Of a stretch of 64,000 nt of DNA, positions 1 to 64,000 are shown piece after piece (positions within the stretch are counted from its first letter, which is position 1; each line of letters opens with the position of its first letter). This stretch comes from Natronosalvus rutilus (GTDB taxonomy: Archaea; Halobacteriota; Halobacteria; Halobacteriales; Natrialbaceae), in NCBI RefSeq assembly GCF_024204665.1, contig NZ_CP100356.1, positions 186,001-250,000 on the forward strand. Direction: 5' to 3'. The position numbers were made by a program, and so were the translations under genes. The notes under the pieces are model-generated. The model did no database searches, was not told where the DNA came from, and saw nothing but the letters and a program-made list of their open reading frames with translations.

Positions 1-209
1 ACGAGGAACGAGAAGTAGAGGCTCGCTCCCCCGTCGTACCCGAACGACATGGGGAGGAGATACGGCGCTCCCGGCGTGGAGAGTCCGAGAATGCCCACGT
101 TCCGAATCGAGAGAAACCGCTCGATGGCTTCGTCGTCCATCCGTTCGATTCCGTACGTATCGAGTTCGTCGACGGTCATCCCGACTCGGGGTACGTTTCC
201 AACCTCCAT
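1..209 (-). CDS. Pyridoxamine 5'-phosphate oxidase family protein (3' end outside window)
   Basis: The gene reads leftwards and leaves the window, so about 69 N-terminal residues are seen. They begin MEVGNVPRVG, followed by MTVDELDTYG, and contain GILGLSTPGAPYLLPMSFGY, the first strands of the split-barrel flavin-binding fold. This pattern is typical of small haloarchaeal PNPOx-like proteins, which bind FMN or haem; the substrate is not predictable. The ATG at 209 was chosen; the internal ATG at residue 11 is an equally possible start. The opposite-strand open frame over the same bases has no protein-like composition. Confidence 0.7.
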   Translation of the reverse strand, partial: MEVGNVPRVGMTVDELDTYGIERMDDEAIERFLSIRNVGILGLSTPGAPYLLPMSFGYDGGASLYFSFL

Positions 210-304
210 AAACCGAACACGGAAATTGGTGTATAACGAACGCCGGGCGGCCTCGGTGAACCGGAAGAACCACCAGACGAAGGGGAGGCGTGGAATATTT
301 CTAT

Positions 305-546
305 CTTGACATCCTCCCCGTGCTAAAGGGCGACGGTTCCCCAAAACGGTATTCAAGTGCGCGTTTCCTCGGAGTATAAGTATGCTTTCCCGTGACCCGT
401 TAATAGTCGCCATCGTGTTGTAACCAATAGTGGGCTTTTCAGCGCGTGTATCCCTTGACTACCGCCTCGCGAATACCCTCGCTTGGTTCGACCCCATCCA
501 CGCCATAGACACCCGGAACCTTCCCATTCTGATAGGTAAGATCATG
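305..546 (-). mobile_element. IS200/IS605-type tnpB 3' remnant with right end
   Basis: Reading leftwards, the last ~35 codons (546-439) encode GVYGVDGVEPSEGIREA...VKGYTR and a stop, the usual C-terminus of a haloarchaeal IS1341-type TnpB. The sequence between the stop and 305 looks like the element's right end (GGAACCGTCGCCC ... GGGGAGGATGTCA read on the minus strand). The rest of the element is missing, so it is immobile by itself. The family call rests on recalled resemblance. Confidence 0.6.
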
Positions 547-632
547 TTGAATTTTAGAAGATATAAGTGCTACGAAACCACGGAAACGAACTTGATACTC
601 GGAATCGAACGTCGAAGTAACGGCTCGCCGCC

Positions 633-780
633 ATGGATACCATCGTTACACCAACAGCAGAGCATCTCGACCTCGACGCCGCACGACTGGATCCGCATCC
701 ACAGAACGAGTATAGACTGTTTCCCGACGGCGAGGTGTACGTCCAGCTCGAATCGGTGGCCGAAACCGAATCCGCGCTAG
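633..780 (+). pseudogene. Truncated ORF, possibly a PRPP-synthetase-like N-terminus
   Basis: An ATG at 633 opens a coherent frame of about 49 residues containing RLFPDGEVYVQLE, which resembles the FPDGE motif of ribose-phosphate pyrophosphokinases. At about 778 the sequence switches abruptly into P-type ATPase coding sequence in another frame, so this is a cut-off gene fragment joined to an unrelated one. The identification is weak and based on a single motif. Confidence 0.25.
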
Positions 781-1602
781 GTCATCGACGACGTCGACAT
801 CTTCGCGCGGACCTCGCCTGATCAAAAGACGCGCATCCTGCAGACGTTACAGGAAGGCGGACACACGGTGGCGATGACCGGCGACGGCGTCAACGATGCG
901 CCGGCGGTGAAGAACGCGGACGTCGGTGTTGCGATGGGGATCCGCGGCACCGACGTCACCGAGCAGTCGTCCGACATCGTCTTGCTCGACGACAACTTCG
1001 CGACGATCCTGTGCGCGGTGAAAGGAGGACGGCGAATCTTCGACAACGTCCGTAAGTTCGTCAACTTCCTGCTGTGCTGGAACGCCGGCGAGGTGCTGCT
1101 GGTGTTTTCCGGGTCGATGCTCGGCCTAGGGCTCGTGATCACGTCGGTGTAGATCCTCTGGATCAACGTCGTGACCGACGGACTCCCAGCCCTGTCGATG
1201 GGCGTCGACCCGGCGACGGACGACGTTATGGAACGCGATCCGCGGCCGCCGGACGAAGGCGTGATCACGGATCGAATTATGGTCTCGATACTCGGCGTCG
1301 GCGTCCTCATCGCGCTGACGACCCTGCCGCTGTACTACCTCCACCGCGCCGATACCGATCTCGCCCGGACAGTGGTGTTTACCTCCCTCGTCGTCTTCGA
1401 GATCGCAGGTATCCAAGCGGTACGATGGCGATACGGCCACGGCCCGTTCTCCAACCGGCGGCTCGTGATCGGAGTGACCATCACGCTCGCACTCAAGTTC
1501 GTCCTACTTTACACGCCGGTGGGCGTTTTGTTCGATGTCGTTCCGCTCACGCTGGTTCACTGGGTCCAGATCGGGGTCGCGTTGCTCGCGTTCGGCGTGT
1601 AA
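781..1602 (+). pseudogene. Cation-transporting P-type ATPase, C-terminal half, with nonsense codon
   Basis: The reading frame starts without a start codon at the junction at 781 and runs to the stop at 1602. It encodes the hinge of the P domain (FARTSPDQK, then MTGDGVNDAPAVKNADVGVA, where the metal-binding GDGVND is intact) and then the C-terminal membrane helices (ILWINVVTDGLPAL and four further hydrophobic stretches). One in-frame TAG at 1150-1152 sits where relatives usually have Gln (…SV-Q-ILWIN), so a single C-to-T change would explain it. The phosphorylation domain (DKTG) and the N-terminal half are absent. The arrangement fits a type II (Ca2+/other cation) pump. It cannot make a working transporter. 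Confidence 0.85.
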
Positions 1603-1779
1603 TTAGCTCTCTTCGAGCGCGTCCTCGATCGAAACTACGATCGATACTGAACCGGTCGCCGACCGCAGGCTACAGCCAGCTCGCTTCCCGGTCCGATCGT
1701 AACCCGCACCTGAACGCTGACTTATCAACTACTCACTACATAGAGGAACGAACTTTGTCGTCCACCGCCTACATCGACC

Positions 1780-2184
1780 ATGACCCGAGTACTGGTTCCG
1801 GTCGACGGATCATCTCACTCCGAAACTGCACTGGAGGAATCCATCGAGTTGTTCCCCGACGCCGAGATCGTCGTCTTGCACGTGGTACAGGTCACTCGGA
1901 TCCCGTCGGATCCCGATGTGTCGCCGTACGAATTCGCGAAAGCGGAGGGAGAAGATATCCTCGAGGACGCGAGGGAGATGGCGGCCGAGTACGGTCGTCC
2001 CATCAAGACCGCACTCGTCGACGGGAACACCCCGCGAACGATCGTTAAATACGTCGACGAACACAACGTCGATCACGTCGTGATGGGGAGTACCGGACGG
2101 TCCGGCGTCTCGAGGCTGCTGCTCGGAAGCGTCGCAGAAGCGGTAACGCGTCGCTCTCCCGTGTCGGTGACGATCGTCCGGTAA
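1780..2184 (+). CDS. Universal stress protein, UspA family
   Basis: This 134-residue protein is a complete single UspA domain. It starts MTRVLVPVDGS, has the VVLHVV strand, and carries the ATP-binding signature VMGSTGRSGVSRLLLGSVAEAV (G-2x-G-9x-G-S pattern) before the final SPVSVTIVR strand. UspA proteins are cytoplasmic nucleotide-binding dimers of the Rossmann-like fold linked to stress survival; the exact role here is unknown. It stands alone on the plus strand, downstream of a dead P-type ATPase and facing a second uspA on the other strand. Such UspA/transporter neighbourhoods are common in haloarchaea. Confidence 0.93.
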   Translation: MTRVLVPVDGSSHSETALEESIELFPDAEIVVLHVVQVTRIPSDPDVSPYEFAKAEGEDILEDAREMAAEYGRPIKTALVDGNTPRTIVKYVDEHNVDHVVMGSTGRSGVSRLLLGSVAEAVTRRSPVSVTIVR

Positions 2185-2333
2185 CTGCAAGAGCGGGGAA
2201 CGGAACGATCGATCCCGCTACATTCGCGGGTTCGGCCGAGTGACCGTCGGAGCGGGACCAAGTATTTGAAACGCGAATTCTCGAGTGCGCCACCGACTGG
2301 ACTGCGAGTGTGACCGTGACGGCGCAGTCGCGA

Positions 2334-2744
2334 TCACCTGACGACGGTCACCGGAACCGGCGCACGACGGACGACCGTCTCGGCGACGCTTCCCAGGAGA
2401 ACCCGAGAGGCGCCGTCGCGGCCGTGGCTCCCCATGACGATCTGATCGATCTCGTGTCCCTCGGCGTAGTCGACAATTTCACGCGACGGTCTCCCAACGA
2501 CTACCTGGGTCTCGATCTGGTCGTCGAACGTTCGCTCCTCGACCAATCGATCGAGCATTTCGCCTCGTCTCGCTCGCAACTCGGCGTAATCTTTCCCTCT
2601 CCGTTCGAGATGAACTTCGGGCGGTCCCTTCGTGAACACGTTTAGCAGCGTAATGGACGCGTCGGGGAATGATTCGAGTGCGTAATCGAGCGCCCGTTCT
2701 GCCTGTTCCGATCCGTCTATCGGTACGAGGATATTTTTTGCCAT
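2334..2744 (-). CDS. Universal stress protein, UspA family
   Basis: A second complete UspA domain of 136 residues, starting MAKNILVPIDGSEQAERAL and ending VPVTVVR. The nucleotide-binding signature IVMGSHGRDGASRVLLGSVAE is intact. It is convergent with the uspA at 1780-2184, with about 150 bp between the stop codons. The two proteins are clearly diverged, so they are paralogues and not a recent duplication. A third, truncated UspA tail lies at 3405-3478, suggesting this neighbourhood once held a longer stress/transport cluster. Confidence 0.93.
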   Translation of the reverse strand: MAKNILVPIDGSEQAERALDYALESFPDASITLLNVFTKGPPEVHLERRGKDYAELRARRGEMLDRLVEERTFDDQIETQVVVGRPSREIVDYAEGHEIDQIVMGSHGRDGASRVLLGSVAETVVRRAPVPVTVVR

Positions 2745-2970
2745 CCCGCATCACTTGCATTCCTATCCGATTGGGTCTGTCGGCTGAAAGTCGAGTATTG
2801 GCCGAGGTCGTCGTTGGGCACCTCTTCCGCGAGTATCCGCTGATGTCTACCCCGACGTTATCTTCACGTCGAGAACGGACGACTGCTCCGTGCCGAAGTC
2901 GAACGTCGAGACGATCAGAGCCGACGAAGGCGTCGTTTACCATGTTTGGGACTTGCTTTTAGCAGACAAA

Positions 2971-3222
2971 TCAGTCTTTGATATTGACAACCGGCCGCAT
3001 TCTCGCGGCCTTCTTCTTGATCTCGAGTGCGTCACTGACACGAATCACCTCGTCGACGTTCTTATAGGCGCCGGGTGCTTCCTCAATCAACGTTCCCCGT
3101 GAACGCACCTTGACGTAGATGTGCTGACCCCAGAACGAGCGCTGGAGTTCGCTGGGCCCGTAGGTCTTCTTCGCTTAGGTGCGAGACATCGCTCGGCCGG
3201 CACCGTACGCGGTCGATTCAAA
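2971..3222 (-). pseudogene. rtcB: RtcB (3'-phosphate RNA ligase) C-terminal remnant
   Basis: Read leftwards from about 3222, the frame encodes STAYGAGRAMSRT, an in-frame TAA, then AKKTYGPSELQRSFWGQ, IEEAPGAYKNVDEVIRVSDA and ARMRPVVNIKD with a stop at 2971. STAHGAGR-like and IEEAPGAYK are signature segments of the RtcB ligase C-terminus. The stop codon replaces what is normally a Gln (SRTQAKK), again explainable by one C-to-T change. The N-terminal two thirds, including the GMP-accepting His region, are missing. It is a dead fragment. Confidence 0.75.
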
Positions 3223-3404
3223 CGCAACTTGATGGATCGGTCGTCGCCGGAAAGAGCGTACAAACTGGAACTCATGCTATCGGGAATGAGGTCGGTTGCC
3301 CGACGTCGCGATACGCGTCGGCAATCTCCGGTCGCCCCGCCGGAAACGCCCGCGTCGCCTCTTTTCGGTGGACGAGCACTGCCTTCCCCTTCCCGTCAAC
3401 CTCT

Positions 3405-3478
3405 TATTGCTCCTCCTTCGCGATGCTGTGACAGACGTCGTCGAGCATGCTACCGTTCCGGTCACCGTTGTCAGGTAG
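3405..3478 (+). pseudogene. UspA C-terminal remnant
   Basis: The last ~24 codons encode LRDAVTDVVEHATVPVTVVR and a stop, matching the final helix and strand of UspA proteins. Upstream the frame loses similarity, so only the tail of a third uspA survives. Confidence 0.5.
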
Positions 3479-3487
3479 TGACGTGCT

Positions 3488-3793
3488 CCCAAGACGTTAG
3501 TCGTGGGCTTCCCGAGGTTCCTCTGTTACTCCCGTCAATTCGGATGGTTGGGAATCTACGCTTCGTGGGCCGACGAGCCACTGGCAGCGCCACGCTACCG
3601 ATACTCGTCCCCCGGAAGGGGTAGCGAGTTACCTGCTTGGTTTGCGTCGGCTGGCGCGGTCGGCTTCCCTGTTTGATTTCGGCTCTCGCCGTGGCAAACA
3701 CCGAGTCAACTGCCAGGTTTCCGCGCACAAAGGCTACGACGAGCGGTTGTTCAATCAAGCTTACGGCGCGTCTCCCACGACTGCAGTCGTGGG
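3488..3793. mobile_element. Short non-autonomous IS200/IS605 derivative bounded by two hairpins
   Basis: An imperfect hairpin CCCAAGACGTTAGTCGTGGG (3488-3507) and a perfect one CCCACGACTGCAGTCGTGGG (3774-3793) bound about 306 bp with no convincing open frame. The hairpins match the type seen at both ends of the tnpB elements at 9.3-10.7 kb and 58.2-59.7 kb. It is best read as a deletion derivative or MITE that could be moved only by a TnpA supplied elsewhere. Confidence 0.55.
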
Positions 3794-4116
3794 TTTTGCG
3801 CCTGCTCTGCGTATAACACCAACGAAATTGGAGTTGTCTGCCTTACAAGATCTACCCTCTGAGAGCGCAGTAAAGCTACTCATTCCATATTAGAATAGAG
3901 GTATCAAACGCCTTACTGCCGAATTACAAGGGTAAATTTCGATTCCACCCTTTCTTACGGTGCCCTCACCCTCTCTATCTCGCGGTCGATTTCTACCAAC
4001 TCCTGTTCCGTAATCGAATCAGCCCAGTGGAATTGAGTTCGAGCTCACGGCTCCTCACCCCCGGCCGGTGGGACAGTCATAACCGTACGGCGATCCTCTA
4101 CCAAGAGAGAGTCAAC

Positions 4117-5334
4117 ATGGACATCACCGAGATCGTTTCCACATCGTTCACCGAATTCGACATTGGGACACCTCTCTCGAAGGTCGCCGGTGCGTTCGAG
4201 AACCAGGAACTCGATGCCGTCGTCGTCACGGACGGCGACGAGTATCGCGGCGTTGTCAGCCGTCAACGGCTGACATCGTCGTCCAATCAGCCCTCCGCGA
4301 AGGTCGGCTCGCAGGTCCAACACGTCCCGGCCGTCGAACGCACCGAGGATGTCCGCGAGGTCGCCCGGCTCATGATCGGGAGCGACGCCAAGACACTTCC
4401 CGTCCTCGACGACGAACGCGTCTACGGCGTCGTGACCGCAGATGCCGTCCTCGCGGCTGTCCGTCCGTTCCTCGACGCGGCGACCGTCGATGAGGCGTAC
4501 TCGACCGAGTTGATCAGCGTGCCCCCTGAGACCGGTATCGGGAAAGCGCTCAACACGTTCCGGGAAGCGGGCATCGCCCATCTCCCGGTCGTCGAGGGCG
4601 ACGAAGTAGTGGGGATGTTGAGTCTCTACGACGTCATCGAGTTCACAACCCGAGGGGGGAGTCGGAGCCAGGGCGGCTCCTCCGGCGACAACGTCGGCGG
4701 CGGTGGGAAAGCTGCCGGTGGGAGCCACGGGGGCTTCGGCGCGCGCGAGGGGGAGTCCGACCGGATGCTCGATCTGCCGGTCCGGAACCTGATGTCCGAT
4801 GCGGTCGTGACCATCGGGCGAGACGCAACGCTCGACGAGGTGGTTGAGACGATGTTCGAGCAGGAAATCTCCTCGCTCGTCGTCACTGACAGTGAGACGG
4901 GCGAGCCCAGCGGGATCGTCACGAAAACGGATGTCATCAAGGCACTCACCTGGGAACAAGACAATGGGCGCCAGCCTGTGCAAGTGTTTGGTCTCGACCT
5001 GCTCGATGGCATGGACTACGACGGCGTCTCCGCGTTGATCGAGAGCATGACCTCGAAGTACGGCGATATGCAGGTGATCAAGGCCAGTATCGAACTGCAA
5101 GAGCACAAGGAACAGACCCGGGGCGTGCCGCTCGTGCTGGCACGAATCCGGCTGGTCACTGATCGGGGCTACTTCACCGCCGACGGCGAGGGCTACGGCG
5201 CTAGTCATGCGCTCCGTCTCGCCGCGAATGCAGTGGAACGACAACTCCTAAAGGGAAAAACGTACGGCCAATCGAAGAAGCACACCGAGGCCGAGGAGCA
5301 GGAGAAGCTCTACGGCTGGTGGCTCGGTGGATAA
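4117..5334 (+). CDS. Four-CBS protein with C-terminal HPF-like domain
   Basis: About 405 residues. Tandem CBS motifs occupy residues ~1-185 (e.g. LDAVVVTDGDEYRGVVSR, KTLPVLDDERVYGVVTADAV, IAHLPVVEGDEVVGMLS) and resume after a Gly/Ser-rich linker with VRNLMSDAVVTI and ISSLVVTD. The last ~115 residues (MDYDGVSALIES ... VLARIRLVTDRGYFTADGEG ... LLKGKTYGQSKKH) resemble the ribosome-hibernation S30EA/HPF fold. CBS pairs bind adenine nucleotides or related ligands, so a nucleotide-sensing regulator of ribosome state is a plausible inference. The ATG at 4117 was chosen because CBS similarity begins there; the frame is open upstream to 4027 but is not protein-like. Confidence 0.85.
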   Translation: MDITEIVSTSFTEFDIGTPLSKVAGAFENQELDAVVVTDGDEYRGVVSRQRLTSSSNQPSAKVGSQVQHVPAVERTEDVREVARLMIGSDAKTLPVLDDERVYGVVTADAVLAAVRPFLDAATVDEAYSTELISVPPETGIGKALNTFREAGIAHLPVVEGDEVVGMLSLYDVIEFTTRGGSRSQGGSSGDNVGGGGKAAGGSHGGFGAREGESDRMLDLPVRNLMSDAVVTIGRDATLDEVVETMFEQEISSLVVTDSETGEPSGIVTKTDVIKALTWEQDNGRQPVQVFGLDLLDGMDYDGVSALIESMTSKYGDMQVIKASIELQEHKEQTRGVPLVLARIRLVTDRGYFTADGEGYGASHALRLAANAVERQLLKGKTYGQSKKHTEAEEQEKLYGWWLGG

Positions 5335-5766
5335 CGGTATTAGGCACACTTACCGAGCAACGTGGCCCGAGACGACCAACGTGCCTCGATTGCTTACAGA
5401 AGTTGGTTTTACTATCGGCTCCACCCTTTCCCCTTGGACTGGTAAGACTTACCCGGCACGAATGGATTCAGATGGGGTCTTGGCGAACTCGGATTAAACA
5501 ACTTTAAGACAGGTTTGCTGAATGAACGGGAGAGTTGAGACGGCATACTCGCCGATTCTTCCCTCAACTCCACATAATCCCGGTCGAGACGTCAACTGAG
5601 CTGCGTCTAAACACGGCCTGCGCTGTGTATGCAGCACCAGCCTAGCAGACTATCGTGACACTGTCAGTTCAGGGCTGCTGCATACAGAGGATGGATGCAG
5701 CACGGTGGTGCCATTTATTTCACGCACTCAAACCGGAACCAACCGCTACATACGGCTGCGAACTAG
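5335..5766. other. Convergent intergenic region with two hairpins
   Basis: No gene is supported in these 430 bp between two convergent genes. There is a GAGTTGAG/CTCAACTC inverted repeat (about 5530-5572) that could terminate transcription, and a 14-bp imperfect inverted repeat around CTGTGTATGCAGCA (5623-5636) and TGCTGCATACAGAG (5676-5689). Confidence 0.5.
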
Positions 5767-6054
5767 TCACTCGATTTCTAACTGACCGCTCCCGCCGTCC
5801 CCCTCATTGCCGTTCTCGTCCCATTCGAGTTCGAACTCGATACTCAATTCTCCGGGGCCGTCCGTTGGCCCCTCGCGTTCGGCTTTGACCTCAAACGTCG
5901 GGCGCGATGGCGGTTCCATTGTCACGGACTCGGAACCGGATTTGAGTGTGATTGTATCCCCTTGTTCAAGCTTATCAGCGACACTGCGGAGATACGAGGC
6001 GATGTCTTCTCGGGTCTGGTCACTCTCTGATTTGAACAGGACTTCTTCAGGCAT
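5767..6054 (-). CDS. amphi-Trp domain-containing protein
   Basis: A 95-residue acidic protein starting MPEEVLFKSES. It shows the amphi-Trp domain pattern: EEVLFKSE..QTREDIASYLRSVADKLEQGDTITLKSG, then strands FEVKAERE and LSIEFELEWDE. The family is small and of unknown biochemical role, common in haloarchaea. It carries no signal peptide or membrane segment. It stands alone on the minus strand. Confidence 0.8.
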   Translation of the reverse strand: MPEEVLFKSESDQTREDIASYLRSVADKLEQGDTITLKSGSESVTMEPPSRPTFEVKAEREGPTDGPGELSIEFELEWDENGNEGDGGSGQLEIE

Positions 6055-6137
6055 AATGAACGATACGCTGCCTGCACCGATAAGTGAATCCCCTGTACTG
6101 AACGATCACTACCGGCACAATCGAGCCAAATCTCATG

Positions 6138-6198
6138 CGACATTCGCGCTGTGTATTCAGCACGCAGTTCTTGTCAGGGCTGAAGGATTTCAACAATA
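6138..6198 (+). repeat. Dispersed repeat containing GCGCTGTGTATTCAGCA
   Basis: The segment ATTCGCGCTGTGTATTCAGC followed by GAAGGATTTCAACAA recurs in altered form at 62741-62810 (GCGCTTTCTATTCAGCACG ... GAGGATTTCAACAA), and its core recurs at 59971-60000 and 5621-5636. It probably marks an end of an otherwise deleted insertion element. Confidence 0.45.
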
Positions 6199-6319
6199 CC
6201 GAAAGACAGGGATCTGCCTCTATCGAGCGACTGCACTGAGTACGATGTTTTGCTCTCGCTATCTCGACACTCAGTTCGGTCGAACGCAGGGACGTCCTGT
6301 GGCTCAGGATTCGATGGCG

Positions 6320-6583
6320 TCACCGGTCGAGCACTTCGACGTCGGGATTCGCCCCGGCTGACCCAGCGACCGCTTTCGCTCGCTCGAGTTCGCGGCGTTC
6401 TCGCTGGGCCTGTTGTTCGAGGGCAACTACCCGCCGACGACGGACGGAAAATCGATCGTCGTCGACGTCGTCGTCTTCGATTGTGAAGCGCTTGCCACGG
6501 TGATCGGTCTGCTCGAGATCAGTACGCGTCCTCCCGAACTGCGTCTCGCGCGTCTGCCTGCAGGTGCTCGTAGCGGACTTCAC
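6320..6583 (-). CDS. Small charged hypothetical protein
   Basis: The downstream part of this frame (about residues 22-87) is compositionally coherent: FTIEDDDVDDDRFSVRRRR followed by an amphipathic ALEQQAQRERRELERAKA helix. It overlaps the end of the upstream 51-residue zinc-finger gene by about 65 bp, so the true start probably lies further in. No family is recognised. It could be a partner or a decayed 3' extension of its neighbour. Confidence 0.35.
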   Translation of the reverse strand: MKSATSTCRQTRETQFGRTRTDLEQTDHRGKRFTIEDDDVDDDRFSVRRRRVVALEQQAQRERRELERAKAVAGSAGANPDVEVLDR

Positions 6584-6674
6584 AGCTGTCCGAACAGAAT
6601 CGGCCAGCGTATCCGGCCCGATCGCGGGTACGTCTCGTACAGGTCGGTACTCGACACTCGGTACACCTGGTCAT
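6519..6674 (-). CDS. 51-residue zinc-finger protein
   Basis: The ATG at 6674 opens a 51-codon frame with two cysteine pairs, CTEC (plus CTR) near the N-terminus and FCSDSCE around residue 30, so C-x2-C ... C-x3-C can bind one zinc. Small zinc-finger proteins of this kind are abundant in haloarchaea and few have known functions. It sits between a SWIM zinc-finger gene upstream (6837-7397) and a small charged frame downstream on the same strand, and may be co-transcribed. Confidence 0.6.
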   Translation of the reverse strand: MTRCTECRVPTCTRRTRDRAGYAGRFCSDSCEVRYEHLQADARDAVREDAY

Positions 6675-6836
6675 CTGGCGATCCCTCGCTTCAGGACCCC
6701 TATCGTCTCAGCGTCGGGCGACGCTGGTGCTACATTACTTGTTCGCATGGATTGCTGCGGTGGGCTTCAGTCGAGCCCCCGCACACCTTCCGGGGGCGAC
6801 AAACTATCTCGAGCGAACATTCAGGTCATCTGCCAG

Positions 6837-7397
6837 TCATCGATTGAACGTCCCATCCGGGGCGGGTGTAATCCCAGTCTGAATCTCGAGGTCGACGCGT
6901 CGGAGATGCTTGCAGCCACCGACAGGCTGACGTTGTTCACAATCCGGGCAAGTACACGTCTCCGCCTCGACAACGACCGCGTATGTGTTCCCGCTCTCGC
7001 TGCCGACCTCGTAGGTTGGACCCACACTGGCGAAGCGGACATTCATATCCTCGCTCAATGCCCGATGGGTTCGTGGTTCGTCGATCGAGTAGCCGCCTGC
7101 CTCGAGTGGAGTCGGTGGCTGTGGATCCGTACAGAGGCTGGTAAAGTCGTTGCGACGGTTGCGTTCTTGCCCGCATTTTCTGCAGCGCCAGTAGCGGGTG
7201 CGGTATTCGGAGCCCTCTGTGAAGTCGATCTCGTACGGCGATGGCTCACTTCCGGGAAGCCACTCGTCGATGGCTACGAGTGCATGTCCGTTGAGGCGGG
7301 CAACGTCACCTGGGTAGCTGCGATCCCGGCCGCTCGTGTCCGTCTGGGATTGGTCGTCTCGATGCGTTTCGCTCTGGAGTGGCTGGTCTGTACTCAT
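6837..7397 (-). CDS. SWIM zinc-finger protein
   Basis: A 186-residue protein with two zinc sites. A CRKCG pair lies mid-protein, and the C-terminal part carries the SWIM signature C-x-C...C-x-H (CTCPDCEQRQPVGGCKHLRR). SWIM fingers bind DNA or protein and occur in transposase, recombination and RAD51-associated factors. Haloarchaeal plasmids often carry such stand-alone copies. No catalytic domain is visible. The 6675-6836 gap upstream of the 51-residue finger gene shows no obvious promoter. Confidence 0.75.
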   Translation of the reverse strand: MSTDQPLQSETHRDDQSQTDTSGRDRSYPGDVARLNGHALVAIDEWLPGSEPSPYEIDFTEGSEYRTRYWRCRKCGQERNRRNDFTSLCTDPQPPTPLEAGGYSIDEPRTHRALSEDMNVRFASVGPTYEVGSESGNTYAVVVEAETCTCPDCEQRQPVGGCKHLRRVDLEIQTGITPAPDGTFNR

Positions 7398-7618
7398 CAG
7401 TGATCTCGAGGCACACTGAGTTGCGCCTCGAGCCTCTCAGGCGCAGAAAAAACGCTGTGTGGTTCCGAGAGTTTGAGAGGTTCCACGTGGCGAAATCAAA
7501 ACAAGAATTACCCCACAACGGTCTATCAATCCATTTCGTGAGGTAACCACATCTCATCCCGTGGCTGAGTAATTAGGGACCCCTGGAATGACTGGAATAG
7601 GGTCGACCCCAAGTAACG

Positions 7619-7648
7619 TACTCTGAAGTACGATACTCTGAAGTATGA
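7619..7648 (+). promoter_or_regulatory. Tandem 15-bp repeats upstream of ATPase gene (likely operator)
   Basis: TACTCTGAAGTACGA (7619-7633) is followed directly by TACTCTGAAGTATGA (7634-7648); each unit has the imperfect dyad TACT...AGTA. They end 10 bp upstream of a TATA-like box, the usual place for a haloarchaeal regulator site. Confidence 0.45.
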
Positions 7649-7656
7649 TTATCGCA

Positions 7657-7668
7657 AGTATTATATTT
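7657..7668 (+). promoter_or_regulatory. TATA box of ATPase gene
   Basis: The AT-rich GTATTATATTTG is centred about 27 bp upstream of the ATG at 7690. That spacing gives a leaderless transcript starting at this ATG and argues against the upstream ATG at 7645. Confidence 0.45.
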
Positions 7669-7689
7669 GATACTACTGTGTCAGAGAAT

Positions 7690-9081
7690 ATGCCTGGGTT
7701 CGTGAACCGAACGGAGGAACTCTCGCGCCTTTACCAACTCTACAATTCAGATGAGGCGGAGTTGGCGGTGATTTTCGGACGACGGCGACTCGGAAAAACC
7801 GAACTCGTCAAGCAGTCTCTCAAAGGATACGACGATGCCATCGTCTATCAGGCGAAGCAAAAAACAAGTGCGTTACAGCTCCAGCAGTTCGTCGAGGCCG
7901 CTTCGGACAAATATCCAGGAATCATGCGGATCCGCGAAGAGTGGGAGTCTATCTTTGGGTATCTCGCAGATCAGGACGCGATCGTCGTCCTCGACGAGTT
8001 TCCGTATTTGGTTGAACAAGATGAAAGCCTCCCCTCCGTTTTGCAGGCGATGTTCGATCACGAGCTTGGTGACTCCAGTGCGACGTTTGTCCTCGTCGGC
8101 TCGTCGATCAGCATGATGGAAGAAGCTGCATTGCTGGGAAACAGCCCCTTATACGGCCGTTCGTCGTTAAAACTGGATATCAGGCAGTTTCCATTCGATG
8201 CAGCGATGGAGTTTTTTCCGGAAAGCTATACGGTTGACGAGCAGGTGTTCACGTGGGGAGTCTTCGGTGGTGTTCCGTACTATCTCGAAGAAGTGGATCC
8301 AGAGGGCAGTCTCGGCCAAAACATCCAGCGAACGATCCTCTCACGGCACGGAACGCTGCACGACGAACCCGACTACGTTCTCCGAATGGAGCTCACGGAA
8401 CCAACGCGATACTTTTCGATTCTGGAAGCGATCGCAGGCGGAAGCACGAGCCGAAACGAAATCGCCGGTTCGACGGGTATCGATTACAATCAACTTTCAA
8501 AATACTTGAACCGCCTCTCTCGGCTGCGACTGGTCGATCAACACGTTCCAATTACCGAACGAAAGGAGCGAACCAAGCGAAGTCGATACCGCATCCGTGA
8601 CCAGTTCTTCCGATTTTGGTTCCATTTCGTCTATGGGAGCGGTGACAGATACGAGGATTTTGGGGATGAAGCATACGAGACGCTCATCGAGCCGGAACTC
8701 GCAGACTTCGTAAGCGACTCGTTCGAGGATCTCTGTGGTTCCGCTCTTCGAACGCTGTATCCCGAGTATACGATCACAGACGTCGGTCAATGGTGGTATC
8801 AGGAGCACGAGGTTGACGTCGTGGGTCTAACGAACGAGGACGCGCTGATCACTGGCGAGTGCAAATTCCAGCGATCACCGTTGGATTACGATGCGTTATC
8901 GAAGCTTCAAACGCACGTCAATGAGCTTCGATGGACGCCATCCGGAGGGGGAGAGCGGAAGCACGAATACGCGTTGTTCTCTCGAAGCGGCTTTGCACAG
9001 GCCGTAGAGGACGCTGCTGAGAAACGGGATGATTTGCGACTGTTCACCGTTGAGGACGTCTTGACAGCGCTGAAATCGTGA
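7690..9081 (+). CDS. Archaeal ATPase with C-terminal DUF234-type nuclease-like domain
   Basis: 463 residues from MPGFVNRTEELSRLYQLY. The P-loop is GRRRLGKT (residues 30-37) and Walker B is IVVLDEFPYL, as in archaeal STAND-like ATPases (PF01637). A winged-helix region follows (SRNEIAGSTGIDYNQLSKYLNRL). The C-terminal part has FRFWFHFVYG and EVDVVGL...ITGECKF, a PD-(D/E)XK-like core (D ... E-x-K) typical of DUF234. Such proteins are frequent, strain-specific and possibly defence- or toxin-like, but no function is proven. The start at 7690 fits the TATA box spacing; an in-frame ATG at 7645 lies inside an upstream repeat. Confidence 0.85.
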   Translation: MPGFVNRTEELSRLYQLYNSDEAELAVIFGRRRLGKTELVKQSLKGYDDAIVYQAKQKTSALQLQQFVEAASDKYPGIMRIREEWESIFGYLADQDAIVVLDEFPYLVEQDESLPSVLQAMFDHELGDSSATFVLVGSSISMMEEAALLGNSPLYGRSSLKLDIRQFPFDAAMEFFPESYTVDEQVFTWGVFGGVPYYLEEVDPEGSLGQNIQRTILSRHGTLHDEPDYVLRMELTEPTRYFSILEAIAGGSTSRNEIAGSTGIDYNQLSKYLNRLSRLRLVDQHVPITERKERTKRSRYRIRDQFFRFWFHFVYGSGDRYEDFGDEAYETLIEPELADFVSDSFEDLCGSALRTLYPEYTITDVGQWWYQEHEVDVVGLTNEDALITGECKFQRSPLDYDALSKLQTHVNELRWTPSGGGERKHEYALFSRSGFAQAVEDAAEKRDDLRLFTVEDVLTALKS

Positions 9082-9266
9082 ATCGCCTCAAGTTCCATAA
9101 GCAAGGGTAGCCTATCCGAACCTCGAAAAGATTTGATCAGGATGAACGCAAGGACTCAGAACAGGATGTTGATCAGCGGACCATTGAATGGATAAGAAAG
9201 TATTGATCGTTCGCAGTATAGGAATCTAACCAGAATTCTTTTCATGAATAATTGGCGGCATTCCAC

Positions 9267-9290
9267 ACCCCCCACTTTTCACGAGTGTTT
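9267..9290 (+). repeat. Origin-1 recognition box A
   Basis: ACCCCCCACTTTTCACGAGT followed by GTTT, identical over 24 bp to the box at 10855. It lies on the far side of the inserted tnpB element from the other boxes. Confidence 0.7.
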
Positions 9291-9302
9291 TTGATCCGAT
9301 TG

Positions 9303-10597
9303 TCAGTTACCCACGACTGAAGTCGTGGGTTTGTCAGTGGGCTCCCCTTCTACCGTCGAATTGACGGAGGCATCGTAATCGCCGTTCAGGTTCAGCGTCC
9401 CTGACGATAGCGCACACTGACAAGGTGCGCCTCCACCAGAAGACGTCTGCCCCGAGTGGAGTCGCTTGAGAAGTTTGCGAGCGATGTTCTTACTCGCATT
9501 GTAATCCGCGTTCAGTTCATACTCACACTTCTGACACACGAACTGGTGCTTCGACCGTCGATTCGATTCATGCGTAAACCCACACGACGAACACCGCTGG
9601 CTCGTGTACGCAGGACTCACCTGTTCAACCTTGATACCGACCATCTCGGCTTTGTATTCGGCGTACTGGTAGAGCCGGCGGAACGCCCATGCGTGGAATC
9701 GCTTTGCACCACCCATTCGCTTGCGAATATTCGTCAGATTCTCGAATGCGATGTGCGTACAGCCGTGGGCGCGGGCTTCTTCGAGAATCTGGTTCGAGGC
9801 CTGGTGAAGTTCATCTTGCATCCAGCGGTGTTCGCGGTCTTTCATCGACTGAATCGATAGGTGCGCCGACCGCGTTCCCGCCTGTTGCATTGACCCGCGT
9901 GTCTTCTCAAATTCCCGGCGTCGATGGTTCATCTCGTCGGCGTTTCCGAGGAACACGCCTGACGAGGTGACGGCGAGCGAGCCGTCTACATTCAGGTCAA
10001 CACCAAGGACTGTTCTGTGCTTGGAGTTGGAAGAAGGAGTCGTGGACTGCTCGTCATTTCTGATTCGGCGCATCCGTGCGTGGAGATAGAATGACTCTGT
10101 GGGACGATCGTACTGTAGCGTGGACATACGGAATTCGTAGTCCTCGTTCATCAGGTAATCGCCAAACGGTGTTCCCTCGGGGTTGTCAGGAATTACGTAG
10201 TCGCACTCGACGCGACCGTTTACCGTTGAGAGCGAAACGTGGTCGCGGTAGAACGTCGCGCTTCGTTTGTCATAGACGACACTCCACGCACTGAAGTGGG
10301 GTTGACTCGTATTCTCGCCTTTCTGGAGTCGGGAAACACCGCTTTTCGTGGCTTCGATAGCGCGTCGAATCCCCTTCTGCACGAGGTTCGCAGTCAACTC
10401 CGTCTCGTTGCGGAGTCGCTCGTAGAGGGCGGTCTCGGCGTTCTGTTTCGAGGTCACACAGTAGTCGTGGGGGTGTCTCCATGCCCACTCTGCGGTGATG
10501 TTCGCACAGTGAGGAACTGGCCTTTCGTTTGATGGAGGTCGTTGCACCGCTCGTCAGGCACGTCAAGTTTGACTTTGACGGTGCGAATCACCTCCAT
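9303..10597 (-). pseudogene. tnpB: TnpB RNA-guided nuclease, N-terminal frameshift
   Basis: The original ATG is at 10597 (MEVIRTVKVKLDVPDERCND ... TKGQF). A lost base near 10510-10515 shifts the frame, after which the main frame continues CANITAEWAWRHPHDYCVTS to the stop at 9303. Catalytic RuvC residues are present: D in VLGVDLNVD, E in IAFENLTNI, D in LNADYNASKN. The zinc finger is CSSC ... CQKC. An initiation inside the second frame would lack about 40 N-terminal residues, so activity is doubtful. The last codons form the hairpin CCCACGACTGAAGTCGTGGG (9310-9329), a standard TnpB 3' end overlapping the guide RNA. Confidence 0.85.
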
Positions 10598-10722
10598 CGG
10601 TAGTTCACATATTGGACTATGTCCTTAATACAATCTGGATTGCAATGGGGGGAATCGGACTGCTATCGTCCGCGATTGGTTCAAGCCTTGTCGGATTCCT
10701 CCCACGGCTAAAGCCGTGGGCT
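9305..10722 (-). mobile_element. IS200/IS605-type tnpB element inserted in origin 1
   Basis: Bounded by hairpin CCCACGACTGAAGTCGTGGG at 9310-9329 and CCCACGGCTAAAGCCGTGGG at 10701-10720, with tnpB between and no tnpA. It separates origin box A (9267) from boxes B and C (10762, 10855). Exact ends are not resolved. Confidence 0.6.
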
Positions 10723-10761
10723 TCCCCCTCGGATTTCTGTGAAGGCAGACAATCATTCGGA

Positions 10762-10785
10762 ACCCCCCACATTTCACGAGTGTTT
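10762..10785 (+). repeat. Origin-1 recognition box B
   Basis: ACCCCCCACATTTCACGAGT plus GTTT; differs from boxes A and C at one position. Confidence 0.75.
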
Positions 10786-10854
10786 GTAAGAGTATGTCTA
10801 TCGGCCAAATTGACCGAGGTTAGAGATTAAGAAAATTAGGGAAACAGTACCCCC

Positions 10855-10878
10855 ACCCCCCACTTTTCACGAGTGTTT
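10855..10878 (+). repeat. Origin-1 recognition box C
   Basis: ACCCCCCACTTTTCACGAGT plus GTTT, preceded by additional C residues. Confidence 0.75.
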
Positions 10879-11043
10879 GGGACAGAGACGAATGTAAGAA
10901 ACAAGGTCTGACGTTCCGCTAGAGGGAGAATAGTGTGAATAGAACGACTCTAGCTCTATTGCGGTATTGGTTACGATTGGAGTGACTTATAGTTTCCCCT
11001 ACTAGTAGTCTCCGTCAGAGATCTCCCACTCACCTCTTCTCCA

Positions 11044-11066
11044 AAACTCTCGTGAAATATGGGGGG
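11044..11066 (-). repeat. Origin-1 recognition box D, inverted
   Basis: AAACTCTCGTGAAATATGGG followed by GGG is the reverse complement of the box consensus with two changes, so it faces boxes B and C. Confidence 0.65.
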
Positions 11067-11131
11067 AGGGGGTTCTGTTCTCTTTGGTACTGAGGAATCT
11101 TATGAAACCCATGAAACTCGTGAACTAGTGG

Positions 11132-11138
11132 TTTTATC
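11132..11138 (+). promoter_or_regulatory. TATA box of orc1/cdc6-1
   Basis: TTTTATC lies about 28 bp before the ATG at 11164, consistent with leaderless transcription. Confidence 0.4.
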
Positions 11139-11163
11139 ATCCATTGGTTGAATATGACTTGCA

Positions 11164-12366
11164 ATGGGGTTGGAACCGTTCACCAAAGACTCGACGATCT
11201 TCCGTGACGAGAATGTCCTTCGAGATAGTCACACTCCAAAGACACTGATCGAACGGGATGAGGAGCTGACAGCCTATCAATCCGCTCTTCGTCCCGTGGT
11301 AAATGGTGCACAGCCAAAGAACCTCTTCTTGTACGGCCAGACAGGTGTTGGAAAGACGCTGGCTACCAAATTGGTCCTTGAACGGCTCTCTACTGACCTC
11401 GAGCCGATGGATGACGTCGATCTTCACACTGTCTTCCTCAACTGTAAATCACTCTCCTCGAGTTATCAGGTAGCAGCCAACCTCGTCAACGAGTTTCGCG
11501 AGCCTGACAACCAGATCAAGACCACTGGCTACCCATCTGGAATGATCAACCAAATGCTCTGGGATCATTTGAACGAACTTGATGCCTCTCACTGTCTCGT
11601 CGTGCTTGACGAAGTTGATTCGATTGGGAACGACGACGACATTCTCTACCAGGTTCCCCGATCGAACGACAACGGTCTTGTCGATGGCACTCAAGTTGGA
11701 GTAATCGGCATCTCTAACGATTTTACGTTCCGGGATAACCTCTCCGCTCGAGTCAAAGATTCACTCTGCGATGAGGAGATCCTGTTCTCGCCGTATGACG
11801 CAAACCAACTTCGACGGATCCTCGAACAGCGTGCTGAACAGGCGTTCCATGACGACGTCCTCGATGACAATGTGATCCCGCTGGCGGCAGCCTTTGCAGG
11901 CCAGAGCAGCGGATCAGCACGGCAAGCCCTTCGTCGATTGTACAAGGCGGGCGACATCGCTCGAGACCAGGGTGCAACTCTCGTCACTGAAGGACATATT
12001 CGTCTCGCCGATCGTGCAGTTGAACGCGATAAAGTGTGGGAGGAGTTACTTCGCGTGCCCACGCATTCGAAGCTTACGCTGTATGCGTTGTTGATGCTCG
12101 AAGCCGAGGGAGAACTCCCAGCTAAACGGTCGGCAATCTACAAGCGATATCGTATTGCTGCTAATCGCATTGATATCGATCCGCGGACGGATCGAACGGT
12201 ACATGACCGGCTATCCCAGCTAACGCTCAAGGGATTCCTTGAAGTTGAAGAGAAAAACAAAGGTCCAAAGGGCGGCTCTTACTACCAATATCAGTTCTCT
12301 ATTCGGCCTGAACTTGTTACGGAGGCACTCTCTGAGGACTCTCGAGTAGGCGAGTTATTTGATTGA
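11164..12366 (+). CDS. orc1: Orc1/Cdc6 replication initiator 1
   Basis: 400 residues. The AAA+ domain has Walker A GQTGVGKT (58-65), Walker B LVVLDEVDSIG, and sensor-like GVIGISNDFTFRDNL. The C-terminal winged-helix domain (about 300-400) ends in the usual KGFLEVEEKNKGPKGGSYYQ wing. The protein binds and melts the adjacent origin; boxes B-D lie within 400 bp upstream and box E 90 bp downstream. It is distinct in sequence from the second initiator at 17544-18731. A TATA box at about -28 supports the ATG at 11164. The ordered, cis-acting arrangement implies it serves this origin specifically. Confidence 0.95.
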   Translation: MGLEPFTKDSTIFRDENVLRDSHTPKTLIERDEELTAYQSALRPVVNGAQPKNLFLYGQTGVGKTLATKLVLERLSTDLEPMDDVDLHTVFLNCKSLSSSYQVAANLVNEFREPDNQIKTTGYPSGMINQMLWDHLNELDASHCLVVLDEVDSIGNDDDILYQVPRSNDNGLVDGTQVGVIGISNDFTFRDNLSARVKDSLCDEEILFSPYDANQLRRILEQRAEQAFHDDVLDDNVIPLAAAFAGQSSGSARQALRRLYKAGDIARDQGATLVTEGHIRLADRAVERDKVWEELLRVPTHSKLTLYALLMLEAEGELPAKRSAIYKRYRIAANRIDIDPRTDRTVHDRLSQLTLKGFLEVEEKNKGPKGGSYYQYQFSIRPELVTEALSEDSRVGELFD

Positions 12367-12455
12367 CCCTCCAAGTTGGAACCTTCCTTAATCCTTGTTT
12401 TGACTGCAAAAGGTGCGACTGTAATTACGCCTCTATTCATTCACTCTTGATCGAC

Positions 12456-12479
12456 ACCCCCCACATTTCACGAGTGTTG
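12456..12479 (+). repeat. Origin-1 recognition box E
   Basis: ACCCCCCACATTTCACGAGT plus GTTG, 90 bp downstream of orc1/cdc6-1, in the same orientation as boxes A-C. Confidence 0.7.
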
Positions 12480-12792
12480 TACGCTTTCAACTAGCGAATG
12501 TGACTCTGTTTAAGTATTGGCTGGGAAAACAGATTGGTCGATTGATGGGAGGGCATGGTACTGCGATATCCGAAGTAGAGAAAGCGATACTGGAAGTTGT
12601 AAAAAGCGGGCCTGAAGGCTTGTAACGCGTTTTCCAAACACTATACAGCGGCATTGAGGGGTACTGTTCATAATGTATGTATCGTGATGGCGATCAGTCG
12701 CAAAATTTCCTCAATGCATTTGATGAGTCCTTCGCATCGATAGCCCCGATTTCAAATTCCCGATGCGAGTGGCAATTCAGCGTGCCTAGGAC

Positions 12793-12933
12793 AATGAGAA
12801 AGATATTTTCGAACAGGAAGATGCGAACGACCAACAGGTAGAGCGCGATATCTTCTTCGAGATTGCAGAGACGATGGGACGGGCGTTCGACAAAACGCAG
12901 GTGGAGTGTACGTATGCCTCGAGAGATGGATGA
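12793..12933 (+). pseudogene. Unidentified gene remnant
   Basis: 46 sense codons preceded in frame by a TAG and without a start codon read NEKDIFEQEDANDQQ ... DIFFEIAETMGRAFDKT, which has strongly protein-like acidic haloarchaeal composition. No family is recognised. It is probably the internal part of a decayed plasmid gene. Confidence 0.3.
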
Positions 12934-13072
12934 GCGATTCGAGGATTCCTCAGACGAAGAAAAATACGCGAACTCGCGAGCAAGACACCGATCAGTGAAT
13001 CATTGATTCATTGAATCAGGAACGCTGTAGGGAGATTGCCCGGCATCGATATGAGTGCCTGAGTATCAACCT

Positions 13073-13115
13073 GCCTCGCCCTACGAGGCACTCGCCTTGC
13101 TTATCTGTAGACGGC
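13073..13115 (+). repeat. Solitary insertion-sequence end with GCCTCG/CGAGGC hairpin
   Basis: GCCTCGCCCTACGAGGC is followed by ACTCGCCTTGCTTATCTGTA. Almost the same tail (ACTCGGCCTGCTTTTCCTGTA) follows the GCCTCGGGG hairpin at 56175-56197, so both are ends of one element family. Confidence 0.45.
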
Positions 13116-13208
13116 AGTGGGTATCGGTGGATAAGAATGATGGACACTCCCTCACACCACTATTTCCAATAAATCGACGTCCCTTCGACCAACCGACGTG
13201 AACGAGGA

Positions 13209-13525
13209 CTAGTTCTCTGGGTCGACTGGGCCTTTGTATTTTGAGCGTACCTTTTCTCCATCTCGCCACTGCCAGTAGTAGCGGTTGTCGTTAATCTCCT
13301 TCACTGTGATCGTCGCCTTCGATGGGACGTCATCTGGGAGGTCCTCTGGTTGCTCCTCAACCTCCCGTTCTCTTTGTTTTCCGCCAGTCGTGCCTCACGT
13401 TCACGGTATTCCGCGAGATCCTCGGTGTACCTGGCGACGTGCCGAAAGAGTTCGGGCAAATAGTCGTCGAGTGTGTCGACGCCGTCGGTGGAAAGTTCCT
13501 GTGGGGGTGTCGGTCGAAAGTTGCA
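13209..13525 (-). pseudogene. Frameshifted small haloarchaeal protein (YYWQWR...YKGP type)
   Basis: The 5' part reads LSTDGVDTLDDYLPELFRH, VARYTEDLAEYREREARLA in one frame. After a shift near 13375 a second frame reads EVEEQPEDLPDDVPSKATIT, then RYYWQWRDGEKVRSKYKGPV and a stop at 13209. The two halves fit as one protein of about 105 residues. C-termini with RYYWQWR...YKGP are common in short uncharacterised haloarchaeal proteins. No function is known. Confidence 0.5.
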
Positions 13526-13723
13526 TAACGAATCTCCAATTCCTCTATCTTACGAGGGGGTGATCGTAATTTTGGATAGCGAATGTGGTCATTCGCTCTC
13601 TATATCTTCATGGCCAAGTGAGTTGGATAATTCGGGTGTTTGGCGGCTTTTTCGCTAATACACCTCTTACCTCACTTCAGAGGTGACCCCAGATTTGATA
13701 GGATCTCACTTTGAAGAAGAAAT

Positions 13724-15073
13724 ATGACTTTAGAAGACCTCACCCGTCGCCTTGATGATATGGGTCGGCGACTGGATCGACTTCCAGAAACAGAAGAGCC
13801 CCCACCAACGACACTCCAACTCCTGAATCGAAGTCGGCAAGAAGGTGACTGGCAGCAGCTCCTCGCGTATTTTTTGGATCCAGACGCACCGCATAGGCTT
13901 GACCACGCCGCATTGGAACAGTTTCTGCGTGGGCTCCGAAACCGCGACGATGTCCACTTCGAGCTCTCACGGTTCGATCTTGAGAACATCCAAGTCGCGA
14001 CTGAGGTCCCAATTCCAGACGGTCGGATTGATCTCTTGTTGTGGTGCGAAGAGAAGTGGTTCATCCTCTGTGAATTGAAAATCGACGCCTCCGAAGGGGA
14101 TGGACAGACCATGAAATACGCTGCCGCGGAGACGTTCCAGAATGTCGACCTCGATCCTACGGCAATTACTGAACCTCGCCAGCACTATTTGTTTATAACG
14201 CCAGATGGCTCACCACCGGAATCGGACGCTTTTACTGCAGTCGAGTGGTCGTGGATCGCGTCACAGCTGCGGGCTGTTCTGGATTCAGACTATGGAAGCT
14301 ATCCAGTACGAACGACCAGCCAACTGGACGATTTTGTCGATACGATCGAAACAGAACTTACGATGACTGAACACGAGCAAAACGAGGCTGCGAAGGCCGA
14401 ACTGTACGTCGACTACTACGACGAACTAGCTGAGGTCACAAGCGCGTTCCAAACCGAGTGGGACGATCTCATCGACAACTGGGGCCGCCGGCTCGCGGCG
14501 ACACTTGATGCGGCTCGCCTTGTCGAAGATCCTGAGGGCGTTCCGTCAGTACCTGAGGAGGACGTCCTGCTCGAACTCCCAGACGGCGAAGATCGCCATC
14601 GATACTGGCTGTGTCGACAGGCGAACGGGAACTGGTCGTGGCTGTTCCCGACTGATTGGTGGACGCACTTAGAGCGTGACGAACCGGTCTACCGGAACGA
14701 GAAGCCCAATGCACGCGTCGGATTTCTCCACCGTCCGTCCTCCGACCGAGAGACCGTTCTCGAAAACCACGAACTCACATTCTATCTCCGGAACGCCCCG
14801 TCCGGAAATGACGACTTTTACCCAGGATTCGCGCAGCGCTTTAACGCCGATGACGAGATTCTGGCTGCTCTTCCGGATCGAACTGAGCGGCGTGGTCGGA
14901 AATCGAACGCCCTTGAGGCTACTTACGAAATTGATCTTGACGAGCATGGCGACCTGTTCGCTGGCTACGTCGCTGCGCTAGCGACCGCCGTCGACGAACA
15001 CATCGTATCGAATCACGATTTAGTCGAACGCATCGACGAACTCTATCAGGAAACGCGCGAGGAAGACTTGTAA
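13724..15073 (+). CDS. PD-(D/E)XK nuclease superfamily protein
   Basis: 449 residues. An N-terminal helical segment is followed by a nuclease-like core: E in TEVPIPDG, D103 in GRIDLLLW and E117-x-K119 in LCELKID. This fits the PDDEXK_4-type family found as solitary proteins in mobile regions. The C-terminal half (about 230-449) has no recognised domain but contains repeated Trp/Asp-rich segments (WLCRQANGNWSWLFPTDWW). It stands alone on the plus strand, between dead genes, and could be a solitary restriction-like or anti-phage protein. Substrate is unknown. Confidence 0.75.
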   Translation: MTLEDLTRRLDDMGRRLDRLPETEEPPPTTLQLLNRSRQEGDWQQLLAYFLDPDAPHRLDHAALEQFLRGLRNRDDVHFELSRFDLENIQVATEVPIPDGRIDLLLWCEEKWFILCELKIDASEGDGQTMKYAAAETFQNVDLDPTAITEPRQHYLFITPDGSPPESDAFTAVEWSWIASQLRAVLDSDYGSYPVRTTSQLDDFVDTIETELTMTEHEQNEAAKAELYVDYYDELAEVTSAFQTEWDDLIDNWGRRLAATLDAARLVEDPEGVPSVPEEDVLLELPDGEDRHRYWLCRQANGNWSWLFPTDWWTHLERDEPVYRNEKPNARVGFLHRPSSDRETVLENHELTFYLRNAPSGNDDFYPGFAQRFNADDEILAALPDRTERRGRKSNALEATYEIDLDEHGDLFAGYVAALATAVDEHIVSNHDLVERIDELYQETREEDL

Positions 15074-15251
15074 GACTGCAATAGTACTCGGTGTACAGCC
15101 CGAGCCATCACCTCATATCCTCTTAACCCGCTCACGAAGCGCGTACTCATGCTCCTCAAATTGGTAGGTATTAGCGGAGACAACGAAAAATTCGATTTGG
15201 CATGCAGCACTTTTCGCTACTCAACGGACTCCCCCTCCACAGAGATACGTA

Positions 15252-15685
15252 TTAATCTCGACCGAGACTAAGGTCGTGTACTGAGTCGGCATCAATGCCT
15301 CTCAGATCGCTACTCGAGTCGATATTGTCAGCAAACTCCCGGAACTGTCGGCCTCGAAGCTCCGTCCAAACTGTAGCGAAGTGAGCACGCTCATCTTCGG
15401 TTGCAGGGATCCACCTACAGTTGCCGATAAGATCCCTATTTCCTTCGGCGGCGAAAGCAAAGGCACGAACATCATCCGGAATCGAGTTGAGGGCCGATTC
15501 CAAAGCGATCAGATACGACTTTCCGAGTACGACGAAAATGAGATCGTATCCGTCGGCAAAAATCTGCTCGAGGTCACGAGTGATTCCGATCTCTTCCCCT
15601 ACGGATTGGATCGTCTGACTGTTGGTCATTGTATCCGGGTTGTGTCCCATTCGTAATGCCCGTTCTCTCACGGTCTCTATAGATT
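15252..15685 (-). pseudogene. DUF6884-like fragment fused behind broken tnpB
   Basis: The C-terminal ~140 codons of this frame resemble the second half of the DUF6884 protein at 28921-29622. Compare ITRDLEQIFADGYDLIFVVL and FREFADNI here with ISRRVRELATALTYDLIFFP and LKNFADNL there. The CGKKK-like N-terminus is missing; the frame begins inside the tnpB remnant. It is therefore a 5'-truncated relative, left behind by an insertion or deletion. Confidence 0.55.
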
Positions 15686-16302
15686 GCAAGGCCGTCGGTG
15701 TCGTGAGCATACTTGAGCATTCCCACGTCGATACCGACGCACCGCTCGGGATTCTTAGTTGGTTCGGGCGGGTCGCGGTCCATTTCGACACCAAACGTGG
15801 CGAACCACTCACCTGTCGGTTCCTTCTTGACCGTGACCTGTTTGAGTTGGGCGTCGGCGGGGATGGAGCGGTGGAGCCGAATCGGTATGGCCGCAAGTTT
15901 CGAGAGTGACAGCACAGTCTGACCGCTCTTCTTGTCGAGCTTGAAGCCAGACTGACTGTATGTGAAGCTGCGAAACTCGCGTGGCGGCTTCCACTTGAGT
16001 TGACCGACGCCGTAGCCGTTCCCCTTGAGTTTGGAGAGGCCTTTGAGGTTGTCGAATAGGCGTTCCACGACGGTTTGGAGAACCTTCGAGTACACGTCCG
16101 AGAGGACGTCCCACCACTTCTTGAGATCGGGTAGCTCCGACCGTAGCGTGGTCATAGACGGCAGTTCGCCGTATTCGTCTTGGTACTCTGTGAGACGGTA
16201 GAGCGTGTGGTTGTACAGTTGCCTGCAAATATTTCAGTGCCGGTCCAACTCCTCACGGTGGGCGTCAGACGGCTCGAGACGATACTTGTAGGCGTAGTAC
16301 AT
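15686..16302 (-). pseudogene. tnpB: tnpB 5' fragment with nonsense codon
   Basis: ATG at 16302 starts MYYAYKYRLEPSDAHREELD, followed by a TGA at codon 23 (probably CGA originally), then NICRQLYNHTLYRLTEYQDE and on through KKWWDVLSDVYSKVL to the first RuvC segment CVGIDVGMLKYAHDTDG. Similarity ends near 15685, so the remaining catalytic half is deleted. The upstream 39-residue ribbon-helix-helix-like gene (16306-16425) is a typical companion of this TnpB type. Confidence 0.75.
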
Positions 16303-16305
16303 CCG

Positions 16306-16425
16306 TTACTCCCGTTCCTCAATTAGTTCGTCTAGTTTCTCACGAACGAACGACGAGAGGTTAAGGTGTTGGTCCTTTATCCACTCGTCTTGGTCCTCTC
16401 GGATGGTAATTGTCTTACGTTTCAC
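16306..16425 (-). CDS. 39-residue ribbon-helix-helix-like protein upstream of tnpB
   Basis: A GTG at 16425 opens a frame reading VKRKTITIREDQDEWIKDQ, then SSFVREKLDELIEERE, with a stop 3 bp upstream of the tnpB ATG. The strand-helix-helix pattern (TITIRED, DEWIKDQ, SSFVREKLDELI) fits the RHH DNA-binding fold. Such mini-genes often precede IS1341-type tnpB in haloarchaea; a regulatory role is inference. Confidence 0.6.
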   Translation of the reverse strand: MKRKTITIREDQDEWIKDQHLNLSSFVREKLDELIEERE

Positions 16426-16577
16426 CGTAATGCACACTATGCACGTCACACGTATAATAACTTCAGTGAAGCGTTGGCCTGTGGGCCGAGTGGCGAACGT
16501 GTTTAAGAACTGGGCGGCGCTTTATCCCCTCCCTGCTCGCGCCTCCCATTCGGTCGGCGCTCGCTGAGAAAGGGGGC

Positions 16578-17339
16578 TTAGCGCCTACTTTCAGTTAACT
16601 CAAGTGCTCGGTGTCGAATCTCATCTGGAATCTCGAGCGTGGCTGCGACCTGGGGGAGGAAATTCTGTGGCCATGGAATCATTGTTGGAAGTTCGAGTTC
16701 GGTGTTCATCGCCGAGTACGCGCACCCGAGGTCTGACCGTGAATCCGTCGCCAGCTGACTGATCTCTTCGAGGGTCCGTCCGAGACCATTGCACCGACAC
16801 ACTGCGTATACGCTCGCTGCTGCAACCCCCTCGAGTGACCGTCCCTGACAGAGGTCCTCTCCTTGGGCACGCCGAAAGAGCATACACGTCTGTTCGCACA
16901 ATGAGTCCGGTAACTCGAGAGCGCTCACGATCCGACGGACTTCGCCGAGACTGTATCTAAGATTTCGTTCACGCTTTGAACGCCACTGACTGCGACGATG
17001 CTCCCGTCGTAGGCGGTTAAGTTGACTACGCTTCCGTCCGGGGAGTACATTCCCTCGACCATCCTTCTGCCACCCAATCACAGTCGACAGTCCACGGTCG
17101 TGTCGGCCTGCTGTGAGAGGAGTACCTGTTCGACGCTGGCTCGAGTTCTCAGGTGAGTCGAACCACTCGGGTCCGTAATCGAGGTGGTCTTCATCGACAA
17201 TCAAGCCACACTCTCGACAACGTGTTTCGTGGTTCGCTGCGATGATCTCTCCCCTGCACTCAGCGCACGACGTCGTCGATCACGTTGGTTGCTCTGTCTC
17301 TCTACTGATTCGACTGCTGAATATCTCGTTTGTAGCCAT
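16578..17339 (-). pseudogene. tfb: Transcription initiation factor B (TFB), nonsense codon and truncated
   Basis: ATG at 17339 begins MATNEIFSSRISRETEQPT, then TGA at 17280-17282, after which the same frame continues with a complete TFIIB zinc ribbon (CAEC ... CRECGLIVDEDHLDYGPEW), the B-finger region (TPLTAGRHDRGLSTVIGW) and the first cyclin repeat (RRIVSALELPDSLCEQ ... SLEGVAAASVYAVCR). The frame ends in the second repeat after LELPTMIPWPQNFLPQ; TFBs normally run to about 310-330 residues, this one to 253. A single C-to-T change (CGA to TGA) explains the stop. Internal re-initiation would lose the zinc ribbon. Confidence 0.75.
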
Positions 17340-17405
17340 CTTGCTCCGACGAGGCAACTGTCTGTTTGCCCCGTCACCCCTTTCGGGGTCAAAAACCGTC
17401 TTGAG
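17312..17405 (+). repeat. 94-bp direct repeat R1 flanking origin 2
   Basis: GACTGCTGAATATCTCGTTT through CGTCTTGAG matches 19207-19300 at roughly 82 of 94 positions by eye. It covers the leader and first codons of the TFB remnant on the minus strand. Confidence 0.75.
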
Positions 17406-17447
17406 ACTATGGAAACCCCTCCAACAAGCGTAATCGCGTACATTTTC

Positions 17448-17463
17448 AACGGAAGTGGTGGTC
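17448..17463 (-). repeat. Origin-2 recognition box 0, inverted
   Basis: AACGGAAGTGGTGGTC is the reverse complement of the origin-2 core CACTTCCGTT, 81 bp upstream of orc1/cdc6-2. Confidence 0.5.
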
Positions 17464-17543
17464 TCTGACGTATATATACAAATCCGATCATCGGAAACAG
17501 CGGAAGCAAAGGTTAAGAGGATTGCCTCGAGAATCCTGACATA

Positions 17544-18731
17544 ATGGCCGAGTTTGGTTTCCAACCCACTGGAAACATATTCCGCGAACGCGAGGCGCTG
17601 CTTGAGGAGTGGACGCCCGACGAACTGGTTGGTCGGGACGAGGAGTTACGACAGTACCACGCTGCCCTCCAACCTGTGATCGAGGGGGAGACGCCATCCA
17701 ATATCTTCCTCTATGGGAAAAGCGGCGTTGGGAAGACCGCCGCAACCCGGTTTCTCCTTGAGTTGCTCGAACGCGATTCTCGGGGCGTCGACGGGCTCGA
17801 CCTTCATACCATCGAGATCAATTGCGACGGGCTCAACTCGAGTTACCAGACAGCCGTTACGCTGGTGAACGAATTGCGCGACCCGCGACAGCAGATCTCC
17901 AATACCGGCTATCCCCAGGCGTCGGTGTACGAATTTCTATTCGAGGAACTCGACAAACTCGGCGGTACGATTCTGATCGTCCTCGACGAAGTCGATCACA
18001 TACAGGACGATAGCCTGCTATACAAACTGCCTCGAGCACGATCAAACGGCGATATTGAGGAGGCACGACTCGGCGTGGTCGGGATCTCAAACGATCTCAA
18101 CTTTCAAGACCAACTCAATTCGAAGGTCCGCTCGAGTCTGTGTGAGAAACGAGTGTCATTCAGCGCCTACAACGCGAACGAACTCTGTGAAGTACTACGC
18201 CAGCGCGAGAGCGTGGCTTTCGAGGATGGCGTTCTCGACGATGGCGTAATCCAGATGTGTGCGGCCTATGGGGCGAAAGACTCCGGAGACGCTCGTCAGG
18301 CACTCGACCTCTTACTCGAGAGTGGTGATATCGCCAGAGAGCACAATGTCGAGATGGTCACGGAATCCCACGTTCAGAAAGCCAGAGAGCGCCTGCAACG
18401 CGACCAGATTATCGAGGGTATCCGGAACTACTCCAGGCACGGACAACTCGTCTTGTGGGCGTTGACGTTGCTCGCCGAGGAAGGAAAGACGCCCGCCAGG
18501 ACTCGAGAGGTTCGCCAGCCATACGAAGTGCTCTGTGAGAAAGAGATGAGTGATCCGGTCTCCGATCGGGCCGTTCGCGAGTATCTGGCCGAACTCGAGA
18601 CACTAGGTATCATCAGTTCGAATCAGATCAACCGTGGAAAAGGCGGCGGGAAGTACAAAGAACACGAGTTAGAACAGTCGGTTGCGAGTGTCAAAGCCGG
18701 ATTGTCAGAACTGTTGGATACCGAGGCCTGA
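17544..18731 (+). CDS. orc1: Orc1/Cdc6 replication initiator 2
   Basis: 395 residues, AAA+ plus winged helix. Walker A is GKSGVGKT (58-65), Walker B ILIVLDEVDHI, with GVVGISNDLNFQDQL following; the C-terminal winged helix ends ETLGIISSNQINRGKGGGKY. Overall plan matches initiator 1 but sequence differs in most positions outside motifs, so it is not a recent copy. The five forward boxes of its origin begin at the base after its stop codon. A TATATATA at 17471 lies about 70 bp upstream of the ATG. It should act on the repeats at 18732-19170. Confidence 0.95.
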   Translation: MAEFGFQPTGNIFREREALLEEWTPDELVGRDEELRQYHAALQPVIEGETPSNIFLYGKSGVGKTAATRFLLELLERDSRGVDGLDLHTIEINCDGLNSSYQTAVTLVNELRDPRQQISNTGYPQASVYEFLFEELDKLGGTILIVLDEVDHIQDDSLLYKLPRARSNGDIEEARLGVVGISNDLNFQDQLNSKVRSSLCEKRVSFSAYNANELCEVLRQRESVAFEDGVLDDGVIQMCAAYGAKDSGDARQALDLLLESGDIAREHNVEMVTESHVQKARERLQRDQIIEGIRNYSRHGQLVLWALTLLAEEGKTPARTREVRQPYEVLCEKEMSDPVSDRAVREYLAELETLGIISSNQINRGKGGGKYKEHELEQSVASVKAGLSELLDTEA

Positions 18732-18988
18732 CCCCACCACTTCCGCTGTTAGCGTGGTGTATTTTCGAGGGGCGGTGAAACTCGAGCGGCAGGGGACAGA
18801 GACACCACTACTTCCGCTGTTAAATGAGGGCGTTAGGAAAGCCTGGACAACACCGTGAATACTGCTGTTAGAGTTGTTCAGTGACTCGATTGGTGAAAGA
18901 GGACCCCCCCACACCACGAATTCCGCTGTTAGCAACGAGTTGTTCGGGGGATACTAGTGGGGGAGACACACCACTACTTCCGCTGTTT
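18732..18988 (+). repeat. Five origin-2 recognition boxes
   Basis: Consensus ACACCACTACTTCCGCTGTT with copies at 18732-18752, 18802-18822, 18850-18871, 18911-18932 and 18968-18988, all in one orientation and 48-70 bp apart. They share no sequence with the origin-1 boxes. Confidence 0.8.
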
Positions 18989-19149
18989 GTGTTGCCCGGT
19001 CGAGAGAGCGGCAGGTCAATCGTTGCTGGCACCTTTCTAGATACTAGGGATAAGTTTAAGTAGTTTCCACAATAACCGAAACCGTACGCTGTTATCACCG
19101 AACTCAAATCATCCCCCTCAAAGAGGGGTGATGCAGTTGTTCTCACTCC

Positions 19150-19170
19150 TAACAGCGGAAGTAGTGGTGT
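19150..19170 (-). repeat. Origin-2 recognition box 6, inverted
   Basis: TAACAGCGGAAGTAGTGGTG followed by T is the exact reverse complement of the box consensus and faces the other five. Confidence 0.8.
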
Positions 19171-19206
19171 GGGTGGACTACTTCAGGTTTGTCTCTTGAG
19201 TGAAGT

Positions 19207-19300
19207 GACTGCTGAATCTCTCGTTTGTAGCCATCTTGTTCCGACGAGGCAACTGTCTGTTAACCTCATTATCCCTTTTGGGGTCACAAACCATTTTGAG
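19207..19300 (+). repeat. 94-bp direct repeat R2 flanking origin 2
   Basis: Second copy of R1. On the minus strand it contains ATG and the codons MATNERFSS, the diverged start of a TFB-like frame that stops after 18 residues. Confidence 0.75.
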
Positions 19301-19365
19301 TGATGGAATCGCTGGCAACTAGAACGAGCGAAACGTATGTATGCAATGCAAACATAGCATACGTC

Positions 19366-19656
19366 ATGGGAACGATATCGACGCGGGTTCCGGATGATCT
19401 CGAAGGGGAACTCGAAGCATACCTCGAGGAAGAACGTCTGGATCGAAGTACAGCAGTCCGAAAACTCCTCTCAGAAGGGCTCGAGGAGTGGCGTCGAGAG
19501 CAAGCGCTCAAACGACTCGCTGCTGATGAGGTTACGTTCACGAAAGCCGCCCAGCTTGCAAAGATGTCTGTCTGGGAGTTTGCCCAACTCGCAAAAGAGC
19601 ATGACATCACGTGGATCTCTGGCGATCACCTCGAAGACGACCTCGAGGAACTGTGA
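19366..19656 (+). CDS. UPF0175-type antitoxin
   Basis: 96 residues. The N-terminus (TISTRVPDDLEGELEAYL ... DRSTAVRKLLSEGLEEW) is a ribbon-helix-helix DNA-binding domain, followed by a UPF0175 segment (AAQLAKMSVWEFAQLAKEHD). This pairing with an adjacent DUF3368/PIN-like gene is a known type II toxin-antitoxin arrangement. The ATG at 19366 is preceded by AT-rich sequence fitting a leaderless start; an upstream in-frame ATG at 19300 would add 22 unconvincing residues. The stop abuts the toxin ATG, so the pair is co-transcribed and probably autoregulated through the RHH domain. Confidence 0.85.
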   Translation: MGTISTRVPDDLEGELEAYLEEERLDRSTAVRKLLSEGLEEWRREQALKRLAADEVTFTKAAQLAKMSVWEFAQLAKEHDITWISGDHLEDDLEEL

Positions 19657-20169
19657 ATGTGGGTTTTCGACGCGACACCGCTCATTTACCTCGCGAAGGT
19701 TAACCAGCTCCAGCTTGTCTCCACCCTCGAGGGGCAGTGTTATCTTCCTCAACAAATTCATTCGGAAGTCGTTACTATCGGTCTTGAAGAGGGGTATACC
19801 GATGCTCGCCGTATTGAACAATGCACTGATACTGGGCTTTTCGAGGTCATCTCAGTCGATGACTCTCAACTTGTGGCCCGGTTACAGCAAAATCCGAACG
19901 TGAGTGACGCTGATGTGGCTGTCCTTGGATGTGCTGCATCACGTGATGCAATCGCTGTAATGGACGAAGCGTATGGAAGAACAGCTGCAGAAATTGAAGG
20001 AATTGAGACTCGCGGGACAGCCTACATTGTCCTCTTATGCGCTAAGCAGGGGCACATCACCGTTTCCGAAGGGCGTGAGACGATTGATTCGATGATCGAA
20101 GAAGGCTGGTACTGTGCGCCGGATTTGTACACAAAGCTCGTTCGGAAACTCGAGTCATTCGACCAATGA
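19657..20169 (+). CDS. DUF3368 PIN-like toxin
   Basis: 170 residues with PIN-fold features: WVFDATPLIYLAKV at the N-terminus (first catalytic Asp), E in IHSEVV, DADVAVLGCAASRDAIAVMD (second acidic cluster) and EAYGRTAAEIEG. The family members are predicted ribonucleases neutralised by UPF0175 partners. It starts immediately after the antitoxin stop codon. Placement next to origin 2 fits a plasmid-stabilising role, which is inference. Confidence 0.85.
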   Translation: MWVFDATPLIYLAKVNQLQLVSTLEGQCYLPQQIHSEVVTIGLEEGYTDARRIEQCTDTGLFEVISVDDSQLVARLQQNPNVSDADVAVLGCAASRDAIAVMDEAYGRTAAEIEGIETRGTAYIVLLCAKQGHITVSEGRETIDSMIEEGWYCAPDLYTKLVRKLESFDQ

Positions 20170-20228
20170 CCACGTTACACATCACAGTCGAAGATCGAGA
20201 ACAGCTTCGTGAATTCCAGCGCCTTTAG
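20166..20228 (+). pseudogene. 20-codon stub overlapping the toxin stop
   Basis: ATGA overlap with the toxin gene starts MTTLHITVEDREQLREFQRL followed by TAG. It looks like the start of a third operon gene cut off by the sequence to its right. Confidence 0.25.
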
Positions 20229-20241
20229 ACACGGGAGGATG

Positions 20242-20391
20242 TCAATCGCCCCAGAAAGCTTTGATTCGGTCATCAAGACGGGTAAGCACGGTTGCGAGTA
20301 CGTCTCGCCATTCGTCGGGATAATCAGCGTCCTCTCCAGGTGTCGGTGCAGCTGGGGACCGATGAAAATGCTCGCGGGTGTTATGATCGTT
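20242..20391 (-). pseudogene. Unidentified C-terminal remnant
   Basis: Codons reading NDHNTREHFHRSPAAPTPGE, then YPDEWRDVLATVLTRLDDRI and a stop at 20242 have acidic, protein-like composition but no start. No family recognised. It lies between the toxin operon and the right end of the next tnpB element. Confidence 0.3.
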
Positions 20392-20459
20392 CGGGTGGCG
20401 GTCCCATCGACATTCCCACGAGTCTTCTGTCGGATATTGTTCGGAGTAGTGGATGGTAA

Positions 20460-20515
20460 ACTACCCCACCCTACTCCCTCGGCGCATACGTGCCTCGGTC
20501 CTCGAGGGTGGGGCT
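20460..20515 (-). repeat. Right-end hairpin of the tnpB element
   Basis: CCCCACCCTA... pairs with ...GAGGGTGGGG just beyond the tnpB stop codon, the position of the element's right-end/guide RNA hairpin. Confidence 0.4.
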
Positions 20516-20535
20516 TTGATGTGGACTCCCGGCAA

Positions 20536-22092
20536 TCAGTCCCCGGCAATAGGCCGGTGACTCTCGCCGTTCAACGTCCCACCATTCACACGCACGTCTA
20601 CTGGTGCGTCTCCGCTCCCCGACGTGGGCGAGGATCGGAGTCTGTGTGTCCGCTTCCGGGCGTAGCGTAGCCCGATGTTCTTCGCGCCGTTGTAATCCGC
20701 GTTCACCTCGTATCCGCACTTCTGGCAACAGAAGCGTTCTCCGTGGCGGTTGGCTTCGTGCGTGAATCCACAGTCCGTTCGAGAACAGCGTTGGGAGGTG
20801 TGGTTCGGCTCGACTTGCTCCACGGAGATACCCTGTTCGGGGGCCTTGTAGGAGACGTACTCGTACAGGCGTCGGAACGCCCAGACGTGGTGCCACTTCG
20901 CCCGTGAAAGCCGTTCGCGTATGTCGGTTAAGTCCTCGAACACGATGACGTCGCAACCGCGTTCGGCGGCTTCCGCGACGATTTCGTTGGTGACGGTGTG
21001 GATGTACTGTTTCCGCCATGCTTCTTCGCGTTTTCCGAGTCGAAGCAAGGCGTTGTGTGCGGCCTGCGTGCTGCGCTGTTGCATCTCACCACGTCGCTTC
21101 TCGAACTCACGACACCAGTGGTCGTACTCGTCTCCCTGCCAGAAGGTACCACTCGAGGCTACTGCGAGGCTGTTGACGCCGAGGTCGATACCGAGGACCG
21201 TTTGGTCGGGGTGCCCAGTATCTGCCGGAACCTCCGCGTCGTCACCGTCCACCTCACACCGCCGGGTCGAGATATTGAGGTAGAACTCGTCGGTCGTCGC
21301 GTCGTACCGAAGTGTACTCTCACGGAACTCGTAGTCCTCGAAGAGGACGTACCGCTCGTAGGGCGTCGGACTGTCTGCCGGAAGAACGAACGAGGGTTCG
21401 ACCCGACCCTCAACAGTTGCCAGCGACACCTTGCGTCGGTAGAAGGTCGCGCTCCGCATGTCGTAGTCCATCGTTTCGGCGGTGAACGTCGGACAAGAGA
21501 CACGCTGTCCCTTCTTCCAGCGTTCGACAACACCTTTGATGGCTTCGACGGCGCGACGTATCGCGGCTTGGGCGAGTTGTGCCTGTAGGCCCGTCTCCTC
21601 TCGAAGTTCGGAGTAGAGTGCGTCACGAACCTGCCGTTTGTTGGTCTTGCACTCGGTGTATGAGGCATCGGACCAACAGTAGTCGGCGGTTCGGTTCGCA
21701 CAGTACAGGTATTGCTCGACAGTTCGGCAGAGTGCGTCGCGTTGCTCGTCGGAAACGGCGTTCTCATCAGCGAAGCCGACTGTGACAAGGGATTCGAGGA
21801 ACTCGTCGAACCGCTCGACGTCACTGGGCCTGTCAGTCGCGAGGTGGCGTACCCACTCGATGGCCCATCGGAACGCAGGGTCGGTTCCGCCCTTTCCATG
21901 GATGTACCACCAGCGGGCTGCCTTCAGGACGACGAGCGGGTTCGTCGGTGGCTGCTCACTCGCGAGTTTCCGGGTGAGCGATGTGATCTTCTCGGGCACT
22001 TCGGCGGGATCCACCTCTCCTGATTGGGTGTTCGCTACGTCGACTGGAATCGCATCAATCGAGCTGTCGGTCGAACGATGTTGTTGACTCAC
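20536..22092 (-). CDS. tnpB: TnpB RNA-guided nuclease with foreign N-terminal extension
   Basis: 518 residues, longer than the ~400 usual for this TnpB type. From about residue 115 (QRDALCRTVEQYLYCANRTA) it is a normal TnpB: RuvC D in VLGIDLGVNSLAVAS, E in VIVFEDLTDI, D in VNADYNGAKNIG, and zinc finger CSRTDC ... CCQKC. All catalytic residues are present. Residues 1-~115 (MSQQHRSTDSSIDAIPVDVA ... GGTDPAFRWAIEWVRHLATD) do not belong to TnpB and replace its first ~20 residues. This looks like an in-frame join of a host gene 5' end to tnpB, and it would be transcribed from the host promoter. No tnpA is nearby. Confidence 0.85.
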   Translation of the reverse strand: MSQQHRSTDSSIDAIPVDVANTQSGEVDPAEVPEKITSLTRKLASEQPPTNPLVVLKAARWWYIHGKGGTDPAFRWAIEWVRHLATDRPSDVERFDEFLESLVTVGFADENAVSDEQRDALCRTVEQYLYCANRTADYCWSDASYTECKTNKRQVRDALYSELREETGLQAQLAQAAIRRAVEAIKGVVERWKKGQRVSCPTFTAETMDYDMRSATFYRRKVSLATVEGRVEPSFVLPADSPTPYERYVLFEDYEFRESTLRYDATTDEFYLNISTRRCEVDGDDAEVPADTGHPDQTVLGIDLGVNSLAVASSGTFWQGDEYDHWCREFEKRRGEMQQRSTQAAHNALLRLGKREEAWRKQYIHTVTNEIVAEAAERGCDVIVFEDLTDIRERLSRAKWHHVWAFRRLYEYVSYKAPEQGISVEQVEPNHTSQRCSRTDCGFTHEANRHGERFCCQKCGYEVNADYNGAKNIGLRYARKRTHRLRSSPTSGSGDAPVDVRVNGGTLNGESHRPIAGD

Positions 22093-22557
22093 GGAAAATC
22101 ACCTTCTCGGAGGACTCTCTGGATCGAGCCCTCGCCCTCTTCGGGGCGCGAAAAACACTCGTAGCGTCACGCGGGCGGGAAGTAGACGCTCTGATCGCCG
22201 ACGATTTGGTGGTTTCGATGGCGGTGCGAGAAGTAGCACTCGTAGTTGCAGCCTCGATGATGATGGATTGATTATGCTGACGCGTATTGCGAGGTCTATC
22301 ATGTCCGACTCCTATAAGAAGACGACTAACTGTCGTCGCTTCGAACAAGAACGCAAAGAATTCGATTGATTCGGTCGGTTCGTGAGTCATGAACAAGTGA
22401 CTTACTGTCGGATCGGCCGTATGATAACAGATGATTTTCGTGGACAGCCGTCGTCTTTGGATCCTCCCTCAAGGGGGTCTTTCTACTCAACTGCTCAAAG
22501 GGGTGGACCTGTTAATTACAAACTTTCTTGATAAGTGGGTCTGTTGGTTTTGGATAG

Positions 22558-23745
22558 ATGGGGAACTCTACCGCAGAAGCCGATGTATTCGCGCCTCTGG
22601 TAGAGTGGCTCGACGGCCAGGGATACGAGTGTTTCATCCATGTCCCAGGCTCTCACCGCTCGATCAACGGATACGCTCGACTCTACGAACGGTATCCATC
22701 GCACTCGATCACGATCGGGCCGTACAAACCGGACGTCGTCGGGTTCACCCCCGCAAACCGGGTTTTTGCGATCGAAGTCAAAGGAACGGAGAATCTTCGA
22801 AAGGGACTCGGGCAGGCGCTAAGTTACCAGCGGGGCGTCGACCACGCTTACCTCGCAGCGGACGATACCGTGCTGACGCGCGTTCAAGATATCGCCGTCA
22901 GCAAGGGAATTGGAACGCTTGGCGTAAATCCCCAAACGAGTTCGATCTCACAGGAGTTTCCATCATCAGCCGAAATGAAGGATCTCCTCTACAACACACG
23001 CCACCAACTCGAGAACATGCTCGTTACTACCAACGAGTGCTCACGGCGACTCCCGAACTACGCAGATCCGCTAAATCAATTAATGCCCATCGTCGCGATC
23101 GCCAATCACGATCACACGACGGAGGAGGCGATCGGCGATCTCTGTGAGGACGAATCGTACCCATATCGCAGTGCGTATAAACGGATGATTCGACTCGCAG
23201 AGTACCTTGGGATGATCCGTCTCAAGTCCGGTGAGTACCAACTAACGGAACAAGGTTTGATGGGAGAGATCGTACTTCGGGGATATGATGTCGAGACAAT
23301 TTCTGATCTGAAGGCACTGAAGGGCGGTGGGCAACTTTGGAAGAAACATCCTCCCATCGCAACGTACCTTCGCAATCGGTTCGCGTCCAATCCTGATTTC
23401 CGGACACTTTTCGAAGTACTACTGCGTCACGGCAACGGTGGCATCTCGATTCAAGAACTGTGTGGAACCTTGATAGATAACTACCCAAGTACGTTTATAA
23501 ATATAGTGTACACCGATCACGAAGACGACGAGGGGCCCACACTCATCGAACAGGGCCGCGGTCACGAGATCTACAATAACCCCGAGTATCTGAAGCGGAT
23601 CGTCCACAGCCAGTTCATCTCGAATACCGCCAGCCAGTTCAAGAGCCTCGGCGTGCTTGCGTCGGATTCACCCGTCATTGAGCCCAAATCAGCGTTGAAC
23701 CCGGCGACCGACTACTGGTACCCTCGCGAGTTTCAATTGAAGTGA
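22558..23745 (+). CDS. PD-(D/E)XK nuclease-like protein with winged-helix region (copy 1)
   Basis: 395 residues. The N-terminal ~110 residues form a nuclease-like core: D59 in KPDVVGF, E73-x-K75 in FAIEVKG and Q86 in GQALSYQRG, the motif order of Holliday-junction-resolvase/restriction-type enzymes. The middle has a winged-helix-like stretch (TTEEAIGDLCEDESYPYRSA ... MIRLKSGEYQLTEQG). The C-terminal part (PPIATYLRNRF ... PSTFINIVY) is shared with the next gene. The two genes lie head to tail 125 bp apart and form a paralogous pair convergent with the transglycosylase operon. A role as DNA-cleaving partner is inference. Confidence 0.75.
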   Translation: MGNSTAEADVFAPLVEWLDGQGYECFIHVPGSHRSINGYARLYERYPSHSITIGPYKPDVVGFTPANRVFAIEVKGTENLRKGLGQALSYQRGVDHAYLAADDTVLTRVQDIAVSKGIGTLGVNPQTSSISQEFPSSAEMKDLLYNTRHQLENMLVTTNECSRRLPNYADPLNQLMPIVAIANHDHTTEEAIGDLCEDESYPYRSAYKRMIRLAEYLGMIRLKSGEYQLTEQGLMGEIVLRGYDVETISDLKALKGGGQLWKKHPPIATYLRNRFASNPDFRTLFEVLLRHGNGGISIQELCGTLIDNYPSTFINIVYTDHEDDEGPTLIEQGRGHEIYNNPEYLKRIVHSQFISNTASQFKSLGVLASDSPVIEPKSALNPATDYWYPREFQLK

Positions 23746-23870
23746 TCGTACTCGATTAAACGGTATCGGCGAACTGAAGCACTTTACCAGAAAGAGAGTT
23801 AGCTCGTGTATTGACGGACATCATATAATAGGAAGATTGATCGGTTCAGAATGAAGTCATAGTGTAACAG

Positions 23871-25079
23871 ATGGGACTTTCCGAAGAAGAGGTCTTTCAG
23901 AAGGTCACGGAAGAATTAGAGACTCGAGGATACGAGTTCTTCGTTCACTGTGATTATGATAGTATTCTCTCGAAATTCAGATCGCATACAGAATCCATAT
24001 CCGGAAGATATCCCGATGTTCTTGGATTAGCTCCCGACCGCTCAGTCATTGCGATCGAAGTAAAAGGAAGTAGAGACCTCCGAACTGGAAAAGGACAGGC
24101 GTACGACTACAAAGCGGGAGCAAACTATTCGTATCTCGCAGCTGATTCAGATACATTTGAAGGATATCGTAAGACCGTTCGTGACGATGGCTTAGGCGTT
24201 ATCACGGTCTCCACTGATGGTGTTCAGGATTGGAAAGAACCGCCTGCAATAACGAACAAATCACAACTTTCGGAGATACGAGACCGTCTCGCAGCTCGTA
24301 TTCGAGGTGTCGAACCGATTTCGAAGATAACTGGACTAGACCTCGCCCACCCGATTCACTTCCTCGCACCGGCGATATTCTTGGAGAACATTGATAGCTA
24401 TCAAAAAACGATGGGGTATAACGAATTTGTTACTGAATTTGAACGAGAGTATCTCCTCAACGGGGATGCATCGAAAGCGGCGATCGACGGCGCGACAGTA
24501 CTCGGAATTATCGAATCTGGGTCGACGGTTACACTAACGGACAGGGGGCGAATCGGACTCGTGATTTTAAACAACTACGGCGTCGGTACGTTATCAGAGT
24601 TGACACGGTTGAAAGAAGAGACGTCGAATAGCGGTACTCTGTACGATGTCGCCCCTTTGCTCGCAGTGTGGCTACTTGATCAGTATCGAAAACACCCCGA
24701 TTTTGAAGCGTTATATCGTACGATACAATCGTTCGATCCGGAGGTACCAATACTGCTTACCGAACTCGTAGAACTGTTAATTCGAGACTATCCGAACACT
24801 TTCCTTCAGATGTTTTGCACTGATTCGACCGAATCCTGTGATCAAGCACGAAAACTACTCTTAAAAGGAAACGTAGAACGGATTTACGAAGACGTTGACT
24901 TATTTCGCCAAATAATCCGCCAAAACCTCGTTCAAAATTTCTCCCGGCAACTCCAACATGTCGGACTCCTCTCTAAGCGGACATCGTCGACGACAGTACG
25001 TCTCGACGAATATTATCCCGATGAGTATCCTTGGTATCGTCGATCAACAGTACGAAACGCTCGCCTATTTGACCATTGA
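23871..25079 (+). CDS. PD-(D/E)XK nuclease-like protein with winged-helix region (copy 2)
   Basis: 402 residues, paralogue of the preceding gene. The nuclease-like motifs are D49 in YPDVLGL, E63-x-K65 in IAIEVKG and Q76 in GQAYDYKAG. The later regions (LTDRGRIGLVILNNYGVGTL, PLLAVWLLDQYRKHPDFEAL, YPNTFLQMFCTD) align with copy 1. Codon choice is less GC-rich than copy 1, so the copies are old or of separate origin. It ends 55 bp from the convergent AAA+ gene. Two such subunits could form a heterodimeric nuclease; this has not been demonstrated. Confidence 0.75.
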   Translation: MGLSEEEVFQKVTEELETRGYEFFVHCDYDSILSKFRSHTESISGRYPDVLGLAPDRSVIAIEVKGSRDLRTGKGQAYDYKAGANYSYLAADSDTFEGYRKTVRDDGLGVITVSTDGVQDWKEPPAITNKSQLSEIRDRLAARIRGVEPISKITGLDLAHPIHFLAPAIFLENIDSYQKTMGYNEFVTEFEREYLLNGDASKAAIDGATVLGIIESGSTVTLTDRGRIGLVILNNYGVGTLSELTRLKEETSNSGTLYDVAPLLAVWLLDQYRKHPDFEALYRTIQSFDPEVPILLTELVELLIRDYPNTFLQMFCTDSTESCDQARKLLLKGNVERIYEDVDLFRQIIRQNLVQNFSRQLQHVGLLSKRTSSTTVRLDEYYPDEYPWYRRSTVRNARLFDH

Positions 25080-25133
25080 GTAGACGGGAAATCGAACAGG
25101 TAGTTTCCACAATGTACGGATGTCGACTAACTA

Positions 25134-26291
25134 CTAGAGCGAATCCTGCACGAACTCGTTAGTGATCGTAGTGCGTTGCTCTCTCGAGGCTGTATCGAGC
25201 AACCGACTACAGACTGAGAGCACCTGACGAATATTCCCCTGCGACCGCTGGAGAATCAGGTCGAGCGATTCTTCCGTGAACGGTGAAATGTCCGATGAGT
25301 TAGTGAGCTCCCCCCGTTCTCGCTCGAGGTACCGCTCAACTAGTTCGTACAGGTCCTCGTTCGTTAATGGCCGCAGCGCAACTTCCTGCCCAATGCGCTC
25401 GCTGAACGCGTGGTACTCACTCATCACGTCCTGCCAGACTTCGGGTGCACAGCCGAACAGCATACAAAGTCCGTGACTGTTCTGGTCCATCAGGTGCCGA
25501 ATACTGTTGAGCGTCGATTGCTCGTCTTTCGACGACAACCGTCCAATACTCTCGAATTCGTCGACGAACACGAAGACGGCAGTATACCCCAACTCCAAAA
25601 ACAGGCTCTTCAGGGCCGTGAACGCTCTGACACCCATCGTATCGTCGTCCAAGGCAGTATGAATTTCCATCTCCTTGCGCTGCTCGTATCGAATACCCTC
25701 TGCGGTCAGCCACTGCCAGGCGTAGAGGTTCGTGTCCTCGTAGACCATGTGGACGATTGCCCTCGCAAAATCTGCGAACCGTGTTGTATCGCTCAACCGC
25801 TTGATCGCCGTCGGGACGATCTCCGAGAGGAGTACGTCGCCGTCGTTGATGAGCGACCGCATCGTGTTCGCGCTCATTGGGTTCCGATCCGTCACATCGC
25901 ACGTGATTTTCGCGAGGTACTGGTATGCGATGTCCTGTATCTGGGTGAATCCGAGATCGTAGACGAATTCGTGGTAGATGTCGATGAACCCTTCTCCAGG
26001 TTGTGCGACATATCCGACAATCGCATCCTCTCGATCCTGAACAAGCGATCGGGTGTATTTGAGCGTGTGCGACTTTCCGTTTCCGTACTTCCCGGTGATG
26101 ACGAGATGCTTCGACTTTCCCGTCGACAGTGTCGTAGACACCGTCGAACTGATCTCATTAGTTGCGTGTTCTTGGCCGCAGTAGAGTTCTGGATTCTCTG
26201 CGGGAACTGGACTGTACGGGAATGGGTTCGCCTCGAGGCCGAATTTCGAGTAGTCTTGCTGCTGGTCGGTAATATTGAATGCTTCACTCAT
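25134..26291 (-). CDS. AAA+ ATPase of the transglycosylase operon
   Basis: 385 residues. It opens FGLEANPFPYSPVPAENPEL, has Walker A GKYGNGKS (67-74), Walker B VFVFVDEFESIG, and a sensor-like SHGLCMLFGCAPEVW. The C-terminal section (ALRPLTNEDLYELVERYLER ... RSQGNIRQVLSVC) resembles the lid of ExeA/Orc-like AAA+ proteins. It is the last gene of a three-gene operon, overlapping the previous gene by 4 bp (ATGA). By position it is likely to work with the DpdA-like enzyme, perhaps loading or remodelling DNA; the biochemical role is unknown. Confidence 0.8.
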   Translation of the reverse strand: MSEAFNITDQQQDYSKFGLEANPFPYSPVPAENPELYCGQEHATNEISSTVSTTLSTGKSKHLVITGKYGNGKSHTLKYTRSLVQDREDAIVGYVAQPGEGFIDIYHEFVYDLGFTQIQDIAYQYLAKITCDVTDRNPMSANTMRSLINDGDVLLSEIVPTAIKRLSDTTRFADFARAIVHMVYEDTNLYAWQWLTAEGIRYEQRKEMEIHTALDDDTMGVRAFTALKSLFLELGYTAVFVFVDEFESIGRLSSKDEQSTLNSIRHLMDQNSHGLCMLFGCAPEVWQDVMSEYHAFSERIGQEVALRPLTNEDLYELVERYLERERGELTNSSDISPFTEESLDLILQRSQGNIRQVLSVCSRLLDTASREQRTTITNEFVQDSL

Positions 26292-27187
26292 GGGTTTGTG
26301 TCTGGTGTGAACGTGATGTCGCGGTCGTACACCGCGAGGTAGTAGTACTGCTTGTCGAACTGTTCGAGCCCGGCCATTACCTGTTGGGTCGATTGTGACG
26401 TCGAAACCAACGATTCGCCGTCAGCAAGTTCGATTCGTTTGATCCCCAATACAGAATTTTTGGCGGTCGTATCTAACGGTGCACCCGAGAGTTCGAGTTT
26501 GCCAACGTTCTCGCTGCACAGTGTGGCCAGTCCTTGATCGAACGCGTCTCGAGTACACCCGAGTCGCTCACAAGTTCGTTCACGGAGCTTGGGGATTGAG
26601 AGGTACCGCTGGCGGAGGTTGACACCGGCGGTTTCCTCTAGTTCGTCGTAGAGCTCGAGAAGGATGTATTGGAAGTTCTTTGGCACGCTGTTTCGAGAGG
26701 CAACATAGTAGTCGCCAGTAAATGCGTTCCGCTGGACTCCTCCCAGTCGCTCTCCCCAATCGCCGACAACTTCGATTCCCGTTTGATTGAACGAATACAG
26801 CGAGAATTCATATTCGGCTTTGAGGAACTCGAGTAACGAATCAGTGTCCGTTGGCCCACGTTCAGCGAGTGCGTCGAGAAACGCTCCGTAGTGTGGGCTA
26901 CGAACGGCAAGAATGTCGTCGGCTTCCGACCACGTTTCGGATCGGATCGCCTCTAAGAATTGTTCACCGATCGGAGTCGTCGAGTAGGTTGGCTCCTCCT
27001 GGTCGCCATCTTCGCGGAGGAGAGCAATTCGCGTCGCCTCGAGAATCGTCTCTCGTGCTCGTCTATGCGTTATGGAGAGCGTTTCTTCGATGTCATCGGT
27101 TGTTCTTCGAGTTCCTTCACACAGGTGTGTGAGTTCAGTGAGGCGGGCCAGTGTAACGGGACGGACCGTCGCACGTTCGGATGTCAC
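26288..27187 (-). CDS. Winged-helix protein between dpdA-like and AAA+ genes
   Basis: 299 residues beginning at a GTG that overlaps the dpdA stop by 4 bp. The N-terminal third is a helix-turn-helix/winged-helix (TTDDIEETLSITHRRARETI ... TPIGEQFLEAI). The remainder has no recognised domain. In layout it resembles the 287-residue winged-helix gene at 36084-36947, which also accompanies an ATPase, so the two may be functional analogues. Resemblance to DpdG-type proteins of bacterial dpd islands is possible but not established from sequence alone. Confidence 0.65.
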   Translation of the reverse strand: MTSERATVRPVTLARLTELTHLCEGTRRTTDDIEETLSITHRRARETILEATRIALLREDGDQEEPTYSTTPIGEQFLEAIRSETWSEADDILAVRSPHYGAFLDALAERGPTDTDSLLEFLKAEYEFSLYSFNQTGIEVVGDWGERLGGVQRNAFTGDYYVASRNSVPKNFQYILLELYDELEETAGVNLRQRYLSIPKLRERTCERLGCTRDAFDQGLATLCSENVGKLELSGAPLDTTAKNSVLGIKRIELADGESLVSTSQSTQQVMAGLEQFDKQYYYLAVYDRDITFTPDTNP

Positions 27188-28218
27188 GCTAACCTCCGTA
27201 CCTGCTGTTTAGCGGTCCTGTAGGCTCGTTGTGTGACCTCGTTTCCCCGAAACCGAAGATCCAGGTAGTCCTCGATGTCTCTTCCGGACGACGATACGTA
27301 CCGAAACCGACGGAGTTCCGTCGTTAACGCCCACAGGTTGTGTTGCGTGAGTGCATTACGGTCCGCTCTGATCTCCTCAAGAGTCCGCTCACCACAGATT
27401 GGGCACGAGCACGGGAGGTACTCGAGGTCGTCGATATTCCACAGTTCTTCACCGCCGAATCCCGGTATCAGATAGTTCCGGTTTCCAGCGCTCCGAATGA
27501 ACGCCGAGGAATCGAAACTATCGACACCCAGATAGAGTAACAGGGGTTGGTAGACGAGGCCGCCGAGTCCGTATACGTGCAAGTGTTTGTCTGTTGCCGT
27601 TCGCGCTGCCAGTACCAACTTCGTGACTTTCGTATAATCTGTCCTAACGGGGACAAGACTTCCCAGAGCATACCCGTCGAAATTCCCTCGCTTCTCGAGG
27701 TATCGGATACTGTTTCGAATCGTCTCTGGATCGTACCCGTGGACGCTCGCGAAGAGTGACGCCTCTCCGTTGTGTTGTTCACTCGCCGCCAGTGCGAAGT
27801 TGATACTCTGATCGATCCGTCGCTGGTTTTCTGTCGATCGATTTTGCCTCGAGAGAGGGATATCGACCGTCCCAATAATGTCCGCCTTGAGTTGTCGTTG
27901 CGTCGCAAGGGTTTCTTCGGGAGTCGTATCCAGGTCTTCGTTTGTGAAATCGAACCCTCCGCTATCAGCGTAAACGATCGTGTGTTCCGGGACGTTCATC
28001 TCTTCTCGAAGCGATACACCGTTGGTCAACCGATCCCACATCGGATCTCTATTCCTAATCGCTCGGGCGTTGATCATCGCTGTCGGTAGATCTGGAATAG
28101 AATCGATGTACTGCGGGGTATTGTCGCTCGATCGTTTTCCCAGATTTCGGACCGGGAATAAAATTGGAGTTTGCAACTCCCCATGTGGGAGATCAAGCGT
28201 TTGTTGTCGAAACAACAT
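27184..28218 (-). CDS. dpdA: DpdA-type guanine transglycosylase (TGT superfamily)
   Basis: 344 residues from the ATG at 28218. TGT hallmarks: D85 in ADSGGFDF (substrate aspartate), the FDGYALGSLVP strand corresponding to GYAIGGLAVGE, GVDSFDSSAF with the nucleophile aspartate (D233 or D236), and a zinc site C270-x-C272-x2-C275 ... H293. It lacks the C-terminal tRNA-binding PUA region of the archaeosine enzyme and is shorter than bacterial Tgt. In bacterial dpd islands this family swaps preQ0 for guanine in DNA. Here it leads an operon of three overlapping genes, and preQ0 genes lie at 49-51 kb. DNA as substrate is inference from context and size. Confidence 0.8.
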   Translation of the reverse strand: MLFRQQTLDLPHGELQTPILFPVRNLGKRSSDNTPQYIDSIPDLPTAMINARAIRNRDPMWDRLTNGVSLREEMNVPEHTIVYADSGGFDFTNEDLDTTPEETLATQRQLKADIIGTVDIPLSRQNRSTENQRRIDQSINFALAASEQHNGEASLFASVHGYDPETIRNSIRYLEKRGNFDGYALGSLVPVRTDYTKVTKLVLAARTATDKHLHVYGLGGLVYQPLLLYLGVDSFDSSAFIRSAGNRNYLIPGFGGEELWNIDDLEYLPCSCPICGERTLEEIRADRNALTQHNLWALTTELRRFRYVSSSGRDIEDYLDLRFRGNEVTQRAYRTAKQQVRRLA

Positions 28219-28360
28219 CCTCAACTTCGACTAAGCTGTTCCGTCAGATAGGTAATAGCCCTCTATTACGAATAACTCAACTGATAATGAGAATATTCAA
28301 AATTTGCCAAATTGCACTAGTCCAATAAGTGGAGTAGAAGGCGTTTCAACGGAAAACATG

Positions 28361-28377
28361 ATATATGAGTCATATAT
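28361..28377. promoter_or_regulatory. 17-bp palindrome, candidate operator
   Basis: ATATATGAGTCATATAT has perfect 8-bp arms around one central base. It lies about 140 bp upstream of dpdA and 70 bp beyond the 3' end of the DUF7344-type regulator gene. Confidence 0.35.
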
Positions 28378-28445
28378 TTGTTATAATCTCGGTGAGGTTC
28401 GTATGATATGCTTTCATTAGAATAGAACGGTAGTTTCAACTCCTT

Positions 28446-28823
28446 TCAATTAACGGACTCAAGTAACCCGCTGGAAAACATTCTTCCAATCGCTACAAGA
28501 CAAGCGTGGTAGGAAGTTTTTCGAGTTACCATCACCGTTTTTCGATCAGCGTCGTATTCAAGTATCCCCTTGGTCGCCAATTTTGGTAGATGAACTTGAA
28601 TAAGGCTGTTATACGCTGATTCGTATTCTGAAGTACTGATTTCTCGAGGAGGCCGCTCAAGTTCGACGGCCCTAATAATACGGGCAATTTGACGGACGTC
28701 GACCGTAGTACCACAATCGAACAGCGAGAGGTATGTAATCGTCAAGAGTCGACGTTGATTTCCTAACAGACGATACGTATCCGACACCGGTTGAGTCGCT
28801 TCATCTCTCTTCTCTGTTGTCAT
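28446..28823 (-). CDS. DUF7344-type winged-helix regulator
   Basis: 125 residues: DTYRLLGNQRRLLTITYLSL is the typical opening of haloarchaeal DUF7344 proteins, followed by VDVRQIARIIRAVELERPPR and the wing KLATKGILEYDADRKTVMVT. These are ArsR-like DNA-binding proteins. It lies between the two transglycosylase units on the same strand and is the obvious candidate to regulate them. The leader carries a T-run plus C/G hairpin (28838-28868) like those upstream of the TFB and tnpB-fusion genes. Confidence 0.75.
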   Translation of the reverse strand: MTTEKRDEATQPVSDTYRLLGNQRRLLTITYLSLFDCGTTVDVRQIARIIRAVELERPPREISTSEYESAYNSLIQVHLPKLATKGILEYDADRKTVMVTRKTSYHACLVAIGRMFSSGLLESVN

Positions 28824-28920
28824 TATCGTTCTGAGGGTGACCCCTCACCCATCTTTGGGGGAGAAAAAATACCATGGAGCGAACTGGTAATTACATCAAA
28901 GCGACTGTAAATTACTCACG

Positions 28921-29622
28921 TCAAAATTCACTCAGGTCTCTTTGCGAGGTCGGGCTACCAAGACACGCCGCTTTTACGTCATCGGATGATGTGAACTCGG
29001 CCCCCAAAGCGAGATTATCGGCGAAATTCTTCAGATAGGCTCCTTTTAACGCGACAACAATTGAACCCTGTTCTTTCGCTTGTTTGGTGCGAGCAGGGAT
29101 CGAGACAACATTGTCGAATTGCTCCGCGAGTTCTTCTTGGTTGAAAGCCACTGCCAGTGTTTCGGGTGGCAGTGAAGACACCACGTCGGGCATGTCTAAC
29201 GCTCGGTAGTAGTCGGTTCCAAGAGGGAAGAATATGAGATCGTACGTCAAAGCAGTCGCCAGTTCTCGGACTCGACGGGAAATCCCGAGAGTCTCGGAGC
29301 GGGATTCAATCTCCTTCGCCGTCATCTCCGCGAACGTGACGTTATACGGGGGGAGTTCTTCGTCCTCTTCGACGACTCCGAACCCAGCGCTGATGAAGTA
29401 CCGATTGATGGCGTGTCCGTTGGCACGGAGCGAGTCGATCGCATCACCGATGTACTGCTGTTGACGACCGGTGTAGAGTTTCCGTGCTGGGATGCTGGCT
29501 ACTCCTTCACGAGCACGGAGTGAGTCGAGACTCGACTCATCAAGTTCCGGCGCATCGTATACTGCACTATCGTTCGGATATGATTTACTGTTCGAACACT
29601 GATCGACGATGAGGATTTTCAT
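28921..29622 (-). CDS. DUF6884-type protein paired with large transglycosylase
   Basis: 233 residues. It begins MKILIVDQCSNSKSYPNDS and has IPARKLYTGRQQQYIGDAID and YFISAGFGVV, the arrangement of the DUF6884 family (normally CSxxK ... PAxxLYxS ... SAKHG). It starts 2 bp after the large transglycosylase stop, so the two are translationally linked. The family is often found beside nucleic-acid modification genes; its reaction is not known. A second, truncated relative is at 15252-15685. Confidence 0.7.
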   Translation of the reverse strand: MKILIVDQCSNSKSYPNDSAVYDAPELDESSLDSLRAREGVASIPARKLYTGRQQQYIGDAIDSLRANGHAINRYFISAGFGVVEEDEELPPYNVTFAEMTAKEIESRSETLGISRRVRELATALTYDLIFFPLGTDYYRALDMPDVVSSLPPETLAVAFNQEELAEQFDNVVSIPARTKQAKEQGSIVVALKGAYLKNFADNLALGAEFTSSDDVKAACLGSPTSQRDLSEF

Positions 29623-29624
29623 GA

Positions 29625-31829
29625 CTAAAACTCCATTAACCCTTTCTGCACCATGAACTCAGGCAGAAACTCGCTGTCGTATCCAAGCTGGTCGAGAACG
29701 GCCGCTCGGAACTCCGACGGCACTTGGTACGACGCTATCGTGCATCCTTGTTGTTCAATCCGTTCAACGACGTCAGGGTGAATAGTCTTGTCAGGGTCGT
29801 ACAGGAACACTTTCTGATATCGTGCACAGAACTCGCCGACAGACGCCGCCATCTCGGTCGGATCAAGCGAAACCGTCGTCGGTGGTTCCGACCACCACTC
29901 GTGAATTCCTTCAGCGCTTATGACTCCGACCTCCGCTACAGGAAGATCGTGGACATCCGACCAGAAGTCCGTCTGCTCGGTGAGGAAGTATCCCTCCACA
30001 GAACTCCACGACGTCAGGGAGTCGGAGGCAGGCATCGCGACGAGAGTCTTTGGAAGCGCTTCCCGAAATTGGTCATAAAACCGTTTCGTGTTGTGAAACC
30101 CACGGCGCCGGTTTCGGTTATTCGCCCGGAAGATCGCCACTTCGATGCCATGCTCTCTGCAGATCCGACAGTCACACTCTTTCCACGGCTCCTCTCGAAG
30201 GAGTCGCTTGTACTCCTCGAGTAATCGCTCGTCGCCTATCCACGACGCGTAATCTTCCACGAGTAGCCAAATCTGATCGAACGTGCCGGTGTCGCCCGAG
30301 TATTTTTCGCGCTGTTCAATGGTCTCTGCCATTCTGGGGAAGGTTCCGTCGAACTGCTCTCGAGCGGTATCGATCAATGATTGGTATTTGTCGAAGTCTA
30401 GTGGTGACTTGGGATTGTCGTCTCTAAGCAACTTGATTACGGCATTACGGAGAGGGCGACTGAAACTCGCCCGGAGTTCGCGACCGTACTCGTAGTCGTC
30501 CCGGAAATGCTCCTCGATGTCACGGAGAAGGCGTTGATCGTACGCGTCGTCGTGTCTATGCGTTTTCAAGTATGGCGCCAGTCCGTCCAGTGCGCGTTCT
30601 GCGTCTGTGACCCACGCTCGGATGGCCTTAGAAATCAATTCCCCCTCGTCGAAGGCGCGAAGTGAATGAAGGAGTTCCTGACCACGCAGGGCAATTTGAA
30701 TCCGCTTTTCGAGTGAGTCTCGGTTCGATCCAAATCGAACACGAAGTGCATCGTATCGTCGTTCGCTATCGAGGTGGTAGTTGTCGCCACCGGTCCAGGC
30801 TGACCGAAGCATACTTGCGCTGTCGAAGCTCGACATTCCGGTCTGTCCGATTGCATCGAATGCATCCGTTTTGGCAAACCCGAATACGTGTGTGTCAACC
30901 CTCGTTTTTCGAGTACGTTCGTGCTCCTTGACTGCGTTTCCGACGCCTGTGACGATATCACGGATTCTGGCAGCGTTACTTCCTGCGACGCCACCGATTC
31001 CAATGTACTGGTATCCACGTTCAAGCACCTGTTCAGCAGCACGGGCGTACGATATTGGATCCCATCCCTGAATAGCGACCATCAGACGGAATGAGTAGTC
31101 GTTAGCGTCGTACAGTTCCTTCATCTCCCTGGCGTTGTTGAGGGTCAATTGATACCGAAACTCTGTGTCGTCCTCACGGTAAACAGCACGAGGATCAGTA
31201 CAGAGCCGCTCGAGGACTGCGACTGGATCACCTTCGAAGTCCTCCGGCTCGAACTGGTTTACTGAAGGGGCATCGCAAATCGTTGAATCGTAATCCTCGA
31301 CATATGCAGGCCACTCCGACGGCCATTCATCGATCATCACATCGACCTCATCAGTCAACTCTTTGGGGAGTTCACTGGGTGTGAATTCTGCATCAGCGAA
31401 CGCACGTTTGTCGAGATATAGACGGGTCTCGTGACCGGAGCCAAGTACGAGATGATCGATCGTCACCCCAACTGTAACATCGAGGTTCTCGTAAAACGCC
31501 AACATTTCGTCGTTGTCATAGGGTGGGAATGGGAGCGTTTTGTATCCCCAGGCGCCGCAGTCGCTAATCGTCGGAAGCCAATTGGGGATATTGAGATTGG
31601 ACTGTTCGTCGTAAACACCGTGGGACGTAAGCCGATCGAACTTCGTCGCGCTCTCTTCGACCTGTTCACGTGAGATTAGAACCCCGTCGATCGGGGTGGT
31701 CTCATAGTCAAAGATGTCCCAAATATACTGCAACTGGCGCTCGTCTTTTCCGAGTTCCGAATGCTCGTCGTGCTCAAAATCGTAGTGAGCGTCGACGTTG
31801 TCATCCCATTCAGGAACGTAAAACCTCAC
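29625..31829 (-). CDS. Large TGT-superfamily protein (second DpdA-like enzyme)
   Basis: 734 residues, GTG start. The TGT barrel elements are spread out: D90 in ISDCGAWGYK (equivalent of DSGGF), VAIQGWDP and YQYIGIGGVAG (glycine-rich recognition loop), D336 in GMSSFDSASMLR (nucleophile equivalent), and zinc ligands C552-x-C554-x2-C557 ... H579. A 180-residue insertion precedes the GG loop and ~145 residues follow the zinc site with no recognised fold. Keeping all catalytic and zinc positions suggests an active enzyme that differs from the 344-residue DpdA-like protein. It is followed at once by the DUF6884 gene. Confidence 0.75.
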   Translation of the reverse strand: MRFYVPEWDDNVDAHYDFEHDEHSELGKDERQLQYIWDIFDYETTPIDGVLISREQVEESATKFDRLTSHGVYDEQSNLNIPNWLPTISDCGAWGYKTLPFPPYDNDEMLAFYENLDVTVGVTIDHLVLGSGHETRLYLDKRAFADAEFTPSELPKELTDEVDVMIDEWPSEWPAYVEDYDSTICDAPSVNQFEPEDFEGDPVAVLERLCTDPRAVYREDDTEFRYQLTLNNAREMKELYDANDYSFRLMVAIQGWDPISYARAAEQVLERGYQYIGIGGVAGSNAARIRDIVTGVGNAVKEHERTRKTRVDTHVFGFAKTDAFDAIGQTGMSSFDSASMLRSAWTGGDNYHLDSERRYDALRVRFGSNRDSLEKRIQIALRGQELLHSLRAFDEGELISKAIRAWVTDAERALDGLAPYLKTHRHDDAYDQRLLRDIEEHFRDDYEYGRELRASFSRPLRNAVIKLLRDDNPKSPLDFDKYQSLIDTAREQFDGTFPRMAETIEQREKYSGDTGTFDQIWLLVEDYASWIGDERLLEEYKRLLREEPWKECDCRICREHGIEVAIFRANNRNRRRGFHNTKRFYDQFREALPKTLVAMPASDSLTSWSSVEGYFLTEQTDFWSDVHDLPVAEVGVISAEGIHEWWSEPPTTVSLDPTEMAASVGEFCARYQKVFLYDPDKTIHPDVVERIEQQGCTIASYQVPSEFRAAVLDQLGYDSEFLPEFMVQKGLMEF

Positions 31830-32490
31830 AGACAGTATTCACCACGATGTGATTGTTTGCTCTCGCATATGAATCTCTCCATCCGATTTTTAAGCACTTG
31901 TCATAGTTATTTTATTGGCCCACATGCTCCCAAGGTGGGGCTTAGCAGTCATGCTGTTCCGTATACTTGGGTCGTGCGAAACAATTACCGCCTGACATCC
32001 ACTCCGAACAAGTGTTATAAGGATGATTGTTGGATTCTGTCATACCGAATCCTGTCCCGTTCTAATATGGGTTAAATGTTGTCGATCGTTCATGTGAACT
32101 CCACATTCCCTACGATATTTTGAATTACTATCAAGATGTAGCTCGCCTGCAGGACGTGTGATGTGGCGTATTCCGCCTGCAGACAATCCTGAATTGAGTC
32201 AGATATAAATGTTGTACCTGGTGCTCAGCCGATTTCTCGTTGGATTACTTATTGTGTACTCTCGAAGTTGAGGCGCTCCAGAGACCACTACAACCGAGGT
32301 CGGCCAAATCAGTATTTCATGGACAAACCTGCTGAGAGGGGCTAAACTATATAGCTCTGTTTTTGGACACAGCTTCACCGATCTGATTCTTTAATAGAGT
32401 CGTTTTGGGAAGCATTAAGACTAACTGAGACAACCACACGCTCTAATCGGACTACTGAACCTTTGGATACTGTCGGATCTCCTACCGACC
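31830..32490. other. 660-bp gap without a gene
   Basis: No convincing coding frame. AT-rich, with an inverted CGCCTGCAGG ... CCTGCAGAC pair (about 32150-32190) and a degenerate stretch near 32310-32350 (GACAAACCTGCTGAGAGGGG) that resembles the 3' end of a haloarchaeal transposase gene. It separates two minus-strand operons. Confidence 0.45.
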
Positions 32491-33183
32491 TTATTCACCC
32501 CGCAGTTGAAGACTCAGATGCGCACCTAACGATCCCTGCAGTTCGTCGATTTCCTTGTCGGATAGAGACGACAACTGAACCGAACCCCCAGAGATGAGGG
32601 ATCGCACGTGCTCTTCGGCTCCCGAGCCACGGAACGGTTCCATGAGTTTGTTCTCAATATTCTCTAACTCTATGACTACATTTTGACGCACCTGCTTCCG
32701 AATCGATTGTTCTTGCTCCGAAAACTGTTTATCAGTTTGATAACTCACTTCATCTAGATCCTCAATTTCCTCCTCAATTATCCGAATGCGATCCGGTGGA
32801 ATACGATTAGTTCGCTGGTTGAGTGAATTGAGTCCCTTCAGATGTGAACTCAATTTATGTTTTACCCCCTGAATCTCGCCCCGAATTCGCTGTTCTTCTT
32901 CGTCCAATGCCTCCGTTAGCCCGGTCAGTTTGTCTTCGGTTCGGTCGAATTGATTGGATTCCCACGCTGTCTTCACCTGTTCGACTTTCTGTACCGTTTC
33001 GTCACTCGGACTGAAACCCTCGATGTTGCTCTTTTTTCCACCAGACAACTCCTCAAACCTCGCCCCGAGAAGTACCGTCTTACGCATTGTCTGAACAGCG
33101 TCTTCCAGTCGCGAGGCCAGCTGCTGGTTTCGATGCTGCTCGTAGTACGCTTCGAGTTGACGTTCTAGTTCACTGATTGGCAT
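32491..33183 (-). CDS. Coiled-coil protein, third gene of ATPase operon
   Basis: 230 residues, largely helical with heptad-like Leu/Gln/Glu spacing (residues ~80-195) and no catalytic motif. Its start overlaps the end of the 970-residue ATPase gene by 14 bp, which indicates coupled translation and probably a stoichiometric complex. The position and size are like DpdI of bacterial dpd islands, but that equivalence is a guess from gene order. Confidence 0.65.
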   Translation of the reverse strand: MPISELERQLEAYYEQHRNQQLASRLEDAVQTMRKTVLLGARFEELSGGKKSNIEGFSPSDETVQKVEQVKTAWESNQFDRTEDKLTGLTEALDEEEQRIRGEIQGVKHKLSSHLKGLNSLNQRTNRIPPDRIRIIEEEIEDLDEVSYQTDKQFSEQEQSIRKQVRQNVVIELENIENKLMEPFRGSGAEEHVRSLISGGSVQLSSLSDKEIDELQGSLGAHLSLQLRGE

Positions 33184-36082
33184 ATATTTCGCTCATTTTT
33201 AAGAAGCTATCAGATTCGATTTCACTAGACCCCGTCTCTAGATCTAGGGCTAGGATTCGTTTCGTAGCTTCGTGTCCGAATATTGCGAGACCAAGAAGAT
33301 GTGCCTGTTGCTGTTTACTATTGGAGCTGGCCTGATCGAGATCTTCGTGGATCGTACAGGACTCCAGTAGGTTCTCGATCTTCTGATCAGATACCTTTGA
33401 AAAGGTAATCAGATTTTCTCGGACACCCGAATCGACGCTATCGTATGTTTTGAGCTTCTTCGTTATATCACGGACATTTTCCATATCGATCCCACGCAAC
33501 TGCTCGTTGACGAAACGAGGTGCAACATCTGCTTCTTCGCCCGCTGGTAAGTCATCCAATTTCCGGATAGTTCTGTATACCTGCAACCCCACTTCTCGGA
33601 GATGTGTATCCGTGTCAAATCGAACTTTCGCTGGAAGATCACTAAGTGCACTCTTCGTGAGACGCCCTCCGATATCGAACGGGTGAGATCCTTTAAGGAT
33701 CTCATTCAATCGAGGTACATCGACAACGTTACTGCTGATCGCGAATACGTCCCCAAACAGTGACTCGATCGGATCGATGAAATCGAAAATGTTCGTAATT
33801 CCGTCATAGGTTTCCTTGTCGGCAAAATCCTTCAGCATTTCATCTAGGTCATCGTCTATCTCAGGTCGTGTGTTGGCGGTATAGAGCGACGAAAGTCGTT
33901 TACCAGTAACTTGCTGGCTCGGATCAGATAGAATCGCCAGTACTCCGTATGCGCTCGCGACGAACTCTTCAAAAGTACTATTCCGATGACTTGTCCCGTA
34001 GAAGTATTTTGGAGCCAGATACGCGCCACGAACGTGTTCCTGCCATTGCTGAGCGTAGCCGGCGAGTTGTGATCCGTTTCGATCAAACAACTCTTTGTAA
34101 TCGGCTCGGCTCGGATCCAGATCTCGCGTGATACCGAACTTGAGTAGTTTCAGAAGCTGTGGATGGGTGAATTCCGTTGGATCGATCTGAATTTGATCTG
34201 TTTCCGCTGGTCCACCATCGGTGAAGGTGAAGGGGTGGCGTTCGCTCCCTACTAACACTTCCAAATCGCCGTCAGGAAACATCTCGAATCCATTTGTAAG
34301 TCGATCAATCGCGTCCGTTAACCCTCGTTTAATGTACACATCCACCTCTGAGGCCTTCTGATTCTGCGTGTCCGATTGCCACGTATCGATGTGCTTTCTG
34401 GCTTCATCGTAGCGCTCCTGAACCGGATCCTTTTTGTTTTCCTTTATATCGCCATTGCCGCCGCCAGATATCGCTCCCTCCGTCAACGGGATAACAAGAG
34501 TGTCAACTCCGTCGATTTCAGTTCTCGTGATATCGTACTCTTCAAAGAGTTCTGGCTCGTCGATTCCGAACGCTCTAGCGAATCGCCGATCGACAGTCAC
34601 TACGCTCTTGCCGTCCATCTCTTGCTGTGCCCCGTACCACTGTGCAAGCCGTCGAAGGGGTTCGTTTTCGTAAATGTCCTCGTTGTCAAGTACAATCGAG
34701 TTGGACAGCACGTCATCGATCTCACTCCATGCAGCAGGGACGGTCACATCTCCGTGATAGTACGCACTCAGAATCTTCGAGATCGTCTGGATGTATATTC
34801 GGGGTCGCTGCTCTTCATCGGGCAACCCTTCATATATCCGATCAATGAACGTCTCGTTGAATGGGAATACGTCCCTAAACGTTTCGTCGCAGAACGTACA
34901 CCGAGCGCAGATACTTTGATTCTTAGGTTGGCGAAGTTCACTTTTCCGATCTTCGTCGACGTACCTGACGCTGTTATCACGATTTTTTACGTAGCCGAGA
35001 AACGGTCGGGCGAAATCCACTGCCGAGTCCTCATTCAAGAAGAGGACATGATTGGAATCGCGCTTATTGGTTCGGTAGAACCGGATCCACTCACGATCCT
35101 TTGCTGTGTTCGTCTCTAGGGTGCGTGTCGATTCTTGTGTTCCTGCGATGATGAAATCCCACGTGTTCTCGGGGGAGTCCTGTTCGATGTACTCCTGTAG
35201 TCGTTGAGCATCGAGCGCCGAGACAGAGAAATCTTCGAAGACGAGAACTGGGCGTTCGTCGAGATTTTCAGCAACTTCAGCTAAAAGTGAATCCATTGTT
35301 GGTGTTCCGTAGTCCTGACGGATTGCTGTCCAGATAGCCTCATTCCAATGTTCAGCTGCGGTTTCGTCATCCACGTCCTCGAACACGTTGAGGAAGTTGT
35401 ATTGTGCTATCTCGTTGGCTTCGTCGGAGACGGTAATGAACTCAATTTTCGTTGCGAACTCTCCCCGTTGAGCTAACTTCGTGATTTTTTTCTCGATGAA
35501 GTCGATGACGTCGTCTTCTTGGTCGTTGGTCAAGTCGACTGTACTACTATCCAGATCTGCAATCGTGAGCATCGCCCCTGACGTGATACGCTTTGCGACG
35601 AGACCTCGGTGCTGTCGAACCTGTCGCCTCAGTTTCTCCAGTTGATCCCTCTCCTCTAACGTGTCCCCTCCTGAGACCCGCTCATAGAAGTCCGGGATCT
35701 CCTCAGCCATGATTGTAAGCAAATCCGCATTCTTATCGATGTGGAGGACATTCCGCCCCGCCTCTTTGAGTTCTAACGAAAGATACGCACAGAGTTCGGA
35801 TTTCCCTGTGCCGACGTTCCCGTCGATTATCGTGACGAGATTCCGTCGACGCTGCTTCAAGAACTCGGAGAGAATTTTATCTTCCTTGACTTCCCTCTCC
35901 TCTCCGCTGTGTTTCTCGAATACTGTGATCGGACGATGGGTGAACCGGAACAGATCTGGCCGATCAGACCGAACCTTCGCGACCTCACTAAACAGATCAT
36001 CAAAGAGTTCTTCATCGATTTTCTGATAGTGAGGACACAAACTCCCGTCAGGCGGTGAGACCTCTGTAATTTCAGTAGTCAT
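33170..36082 (-). CDS. 970-residue P-loop ATPase (DpdH-like?)
   Basis: Walker A GNVGTGKS at 88-95 (IIDGNVGTGKSELCAY) and a Walker B-like VLVFEDFSVSAL near residue 280. A C-x2-C-x2-C cluster (CARCTFC) sits mid-protein. The N-terminal HRPITVFEKHSGEEREV segment precedes the ATPase core. The remaining ~600 residues are helical and unrecognised. It is the middle gene of a three-gene operon (1-bp gap from the winged-helix gene, 14-bp overlap with the coiled-coil gene). The set resembles DpdG-DpdH-DpdI of bacterial 7-deazaguanine islands, but the DptF or PbeABCD ATPases of phosphorothioate systems are an alternative. Confidence 0.7.
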   Translation of the reverse strand: MTTEITEVSPPDGSLCPHYQKIDEELFDDLFSEVAKVRSDRPDLFRFTHRPITVFEKHSGEEREVKEDKILSEFLKQRRRNLVTIIDGNVGTGKSELCAYLSLELKEAGRNVLHIDKNADLLTIMAEEIPDFYERVSGGDTLEERDQLEKLRRQVRQHRGLVAKRITSGAMLTIADLDSSTVDLTNDQEDDVIDFIEKKITKLAQRGEFATKIEFITVSDEANEIAQYNFLNVFEDVDDETAAEHWNEAIWTAIRQDYGTPTMDSLLAEVAENLDERPVLVFEDFSVSALDAQRLQEYIEQDSPENTWDFIIAGTQESTRTLETNTAKDREWIRFYRTNKRDSNHVLFLNEDSAVDFARPFLGYVKNRDNSVRYVDEDRKSELRQPKNQSICARCTFCDETFRDVFPFNETFIDRIYEGLPDEEQRPRIYIQTISKILSAYYHGDVTVPAAWSEIDDVLSNSIVLDNEDIYENEPLRRLAQWYGAQQEMDGKSVVTVDRRFARAFGIDEPELFEEYDITRTEIDGVDTLVIPLTEGAISGGGNGDIKENKKDPVQERYDEARKHIDTWQSDTQNQKASEVDVYIKRGLTDAIDRLTNGFEMFPDGDLEVLVGSERHPFTFTDGGPAETDQIQIDPTEFTHPQLLKLLKFGITRDLDPSRADYKELFDRNGSQLAGYAQQWQEHVRGAYLAPKYFYGTSHRNSTFEEFVASAYGVLAILSDPSQQVTGKRLSSLYTANTRPEIDDDLDEMLKDFADKETYDGITNIFDFIDPIESLFGDVFAISSNVVDVPRLNEILKGSHPFDIGGRLTKSALSDLPAKVRFDTDTHLREVGLQVYRTIRKLDDLPAGEEADVAPRFVNEQLRGIDMENVRDITKKLKTYDSVDSGVRENLITFSKVSDQKIENLLESCTIHEDLDQASSNSKQQQAHLLGLAIFGHEATKRILALDLETGSSEIESDSFLKMSEIYANQ

Positions 36083-36083
36083 G

Positions 36084-36947
36084 TTAAGTTATCCTTAGAT
36101 AGTTTTTCGCCTTCGAGATCCCACTGTGGGACGGAATTCCCGGCAGTTCGAATCCTGAAGGATCGCCACGTTTGGTGACTTTCAGCTTTCCGTCCGAAAC
36201 CAATTCGTACAACGTCCGGGCGAAAGGAGCGGGGAGCGCATTCTCTGAGGAAGTCGGGATTCGTAGACAATTGTCCTCAAGCCATTCCAGATATTCAGAA
36301 AATCCAACTCCGTCGCTTTCGCCCACTTCTTCGGCTGCGAGCGTGATAGTCCGCTCGATGAGGTTTGGATCGAACCGAACGATGAATGCGCTTCGTCGGC
36401 CGGATTTGTAGCCACGAATAAGACCCAGATATTCGGCTTGATTTGTCCAGTGAGAAAATTTCGTACTATTCAATTTCATTCTCCCTTTCTGGGATTGCGG
36501 TTCGTATCCAACGTCGACGTGCCAGTTGTCAATTTTCCTAATAAGGCCCTCATCGGTCTGTACGAAGCGATTTGTCCCTTCTTTCAACAAATATTCGAGA
36601 TTCAGCAGTACTGAGGACTGCAATCCCCACTGCTGCGGTGAGCACTCCGCTGCAACTGAGTTTAAGATGTGAAGACGGAACTGGAGATTAAAATCCACCG
36701 CATCGAACGCCAGAGGGGTTAACGTATATTCAAATTCAGATTTCCCTCCTAAGTTAAAGATCCGAAATCCTTTCGTGATTAACTCGACCGTGTCATCTTC
36801 GACACAAAGGATGTCTTTCAACTCCGATTCAGTCTTCGAACCGTTTTGAATCGCACGATAGGCGACTTCCAATAGCGTGAGATTTTGCACCTCGTTCAAC
36901 GCGTACGCCCCTGTCGGCATCGACACATTAGTTTCCCCACTGCTCAT
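36084..36947 (-). CDS. Winged-helix protein, first gene of ATPase operon (DpdG-like?)
   Basis: 287 residues. Two winged-helix-like regions are visible: TLLEVAYRAIQNGSKTESEL ... YTLTPLAF at the N-terminus and LIRKIDNWHVDVG ... EYLGLIRGYKSGRRSAFIV in the middle. The C-terminal part has APFARTLYELVSDGKLKVTK, another wing-like segment. It starts an operon whose next gene begins 1 bp after its stop. Divergent promoters with the 37099 gene occupy 36948-37098. Sequence-specific or modified-base binding is plausible but unproven. Confidence 0.65.
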   Translation of the reverse strand: MSSGETNVSMPTGAYALNEVQNLTLLEVAYRAIQNGSKTESELKDILCVEDDTVELITKGFRIFNLGGKSEFEYTLTPLAFDAVDFNLQFRLHILNSVAAECSPQQWGLQSSVLLNLEYLLKEGTNRFVQTDEGLIRKIDNWHVDVGYEPQSQKGRMKLNSTKFSHWTNQAEYLGLIRGYKSGRRSAFIVRFDPNLIERTITLAAEEVGESDGVGFSEYLEWLEDNCLRIPTSSENALPAPFARTLYELVSDGKLKVTKRGDPSGFELPGIPSHSGISKAKNYLRIT

Positions 36948-37098
36948 ATGATCCGACTCGCTACCGCGATCGATCGGGGGCGGTGGACAATATCTATCGA
37001 CAATCCGGATCCGTCAGCCATATCTTCTCTATATTAGACCATCAACTTATGTTTATTGCTTAATACTATGACGATACTATTGTCAAACAAACATCAAG

Positions 37099-37824
37099 AT
37101 GGGGACAAATATATGCTCTGCCACACCCAACGATTTGGATGTGTCTGAATCGGCATCCTTCCCAATCAGTGATTCTCTGACTGTACTGGATGGGGAGACG
37201 ATCTACCGGACTGACGAATGGCATAAAGCAGCCGTGCTCTATACCCATGAGGATAAAAATTCGGATTTCTCTGATCCCGAACTCGCAATTTATCTTTGGC
37301 ACAAACGGGATGGGAAGTGGGGACGAAAGCAAAAATACTCGATCCGAACCGCTGACGGCTGGAAGGAAGACCGGGAAGTGTTGGAACAGTTATTGAACGC
37401 ATTCGACGGAGAGATCATTTCGGGCGAATTCACCGATCCAAATGCTGAGCTTCCGGTGAGTGATTACTACAATGTCTCCACTGGCATAACCGTCTTCAAG
37501 ACGAACCGGTGGTGGAAAGCGGGAGTTGTAATTGATGCGAAAGGTGAGTACGAGACGACCGAGGTCATCCTCTACGTCTGGCAACGATCGGACGACGAGT
37601 GGAAGGTTCGCCAGAAATACGCGGTGAAGCGCCCAGGCGACTGGAAAGATGATCTGGAAGCACTTTCACCGTTGCTTGACGAACTCGAATCTGGAGCGGA
37701 TGTAACTTCTGATGAGGTTGCTAATAACGACACCCCTGCCGCCGATAGGCAGATCGACCGCGAACGCCTTCAAAAGGCGATGGAGCGTCGGCATCTCACG
37801 CGTGAATTGGCCGATGCGAACTAG
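37099..37824 (+). CDS. Protein with duplicated Trp-rich domain
   Basis: 241 residues. Two internal repeats align: IYRTDEWHKAAVLYTHEDKN ... IYLWHKRDGKWGRKQKYSIR (about 35-105) and VFKTNRWWKAGVVIDAKGEY ... LYVWQRSDDEWKVRQKYAVK (about 130-195). A short basic tail (RERLQKAMERRHLTREL) follows. No family is recognised. It is the only plus-strand gene inside the 25-51 kb block and is divergent from the winged-helix/ATPase operon. Promoter-like AT-rich sequence lies about 30 bp upstream. It may be a partner or regulator of the surrounding defence genes. Confidence 0.65.
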   Translation: MGTNICSATPNDLDVSESASFPISDSLTVLDGETIYRTDEWHKAAVLYTHEDKNSDFSDPELAIYLWHKRDGKWGRKQKYSIRTADGWKEDREVLEQLLNAFDGEIISGEFTDPNAELPVSDYYNVSTGITVFKTNRWWKAGVVIDAKGEYETTEVILYVWQRSDDEWKVRQKYAVKRPGDWKDDLEALSPLLDELESGADVTSDEVANNDTPAADRQIDRERLQKAMERRHLTRELADAN

Positions 37825-37845
37825 GGGCGGTCACTACCGGGAACC

Positions 37846-38778
37846 CTATTTCTCTCCTGTGGCTTGATCCAACCAACTGGCTAACCGTCTTTCCACAGGA
37901 TTCGACACCTCCAGCACATTGAGATACGATCGGGCGTCGTCCATCGCGGCCATCTCCTGTCGAAAATGCGGATCGAATAACCCTTCTTTTCTACGAGCGA
38001 GGCCATTGAAGTAGGTGGCAATCTCTCGTCCCTGATGATAATCCAATTCCACTCGACGCCGAAGCCATTTGGCGAATTCGATTCGTTGGTCTTCATTAAG
38101 GAGGCGCGTTCCTTGTTGCACATCGGTCATAAAGATATCCGAGAACGTTCTCCATATCGGTAGATACGGCGCTTCTGGAAGTATCTCGAAAAATTTGGGG
38201 AGTGAACTGACTCGTCTCCCAGTCACTTCCTCAAACAGTAATGCATTCTCTTGGACGAATATGTTTAGTGAGTGCTTCACAGGAAATTGATAGCCAAACT
38301 CTTCGTATCTCGTCTCGAATGCCTCGTAGACCCGATAATAGTTCAACTCTCGTTTGAGGAAATCCATTTCTCGAAGCGGCCGGATCGTGCCACTCATCTG
38401 GAAATCCTTCGACCCCGCACCGACGATCATGCGAGCACTACTTCGGGTGTAGGAATTGATGATCGAGCTGAGACTAAAGAGGGGAAGTTTGTCCTCATAA
38501 TATTGGTCGCTGATAGCAACGAGGTCACGTTTCGGTGGAATCTCGACGTCATCCATATGAACGAACTCTGGTGCTTCGAGTTCGAATTGATTCGTCTCCC
38601 ACTGGTCGACCTTCTGCCAGGATTTAGGACAGGTCATCCGATCCCAACCCAGTCGAAACAGAGCAGGGTATTTGCGGAGGGCGCATAGTTTTTCTCGCTT
38701 CTCCGACCGATACAGTTCGTCATAGATGAAATACACTCCTGGTTCCTGCAATGCTCGATTCAGAGTTTTCCATTTCAT
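37846..38778 (-). CDS. 310-residue protein downstream of the DEAH helicase
   Basis: No catalytic motif is recognised. Visible features are a GYQFPVKHSLNIFVQENALL segment, SSARMIVGAGSKDFQMSG and many aromatic residues. I looked for the HxKxxxxD signature of phospholipase D (DpdK or DrmC) and did not find it. It starts 18 bp after the helicase stop, so it shares its transcript and likely its function. Confidence 0.6.
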   Translation of the reverse strand: MKWKTLNRALQEPGVYFIYDELYRSEKREKLCALRKYPALFRLGWDRMTCPKSWQKVDQWETNQFELEAPEFVHMDDVEIPPKRDLVAISDQYYEDKLPLFSLSSIINSYTRSSARMIVGAGSKDFQMSGTIRPLREMDFLKRELNYYRVYEAFETRYEEFGYQFPVKHSLNIFVQENALLFEEVTGRRVSSLPKFFEILPEAPYLPIWRTFSDIFMTDVQQGTRLLNEDQRIEFAKWLRRRVELDYHQGREIATYFNGLARRKEGLFDPHFRQEMAAMDDARSYLNVLEVSNPVERRLASWLDQATGEK

Positions 38779-38796
38779 TGGCTATCTTGTCAATAT

Positions 38797-41700
38797 TTAT
38801 TGTTGCGCTTCCAATAGAGCGAGGAGCATCTTCCGGTGGAGGAGGTCGTTTTTAAGGTAGAAACCGGGCGTCCGTTCTAAGAGTAGACACTGGTTACAGA
38901 ATTGATTACATTCATCACAGTTGCCAACTTCTCGCACCCGCTTTTCGAGTTCGTTCGATTCAATGATCGCCTGTGAGACTTGCCACGAGATGCCGTTTCC
39001 ACCCTCTCGCCCGTCGGTCACGTAGAAATCCAGCGACGAATCTGTCTTCACGGCCTTCACATCAAAGTCCCCAAGGTCACATTGGGCGATTACCGCGATC
39101 GTTTTAGCGAATGCTTGTTCCAGACTCACCATGGCTTGTGACCACGATGCCGTGGGTTCTGTACTGGCAAATTGTTGGTATCGTTCTTCGATCGGTTCCA
39201 AATCAAACTCCAATTTGATCCCATTCGTCCGCATTTGTTGACCTACTGGTGCATACTGCTCAGAACTTGACTCTTCAATCAGGTCGTCAAGATCCATATC
39301 GTCGAAATTCGCCTCGTCTTCATTTTCAACATCGATAACTCCCTGTGACTCGACCAATTGCAGGTCACTCCCGCGATTGTGGGCGCGTTCGAAGGCTGGC
39401 ACAAACGAAAGCGTTTCAAACTGCGATGAGATCAGCGAACAGTCCAACCCGAATAGCGTCGCCTCCGTGACTTCACGATCCGCGGTCGATCGAATCTCCT
39501 CGAGATACGTGGTCACGATGGGATACGTGCGATAGTCTTGTTCGAAAGGAGCGGCCGACCGGCACTGCACGGATCCGATTCGATGGACGGCTGTACGTTC
39601 CAACTCCTCTCCACACAGCGGACATATCCCCCGGCTTTCTTTGTATGCTCCGTATGGGCGCTCACATTCTTCGTTTGTGCAGAGCCCGACTCTCGTTAAT
39701 CGTTCTCGGGCTTTGACGTCATCGACTATGTATTTCGTGCCCAAATAGACAACCTCACCTCCCCGATCGTTTTCTGGACCTGGAAACATCTCGAAGAGAC
39801 GGCCACTCCCCTCGAATTGGATATCAGCTTGTCTGCTGCTTCGGTAATTGACTGGGAATTGGCCTCCAAAGGATCGGTAGTTCGCGAGATAGCCTAATTC
39901 CTTCAACCAGAGATCGAGTCGATTGAGATTGGAGGAGAGGGTTTCCGCGGATTTTCCCGATACATCTAATCCCTCCATCTCGCCAAACGTCCGTTCACCA
40001 CGCTGCTTCATGCTGTATCGACTGTCGGTGCTGAACACTTCGTCAAAAATGGGGCTTGCTTCTGGACCGAACGCTTCCACAACCCAGTCTTTTACATCGG
40101 GGCGTTCTTCCTTGATGTATCTGCGAAGCGTAACGAGTCGTTTCAGAACGTTAGTGCTGAAATTTCTTGGGCTGCTCGTCGATTCCGTCAGTTGATACAC
40201 TTTATCGAGGACTGACTTGCCCCCTTGATTCCGCGCCAGATATCCAACTGCTTCTGTGACGATTTGCCCAGCGAGAAGTTCGTCGAACTCAACTGGATTC
40301 GGAACTCTCACCGGATCATACGAGGAGAAAAAAGCATCCAGGTTCGCGAAGTAATGCGTATCTACTGGGTTCGATGATCGTACTGCGGTTGTAACGAGTG
40401 ACGCACTCCCCTGAGATCGGCCAGTCCGACCGCTTCGCTGTACGTAGTTCGTCAGTGTAGGCGGGATTCCGACCTGTGTCACCGTATCGAGCGTTCCGAT
40501 GTCGACACCCAATTCCATCGTTGGGGTCGCACTGACGATGTTTATCTCTGGATCCGGTTGCCGAAATCCCTCTTCGATTGATCCTCTGAGTGCAGCTGGC
40601 ATATCACCCTTGTGTTGACCGACGACGACCGGCTCCAATTCCTCGTTTTCCGTGAATGGTGAGGAAATATCGTGCCCCCAGTGATCGACCGCGTAGTCCC
40701 ATCCAGTATCAATATCGGCATATCCTTTTCCGACGTATTCTCCCTCCCTAACCTCGAACCGGTCGTATACATCGGTCGCCTGCCGGCACTTGGGACAGTT
40801 GATACCGATGTCGGTATCCATCTGCTTTGCAGGCATCGCCGTATAACAGTTTAGACAGTACGCGACGGAAGGTACCAGACGAAGTCGGGACTCGTCGTTC
40901 TGCAACTCTCGCTTGAACACACCACTTCCAATCTCCCCCTTGAAAACGTCAACCTGGTCTAAAACCGCCTGCTGTTTTTCAAGATACGCCTTCGTCGTCT
41001 CCACGGGCGCATTTCCGGATTGATTTTGGAGTTCTTCGTGAACCTCGTCGTCGGTTCGGGCGCGAATAGCGTTCACTTCATTGAGGTCGTCCAATATCCT
41101 CGGGAGAGACTGCTGAACAAATTCTTCTTCGAATCGGTAGTTCCGGTGGATTCTCGATTCCAGTCGTTCGAACGACCATCCTTGAATCTTTCTCCCGTCT
41201 CGAGTAAATTTGTATCCTGGATCCTGCGCGAAGGTACGGTAGACCACGTGAGCAAGCGCCAGTTCCCTACCCGAATACGACTGGAAGATCGTCTCCGGTG
41301 TCACGAGTGCTGCATTTAGAAGATGGTTACAATTGTGAAGTGACGCGTTATTCCGAATCGAACTCAACAAGTCATTCAAATAATCCTCTACATTGGAACC
41401 ATCTGGTGCATTCGAGATGAGGGGTTCGTAGTAGACCTCTCGAAGTTCGTCACGGATATCGTAGAACAACTGGGTTGTCTCCTTGGTACCCTTGTTCTCC
41501 ACGAGGTGTTTCACGTACAGCGTCTCCGCCATCAGGAGGTACTCCTGGTCTCGGATGTTCCTTGCAACGCTTTCGGAGGTACTTCGCGAGTCCGAGAATA
41601 CAAGCGTTTTCTTTGAGGGTGCTAACCGGCAAAGTTCGGTAAGCATGAACGTGAGCAGCGTCGACGTTGGGACGTTAATGTCCTGCGTGTTATGCGTTTT

Positions 41701-43548
41701 TTCACAACCCGGACAGAGGGATGCAGTTGGATGCTCGAGTGGTCGACCCCCATCTTCCTCATTTTCAACGACGTAGGGATAGTGGCATTCTCGACAGAAT
41801 TCCAGTTCCGGCAGATTCGAGTGACATGACGGGCACGCCTTCTGTCTTCTAACAGCACTACAATCTCGACACCAATATGCATTCGACGGCGGTTGTAAGA
41901 AGACGTGGTACTTATCGGTCAATAATCCGGCTAACCGGCCGAACAACAGCAGGGTATTGAGTACTAACTCAGGATCCTGCGACTCGTCCAACTCCGACCG
42001 AACATCTGCAAGTAACCCATCGTATCGTCTAAATCTGACCTCTCCAGTGTCCCCTTCGAGTTTCGACGCAAGTTCGGCAACCTCTGGGACGTGTCGTTCG
42101 ATATGCTGGCGCCATCGGGCCGTGAGACCATTTGAATCCAATAGTGTCTCCGTCACCAGATCCAGTGTCTCTTGATTCTCGATTACGTCCAGCCCTGTTT
42201 CGGCCTGTGGGTACGACTCTTTTAAGGAGTCCACTTCCTCTAAAATGGGGCTGACGAGCCACGATCGAACCTCTGATGGGATCGATATAGCGTTCGATCG
42301 TATCGTCAGAAGATTGACCGCCGCCAGCGTTGCCCGTGCGCTGGCCATTTTAGGAAACTTTGCCTCAAACGCATTCACTGTGTACTCTCCTTTAGAGACG
42401 ACGTAGAGCGTCGCCACGATTTCGTCTAACGTGCATGGATGAATTTTAGTAAAGTCAGCCGTTCCACCTGATGGAAGCGGCTCGGGAGTGAATCCAACCG
42501 AGTTGATTTCTTCCATTGGGGTTCTTGTCAATTTGCTAGCAAGCTCGGGAGGGTTCTTAACGGTTGCAGATACCATTGAGATTTGCGGATCGCTATCCTC
42601 GTAAAAGTGCTTCAATCGTTGTGATAGAAGTGAAATTGCGGCACCTTTGATCCCACTCCATACGTGTGCCTCATCGTATACAATGTGCTGAAGCGGGTGC
42701 TCTCCTGGATTTTCGCCGATGATGTTCCGCGAGTCACGGCGGTCGTTCACGTAGAGGAAATCGAGCGCTTCTGGATTCGTAATCAGAATATCGACACTCT
42801 GACTCTGGTTATCTGCTCGGATGCCATTCCGAGTAACTCTTATCCACGAATACTCCTCGGTATCGGTACCGACTCGGTAGTCGTCGAACACACGGAGTTT
42901 TTCCTTGGTTCGTGGACAGACAAGCCCACGAATCGGGGATCCTGGCTCAACTTCGTTTGGTTGATCCCCAACAGTGTTGTCGGTATCACCATCCCAGATT
43001 CCAATTTTGATCTTCTCTCCGGCCGGCCGATCTCGATTGACTGCATCAAGATACTTGATAAATCTGTTCAGTTGGTCGACCTCAAGCGTCTTCATTGGAT
43101 AGATGATGATGCCTTTGAGCCCATCTTTGTCGATTTGAATACAATCGTTGAGTAATGGGATAAAGAACGATTCCGTCTTCCCGGTCGCTGTTGGTACCGC
43201 GAGGATATTGTCATTCTCGTCTCCTTCGATCGCCTTGATCATCTCTGCCTGGTGTTGATATAGCGGGAGTGTGGGATCGCCATCGAATAGAACATTAGCG
43301 ACCGCATTGATAGCCGATGGATCGTAGTTCAACTCGGATAGGAATGCTTCAGCGGATTGAGTATGTGATTTCGGGGTTCGAACGTACTCGACGTATGGCC
43401 CTTTCTGCTCAACCAGTTGATCGTCGACAAAGGCTTTTGCATTTCCGAACTGGTCGAATTGGTTCAGCTTTGTGAGAGAGCGGTTCCACCAGATAATTTC
43501 GTTTGCACGGTCAAGGGCGCCGTCTAACGTTTGACGAGGTGAATCCAT
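38797..43548 (-). CDS. DEAH-box helicase with cysteine clusters and DUF1998-like end (DpdJ/DrmA-like)
   Basis: 1583 residues. Helicase motifs: Q-rich LYQHQAEMI, motif I VPTATGKTES (118-127), Ia IIIYPMKTLEVDQLNRF, DEAH box IVYDEAHVWSG, SAT (SMVSAT), then motifs V/VI SATPTMELGVDIGTLD and NYVQRSGRTGRSQG. There are several zinc clusters: CRDC...CPSC...CREC, CLNC...CPKC, CTNEEC...CPLC. The C-terminus has CDECNQFCNQCLLLERTPGF, typical of DUF1998/MrfA-type helicases. Such helicases are motor subunits in DISARM (DrmA) and in dpd islands (DpdJ). It leads a two-gene transcript with the 310-residue protein. Confidence 0.85.
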   Translation of the reverse strand: MDSPRQTLDGALDRANEIIWWNRSLTKLNQFDQFGNAKAFVDDQLVEQKGPYVEYVRTPKSHTQSAEAFLSELNYDPSAINAVANVLFDGDPTLPLYQHQAEMIKAIEGDENDNILAVPTATGKTESFFIPLLNDCIQIDKDGLKGIIIYPMKTLEVDQLNRFIKYLDAVNRDRPAGEKIKIGIWDGDTDNTVGDQPNEVEPGSPIRGLVCPRTKEKLRVFDDYRVGTDTEEYSWIRVTRNGIRADNQSQSVDILITNPEALDFLYVNDRRDSRNIIGENPGEHPLQHIVYDEAHVWSGIKGAAISLLSQRLKHFYEDSDPQISMVSATVKNPPELASKLTRTPMEEINSVGFTPEPLPSGGTADFTKIHPCTLDEIVATLYVVSKGEYTVNAFEAKFPKMASARATLAAVNLLTIRSNAISIPSEVRSWLVSPILEEVDSLKESYPQAETGLDVIENQETLDLVTETLLDSNGLTARWRQHIERHVPEVAELASKLEGDTGEVRFRRYDGLLADVRSELDESQDPELVLNTLLLFGRLAGLLTDKYHVFLQPPSNAYWCRDCSAVRRQKACPSCHSNLPELEFCRECHYPYVVENEEDGGRPLEHPTASLCPGCEKTHNTQDINVPTSTLLTFMLTELCRLAPSKKTLVFSDSRSTSESVARNIRDQEYLLMAETLYVKHLVENKGTKETTQLFYDIRDELREVYYEPLISNAPDGSNVEDYLNDLLSSIRNNASLHNCNHLLNAALVTPETIFQSYSGRELALAHVVYRTFAQDPGYKFTRDGRKIQGWSFERLESRIHRNYRFEEEFVQQSLPRILDDLNEVNAIRARTDDEVHEELQNQSGNAPVETTKAYLEKQQAVLDQVDVFKGEIGSGVFKRELQNDESRLRLVPSVAYCLNCYTAMPAKQMDTDIGINCPKCRQATDVYDRFEVREGEYVGKGYADIDTGWDYAVDHWGHDISSPFTENEELEPVVVGQHKGDMPAALRGSIEEGFRQPDPEINIVSATPTMELGVDIGTLDTVTQVGIPPTLTNYVQRSGRTGRSQGSASLVTTAVRSSNPVDTHYFANLDAFFSSYDPVRVPNPVEFDELLAGQIVTEAVGYLARNQGGKSVLDKVYQLTESTSSPRNFSTNVLKRLVTLRRYIKEERPDVKDWVVEAFGPEASPIFDEVFSTDSRYSMKQRGERTFGEMEGLDVSGKSAETLSSNLNRLDLWLKELGYLANYRSFGGQFPVNYRSSRQADIQFEGSGRLFEMFPGPENDRGGEVVYLGTKYIVDDVKARERLTRVGLCTNEECERPYGAYKESRGICPLCGEELERTAVHRIGSVQCRSAAPFEQDYRTYPIVTTYLEEIRSTADREVTEATLFGLDCSLISSQFETLSFVPAFERAHNRGSDLQLVESQGVIDVENEDEANFDDMDLDDLIEESSSEQYAPVGQQMRTNGIKLEFDLEPIEERYQQFASTEPTASWSQAMVSLEQAFAKTIAVIAQCDLGDFDVKAVKTDSSLDFYVTDGREGGNGISWQVSQAIIESNELEKRVREVGNCDECNQFCNQCLLLERTPGFYLKNDLLHRKMLLALLEAQQ

Positions 43549-43898
43549 GATGGAGAGGTTACGTGAATGAAACCACTAACAGTACATTAGTGTTGTTGCG
43601 GTTACGGATTTGATTAGCGGCAACTTCCCATTTTGCCATTCAATGGCCCCGTGAGTCGCCATATAACGTTGAGTTTAGGTATCTTTAGGTTCCCTTTGAT
43701 GGCGTTTAGCTCTCTGATGATACGAATTGCTCGGATTTGCGGCCAAAATCCTTCCACTATGACGCTCTGAGTCCTGGATTTCAGCCCTGAAAGTCGACAC
43801 TTCCTAGTAATTCAATAGAGCCATGGGTTTAGATACCTCAGTGATGTGCTGTGTTGAATAGACTGACGGCGTCGGGATAGGCCGTCAAATCAGTAAAG
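43549..43898. other. Gap before IS5-type remnant
   Basis: No gene is visible. This is probably the left part of the degenerate insertion sequence that follows, plus the promoter of the DEAH helicase gene (minus strand). Confidence 0.4.
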
Positions 43899-44739
43899 AT
43901 GAAGCTGAGGAAATCGATTATGGTGGAAGTCGATATCCTCGGCTTCGTTGAGATATTTAAGCGGCTAGCCAAACAAGCGGGCGAGCTCACTGGAAGCACG
44001 TCGTCATTCACGGATTTCGACGTGAGGAGGAACGTAGCTTTCGTGAAACCGAGAACCGGCTGAAGTATATAAGTGAAATTCGGGATGTACTCGAACTGGA
44101 GAAGGAAGATATTCCGGATTACACAACTCTGAACAAGCCGTTTGATCGGTTCAAGATGTGGGTCTGGCGGGCGTTGCTGCGCGTTTCGGCGCAGCAACAC
44201 TCGTAGTCTAAATACGCCGCTCTTGACAGCACGTTCTTTGATCGCGGGTACGATTCCGTGCACTATCTCGGCCGGTCTGACCGAACGGTCGAAACAATGA
44301 AAGTGACGATACTACCGATACAACGTCGATAGCCGTCCTTAGCGTGCAGTGCCACGCCCAGTGGCATCACGATACGAAGACTGGGCGGCGTCGTCCGCCG
44401 GAATGCGGACGATCTGCAATACTGTCGCTGCTGACAATAGCTTTCAGGACTGGCATTCCGAGTGCGACTTTTACAGGTCGGTGTTGAGCCGTTGATTCAC
44501 TACAGTGGGGTTTGATCGAATACCCATCGCCGACGACGGAGCGATTCGTCTGCGAACGCTGTCAACAACACGCTCATCCGAGAACACGACTACACCCAGC
44601 TGGATGGCTGAAACATCGTACTCGTCTGTCAAGCGCTCGCTTGGCGAAGCCCTACGTGCGCGAGATGGTATCGAGAGTTCCGTGAAATCGTCCTCATGTT
44701 CGCCATCTTGAACATCGAATTACTCCGTGAACCACTATG
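43899..44739 (+). pseudogene. IS5-family transposase, decayed
   Basis: Pieces in shifting frames match ISH-type IS5 transposases: KRLAKQAGELTGSTSSFTDF, YISEIRDVLELEKEDIPDYT, FDRFKMWVWRALLRVSAQQH, ALDSTFFDR, a shifted VRRNADDL, and MAETSYSSVKRSLGEALRAR plus REIVLMFAILNIELL at the end. Several frameshifts and stops make it inactive. It sits exactly between the helicase unit and the McrBC-like pair. Confidence 0.8.
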
Positions 44740-44803
44740 ATCCCTATGCCATACCCCTACATCGTGATGGATGTTGGCAAGTGGTTTTCTATGCTTGTAA
44801 CAA

Positions 44804-46198
44804 TCACAGGATCCGACCCGGGGAATCCGGATATTGGACTATCTTGATTTCCTCGTTGGGTGGCGACACTGTTTCCTGGTCGAGTTCGTCAACGAACAGT
44901 ACCCCTTTGACGTTCACCGAGTCGAGGACGTTCTCCGCCCTCTCGACGTACTCACTTGTCGACTGGTGCTTAACGAACGCCATATATTCAAGTAACTCAC
45001 GCAGGCCAGTCGCCACATAATCGATACTTTGCGTGTATTTTACCTCGCCGATGAATACCTGAGCGAGTTCCTGTTCACCATCCGACTTTTCCTTATATTG
45101 TTCCAGTACAATATCGGGACGTCCTCCCCACAAAACGTCTCTTCCACCGTGATCCAGCATGTCAGAAGATAGTGACTTCCTCCGACAGAGTACTTCGTTC
45201 ATCCGATAGAGATACCCATCTGGTTTGACATTTTCTGCATCGATCGACTCTTCGAACGTGAGATTCTCTCCCGTCGCATCGTGATATAGGGCGAATCGTG
45301 AGTCTCGATGTTCCCACGTGGCGATTGTCGAGGTATCGTTCTGGTTATCGGTCAACACCCGATACTCGACGCCTTCGTAGGCGTCCAACACCCGGAACAC
45401 CCAGTATAGTTCAAAGAGAATCTCGGCTTTATCAGGGGCAATAAGCGTGTGGTCCAGAATGTCCCGAGCTTCAACACTATCCAGTTCGTGACTCATTAAC
45501 TGACGATATCGATCCAGAAGTATCGCTGCCTCTCGATAGAATTTAGACCGTGACCGCTTGACCGACTCAATAGTTCGTTTCGAGATCTCCGTCTCATCGA
45601 CCTTAATCCGCTGCAAATAGATATTCTTCTGGTAGATTCGATCAAACATATCCGCGGTGGATTCTTGTTTGCGACCGGTAGGACTGAAATCCGACTGAAC
45701 CCACGCCTCGAGCCACTCGTAACCATTAGGGTTGTTGCGGGCATATGCCAAATCCTCTGTGACAGTGTCATAGACGACGCTCAATAATCGCTTCAACACC
45801 AGATTCTCGTCGATATCATAGTGAACCTTTGGACGGTCACACACAAAAATCGGCTCGTCAAGTCGACCTACTCGGGCACGACGTTTCACCGTCTCAGACC
45901 AATTTAGCTGCCCACGAACCTCACCATGATGCTCGGACGACTGTGGCGACGTGGAGGTCTTCATTCGGCGGATACGCGCCTCTAACTTTCGCATAAAATC
46001 CACTACTCCCACGTCATTTCCGCCACCTTCGGCATCAGTCAGCACGAAATGAATCCGGAGCAGTGTTTCGATGTCGTCGATGTCGAGCTCCTTATGTGCC
46101 GATCCGATTACTCGGTCGAATCGGACTCCCTTCCGGAGATAGGTATGGAAGCTGTCGGCAATCTCTTCGAGCAGCCTCTCTACAGTTGCTTTGGCCAT
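44804..46198 (-). CDS. mcrC: McrC-like PD-(D/E)XK nuclease subunit
   Basis: About 464 residues from the ATG at 46198, which lies 5 bp after the McrB stop; an in-frame upstream ATG at 46261 would overlap McrB. The nuclease core is GRPDIVLEQY ... FIGEVKYTQS (D ... E-x-K) followed by GLRELLEYMAFVKH. The N-terminal half is helical with LDEPIFVCDRPKVHYDIDEN. McrC proteins supply the nuclease for an AAA+ GTPase McrB ring; gene order here fits that. Similarity to DUF2357/McrC-like families is likely, though overall sequence is divergent. Confidence 0.75.
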   Translation of the reverse strand: MAKATVERLLEEIADSFHTYLRKGVRFDRVIGSAHKELDIDDIETLLRIHFVLTDAEGGGNDVGVVDFMRKLEARIRRMKTSTSPQSSEHHGEVRGQLNWSETVKRRARVGRLDEPIFVCDRPKVHYDIDENLVLKRLLSVVYDTVTEDLAYARNNPNGYEWLEAWVQSDFSPTGRKQESTADMFDRIYQKNIYLQRIKVDETEISKRTIESVKRSRSKFYREAAILLDRYRQLMSHELDSVEARDILDHTLIAPDKAEILFELYWVFRVLDAYEGVEYRVLTDNQNDTSTIATWEHRDSRFALYHDATGENLTFEESIDAENVKPDGYLYRMNEVLCRRKSLSSDMLDHGGRDVLWGGRPDIVLEQYKEKSDGEQELAQVFIGEVKYTQSIDYVATGLRELLEYMAFVKHQSTSEYVERAENVLDSVNVKGVLFVDELDQETVSPPNEEIKIVQYPDSPGRIL

Positions 46199-46203
46199 CC
46201 TGT

Positions 46204-48423
46204 TTATCCCTCGTTGTTTTGCTGGAGATCCATCTGGAAGAAATCGCGTGCGACCGTCCACAACTCTTCCGTATCTCCACTCACAATTGATTCTAATCGC
46301 CCGAGTAATCTTTCCAACTCATTTCGTCGCAACCCCTCCAGTTGCGGAAACACATACATAATGAGTGGAGAGACGTAATCTGCAGTGTCCCGGGACGAAG
46401 CCGTCGCCACGTGTGTGTAGATGTCCTCGATAATTGCCGGTCCAATCACCCTCTCTTCATTAATTGCACGCCAGATACGACCGACTAGTTCGTAATGGTC
46501 TTCAACCTCGGGTATATCGCTGGTTTCCGACCACACACTAACGTACTCTCCCACCAACGCCTGCAGCGCCGCATCGTCACCATCCTCTTGTGGCGGGAGT
46601 TCGGGAACTCCGACCGGAACGAACGCCCACCGACGCATGAACGCGTAACTCATCTCGTAGAGTGAGGTTTTATCGAGCGTGTTCATTGTCGCGAGCATCT
46701 GCCAATCATTTGGAATGTAGAATCGACTAGGCCCGATCTCCTGATCCGACCGCGATGCATCCAGAATTTGTATCGGCTCACCATCCGATCCATTAAACGG
46801 GAGTGTGACAGTCTCGCCGGTCAGCGCCGAAAATAGCGATCCGAAGGCTTTGTCAATATCTGCTCGGTTAAGTTCGTCGATTATTAGCCACTCGTTCGTA
46901 GGGGCCCCATCTTTCTCGTTCTTGAATCGATCTAATACTACTCCCGGTTTGAATTCTAGAGTATTCTCGGAAGTTGTCTGGTATCCACCCACGGTGTCGA
47001 ACGTCGACCAATCTGCCGATGCCGTGACGAGTTCGTACTTCTCGTTAACCGTCCCCTCACATATCTGCTTGGCCAATTTCGTCTTTCCCGTTCCAGGTGG
47101 GCCGAAGAGGAGAACGTGATTCCCGGACTCCAGCGCTTGGTATATTCGAGAGCGAATGCGTTCCCACTCCTCGTCCGGGAAATGCAGGTTCTTTCGCTCA
47201 ACTCTGATCTCCGATTCCGGGACTGACAAGTCCTCCTCGTAGTCCGCAAACGTTGTTTTCTCGCTCAACTTCAGAATACGCTCGAACTCCTGTTCAGTGA
47301 GTTCTGTGACGACAAAACTATTCCCGGAATTGACGAGTCTGCTGGATTCTAGTTCGCCATCAGATTGTATTTCACTCCAACTCGCCCCATCTAACGATTT
47401 GTCCCACTGAAGCGTGATCCCCTCAATCGTTTCCTCACTCTCATTTCTAGCTTCTTCGTGTACTCCTTCTGCAACGTGGCCTCGACCCACAATCTGCCTC
47501 GTTGGCGAGATCTGATACACTAGAACCTCATCGCCGGAACTAGCGTTCCGATACGCCGTCAGGTTCCTACGGTCACCTCCTTTCTCGTTCGTTAGACTGT
47601 AGAACGTTTGTTGACCTTCTCGATGCCAGTTTGTCGCTTCGGAATTCACCCAAAAGTAGCGCTTTGTATCCTCGCCTCCTATCTCCGGGTCACTCTCCGA
47701 ATCAACCCGGGACAACAGATCATCCAGTGAAAGCAGTTCCTCCCAACTCCAGATCATCGTCTGGACATGAAGCATCGAGGCATCCTCCACCCGTCCAATG
47801 AGTTGTTTTCGGATTTGCTCGCAGGCCTCGTTCAATTGCCGATACTGGCTCTTGTTGAAACCTTGTCGAACCGTGTATCCCGCAAACTCGTCGAAAAACT
47901 CCCGCATTTCCGTCCATTTATAGTGAACGTGCCGATCTGGATGAACGAACATCAGCAGGCACGTTGCGAGCGCGAGAAGAGAACCTGGGGCCGTTTCAAT
48001 GGCATCATAGTGCTCATGAAAAGTTTCGAGCCTCTCCACGATATCCTCACTGGGATCAAAAAAGAACGAGAGTATCTCGGCTGTTACAGTTGGATTATCC
48101 CGAGAGATTTCTTTGAAGTCCCTCCACGCAATTCCGCCGTTGGCACCGCCACCAAGCATATACACCGGAATCCGACTGTCAATACTCACTGGCTCATTGA
48201 GAACGGCAAGTAATTGCTCAATGTCTTCTGAATCTAATTCCGTAATTTCGAACTCATCTAAAAATTCGGTTTGTATATACTCGTGATAGTCCCACTTCCA
48301 CGTTTCCCAACCTACGGATGTGTCCGCCTCTTGCTTGTATCCTCCCTCGTTCCACACGTCTTCGAACCGTGTGAGCAGTTTGTCAATCTTTTTAAACCCA
48401 ATCACGTCATCGGATCCACTCAT
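46204..48423 (-). CDS. mcrB: McrB-like AAA+ GTPase with internal EVE-like domain
   Basis: 739 residues in three parts. The N-terminal ~235 residues are helical with no family call. Residues ~255-375 (RYFWVNSEATNWHREGQQTF, then SSGDEVLVYQISPTRQIVGR, GHVAEG) match the EVE/YTH-like base-reader fold. The AAA+ core has Walker A GPPGTGKT (441-448), Walker B WLIIDELNRAD, and the McrB hallmark MNTLDKTSLYEMSYAFMRRW. EVE-McrB fusions recognise modified bases in DNA and activate the McrC nuclease. It heads the operon with the McrC-like gene. With preQ0 genes close by, a deazaguanine-modified base is a reasonable candidate ligand (inference). Confidence 0.85.
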   Translation of the reverse strand: MSGSDDVIGFKKIDKLLTRFEDVWNEGGYKQEADTSVGWETWKWDYHEYIQTEFLDEFEITELDSEDIEQLLAVLNEPVSIDSRIPVYMLGGGANGGIAWRDFKEISRDNPTVTAEILSFFFDPSEDIVERLETFHEHYDAIETAPGSLLALATCLLMFVHPDRHVHYKWTEMREFFDEFAGYTVRQGFNKSQYRQLNEACEQIRKQLIGRVEDASMLHVQTMIWSWEELLSLDDLLSRVDSESDPEIGGEDTKRYFWVNSEATNWHREGQQTFYSLTNEKGGDRRNLTAYRNASSGDEVLVYQISPTRQIVGRGHVAEGVHEEARNESEETIEGITLQWDKSLDGASWSEIQSDGELESSRLVNSGNSFVVTELTEQEFERILKLSEKTTFADYEEDLSVPESEIRVERKNLHFPDEEWERIRSRIYQALESGNHVLLFGPPGTGKTKLAKQICEGTVNEKYELVTASADWSTFDTVGGYQTTSENTLEFKPGVVLDRFKNEKDGAPTNEWLIIDELNRADIDKAFGSLFSALTGETVTLPFNGSDGEPIQILDASRSDQEIGPSRFYIPNDWQMLATMNTLDKTSLYEMSYAFMRRWAFVPVGVPELPPQEDGDDAALQALVGEYVSVWSETSDIPEVEDHYELVGRIWRAINEERVIGPAIIEDIYTHVATASSRDTADYVSPLIMYVFPQLEGLRRNELERLLGRLESIVSGDTEELWTVARDFFQMDLQQNNEG

Positions 48424-49094
48424 TCTTCCTTTATTTTCTACCTACCCTCATATACGTATACTCTATTCAGAGTGTACCTTGGCTTCGTCGAACCGAAGCA
48501 TGCGCGATTACAGTCGTTGGTCGCCGTGAAAAAAGATTACAAATCCTAATTAGGACCTTTAGTGGTTAGAAAGATCGTAATAAAATTGCTTCCATCGAGA
48601 TCAATCCATTACAAACAAGTATTAGACAAAATGATAGCGGCTACTCGTCATACCAATTGCGAACGACGTTGCGTTCTACATCAATCTCACATATAAGGTA
48701 CTCCTCAAAGAGAAAGATGAGAAGACGCCCTTCGTCCAATCCTTCATAGAGTTGATATTCTAAACGTCCCGGTCAGCGTCTGCATGTTATCCTATGTAGA
48801 ATAGATTATCCTAATCATTCAAAGAGTTCATCAATATGATCAACGGGCTACTTGGACGATCCTCACTGTGCGTCGATCCCTTCTCACAAATTTATCACCA
48901 GGAAATAGATTTCATCGCTAACCTCCAACCGAGTACCCCTTTGTGAGTTGTGACACTATTACGTCGGTCGCAACTCACCTCTGACGACGACGCTCCCTCA
49001 CTGATCATCGAGGAGCATCAAATCAATCACTGTGACCTACAAGAAAATCTGGCTTCAAACCGACTCAACTGTAATGCCTTCCGATGGTACTAAT
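48424..49094. other. Intergenic region with one gene fragment
   Basis: 670 bp between the EVE-McrB gene and queC, AT-richer than its surroundings. Apart from the fragment at 48641-48766 no coding sequence is evident. Confidence 0.45.
48641..48766 (-). pseudogene. Unidentified C-terminal fragment
   Basis: A frame without start reads LEYQLYEGLDEGRLLIFLFE, then CEIDVERNVVRNWYDE and stop. Composition is protein-like; no family is recognised. Confidence 0.3.
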
Positions 49095-49793
49095 CTAATC
49101 TGATGAGAAACTAGGTCGTTCAGCGTACGTGATTGGATCCCTCGAGCCAGCATTACGGAACGCCTCAAGTCGTAAAGCACAGGAATCACACGTCCCACAC
49201 GCTGGTTCGTCGTCCCGATAACACGACCACGTGAGTTCGTACGGGACGTCGAGCTCAAGACCGCGTTCGGCGATATTTGTTTTCGACCACTTGACATATG
49301 GTGCGACGAGGTCGATTTCTGTCTCGGGTTTTGTCCCGACGTCAATGACCTTTTGAAAGGCATCAAAGAATGCTGGCCGACAATCCGGATACCCCGCGAA
49401 ATCTTCCGAGTGAGCACCCATAAACACTGCTGCGCAGTCGTTTGCTTCGGCATACGAGATAGCCATGGCTACCAGATTCGCGTTCCGAAACGGGACGTAC
49501 GACGTAGGAATTTCATCGCTTTTGAGGTCAGTGTCTGTAACTTCCATGTTCTCGTCAGTAAGGCTTGACGCCCCAATCTTCGAGAGATGGCCCGTCTCAA
49601 TATGGAGGAAGTCCGCTGCGTCAACTTCATTCGCCAATGCGTTTGCACACTCGTATTCTTTGGTCTCGGTTCGCTGTCCGTATGACGTATGCAAGAAATA
49701 TGGCTCGTATCCACGGGCAATCGCTTCGTAGACTGCGGTTGCGCTGTCCATACCCCCGGAGACCAGAATCACTGCACGTTTGTTGTTACTCAT
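49095..49793 (-). CDS. queC: 7-cyano-7-deazaguanine synthase QueC
   Basis: 232 residues. The ATP-pyrophosphatase loop SGGMDS is at 12-17; FLHTSYGQRTETKE and TSYVPFRNANLVAMAISYAE are conserved QueC segments; the zinc site is C-x8-C-x2-C-x2-C (SCYRDDEPACGTCDSC). It converts 7-carboxy-7-deazaguanine to preQ0 with ATP and ammonia, last step of the pathway. It overlaps the folE stub by 8 bp. PreQ0 feeds archaeosine in tRNA in all haloarchaea and DNA modification in dpd islands. Confidence 0.97.
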   Translation of the reverse strand: MSNNKRAVILVSGGMDSATAVYEAIARGYEPYFLHTSYGQRTETKEYECANALANEVDAADFLHIETGHLSKIGASSLTDENMEVTDTDLKSDEIPTSYVPFRNANLVAMAISYAEANDCAAVFMGAHSEDFAGYPDCRPAFFDAFQKVIDVGTKPETEIDLVAPYVKWSKTNIAERGLELDVPYELTWSCYRDDEPACGTCDSCALRLEAFRNAGSRDPITYAERPSFSSD

Positions 49794-49938
49794 GAGTATC
49801 AACTGCCGAACGCCCTACTCGATCAGGGTTCTCTCCCAGCGCCTCAAGTAGCATACGCGTGGCGCGTTGGGCTTTCTGCCGGGTAATACCGGATGACTCG
49901 CTGTTCTCTGTATTCGGCTGATGCTGTTGTCTCGTCAT
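49786..49938 (-). pseudogene. folE: GTP cyclohydrolase I (FolE) N-terminal stub
   Basis: ATG at 49938 overlaps the queE stop by 4 bp and opens a 50-codon frame: MTRQQHQPNTENSESSGITR followed by QKAQRATRMLLEALGENPDR, the amphipathic opening helix and GENPDR turn of FolE. Where EGLxxTPxR should follow, the frame runs into VGRSAVDTHE and stops inside the queC start. About 75 per cent of a normal FolE is missing, including all catalytic zinc ligands. It looks like an internal deletion that joined the folE start to queC. Confidence 0.6.
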
Positions 49939-50711
49939 GTTCCTGGTTCGTCGTTCCACAAATCGACGTGCAATCGGGGCGTGTAGCGATAGCCACGTTC
50001 AATCGCCAACTCAGCCACGTCGTTTCGTTTCTCGTCCAATTCTTCTCGCGTCATCCCTTCCGGCATCAGTAACACATCGTCGTTGGCAACGCTCGTGTCG
50101 GCCTCCTCTCGGATTTGGTCGAACAGTTCGTCAATTTCGGACAGATCATCCGGGTCGGTAACGACGAACTTCAATTGGCTATCGTACTCGTCGATCAAGT
50201 TTGCGAGCGCCTCAAGATTGATGCGCCGTTTTTCGTGGCGCATCTCCCATTCGCCGTCTCCTTTCGGATCACGGGTTGGTATGGGCGTACTGCTCGAGAG
50301 TTTCGGGCTAATACTCGCCAAATCAATCGCTGCATCTCGATAGACGGTGCCGTTGGTCTCGACAGTTGTGTGATAGCCGTACTCCGCTAATTCATCTAAG
50401 AGGCGAACGGATTGCTCGTGGATCATCGGCTCTCCGCCAGTCAAAACCACGTGGTCGGTATTTTCGTAGCCACGGACTTCGTCGACGATATCGTCAATCG
50501 AAAGCCACGCTCCGGTCGGTTCCCATGAGGTGTGATAGGAGTCACAGAACCAACACCTGAGATTGCAGCCGGATGTCCTGATAAATACTGAAGGGACACC
50601 GGCGAGTTTACCCTCTCCCTGTAACGAGTAGAAGAGTTCGTTTATCGGCAGACCCTCTCCCTCGACGTCGTCATCAGAAGCGAGCCCTGAAACATCACTT
50701 GCAACCGGCAT
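49935..50711 (-). CDS. queE: 7-carboxy-7-deazaguanine synthase QueE (radical SAM)
   Basis: 258 residues. Radical SAM cluster C-x3-C-x2-C in CNLRCWFCDS, preceded by LFYSLQGEGKLAGVPSVFIR, and TGGEP motif in VVLTGGEPMIHEQ. The enzyme contracts 6-carboxytetrahydropterin to 7-carboxy-7-deazaguanine. The first ~20 residues are an acidic extension. Its start overlaps the queD stop by one base and its stop overlaps the folE stub, so the four genes are one transcript. Confidence 0.97.
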   Translation of the reverse strand: MPVASDVSGLASDDDVEGEGLPINELFYSLQGEGKLAGVPSVFIRTSGCNLRCWFCDSYHTSWEPTGAWLSIDDIVDEVRGYENTDHVVLTGGEPMIHEQSVRLLDELAEYGYHTTVETNGTVYRDAAIDLASISPKLSSSTPIPTRDPKGDGEWEMRHEKRRINLEALANLIDEYDSQLKFVVTDPDDLSEIDELFDQIREEADTSVANDDVLLMPEGMTREELDEKRNDVAELAIERGYRYTPRLHVDLWNDEPGT

Positions 50712-51172
50712 CAGTACGTAGCGCAGAGCTCACTCGTCTCTCGAACGGTCACCGAAACTTCCGATACATTATCGGGGAACGTCTCGAGCATCCGTTCCTC
50801 GAGGAGAACCGCCATCACTTCGGCCGTTGGGGGGTGCTCGAGTATAATAAGCGAATCAGCGTCTCCTGATGCTTCAAACGCCTCGATTAGAGGATCTCCC
50901 TTTTGGACGATAAATCGATGGTCCCAGTGGTCGATGACGTCAGTCACGGCTCCTTTATCTACAACCCAGCCCTCATCGGAGAGCTGACCGGTGATTTCAA
51001 CGGTGATTTCGTAGTTGTGACCATGTGGCCGTGCACATTTACCATCGTGATGTAGAATTCGATGACCCGTGCTGATTCGTATCGGTCTATCTTCGCCGAT
51101 TAGAAGAGTTCTCTCACCAGATGCGTGAAGAGGAAGGCCATCTGGATCCTCTTGAGATATGCTATGAGTCAT
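50711..51172 (-). CDS. queD: 6-carboxytetrahydropterin synthase QueD
   Basis: About 153 residues from MTHSISQEDPDG. Active-site elements: zinc ligand H in ISTGHRIL, catalytic C with HGH in GKCARPHGHNYEI, and DHWDHRFIVQKGD with EHPPTAEV. It makes 6-carboxytetrahydropterin from dihydroneopterin triphosphate, first committed que step. The ATG at 51172 was preferred over 51196 because a TATA-like CTTATATG on the minus strand lies about 27 bp upstream of it. First gene of the queD-queE-(folE)-queC transcript. Confidence 0.95.
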   Translation of the reverse strand: MTHSISQEDPDGLPLHASGERTLLIGEDRPIRISTGHRILHHDGKCARPHGHNYEITVEITGQLSDEGWVVDKGAVTDVIDHWDHRFIVQKGDPLIEAFEASGDADSLIILEHPPTAEVMAVLLEERMLETFPDNVSEVSVTVRETSELCATY

Positions 51173-51193
51173 ACTTGGAGCATACTTGGAGAG

Positions 51194-51203
51194 CATATAA
51201 GCT
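51194..51203 (-). promoter_or_regulatory. queD: TATA box of the que operon
   Basis: AGCTTATATG on the minus strand. Between it and the ATG at 51172 lies a tandem CTCCAAGTATG repeat that could be an operator or chance. Confidence 0.35.
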
Positions 51204-51420
51204 TACGGTTTCAGAATGATTTTCATAATATGGTGCTGTCTATATAAGGGAGAACGCAAGGTAGAACGACGATGGACTGATAGAATCGGTTGTGAAACCA
51301 CTAACTATGATCTGATACTATTGGCAATCGGAATTCACGCGCCCAGGAAAGCCATTCGTGAGTTGATTGGCCTTCGATCGATGAAAACCGTCCTCACACC
51401 TCCGCTGGCTATTGTCTGAG

Positions 51421-52176
51421 CTACTGCGTTACTTCTGGATAGTAGATTATTTCGATCTCCCTTTCGCGAGCCTCGTCAACTTGAGGCTCTGTCTTCCGGG
51501 GGAGTCGAGAGGGATCGTCTCCGCACTGTTCTGCAGTGAGGGCAGCGACCATTGCATCGAGAATGTCGTCACGTTTGCTCTTTCCGATGACGGGTGCGTA
51601 CGCTGGCTCCGTGTACGTCTCTACAGCTTCTTCGAATTTCCCGCGAGGGTTCGTCAGGTGTGACTCGAGAAGGTCCAAGCGAGCATCAATCCCATCCTTC
51701 GATTTCTTCTTACTCGAGACCGGCTCACCCTCGTTGAGCGCAGCGAAACAAACCTCTGGATGCGTCTCTCTTATTTGCGTTGGCTCAAGTTCGTCAGCGA
51801 ACATTGCCAAGAACTCGTCCACCTCTCGAATCCGAGGCACGAGTGCCCACGCTTGATTCTGAACACTGAAATCGAGGTCTGATTGCTCAGCCTTTGCCGC
51901 CTCAATATTCTCTGCCTGAACGGCATCACGGATAGGGGTATAGAATAGACTGCTTCCACGATGGGGATTCAGCATCTCTTTGGCCTCTACATCGCATTCC
52001 CGCCGTTGATCGGTACACAACCCGATCGGGATATCGATAAGTATCCGGTCAGCCGTCGAATGCTGATTCCAGAGATTGAAAATCGTTGGATAGAACCCGA
52101 GTTCTTCGATGCAGCCCTCGTTTACGCTGACTGCAAACCATCCCTTCGACGCCCAGTCAACGCCAATATAGCTCAT
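51421..52176 (-). CDS. DUF429 family protein
   Basis: 251 residues: MSYIGVDWASKGWFAVSV opening with an RNase H-like D-W motif, ILIDIPIGLCTDQRRECDVE, HPEVCFAALN and DDILDAMVAALTAE. This is the DUF429 pattern, an RNase H-like fold of unknown function found beside mobile and defence genes. It is divergent from the GmrSD gene (58-bp gap). A nuclease-like role is possible but the family has no assigned reaction. Confidence 0.8.
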   Translation of the reverse strand: MSYIGVDWASKGWFAVSVNEGCIEELGFYPTIFNLWNQHSTADRILIDIPIGLCTDQRRECDVEAKEMLNPHRGSSLFYTPIRDAVQAENIEAAKAEQSDLDFSVQNQAWALVPRIREVDEFLAMFADELEPTQIRETHPEVCFAALNEGEPVSSKKKSKDGIDARLDLLESHLTNPRGKFEEAVETYTEPAYAPVIGKSKRDDILDAMVAALTAEQCGDDPSRLPRKTEPQVDEAREREIEIIYYPEVTQ

Positions 52177-52234
52177 TGCTCTAGTAAAAAGGAACCATCA
52201 CAAGAACTATTGGGTCAGTAAAGCTGTATGAACT

Positions 52235-54370
52235 ATGCAAACACGTACCGAGACGCTTGCGTCTCTGTATCAGGACGGCCTGTTCGATATCCCCTCATAC
52301 CAGCGAAGCTATTCGTGGGAACAATCACAGCTAGAGGACCTTCTGGTCGACCTTCAATATCTTCCCGAGGGCTCGAATCATTTCTTCGGAAACGTCATTC
52401 TGGATATGAGAGACGAGCCGTACCAGACGGACAAAGGCCGCCAGCTCAATGTGTACGATGTCGTGGACGGCCAACAGCGATTGACGACGGCGCTCATCTT
52501 GCTGCACGTCGCAACACAGTTCGATACTGTCGTCGAGGAGTCGGTGGAGACAGACAACCTAATCTTCCCAGTCGAGGAACGGCCGCGACTGCTGCCACAA
52601 GATCAAGACGAGGAATACTTTCGCGATAGCCTGTTTGGCGACGCGACACTAGAGCAGACGACGCCCTCCCAAGAGCGACTTGCTTACGCATACACGTTTT
52701 TCGAGAAGGCGTTCGAGGACCCGCCGGTTGACGTCTCGGTGCGAGAAATTTCGGAGCGACTGCGCTACAACTGCACAATCAACGTCGTCGAGATCGAGGG
52801 CGACTCTGAGGCGGCGTCCATCTTCGAAAGCCTGAACGATCGCGGGAAGCCGCTCTCCACACTCGATAAGACGAAGAGCTTCCTGATGTACATGGATGAC
52901 CGGTCAAGCAATCGCGGTGCACTCGAGGAGAAGATCAAACAGCGGTTTGGGAGTATCTATAAGGAACTGTTCGTCCTCTCAAACGGCCACGACCGCGTCA
53001 GCGACTTCGACGAGGACAGCTTCCAACGCTTTCACTGGGGCCTCTATGACGGGTACAACGCCAACGAGTATTTCGACAGTCTCGGGACGCTCAAAGCCCG
53101 ACTTCGACGCTCGTATCGAGAGGGCGATTATGAGGGCGTACAGACAGAGATCAACGCGTACACGACGGATCTGCGAGAAGCTGGGTCAGCCTTTGCTGCC
53201 CTGTTCCATCCCGCACAACGCCCTGCTCCCGTCGAGACTGCGCTAGAACGACTACTCGCACTTGGACGGCTCGCGAATGTCCTCCCCGTCCTGATGGCGG
53301 CCCAATTGGAGTACGGTGACGAGGCTCCGAAGGAGATGGCGGACATCGTTCACGCCTGTGAGACGCTCGTGTTTCGGATGTACGCCGTCGATAATCGGCG
53401 CTCGGATACCGGACGCGGCCGGCTCGTCCGCCTCGCACATGACATCCGTTCAGACGGGGCGATGCGAGTCGAGGATATCCTCAATCGACTTGCGTCTATC
53501 ACCCGGATCTACACCGCTGATGATCGCTTCGAACGGCTGCTGCGTGATCCCGAGTTCTACAAGTCGATGTCCAGTCGGGACGTCCGATATCTCCTGTCCC
53601 ACTACAGCCAGGAACTCGGAATTGAGGTGGGGGAGTACGTCGAACACGACCTCGAACATGTCCTCTCGACTGACTTCGGCGTCGAACATATCCTCGCGCA
53701 AAACCTCGCCGACGAGGATATACCCGAAAACCTCCGCGAGAAGTTCGAGGACAACGTCCATCGACTCGGCAACCTGACGATCGCCAGCACCTACTGGAAT
53801 AGCTCCTACGGCAATCTCCCGTTTGCAGAGAAGAAGACTGCAGAAGGCGACCGAGAAAAAGAATATCAATCCTCTATCCTACGGGTGCAGCAGGTATTGG
53901 CCAATTATGAGGAGTTCGGGCGAGACGAACTCGAAGCGCGCGAACAGGACATCATTGACTTCGCACTCAAGGAGTGGTCGATCACCACTGAACGCGACAG
54001 CGCGAGTGTCTCGGACACTGAGGCCGCGACTCGCGAATCGGAGTACGAGCAGCTACCGAGCGACTTTTTCAAACGTTTGACTGATCGACAGGAGGCGTTT
54101 CTCCGAATTCTCTTGGATGCGGACGAGTGGGTCCTAAGTGAAGATATCCGCCAGGAGATACAGAACGAATACGGCCTCTCCATGGGTAGTGGAGGTGGGG
54201 CGATGGCCGGTATCCTCTCTGGATTCAGCCGAAAGTACGGGAAGGGGTTCACCCGCGACCTCATCGATATTCGATGGACGGGGAAACAAGGGGAGTACCG
54301 TCTGAATGCAGAGTACGGGTACGAAGAGGAACTCCGTGACCGCTTGATTGCGGATCCAACGCACACGTAG
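52235..54370 (+). CDS. GmrSD-type modification-dependent nuclease (DUF262 + DUF1524)
   Basis: 711 residues. The DUF262 (GmrS-like) N-terminus has IPSYQRSYSW (19-28), FFGNVIL and the nucleotide-binding motif DGQQR (78-82). The DUF1524 (GmrD-like) half has the HNH-type core VEHILAQN ... NVHRLGNLTIASTYWNSSYG ... PFAEKK. A winged-helix-like tail (LLDADEWVLSEDIRQEIQNE) is appended. Single-polypeptide GmrSD enzymes are type IV restriction factors that cut DNA with glycosylated or otherwise modified bases. Start: ATG at 52235; a nearby ATG (52228) is out of frame. Confidence 0.9.
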   Translation: MQTRTETLASLYQDGLFDIPSYQRSYSWEQSQLEDLLVDLQYLPEGSNHFFGNVILDMRDEPYQTDKGRQLNVYDVVDGQQRLTTALILLHVATQFDTVVEESVETDNLIFPVEERPRLLPQDQDEEYFRDSLFGDATLEQTTPSQERLAYAYTFFEKAFEDPPVDVSVREISERLRYNCTINVVEIEGDSEAASIFESLNDRGKPLSTLDKTKSFLMYMDDRSSNRGALEEKIKQRFGSIYKELFVLSNGHDRVSDFDEDSFQRFHWGLYDGYNANEYFDSLGTLKARLRRSYREGDYEGVQTEINAYTTDLREAGSAFAALFHPAQRPAPVETALERLLALGRLANVLPVLMAAQLEYGDEAPKEMADIVHACETLVFRMYAVDNRRSDTGRGRLVRLAHDIRSDGAMRVEDILNRLASITRIYTADDRFERLLRDPEFYKSMSSRDVRYLLSHYSQELGIEVGEYVEHDLEHVLSTDFGVEHILAQNLADEDIPENLREKFEDNVHRLGNLTIASTYWNSSYGNLPFAEKKTAEGDREKEYQSSILRVQQVLANYEEFGRDELEAREQDIIDFALKEWSITTERDSASVSDTEAATRESEYEQLPSDFFKRLTDRQEAFLRILLDADEWVLSEDIRQEIQNEYGLSMGSGGGAMAGILSGFSRKYGKGFTRDLIDIRWTGKQGEYRLNAEYGYEEELRDRLIADPTHT

Positions 54371-54463
54371 CCTCATAGCGGCTCGTTCTTCGAGCCGGCG
54401 AAGGATCTGAACGCGCTGCTGGTGGGCGTTCTCGTAGGCGACGCACGCTCGGAGCGTCTCCAT
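54371..54463 (-). pseudogene. C-terminal fragment of small haloarchaeal protein
   Basis: Codons METLRACVAYENAHQQRVQI, LRRLEERAA read leftwards. This Y-E-N-A-H ... LRRLEERA ending recurs in small helical haloarchaeal proteins. It runs into the end of the GmrSD gene without a normal 5' part or stop. Confidence 0.35.
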
Positions 54464-54623
54464 ATCGTGGATCGTCGCGATGCCAGCGTCTCGTGGTTAT
54501 TTAGCAGGAGATGCAGTCGGTAGCCAGGTGTGTCTCATGGGTCAATTATGTGCGCTCTCGCCGACTTCTGACGCAGAGAAATGAGACCGGTGCGCTGATG
54601 TCCTCCGCCAGGCCCTGTCCAGA

Positions 54624-54666
54624 CTTAACCAACAACTTCGAGTGACTACATTCCTTGTTGGTTAAG
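54624..54666. terminator. Perfect 12-bp inverted repeat between convergent genes
   Basis: CTTAACCAACAA (54624-54635) and TTGTTGGTTAAG (54655-54666) are exact reverse complements with a 19-nt loop, 21 bp beyond the stop of the nucleotidyltransferase gene. A terminator or a protein-binding site are both possible. Confidence 0.35.
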
Positions 54667-54686
54667 ATAATGTTCTGCTGGGCATC

Positions 54687-55619
54687 TCAGCGGGGATTTG
54701 GTCCGTGACGAGGCGACTGACATACCTGGCACTCCCATCTCGGCTGGCCAGACCACGTCTCATCTGGGAGAGACTTGAACTCCTGGAACTGATGGTCAGT
54801 CTTTCGATCGCACGTGCGACAGTCAAGCCGTGTTTTCGAGGGAACGCTGGGTTGACGATTCTCGAAGTGCTCGTTGTCGACGGCACGCTGGAGTGCAATT
54901 GCTGGTACCAACCAGACATCGTTCTCGGCCCTCTCGAGTAGGGCTGTAACCTGGTCTTCGTCGTAAACGTCGTGCCGGTAGTACCCCCGAACGACATCGT
55001 CGAGGGGTGTTTGGATACCTTCGTTCTGATCGAGCCGTTCCAGCGATTCGGAGACCACCGTGACAAATTGTTCACCGCCGAGGAGCTCTACTTGACGTTC
55101 GATTTCGTCTTCGATCACATCGAAGTCAAGATCCGTCTGGACGAGGGTCGCCATGTCTCCGATATCGTCCGGACGCTCTGCGACGGCTTTGAAGAGAAAG
55201 ATATCATCGAACGAAGCAAGGCCGACTGAGAAGGACTCGTCTGAAAGAAATGCCTCACTCCGCGCTTGCATTCCGTCACTGAAATACAGCTTATTAACAA
55301 TTTGTCGACAGAAGACATCAAACTGACAGCCAGCATCGTTTTGAACGCAGTGGCGCGCTCCTAACCGATTGTACTCGTCACCGAGATCAGTCACTTCCTC
55401 ATAGCCGAGATCGTCGAGTACACCCATTAGACGGCTAAGGGCTGCCTCATCCACAACGACGAGATCGATATCTTTGGTCGTGTCCTTGAGAGACGACTCA
55501 TGAAGTGACATTGCGCCACCGCCGATGAGATAGGCATCAACGTCTGTATGGAGGTGATCTGCGATTTCCTGGAGTTCGGCCTCGATATAGTTGCGACCGA
55601 ATCGTTCACGAGAATTCAT
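54687..55619 (-). CDS. Nucleotidyltransferase (DUF6036/AbiEii-like) with zinc ribbon
   Basis: 310 residues. The nucleotidyltransferase core is AYLIGGGAMSLHE followed by DIDLVVVDEAAL (D-x-D metal site), as in DUF6036/MNT toxins. The last ~60 residues carry a C-x2-C ... C-x2-C zinc ribbon (CRTCDRK ... CQVC) found fused to many haloarchaeal proteins. It overlaps the upstream winged-helix gene by 4 bp. The pair has the layout of AbiE-type or other nucleotidyltransferase toxin-antitoxin systems; that role is inferred. Confidence 0.8.
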   Translation of the reverse strand: MNSRERFGRNYIEAELQEIADHLHTDVDAYLIGGGAMSLHESSLKDTTKDIDLVVVDEAALSRLMGVLDDLGYEEVTDLGDEYNRLGARHCVQNDAGCQFDVFCRQIVNKLYFSDGMQARSEAFLSDESFSVGLASFDDIFLFKAVAERPDDIGDMATLVQTDLDFDVIEDEIERQVELLGGEQFVTVVSESLERLDQNEGIQTPLDDVVRGYYRHDVYDEDQVTALLERAENDVWLVPAIALQRAVDNEHFENRQPSVPSKTRLDCRTCDRKTDHQFQEFKSLPDETWSGQPRWECQVCQSPRHGPNPR

Positions 55620-56134
55620 ACGGTGATCTCATATTCGCTGGCTGTTTGTTTGAACTCTTCCCATTTGGGCAATTGCTCCGTTGTCGTGGTTCCTTCTGTC
55701 TCTACGTATTCGATGAGTTCATCGACGATAGTGCGTAGATCGATTGTCGCCTCAGGGAGATAGTGTTCAACACGCTCCCGCAATTCCGTTCGCTTGATGT
55801 TCTGTTGTTGCATCAATAAGAGACAGTACGTTCGGTACCGGGGACCGTCATCGATCAGCAGTGTGTGACAGACTAATTCTGCGGGAGTGATCTCTGAAAG
55901 TCGGTCCGTCCGGAAGTAGTGTCGCCGATCTCTGGTGAGAAGCGGGACATCGAACGCTTCGAACAGGGCAGGCCCGGTCAGGTAAAATCCGTCAGCGGTA
56001 ACATCGCTGTCACACGCGAAAAGATACCTGTGCAGTCTGAGAGCACAGAACCTGCTTGGAACTATGTTAAAATCAGTAATCCACCACGAACCGAACGACA
56101 CCGTCGTGCTGAATCTATCCTCCATACATAGCAT
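55616..56134 (-). CDS. Winged-helix partner of nucleotidyltransferase
   Basis: 172 residues. VPLLTRDRRHYFRTDRLSEI and TPAELVCHTLLIDDGPRYRT followed by a C-terminal helix-turn-helix-like region (IKRTELRERVEHYLP). No exact family is recognised; size and 4-bp overlap with the toxin-like gene fit an antitoxin/regulator. The first ~20 residues are atypical (WWITDFNIVPSRFCALRLHR), so the true start may be missing or further in. Confidence 0.55.
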   Translation of the reverse strand: MLCMEDRFSTTVSFGSWWITDFNIVPSRFCALRLHRYLFACDSDVTADGFYLTGPALFEAFDVPLLTRDRRHYFRTDRLSEITPAELVCHTLLIDDGPRYRTYCLLLMQQQNIKRTELRERVEHYLPEATIDLRTIVDELIEYVETEGTTTTEQLPKWEEFKQTASEYEITV

Positions 56135-56174
56135 CGATTCGCATCAGCCGTGTGACCGGAACGCGTGGTGAACC

Positions 56175-56197
56175 GCCTCGGGGTCAAGCCCCGAGGC
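56175..56197 (+). repeat. Solitary insertion-sequence end with GCCTCGGGG hairpin
   Basis: GCCTCGGGGTCAAGCCCCGA, then GGC, is a perfect 9-bp-arm hairpin followed by ACTCGGCCTGCTTTTCCTGT. It matches the end at 13073-13115. Confidence 0.5.
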
Positions 56198-56279
56198 ACT
56201 CGGCCTGCTTTTCCTGTAGATGTAGCCTTTCCTGTCGAGGCTTTAATATACTCAACTGTCGAATCTTGAATAGTCACGT

Positions 56280-56969
56280 ATGTCCGAGTCTCCCACTATC
56301 GGCTCTGAAACTGGCGACTGGTTAACCCTTGATCGGGACGAAGAGATTATCTGGTCCGGTAAACCTCACAAGAGCAGCCTGATTCCAGCATTCATTATTG
56401 GTCTGCCCCTAGCTCTCGTCCTCATTGGGTTATTCATTATTGCCGGATCCTACCTTCACCGTGAGAATACGCAGTATGTTGTGACAACTGATGGGCTGTA
56501 TAAGAAGACGGGAATCGTCTCTCGTGATGTCCAGCGTATCGATTTCGGAAAGGTCCAGAATACCTCCTACAGTCAGGGTTTTTTCGGCACCCAGTTCGGC
56601 TACGGAAACATCGATATCTCAACTGCTGGTGGATCTGGTGTCGAGATGCGGTTCCAGTCAGTGCCCGAACCACGTGAGGTCCAGGAGCTCATCAACAAGC
56701 GCGTGAAGACTAGTCGTGATGAACCGGCTACGGAATCCGGCGAAGGAAAGCGTGATGTGCTTAATGAGATCCTCATTGAGCTTAGGGAGATCCGTTCTAC
56801 TCTTGAGACACAACAGGGGACAGCAGGCGACACTTCAGCCAAAACGTCCAATATCGGCAATTCACAGGAGGGGCGATCGACTAGCGAGGGCGACTCTGAA
56901 TTGAACGAATCTAAGAGGACCAAACAGGCTGCTGAACCATCCGAAACCGACCAAGGGACGAGCCGATGA
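56280..56969 (+). CDS. PH-domain (bPH2/YdbS-like) membrane protein 1
   Basis: 229 residues. EEIIWSGKPHKSS leads into a long hydrophobic hairpin (LIPAFIIGLPLALVLIGLFI), then the bPH2 core: YVVTTDGLYKKTGIVSRDVQ, RIDFGKVQNTSYSQGFFGTQ, FGYGNIDISTAGGSG. The C-terminal ~80 residues are polar and disordered after a short helix (LNEILIELREIRSTL). The protein should sit in the membrane with the PH domain in the cytoplasm. It is followed 13 bp later by a paralogue, so they probably form a complex. Confidence 0.85.
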   Translation: MSESPTIGSETGDWLTLDRDEEIIWSGKPHKSSLIPAFIIGLPLALVLIGLFIIAGSYLHRENTQYVVTTDGLYKKTGIVSRDVQRIDFGKVQNTSYSQGFFGTQFGYGNIDISTAGGSGVEMRFQSVPEPREVQELINKRVKTSRDEPATESGEGKRDVLNEILIELREIRSTLETQQGTAGDTSAKTSNIGNSQEGRSTSEGDSELNESKRTKQAAEPSETDQGTSR

Positions 56970-56982
56970 ACCGCAGACAACA

Positions 56983-57555
56983 ATGACGGAGTCGATCGAC
57001 CCGGCCGTTCCCCTCAACAGCTCCGAATCGGTCAAGTGGACTGGTCGTCCGCGGATTACGACCGTACTTCCAGCACTCGCAACTGGATTGCTGCTCGTCG
57101 CCTTCGGAATTGTCGGCAGTGTAGCACAAGAGACGCTACTCCTTCTCGCAGTCATTCCAATCGGTGTAGTAATCCCACTCTGGCAGTATCTGGCTGTACA
57201 AGGCACGCAGTACGTGATAACGGACCAAGCACTCTACGTGAAACGTGGCGTATTGACTCGACACGTTACACAGGCAAACCTCGAAACGATTCAGAACAGT
57301 TCCTATAATCAAGATATTATGGGATCGATGTTTGGATACGGCTCCGTTGAGTTTGAGATAGCCGGTGGGAATGATCTCTCATTTCGGGCGATAGAAGATC
57401 CCCGTGAAATCCGAGCACTCGTCGATCGGACAGCATCGAACAATGACGGACTCAGTGGGAATGATCGACGAGGGCCAGATATTCCAGGCAATTTGGCTCA
57501 GTGGCAACGGATCCGGGATGAAATCCGTGAGATCCGCATGACGATCGAAGAATAA
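56983..57555 (+). CDS. PH-domain (bPH2/YdbS-like) membrane protein 2
   Basis: 190 residues. SVKWTGRPR, two hydrophobic segments (VLPALATGLLLVAFGIVGSV and LLLLAVIPIGVVIPLWQYLA) and the PH core YVITDQALYVKRGVLTRHVT with NLETIQNSSYNQDIMGSMFG and YGSVEFEIAGG. The C-terminal helix (QRIRDEIREIRMTIEE) matches that of protein 1 (LREIRSTL), a likely contact between the two. It is the second gene of a two-gene unit. Role unknown. Confidence 0.85.
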   Translation: MTESIDPAVPLNSSESVKWTGRPRITTVLPALATGLLLVAFGIVGSVAQETLLLLAVIPIGVVIPLWQYLAVQGTQYVITDQALYVKRGVLTRHVTQANLETIQNSSYNQDIMGSMFGYGSVEFEIAGGNDLSFRAIEDPREIRALVDRTASNNDGLSGNDRRGPDIPGNLAQWQRIRDEIREIRMTIEE

Positions 57556-57889
57556 CTGGCCACAGGGTCAAAGACGCTGGTAACGGAGTGGGTGTCAAAC
57601 GCGGGGAAATGATGATTGGTGGCTGGAACTCGCGAAAGCTACTGGGCTACTGAGCTAGCGATGTTCCCCCTCCCCGCGCAGTTGACTTTCTGAGTTGAGT
57701 GGACATTATTCTAACGGCCAAAAGTGTGCGAGAGACGTTCTTCACGGTGGTTTCGGGCAAGTATTGCATTTCAACTTTCCGTTGTCTTCCTTGCCCGCTC
57801 CTCGTTACGACAAAACACGATGACAAATCCAGCGCCAGCGAGATATCCTTAAACGGTTGGACGGCAAACTGTTCGAGTACGAAATTGAG
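57556..57889. other. Intergenic stretch
   Basis: No gene is supported. A TATA-like GATATCCTTAAAC at 57842-57854 lies about 40 bp upstream of the next start. Confidence 0.4.
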
Positions 57890-58141
57890 ATGTACGATAC
57901 AACCGATCCACGTCCGCCGCTGCCAGAGTGGATCCTCGAGTGCTATACGTTCCTTTGTGAACAGGAAGTCGATGAAGATGCATCCTCCTTCTCTCGAGAA
58001 CAGGCCCTGGACTCCCTCTTGGAAGCTCAAACATTAGAACTCGAGCCTGAAGACGTGAACCATGCACTCACTCGGCTTCTCGAGCGTGGCTATCTCTATG
58101 AGGTCGATGATAAACTGCGAGTGACCACTCCGTCTGAGTAG
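57890..58141 (+). CDS. 83-residue acidic hypothetical protein
   Basis: MYDTTDPRPPLPEWILECYT, then a helix-turn-helix-like C-terminus (ALTRLLERGYLYEVDDKLRV). The ending looks like a small winged helix, so DNA binding is possible. The ATG at 57890 is preferred over an upstream TTG. No family recognised. It lies just before the left end of a tnpB element. Confidence 0.55.
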   Translation: MYDTTDPRPPLPEWILECYTFLCEQEVDEDASSFSREQALDSLLEAQTLELEPEDVNHALTRLLERGYLYEVDDKLRVTTPSE

Positions 58142-58172
58142 CCCCAGCTCTTACACAGATTCGAGGAGAAAG

Positions 58173-59659
58173 CCCACGACTTTAGTCGTGGGATGAATCC
58201 GACACTCCGATACCCGAACCACGTGCGATGGCAGGTCTCCGTCTCCCACGCTAATCCATACTTTTACGAACCAATATTACGTAGTACGTACTGATGAAGC
58301 GAACCAACCAGTTCGACGTTCGCCCTCGTTCCGAAAAGGAGCGTGAGGTGTTCGTTCGCTGGTTGGACGCTTCTGCGAGTCTCTGGAATGAGATAAATTA
58401 CGCTCGTCGCCAAGCCTTCCTCACAGACGAAAGTGTTTGGGACGCCGACACCGGAAGGCTCGAAGGCAAATACAAGGGCATTCTCAGTAGTTCGGTTGCC
58501 CAGCAACTCATTCGGAAGAACTCGAAGGCATGGCGGTCGTTTTTCGCCAGTAACGAGACGTACCACGCCGGGAAACTTGATAAACGCCCATCGCCGCCGG
58601 GGTACTGGGGCAACGAGGAGGACGGACGCGTGCTTCGTACCTACGTCCGAAACGACCAGTACACCCTCGAATACGGGAAGCGTTCCCGCCTCGAAGTCCC
58701 GATTGGCTCCGAGCTCAAGGACGAACTCGGGCTGAGTCGGAACCAGCGCCTTCGCGTTGAAATTGCGGGCGACCCGAAGTGGAGCGGCAAGCAGGGCCGA
58801 TTAGAACTCGTGTACGACGAACTCGCAGAGACGTTCAGGGCTTTCCAACCAGTCACCATCGACAGTTCGCGACTGGATTCACCACTGGCTTCGGAAGAAG
58901 CCGCTCTGGACGTTGGCGCGAACAATCTCGTCGCCTGCACGACAACGACCGGCTCCCAATACCTGTACGACGGACGCAATTTGTTCAAGGAGTTTCGTGA
59001 AACCACCGAACGAATCGTGTACTATCAGTCGCTCCTCGAAGACCAACGCAACTCCAGCAAGCGCATCGACCGCCTGTATCGAACGCGCACGAATCGCCGC
59101 AACCACGCACAAGACAGCCTCGTCCGAGACCTTGTGGAACTCTGTATGCCGAGGGTGTTTCGACGCTGTACGTAGGCGATATCAAAGACGTTCTCTCAAC
59201 GCACTGGTCGCCGCGTGTGAACGAGAAGACGCACACCTTCTGGGCGTACCGACGGTTCATCAACCGCCTCGAAGACGTATGCAAAGAGTACGGTATCATG
59301 GTCGCGGAAGAATCCGAAGCGTGGACAAGTCAGGAGTGTCCTGTGTGCGGTGAACGCGACAATACACGCCGTCACGAGGATTCGTTGACGTGCCCATGCG
59401 GGTTCGAGGGACACGCCGACCTCGTCGCGTCGGGGTCGTTCCTGAGACGGCAAACAGCAGTCGGGTCGATGGCACGACCCGTGTACCTCAAGTGGAACAA
59501 TCACGACTGGCGGGAACACCACAGCCCGCCCTCCATCGCGGAGACAATGGCCAACGAGGCGTACACAAACCTGAGTACCGCATCGAGCGGGAATGTCGCT
59601 CTCGGGGACTCGGACGACTGAGACTCCCACGAGAGGAATCCCACGACTGAAGTCGTGGG
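58173..59659 (+). mobile_element. IS200/IS605-type tnpB element
   Basis: Hairpins CCCACGACTTTAGTCGTGGG (58173-58192) and CCCACGACTGAAGTCGTGGG (59640-59659) bracket one tnpB and no tnpA. Confidence 0.7.
58294..59621 (+). pseudogene. tnpB: TnpB, frameshifted
   Basis: ATG at 58294 ([20 protein letters not shown]) runs to [10 protein letters not shown], where an extra base near 59141 shifts the frame; the next frame continues [38 protein letters not shown], the zinc finger [13 protein letters not shown] ... CPCG and the final RuvC-like HADLVAS. RuvC I is [11 protein letters not shown]. The middle position reads D (VGDIKDVL), and the C-terminal Asp is in ADL. This TnpB type often has changed catalytic residues, so even an intact copy may be a dead nuclease. 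Not translated as one protein here. Confidence 0.8.
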
Positions 59660-59702
59660 TGGATGTCAAAATCGAAAAGGGACGTAACTCTATGTCTGAT
59701 CG

Positions 59703-59862
59703 CTATTCGTCCCCTCTGAACTGCTCGAAGTCCTCAATAGTGATGGCGATCGCGTCTTGATCCGGTACGTCACGGACTGCGTATGCCGTTGGATAGGTAC
59801 CGGCCTTGGCATATGTCTCGGGCTGGGAAATCCATCGACGATCAGTATCCGAGTGTTCAATT
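59703..59862 (-). pseudogene. C-terminal gene fragment between two hairpins
   Basis: Leftward frame reads EHSDTDRRWISQPETYAKAG, then YPTAYAVRDVPDQDAIAITI, EDFEQFRGDE and stop at 59703. No start codon remains. It is trapped between the tnpB right end (59640-59659) and another hairpin (59874-59889). Confidence 0.45.
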
Positions 59863-59873
59863 GACATCCTCCA

Positions 59874-59889
59874 CACGACTGAAGTCGTG
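59874..59889 (+). repeat. Extra IS200/IS605 hairpin
   Basis: CACGACTGAAGTCGTG preceded by GACATCCTCC, the same right-end signature as at 305-330, without an associated tnpB. Confidence 0.5.
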
Positions 59890-60228
59890 GGTTTCTCCTC
59901 GACTCTGTGTAATGATGTGTATACTTCCAGTACCGAGCATTCGCTACCTTCGAAAATCGACTTTCACCCCGTGACACATTCGCGCTGTGTATCTTGCAGA
60001 GACTCGACTAACTACCAAACTGCTGTCAGAAACGTCGTGCAAGGTACAGAGCTTCTCTCCAGCAGGATCCGACGCTGATGCGCCTACTAAATGTCGGAGC
60101 CCGTTTTCGTAGGCAGTCGGTAGAACGAGGAGGACAGTCGATGGCCTCTAGATCCACAGAACCAATTCACTACTGACAGCAGTCAGTCACCCGCGAATTC
60201 ATTAGATGGTTTTAGTCGATGGAACGAG
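59890..60228. other. Intergenic region with dispersed-repeat core
   Basis: No gene. Contains the GCGCTGTGTAT core of the dispersed repeat (59971-60000). The promoter for the downstream transporter gene presumably lies near 60180-60270. Confidence 0.4.
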
Positions 60229-60282
60229 ATGCATGAATATGGACTCGCTACAATCGAACGGCAGTACGTTCCGGGGGTACCG

Positions 60283-61614
60283 ATGGTAAACGTCGCGCTT
60301 TCAGCGGCACAAATCGTCTTAGCGCTGTTTCTCGTGGCGCTCAACGGCTTTTTTGTCGCAGCAGAGTTCGCCTTCGTTCGGATTCGGGGAACGTCGGTTG
60401 ACCAACTCGTCGAGGAGGGGCGGCCCGGCTCGGGAACGCTCCAAGAAGTGATGACGAATCTCGACAACTACCTCGCCACGACGCAACTCGGTATCACCAT
60501 CGCCTCGCTCGGGTTGGGATGGGTCGGCGAACCCGCCGTGGCGGCGCTCATCGAACCCGTACTGGAACCGGTTCTCCCCGCAAATCTCATCCATCTCGTC
60601 GCGTTCGCAGTCGGCTTTAGTATCATCACGTTTCTCCACGTCGTCTTCGGTGAGCTCGCGCCGAAGACGATCGCAATTGCCAAGACCGAGCGACTCTCGC
60701 TGTTCCTCGCCCCGCCCATGAAGGCCTTCTATTACATACTCTATCCGGGAATTGTCGTCTTCAACGGGGCGGCCAACGCGTTCACGCGGTCGCTCGGTGT
60801 GCCACCCGCTTCCGAAACGGATGAGACACTCGGTGAGCGGGAACTCCTTCGGGTACTAACACGATCGGGCGAGGGCGGGAACATTGACGTGGCAGAAGTG
60901 ACGATGATCGAGCGCGTCTTCGATCTTGACGACACCGTGGTGCGGGAGGTCATGGTCCCAAGGCCGGACGTGGTGAGCGTTCCGGCGGATGCCACGCTCT
61001 CCGAACTACATTCGACCGTCTTAGAGGCCGGTCACACGCGCTATCCGGTTCTTGACGCCAACGACGGTGACCAGGTGATTGGATTCGTCGATGTCAAGGA
61101 CGTGTTGCGAGCAGAGGTGGACGATGGGGATGCCGAGATAGTCGGTGACATCGCCCGCGAGATTCTCATCGTCCCGGAGACGATGGCAATTAGCGATCTC
61201 CTGATACAGTTCAGGGAGGATCGGCAGCAGATGGCCGCAGTCATCGACGAGTGGGGAGCGTTCGAGGGGATTGCGACGGTCGAAGACATCGTCGAGGCCC
61301 TCGTCGGGGATCTTCGGGACGGGTTCGATCTCGATGAGCGCGAACATTCGATACGCCAGCGTGACGATGGGGGGTACGACATTGACGGCGGAGTCCCATT
61401 GTCGAAAGTTTCCGACACCCTCGATGGCGACTTCGATAGCGAAGCGGTCGAAACGATCGGTGGGCTGGTGCTGGGACGACTCAATCGCGCGCCAGAACCT
61501 GGCGACCGCGTCGAGATCGACGGTCACGTCGTTGAGGTGACGAGCGTCGAGGGGGCCCGAATTTCGACGGTATGGGTCCACGGAAGAGATATCGACGATC
61601 CAGCAGTGGACTGA
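60283..61614 (+). CDS. CNNM/CorC-type transport protein (DUF21, two CBS, CorC_HlyC)
   Basis: About 443 residues. The DUF21 membrane domain has four hydrophobic segments (IVLALFLVALNGFFVAAEFA with the conserved AAEFAFVR, LGITIASLGLGWVGEP, FAVGFSIITFLHVVFGELAP, FYYILYPGIVVFNG). CBS pair follows (REVMVPRPDVVSVPADATLS, ILIVPETMAISDLLIQFRED), then the CorC_HlyC domain (GGVPLSKVSDTLD, IGGLVLGRLNRAPEPGDRVE). Relatives export or regulate Mg2+ and other ions. The ATG at 60283 starts the hydrophobic domain directly; an in-frame ATG at 60229 would add 18 residues. Confidence 0.93.
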   Translation: MVNVALSAAQIVLALFLVALNGFFVAAEFAFVRIRGTSVDQLVEEGRPGSGTLQEVMTNLDNYLATTQLGITIASLGLGWVGEPAVAALIEPVLEPVLPANLIHLVAFAVGFSIITFLHVVFGELAPKTIAIAKTERLSLFLAPPMKAFYYILYPGIVVFNGAANAFTRSLGVPPASETDETLGERELLRVLTRSGEGGNIDVAEVTMIERVFDLDDTVVREVMVPRPDVVSVPADATLSELHSTVLEAGHTRYPVLDANDGDQVIGFVDVKDVLRAEVDDGDAEIVGDIAREILIVPETMAISDLLIQFREDRQQMAAVIDEWGAFEGIATVEDIVEALVGDLRDGFDLDEREHSIRQRDDGGYDIDGGVPLSKVSDTLDGDFDSEAVETIGGLVLGRLNRAPEPGDRVEIDGHVVEVTSVEGARISTVWVHGRDIDDPAVD

Positions 61615-61847
61615 TAGCGATAAGCGTTGATCCTCATACTTTCCAGTGTAGGAGATCACAAATCTGTTGAAATCGGCTGCAAGACTTAGAGGATTTACGC
61701 AGCAGAGTGGGTCTTAATCACATCGGTATCAGTGAACCAGACGCTCGGTCACCGTGAGCTCAACTACTTCCGGGCAGTGGAAGCGGGTACTATTGTTCAA
61801 TTCTCTCTAAAGTCTGGTTATTTGTCGTCGGCCAACACAGATGACAT

Positions 61848-62705
61848 ATGCGAGTACTCACCTGGAACGTCAAGGGGGCGTTCCCATACCAAGCAGAGGA
61901 TGAAATCGCGGCGCAGTTTGAGTATCTCAAGAATCTAAATAAAAAGCCAGATTTGCTAATGCTGAACGAGGTGAACCAGTACAGGCGGGAGTTCATCCGT
62001 AACCTGGTTACCGACGAATTAGGGTACGAGGGAGTCGTAGACACACTCTCGTGGGCAAACGAATTGCGTGACAGTGAGGTTCCCCCACATCATGGCATCG
62101 GTCATACGAATGGGAATTTAACCGCTGTGCGTGACCCTGATTGCATCGAGCACACTCCCTTGGAACTCTTCGATGAAACGTACGACAACGAGGATATCAA
62201 GCATCTGTCCACACACTACCCCGAAAAGATCCTCGTCACAACGTGTGAACTCGCGGGTTTAGAGATCGAAGTCTGGAATGTGCGGGCTGTCCCGGGGAGT
62301 ATGAAGGGCGAAGAGAAAATCAAAATCTTCGAGACAGTCTTCCAGCGGATTCTCAACGGTGAAGAGCGGCACCGGATTCTCGCGGGTGATTTCAACTCAC
62401 CCGATAAGGAGTTGGCCGATGGCCAGGCGGTCACCTACATCGACGATAAGGACCCAAAAATCCGCGATCGGTGGCGAAATGCGGCGCTGAATATCCTCAA
62501 GGGACTGGGCCACGTAGGGATGGTGGACGTGTTTCGGTATCAATGGGGATACGGTGACGTGGACACGCTTGACGAAAGCTTCGGCAACAGCCGGTTTGAC
62601 CACATCATCGCCTCCGAGGAATTGAACCCGGTTGATTGCTTCTACGACCGAGAGTCATTCGAATACAGCGACCACGCCGCACTCATCGCCGATTTCGATC
62701 CCTGA
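61848..62705 (+). CDS. Endonuclease/exonuclease/phosphatase (EEP) family protein
   Basis: 285 residues. All EEP motifs are present: LTWNVKG (N7), LMLNEVNQY (metal-binding E41), AGDFNSPDK (D-x-N), NSRFDHIIAS and the catalytic SDHAALIADF at the C-terminus. This fold uses Mg2+ to cut phosphodiesters in nucleic acids or lipids. No signal peptide, so it is intracellular. It is upstream of an EVE-like gene on the same strand, 173 bp away. Confidence 0.88.
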   Translation: MRVLTWNVKGAFPYQAEDEIAAQFEYLKNLNKKPDLLMLNEVNQYRREFIRNLVTDELGYEGVVDTLSWANELRDSEVPPHHGIGHTNGNLTAVRDPDCIEHTPLELFDETYDNEDIKHLSTHYPEKILVTTCELAGLEIEVWNVRAVPGSMKGEEKIKIFETVFQRILNGEERHRILAGDFNSPDKELADGQAVTYIDDKDPKIRDRWRNAALNILKGLGHVGMVDVFRYQWGYGDVDTLDESFGNSRFDHIIASEELNPVDCFYDRESFEYSDHAALIADFDP

Positions 62706-62740
62706 GTGTTAACAGGATCGCGCTCCAGAATTCACCTGTT

Positions 62741-62810
62741 GCGAGATACGCGCTTTCTATTCAGCACGCCTGCTGAAATATGTCCTCGATTGAGGATTTC
62801 AACAAGGCCT
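62741..62810 (+). repeat. Dispersed repeat, second copy
   Basis: GCGCTTTCTATTCAGCACG followed by TTGAGGATTTCAACAAGGCC, related to 6138-6198. Confidence 0.45.
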
Positions 62811-62878
62811 ATTGAGTTGGAGAGTACTCAGAGAACGTTTGGTTTATAACAATTTAGATCGATTGTCAGCTTATCCAT

Positions 62879-63361
62879 ATGACAAACGTGTTTTTAGCAC
62901 CTTGTGATTCACCGAATTTTGATGACACGGTAAAGTCCACTGTCGATCTTAACGAGTATTCAAATCACCCAGAAGCATTGAATGGGAGAGAAGAGGTACG
63001 GTTCTGGGGAGTACGTACAGGTGCACGAAATGAAGGAAACTTCGAGAAAATGCAAAGTGGAGACCTTGTTCTATTCTATCAGGAAGGGGGCTATGTGGGT
63101 ACAGCGTGGGTTGAATCCAAATTCGAGGATGAAGAGGGTTGGGCTAGCACCACATTTTGGCGAGGTGGGAAATCAAACCTAGTTTATACGTTGACGGATT
63201 TCAAGCCGATAGCAATTCCCCGAGAGAAAGTGAACGCGATTTTCGACTACACAGACGGGTACTACCCTCAAGGACTGATGCGGGTGAGTGATGACAACGT
63301 AGAAAAGCGTCCGGCGTCGATCAAGTTGGCACTTGAACGCTATAGTGAGAAAATTAGCTGA
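62879..63361 (+). CDS. Stand-alone EVE/PUA-like domain protein
   Basis: 160 residues. NVFLAPCDSPNFDDTV, then EVRFWGVRTGARNEGNFEKM, QSGDLVLFYQEGGYVGTAWV, ESKFEDEEG and LVYTLTDFKPIAIPREKVNA follow the strand pattern of EVE/YTH-like readers (W in FWGVR, GD-VLFY, Y-G-A). Some such domains in restriction contexts bind 5-methylcytosine or other modified bases. No nuclease domain is attached. The gene has its own promoter region in the 173-bp gap after the EEP gene. Its first line of use could be modified-DNA sensing, which is inference. Confidence 0.7.
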   Translation: MTNVFLAPCDSPNFDDTVKSTVDLNEYSNHPEALNGREEVRFWGVRTGARNEGNFEKMQSGDLVLFYQEGGYVGTAWVESKFEDEEGWASTTFWRGGKSNLVYTLTDFKPIAIPREKVNAIFDYTDGYYPQGLMRVSDDNVEKRPASIKLALERYSEKIS

Positions 63362-63364
63362 CAA

Positions 63365-63547
63365 TCTAACAAGCACGCGGAATCTCCAGCCGAGAAGCTG
63401 ATTTCAACGTCGGTGTTCGCTGAGTCGACAACTTTCTCGAGCGCTTCGACGTCGATCACGCATCCCACCGATACGCATCATGTGCTTGAGTCCTTCCTCC
63501 TCGAGTGCTTCGACGATCTCGAGCATAAGCTCGCCGTCACTCGCCAT
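63365..63547 (-). pseudogene. Frameshifted small protein behind metallopeptidase gene
   Basis: ATG at 63547 overlaps the end of the metallopeptidase gene. It reads MASDGELMLEIVEALEEEGL, then KHMMRIGGM; after a one-base shift near 63460 another frame continues VIDVEALEKVVDSANTDVEI and SFSAGDSACLL. Together they would make a ~60-residue acidic protein. No family is named. Confidence 0.4.
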
Positions 63548-64000
63548 CGATCACCACGTCGATGATGTCGATGATCGTCTGGGCGGTCGAGCTAATCCGT
63601 TGAAGACGATCGAGGATTGCGTCTGTATCCTCACCTTGCCACGCAGCAACGTAGAACGCCGACCCACTCGTATCCAGCCCAAAGTAACGACCGACGATGT
63701 AGCCGACGGCTTCGGCCTCGAGTTCACGTTTCGACCGCTCGGTTTCATCGTCGACACCACCATGTAACATAGCGTGTGCATACTCGTGGACGAGCGTTAC
63801 TGCGAGATCGGCCTGATTCTCGCGGTCGTGAACCTCGACGAGTGGATTTGCATCTGATCGATACTGACAGACGCCCTTCGCTCTCCCGTGAGCCCATTCT
63901 TTCACAGAGACGACCTCAACCTCGATCTCGAGTGAAGTTGCTGCCTCGAGGAGCGCTGGGGCCAGCTCCTCAGCGTCTCCCGTCGCTTCCGTCTCAAGTT
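63537..64000 (-). CDS. ImmA/IrrE-type zinc metallopeptidase (5' end outside window)
   Basis: The frame is open to the right edge, so at least 153 C-terminal residues are present. HEYAHAMLH gives the HExxH zinc motif, with a downstream E in ELEAEAVGYIVGRYFG as third ligand, the gluzincin layout of ImmA/IrrE proteins. Upstream residues (ALLEAATSLEIEVEVVSVKE) lead into the domain. In haloarchaea such proteins often have an N-terminal ArdC-like DNA-binding domain, which would lie outside the window. ImmA-type enzymes cleave phage or element repressors. Confidence 0.8.
   Translation of the reverse strand, partial: LETEATGDAEELAPALLEAATSLEIEVEVVSVKEWAHGRAKGVCQYRSDANPLVEVHDRENQADLAVTLVHEYAHAMLHGGVDDETERSKRELEAEAVGYIVGRYFGLDTSGSAFYVAAWQGEDTDAILDRLQRISSTAQTIIDIIDVVIDGE

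Follow-up and report, generated by a model that had tools for sequence, protein, structure and literature searches.

A predicted EVE-McrBC restriction system placed among 7-deazaguanine genes in Natronosalvus rutilus

When an McrBC gene pair lies among genes for 7-deazaguanine DNA modification, is it a part of that machinery or a restriction system of its own? Natronosalvus rutilus, a salt-loving archaeon, carries an island that raises this question. It was analyzed over 64,000 nucleotides (positions 186,001–250,000 of the forward strand of NZ_CP100356.1, assembly GCF_024204665.1; hereafter the window) and compared with 293 haloarchaeal genomes of the host's order. The window contains mcrB and mcrC as two intact ORFs on the minus strand. 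An earlier note on this DNA had located the pair beside preQ0 genes, with a dead IS5 element between it and a helicase. ORF and Pfam analyses placed these genes, QueC, QueE and QueD, where they had been claimed, and the IS5 element is indeed a frame-broken transposase remnant. One 81-aa piece of it shares 68–85% identity with IS5 transposases of haloarchaea, its Pfam match to DUF772 is below threshold, and no other copy of it was found in the genome. The best reading of our results is that EVE-McrBC is an autonomous Type IV restriction system beside a Dpd-like locus (Table 1). It is an ordinary kind of system; what is interesting is its placement.

Domains and motifs of McrB and McrC

The same note had proposed an EVE-like reader between the N-terminal region and the AAA+ core of McrB and had asked for a structure prediction of it. 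This domain is real. Pfam EVE (PF01878) matched isolated residues 240–410 with 25.0 bits (cut-off 23, E 2e-5) and was found in 13/13 aligned McrB homologues; in a scan of full-length McrB it was not among the best 25 families listed. A profile of the window EVE found the EVE structure 1zce in the PDB (2.5e-6). The AF2 model of the domain alone (mean pLDDT 70.6) was submitted to Foldseek, which ranked EVE proteins first. In a structural alignment, Z was 14.7 for 2gbs, 14.4 for 1zce and 13.4 for the human THYN1-5mC DNA complex, and EVE structures including 2eve aligned with Z 13–14.7. The structural alignment spans model residues 15–152, which correspond to McrB residues 254–391; the reader is thus longer than the residues 255–375 first given for it. 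AF2 on full-length McrB, with five sequences, gave an unusable model (pLDDT only 40.5).

The C-terminal part of the protein was matched by AAA_5 over residues 436–598 (65.8 bits), and its profile matched E. coli McrB (6hz4) in a PDB search with 9.4e-12. Walker A (GPPGTGKT, 441–448), Walker B (IIDE, 514–517) and the signature NTLD (581–584, NxxD) are kept in 8/8 aligned homologues, with a single conservative change within the Walker B stretch. The window McrB is, as judged from these motifs, a canonical NxxD McrB GTPase. Membership in the CoCoNuT systems, which are defined by an NxD signature variant and coiled-coil fusions (PMC11090510), was considered and ruled out, because NTLD fits NxxD and not NxD. 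As a separate observation, residues 1–230, the N-terminal domain, recur in haloarchaeal proteins that stand alone and have no recognised function (L104–L108; about 450–490 aa, 31–33% identity), where they make up the C-terminal half.

At its full extent the McrC ORF covers 44804–46261 on the minus strand (485 aa). In most close relatives the start is the equivalent of ATG 46198, located 5 nt past the McrB stop codon. Alignment of 11 McrC proteins revealed a PD...ExK motif, P382-D383 and E406-V-K408 in the numbering of the 485-aa ORF, with D383, E406 and K408 invariant. None of the 11 members had a Pfam or PDB sequence match, and the N-terminal DUF2357 was not detected in them. The McrB-McrC pair is present in all close relatives examined, and the McrB frame of one of these is interrupted by a TAA codon.

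Together, these data support an EVE-family domain of the modified-base-reader type, fused to a McrB GTPase and paired with McrC, and the system is predicted from its sequence to cut, probably, modified-base DNA. The domain might instead act on RNA, as do CoCoNuT-type or eukaryotic EVE/YTH readers, since its fold also matches YTH domains (Z about 9). We regard this as a long shot: EVE structures score far higher than YTH, the signature is the canonical NxxD and not the NxD of CoCoNuTs (PMC11090510), and the partner McrC has the PD...ExK nuclease motif.

Table 1. Features of the EVE-McrBC region, in window coordinates.
Feature	Position	Strand	Basis
McrB: N-terminal domain, EVE and McrB-type AAA+ GTPase, 739 aa	46204..48423	-	ORF, Pfam, alignment
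McrB residues 1-235: N-terminal domain without Pfam family	47719..48423	-	alignment; also in standalone ~460-aa proteins
EVE domain (proximal reader), McrB residues 254-391	47251..47664	-	Pfam, 1zce profile match, AF2 model
McrB GTPase, residues 411-735	46219..47193	-	Pfam, alignment, PDB profile match
McrC-like nuclease, 464 aa from ATG 46198	44804..46198	-	alignment of 11 McrC, start codon
QueC, QueE, QueD (preQ0 synthesis), upstream of McrB	49095..51196	-	Pfam
IS5-family transposase remnant, several frame breaks	43862..44740	+	similarity, Pfam
Helicase operon: YprA/DUF1998 helicase (38797-43548), 310-aa, 287-aa, 970-aa NTPase, coiled coil	32491..43548	-	
Modification module: BrxD-like ATPase, 299-aa, TGT-like, DpdC/DUF6884-like, DpdA	25134..31829	-	

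Reader domains of related McrB proteins

Every relative that shares the window EVE carries further N-terminal modules and is hence a longer protein; one relative with two readers has 877 aa. Where the N-terminal domain is of the window type, the added sequence consists of a single domain of 130 aa immediately ahead of the EVE, and its profile picked the EVE-HNH endonuclease VcaM4I (6yex) with 4.2e-6. VcaM4I is a 5mC/5hmC reader whose Q10, E15, Q128 and Y130 are located in or beside the flipped base (PMC7897488). The WVNQ...E and QAYL motifs of the extra reader align with these four residues in most members; W82 and P24 are not obviously common to them. Relatives with other N-termini vary: some have the VcaM4I-like domain, others carry the EVE twice, and others have modules unmatched by either profile. 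At least two readers per McrB are the rule among relatives; in the window McrB just one reader is recognised, and the VcaM4I-like domain is lacking. It is the only member of the family with one recognised reader and no other recognised module except the N-terminal domain. Across this family the EVE is constant beside the GTPase and the upstream modules vary, a VcaM4I-like reader being among them in most cases.

The remaining EVE was compared with VcaM4I at the 5mC/5hmC pocket positions (Q10/T11, E15, P24, W82, Q128 and Y130). The two share the EVE-type fold; however, the window profile aligned only over the N-terminal third of VcaM4I, with N-S in place of Q-T, the window EVE does not appear to share the Q10, E15, Q128 and Y130 positions, and the nuclease is a different one (PMC7897488).

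The second reader was probably lost in the window lineage, because more distant McrBs also possess the VcaM4I-like domain. One relative of the host's own genus has both readers. The gene tree gave no firm placement of the loss and did not separate it from the domain never having been present. Such a loss could have left McrB blind to modified DNA, the system being inactive or passively carried, a reading with which its solitary single reader in the family and the adjoining decayed IS element are consistent. We consider this unlikely, since the GTPase and nuclease motifs and both reading frames are intact and the residues invariant in the family alignment are retained in the EVE. The window McrB would be a natural deletion variant, and the comparison of reader sets predicts which domain sets specificity.

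EVE-McrB/McrC has been reported as the commonest EVE architecture in defence, in nearly 300 bacterial and archaeal genera (Bell et al. 2020, PMC7641849). The window system is like these in its EVE fused to a McrB GTPase and in its McrC partner; it differs by the added N-terminal domain, and its close relatives by the added VcaM4I-like reader. As described in the passages that cite it in PMC7641849 and PMC7897488, the McrBC of Thermococcus gammatolerans has a YTH-like N6-methyladenine reader. Like the window protein, this archaeal McrB has a modified-base reader of the PUA superfamily; the window domain, however, is nearer to EVE than to YTH (Z 13–15 vs about 9).

Relationship of EVE-McrBC to the 7-deazaguanine genes

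In the window, EVE-McrBC is flanked by QueC and the YprA helicase, and all are on the same strand. This setting had led the earlier note to suggest that the EVE might read deazaguanine DNA as non-self or be blocked by it. The system could then work within the 7-deazaguanine machinery and, if blocked by the host mark, cut unmarked DNA. The distribution of the genes does not bear this out. Close EVE-McrB was found in 11/293 genomes, and window-type DpdA occurs in one of these 11, that of the window itself, vs 34/282 of the others (p=1). DpdA is likewise present in 10/84 genomes with McrB GTPases and in 25/209 without (p=1). The ten other close EVE-McrB genomes yielded no window-type DpdA, in searches directed, among TGT-like proteins, at this DpdA alone; the DpdA query matched 35 genomes, and the last search covered three genomes and had no positive control of its own.

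Inspection of loci gave the same picture. McrBC is absent from 20 helicase-operon regions and from the other DpdA regions viewed, which gives a sample of about 25 loci with DpdA or with preQ0/helicase genes; the regions were about 20 kb or less, four of the DpdA regions were viewed over about 20 kb, and two were cut short by contig ends. Genomes with the helicase operon have McrB slightly more often than those without it (11/22 vs 73/271, p=0.028, among six tests without correction). The closest parallel is genome G207, where an McrBC with a different reader set, which includes a VcaM4I-like reader, lies about 17 kb from the operon. No avoidance of C5-cytosine methyltransferases was seen in EVE-McrBC genomes (6/11 vs 128/282, p=0.56).

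The usual neighbours of EVE-McrBC are other defence genes. A PDDEXK_4 (PD-(D/E)xK) nuclease gene adjoins it in 8/13 sampled relative loci, and an AAA_14/DUF4143 gene and pAgo lie near it in several. EVE-McrBC therefore occurs in different defence islands. In some relatives the interval between QueC and the helicase is occupied by a second helicase, and in another by genes of no relation, so the window site looks like an insertion into a variable slot. These results suggest that EVE-McrBC and the 7-deazaguanine genes are chance neighbours in a defence island and not one machine. Given its position, the p=0.028 excess and the G207 case on one side, and on the other the lack of correlation with DpdA, its absence from the sampled loci, the close relatives without window-type DpdA and the danger that cutting 7-deazaguanine DNA would pose to a host making such DNA, we judge a function of EVE-McrBC within the 7-deazaguanine system very improbable.

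The preQ0 genes instead belong with the YprA/DUF1998-helicase operon and the TGT-like genes, their true partners in a haloarchaeal Dpd-like system. The helicase has DEAD, Helicase_C and MZB/DUF1998 domains (Pfam) and is the first gene of an operon with four genes downstream; this operon is present in about 20/293 haloarchaeal genomes, where QueC is often less than 25 kb away. The five-gene set from BrxD to DpdA, whose TGT-like member has 346 aa, is also recurrent in haloarchaea. As described in PMC12458937, BRIGADE is a haloarchaea-only class that combines Dpd-like genes, a YprA helicase and a 7-deazaguanine cluster, usually with two YprA helicases. The YprA/DUF1998 helicase, preQ0 synthesis and DpdA of the window fit the consulted descriptions (PMC12458937; PMC6884629), but the locus shows one YprA helicase and not the usual two. 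McrBC is not among the components named there, nor was it found in the sampled related loci; EVE-McrBC as a BRIGADE/Dpd component was accordingly rejected, on its absence from about 25 loci and the missing DpdA correlation.

Proposed restriction activity and neighbouring genes

The explanation that we favor, to which we give a probability of about 75%, is restriction of foreign-marked DNA by an McrBC that was inserted into a Dpd-like locus and complements it. McrB would assemble as a GTP-driven hexamer, and its N-terminal half, EVE included, would flip out and read a modified base of incoming DNA. By analogy with known systems, GTP-driven translocation by McrB would then activate the PD-(D/E)xK nuclease of McrC and lead to the cut. 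Reading may fall to the single recognised reader, the VcaM4I-like one having probably been lost. The insertion would have split a Dpd-like (BRIGADE-type) locus, with the preQ0 genes on one side and the YprA-helicase operon on the other, and labour could be divided such that the Dpd-like system attacks DNA without the host mark and McrBC attacks foreign-marked DNA.

From the gene content we infer that the host DNA contains 7-deazaguanine. The EVE is unlikely to recognise this mark of its own host and would be indifferent to it. A base other than 7-deazaguanine is favored because a nuclease directed against 7-deazaguanine DNA should not be retained by a host that marks itself in this way, and because E. 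coli McrBC, which has a different reader, did not cut the deoxyarchaeosine (dG+) DNA of phage 9g (PMC5567051). With both systems in one island, it can be tested clearly how a host tolerates a modification-dependent nuclease while modifying its own DNA. There is a slim prospect that EVE-McrBC was captured as a second effector of the haloarchaeal 7-deazaguanine system, its EVE sensing the 7-deazaguanine state of DNA after the loss of the other reader. It would then sense foreign dPreQ1/dG+ of haloviruses or the missing host mark, and a Type IV nuclease would have been coupled to self-marking of the Dpd-like kind.

From QueD to BrxD, all genes but a 241-aa ORF and the remnant of the IS element lie on one strand, so cotranscription of McrBC with the Dpd-like genes is possible. 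Promoter and terminator scans of the gap between QueC and McrB did no better than shuffled sequence, and a sigma-70 consensus is in any case inapplicable to archaea. GC content showed no abrupt foreign boundary, and viral contigs gave one distant GTPase match, two further scans being empty.

The genome has QueC and QueD in single copy, and their island is located on a 340-kb contig; the tRNA archaeosine pathway therefore probably depends on it. With one full-length TGT and one partial TGT-family match on the 3.8-Mb contig, the preQ0 genes of the window probably also serve tRNA archaeosine. In two genomes of the same genus, no QueC passed the threshold used.

Other genes of the region deserve mention. 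Elsewhere the helicase operon often adjoins TGT-like proteins of other kinds, with about 415 and 660 aa; in the window, DpdA and DpdC are found. A BrxC/D-family ATPase within a Dpd-type locus looks unusual. At 22558–25079, two adjacent paralogues of about 400 aa have PD...E-V-K motifs and no Pfam match, and could be nucleases of the Dpd-like locus; homologues occur in two DpdA regions (L059, L060) and in one EVE-McrBC region (L050). On the opposite strand, 52235–54370 encodes a GmrSD-family Type IV restriction gene (GmrSD_N and GmrSD_C), a second predicted modification-dependent system near the preQ0 genes. Finally, a BRIGADE-like locus (L083, 11942–13498) has, by eye from its sequence, a GHKL/MORC-like ATPase between two TGT-like genes.
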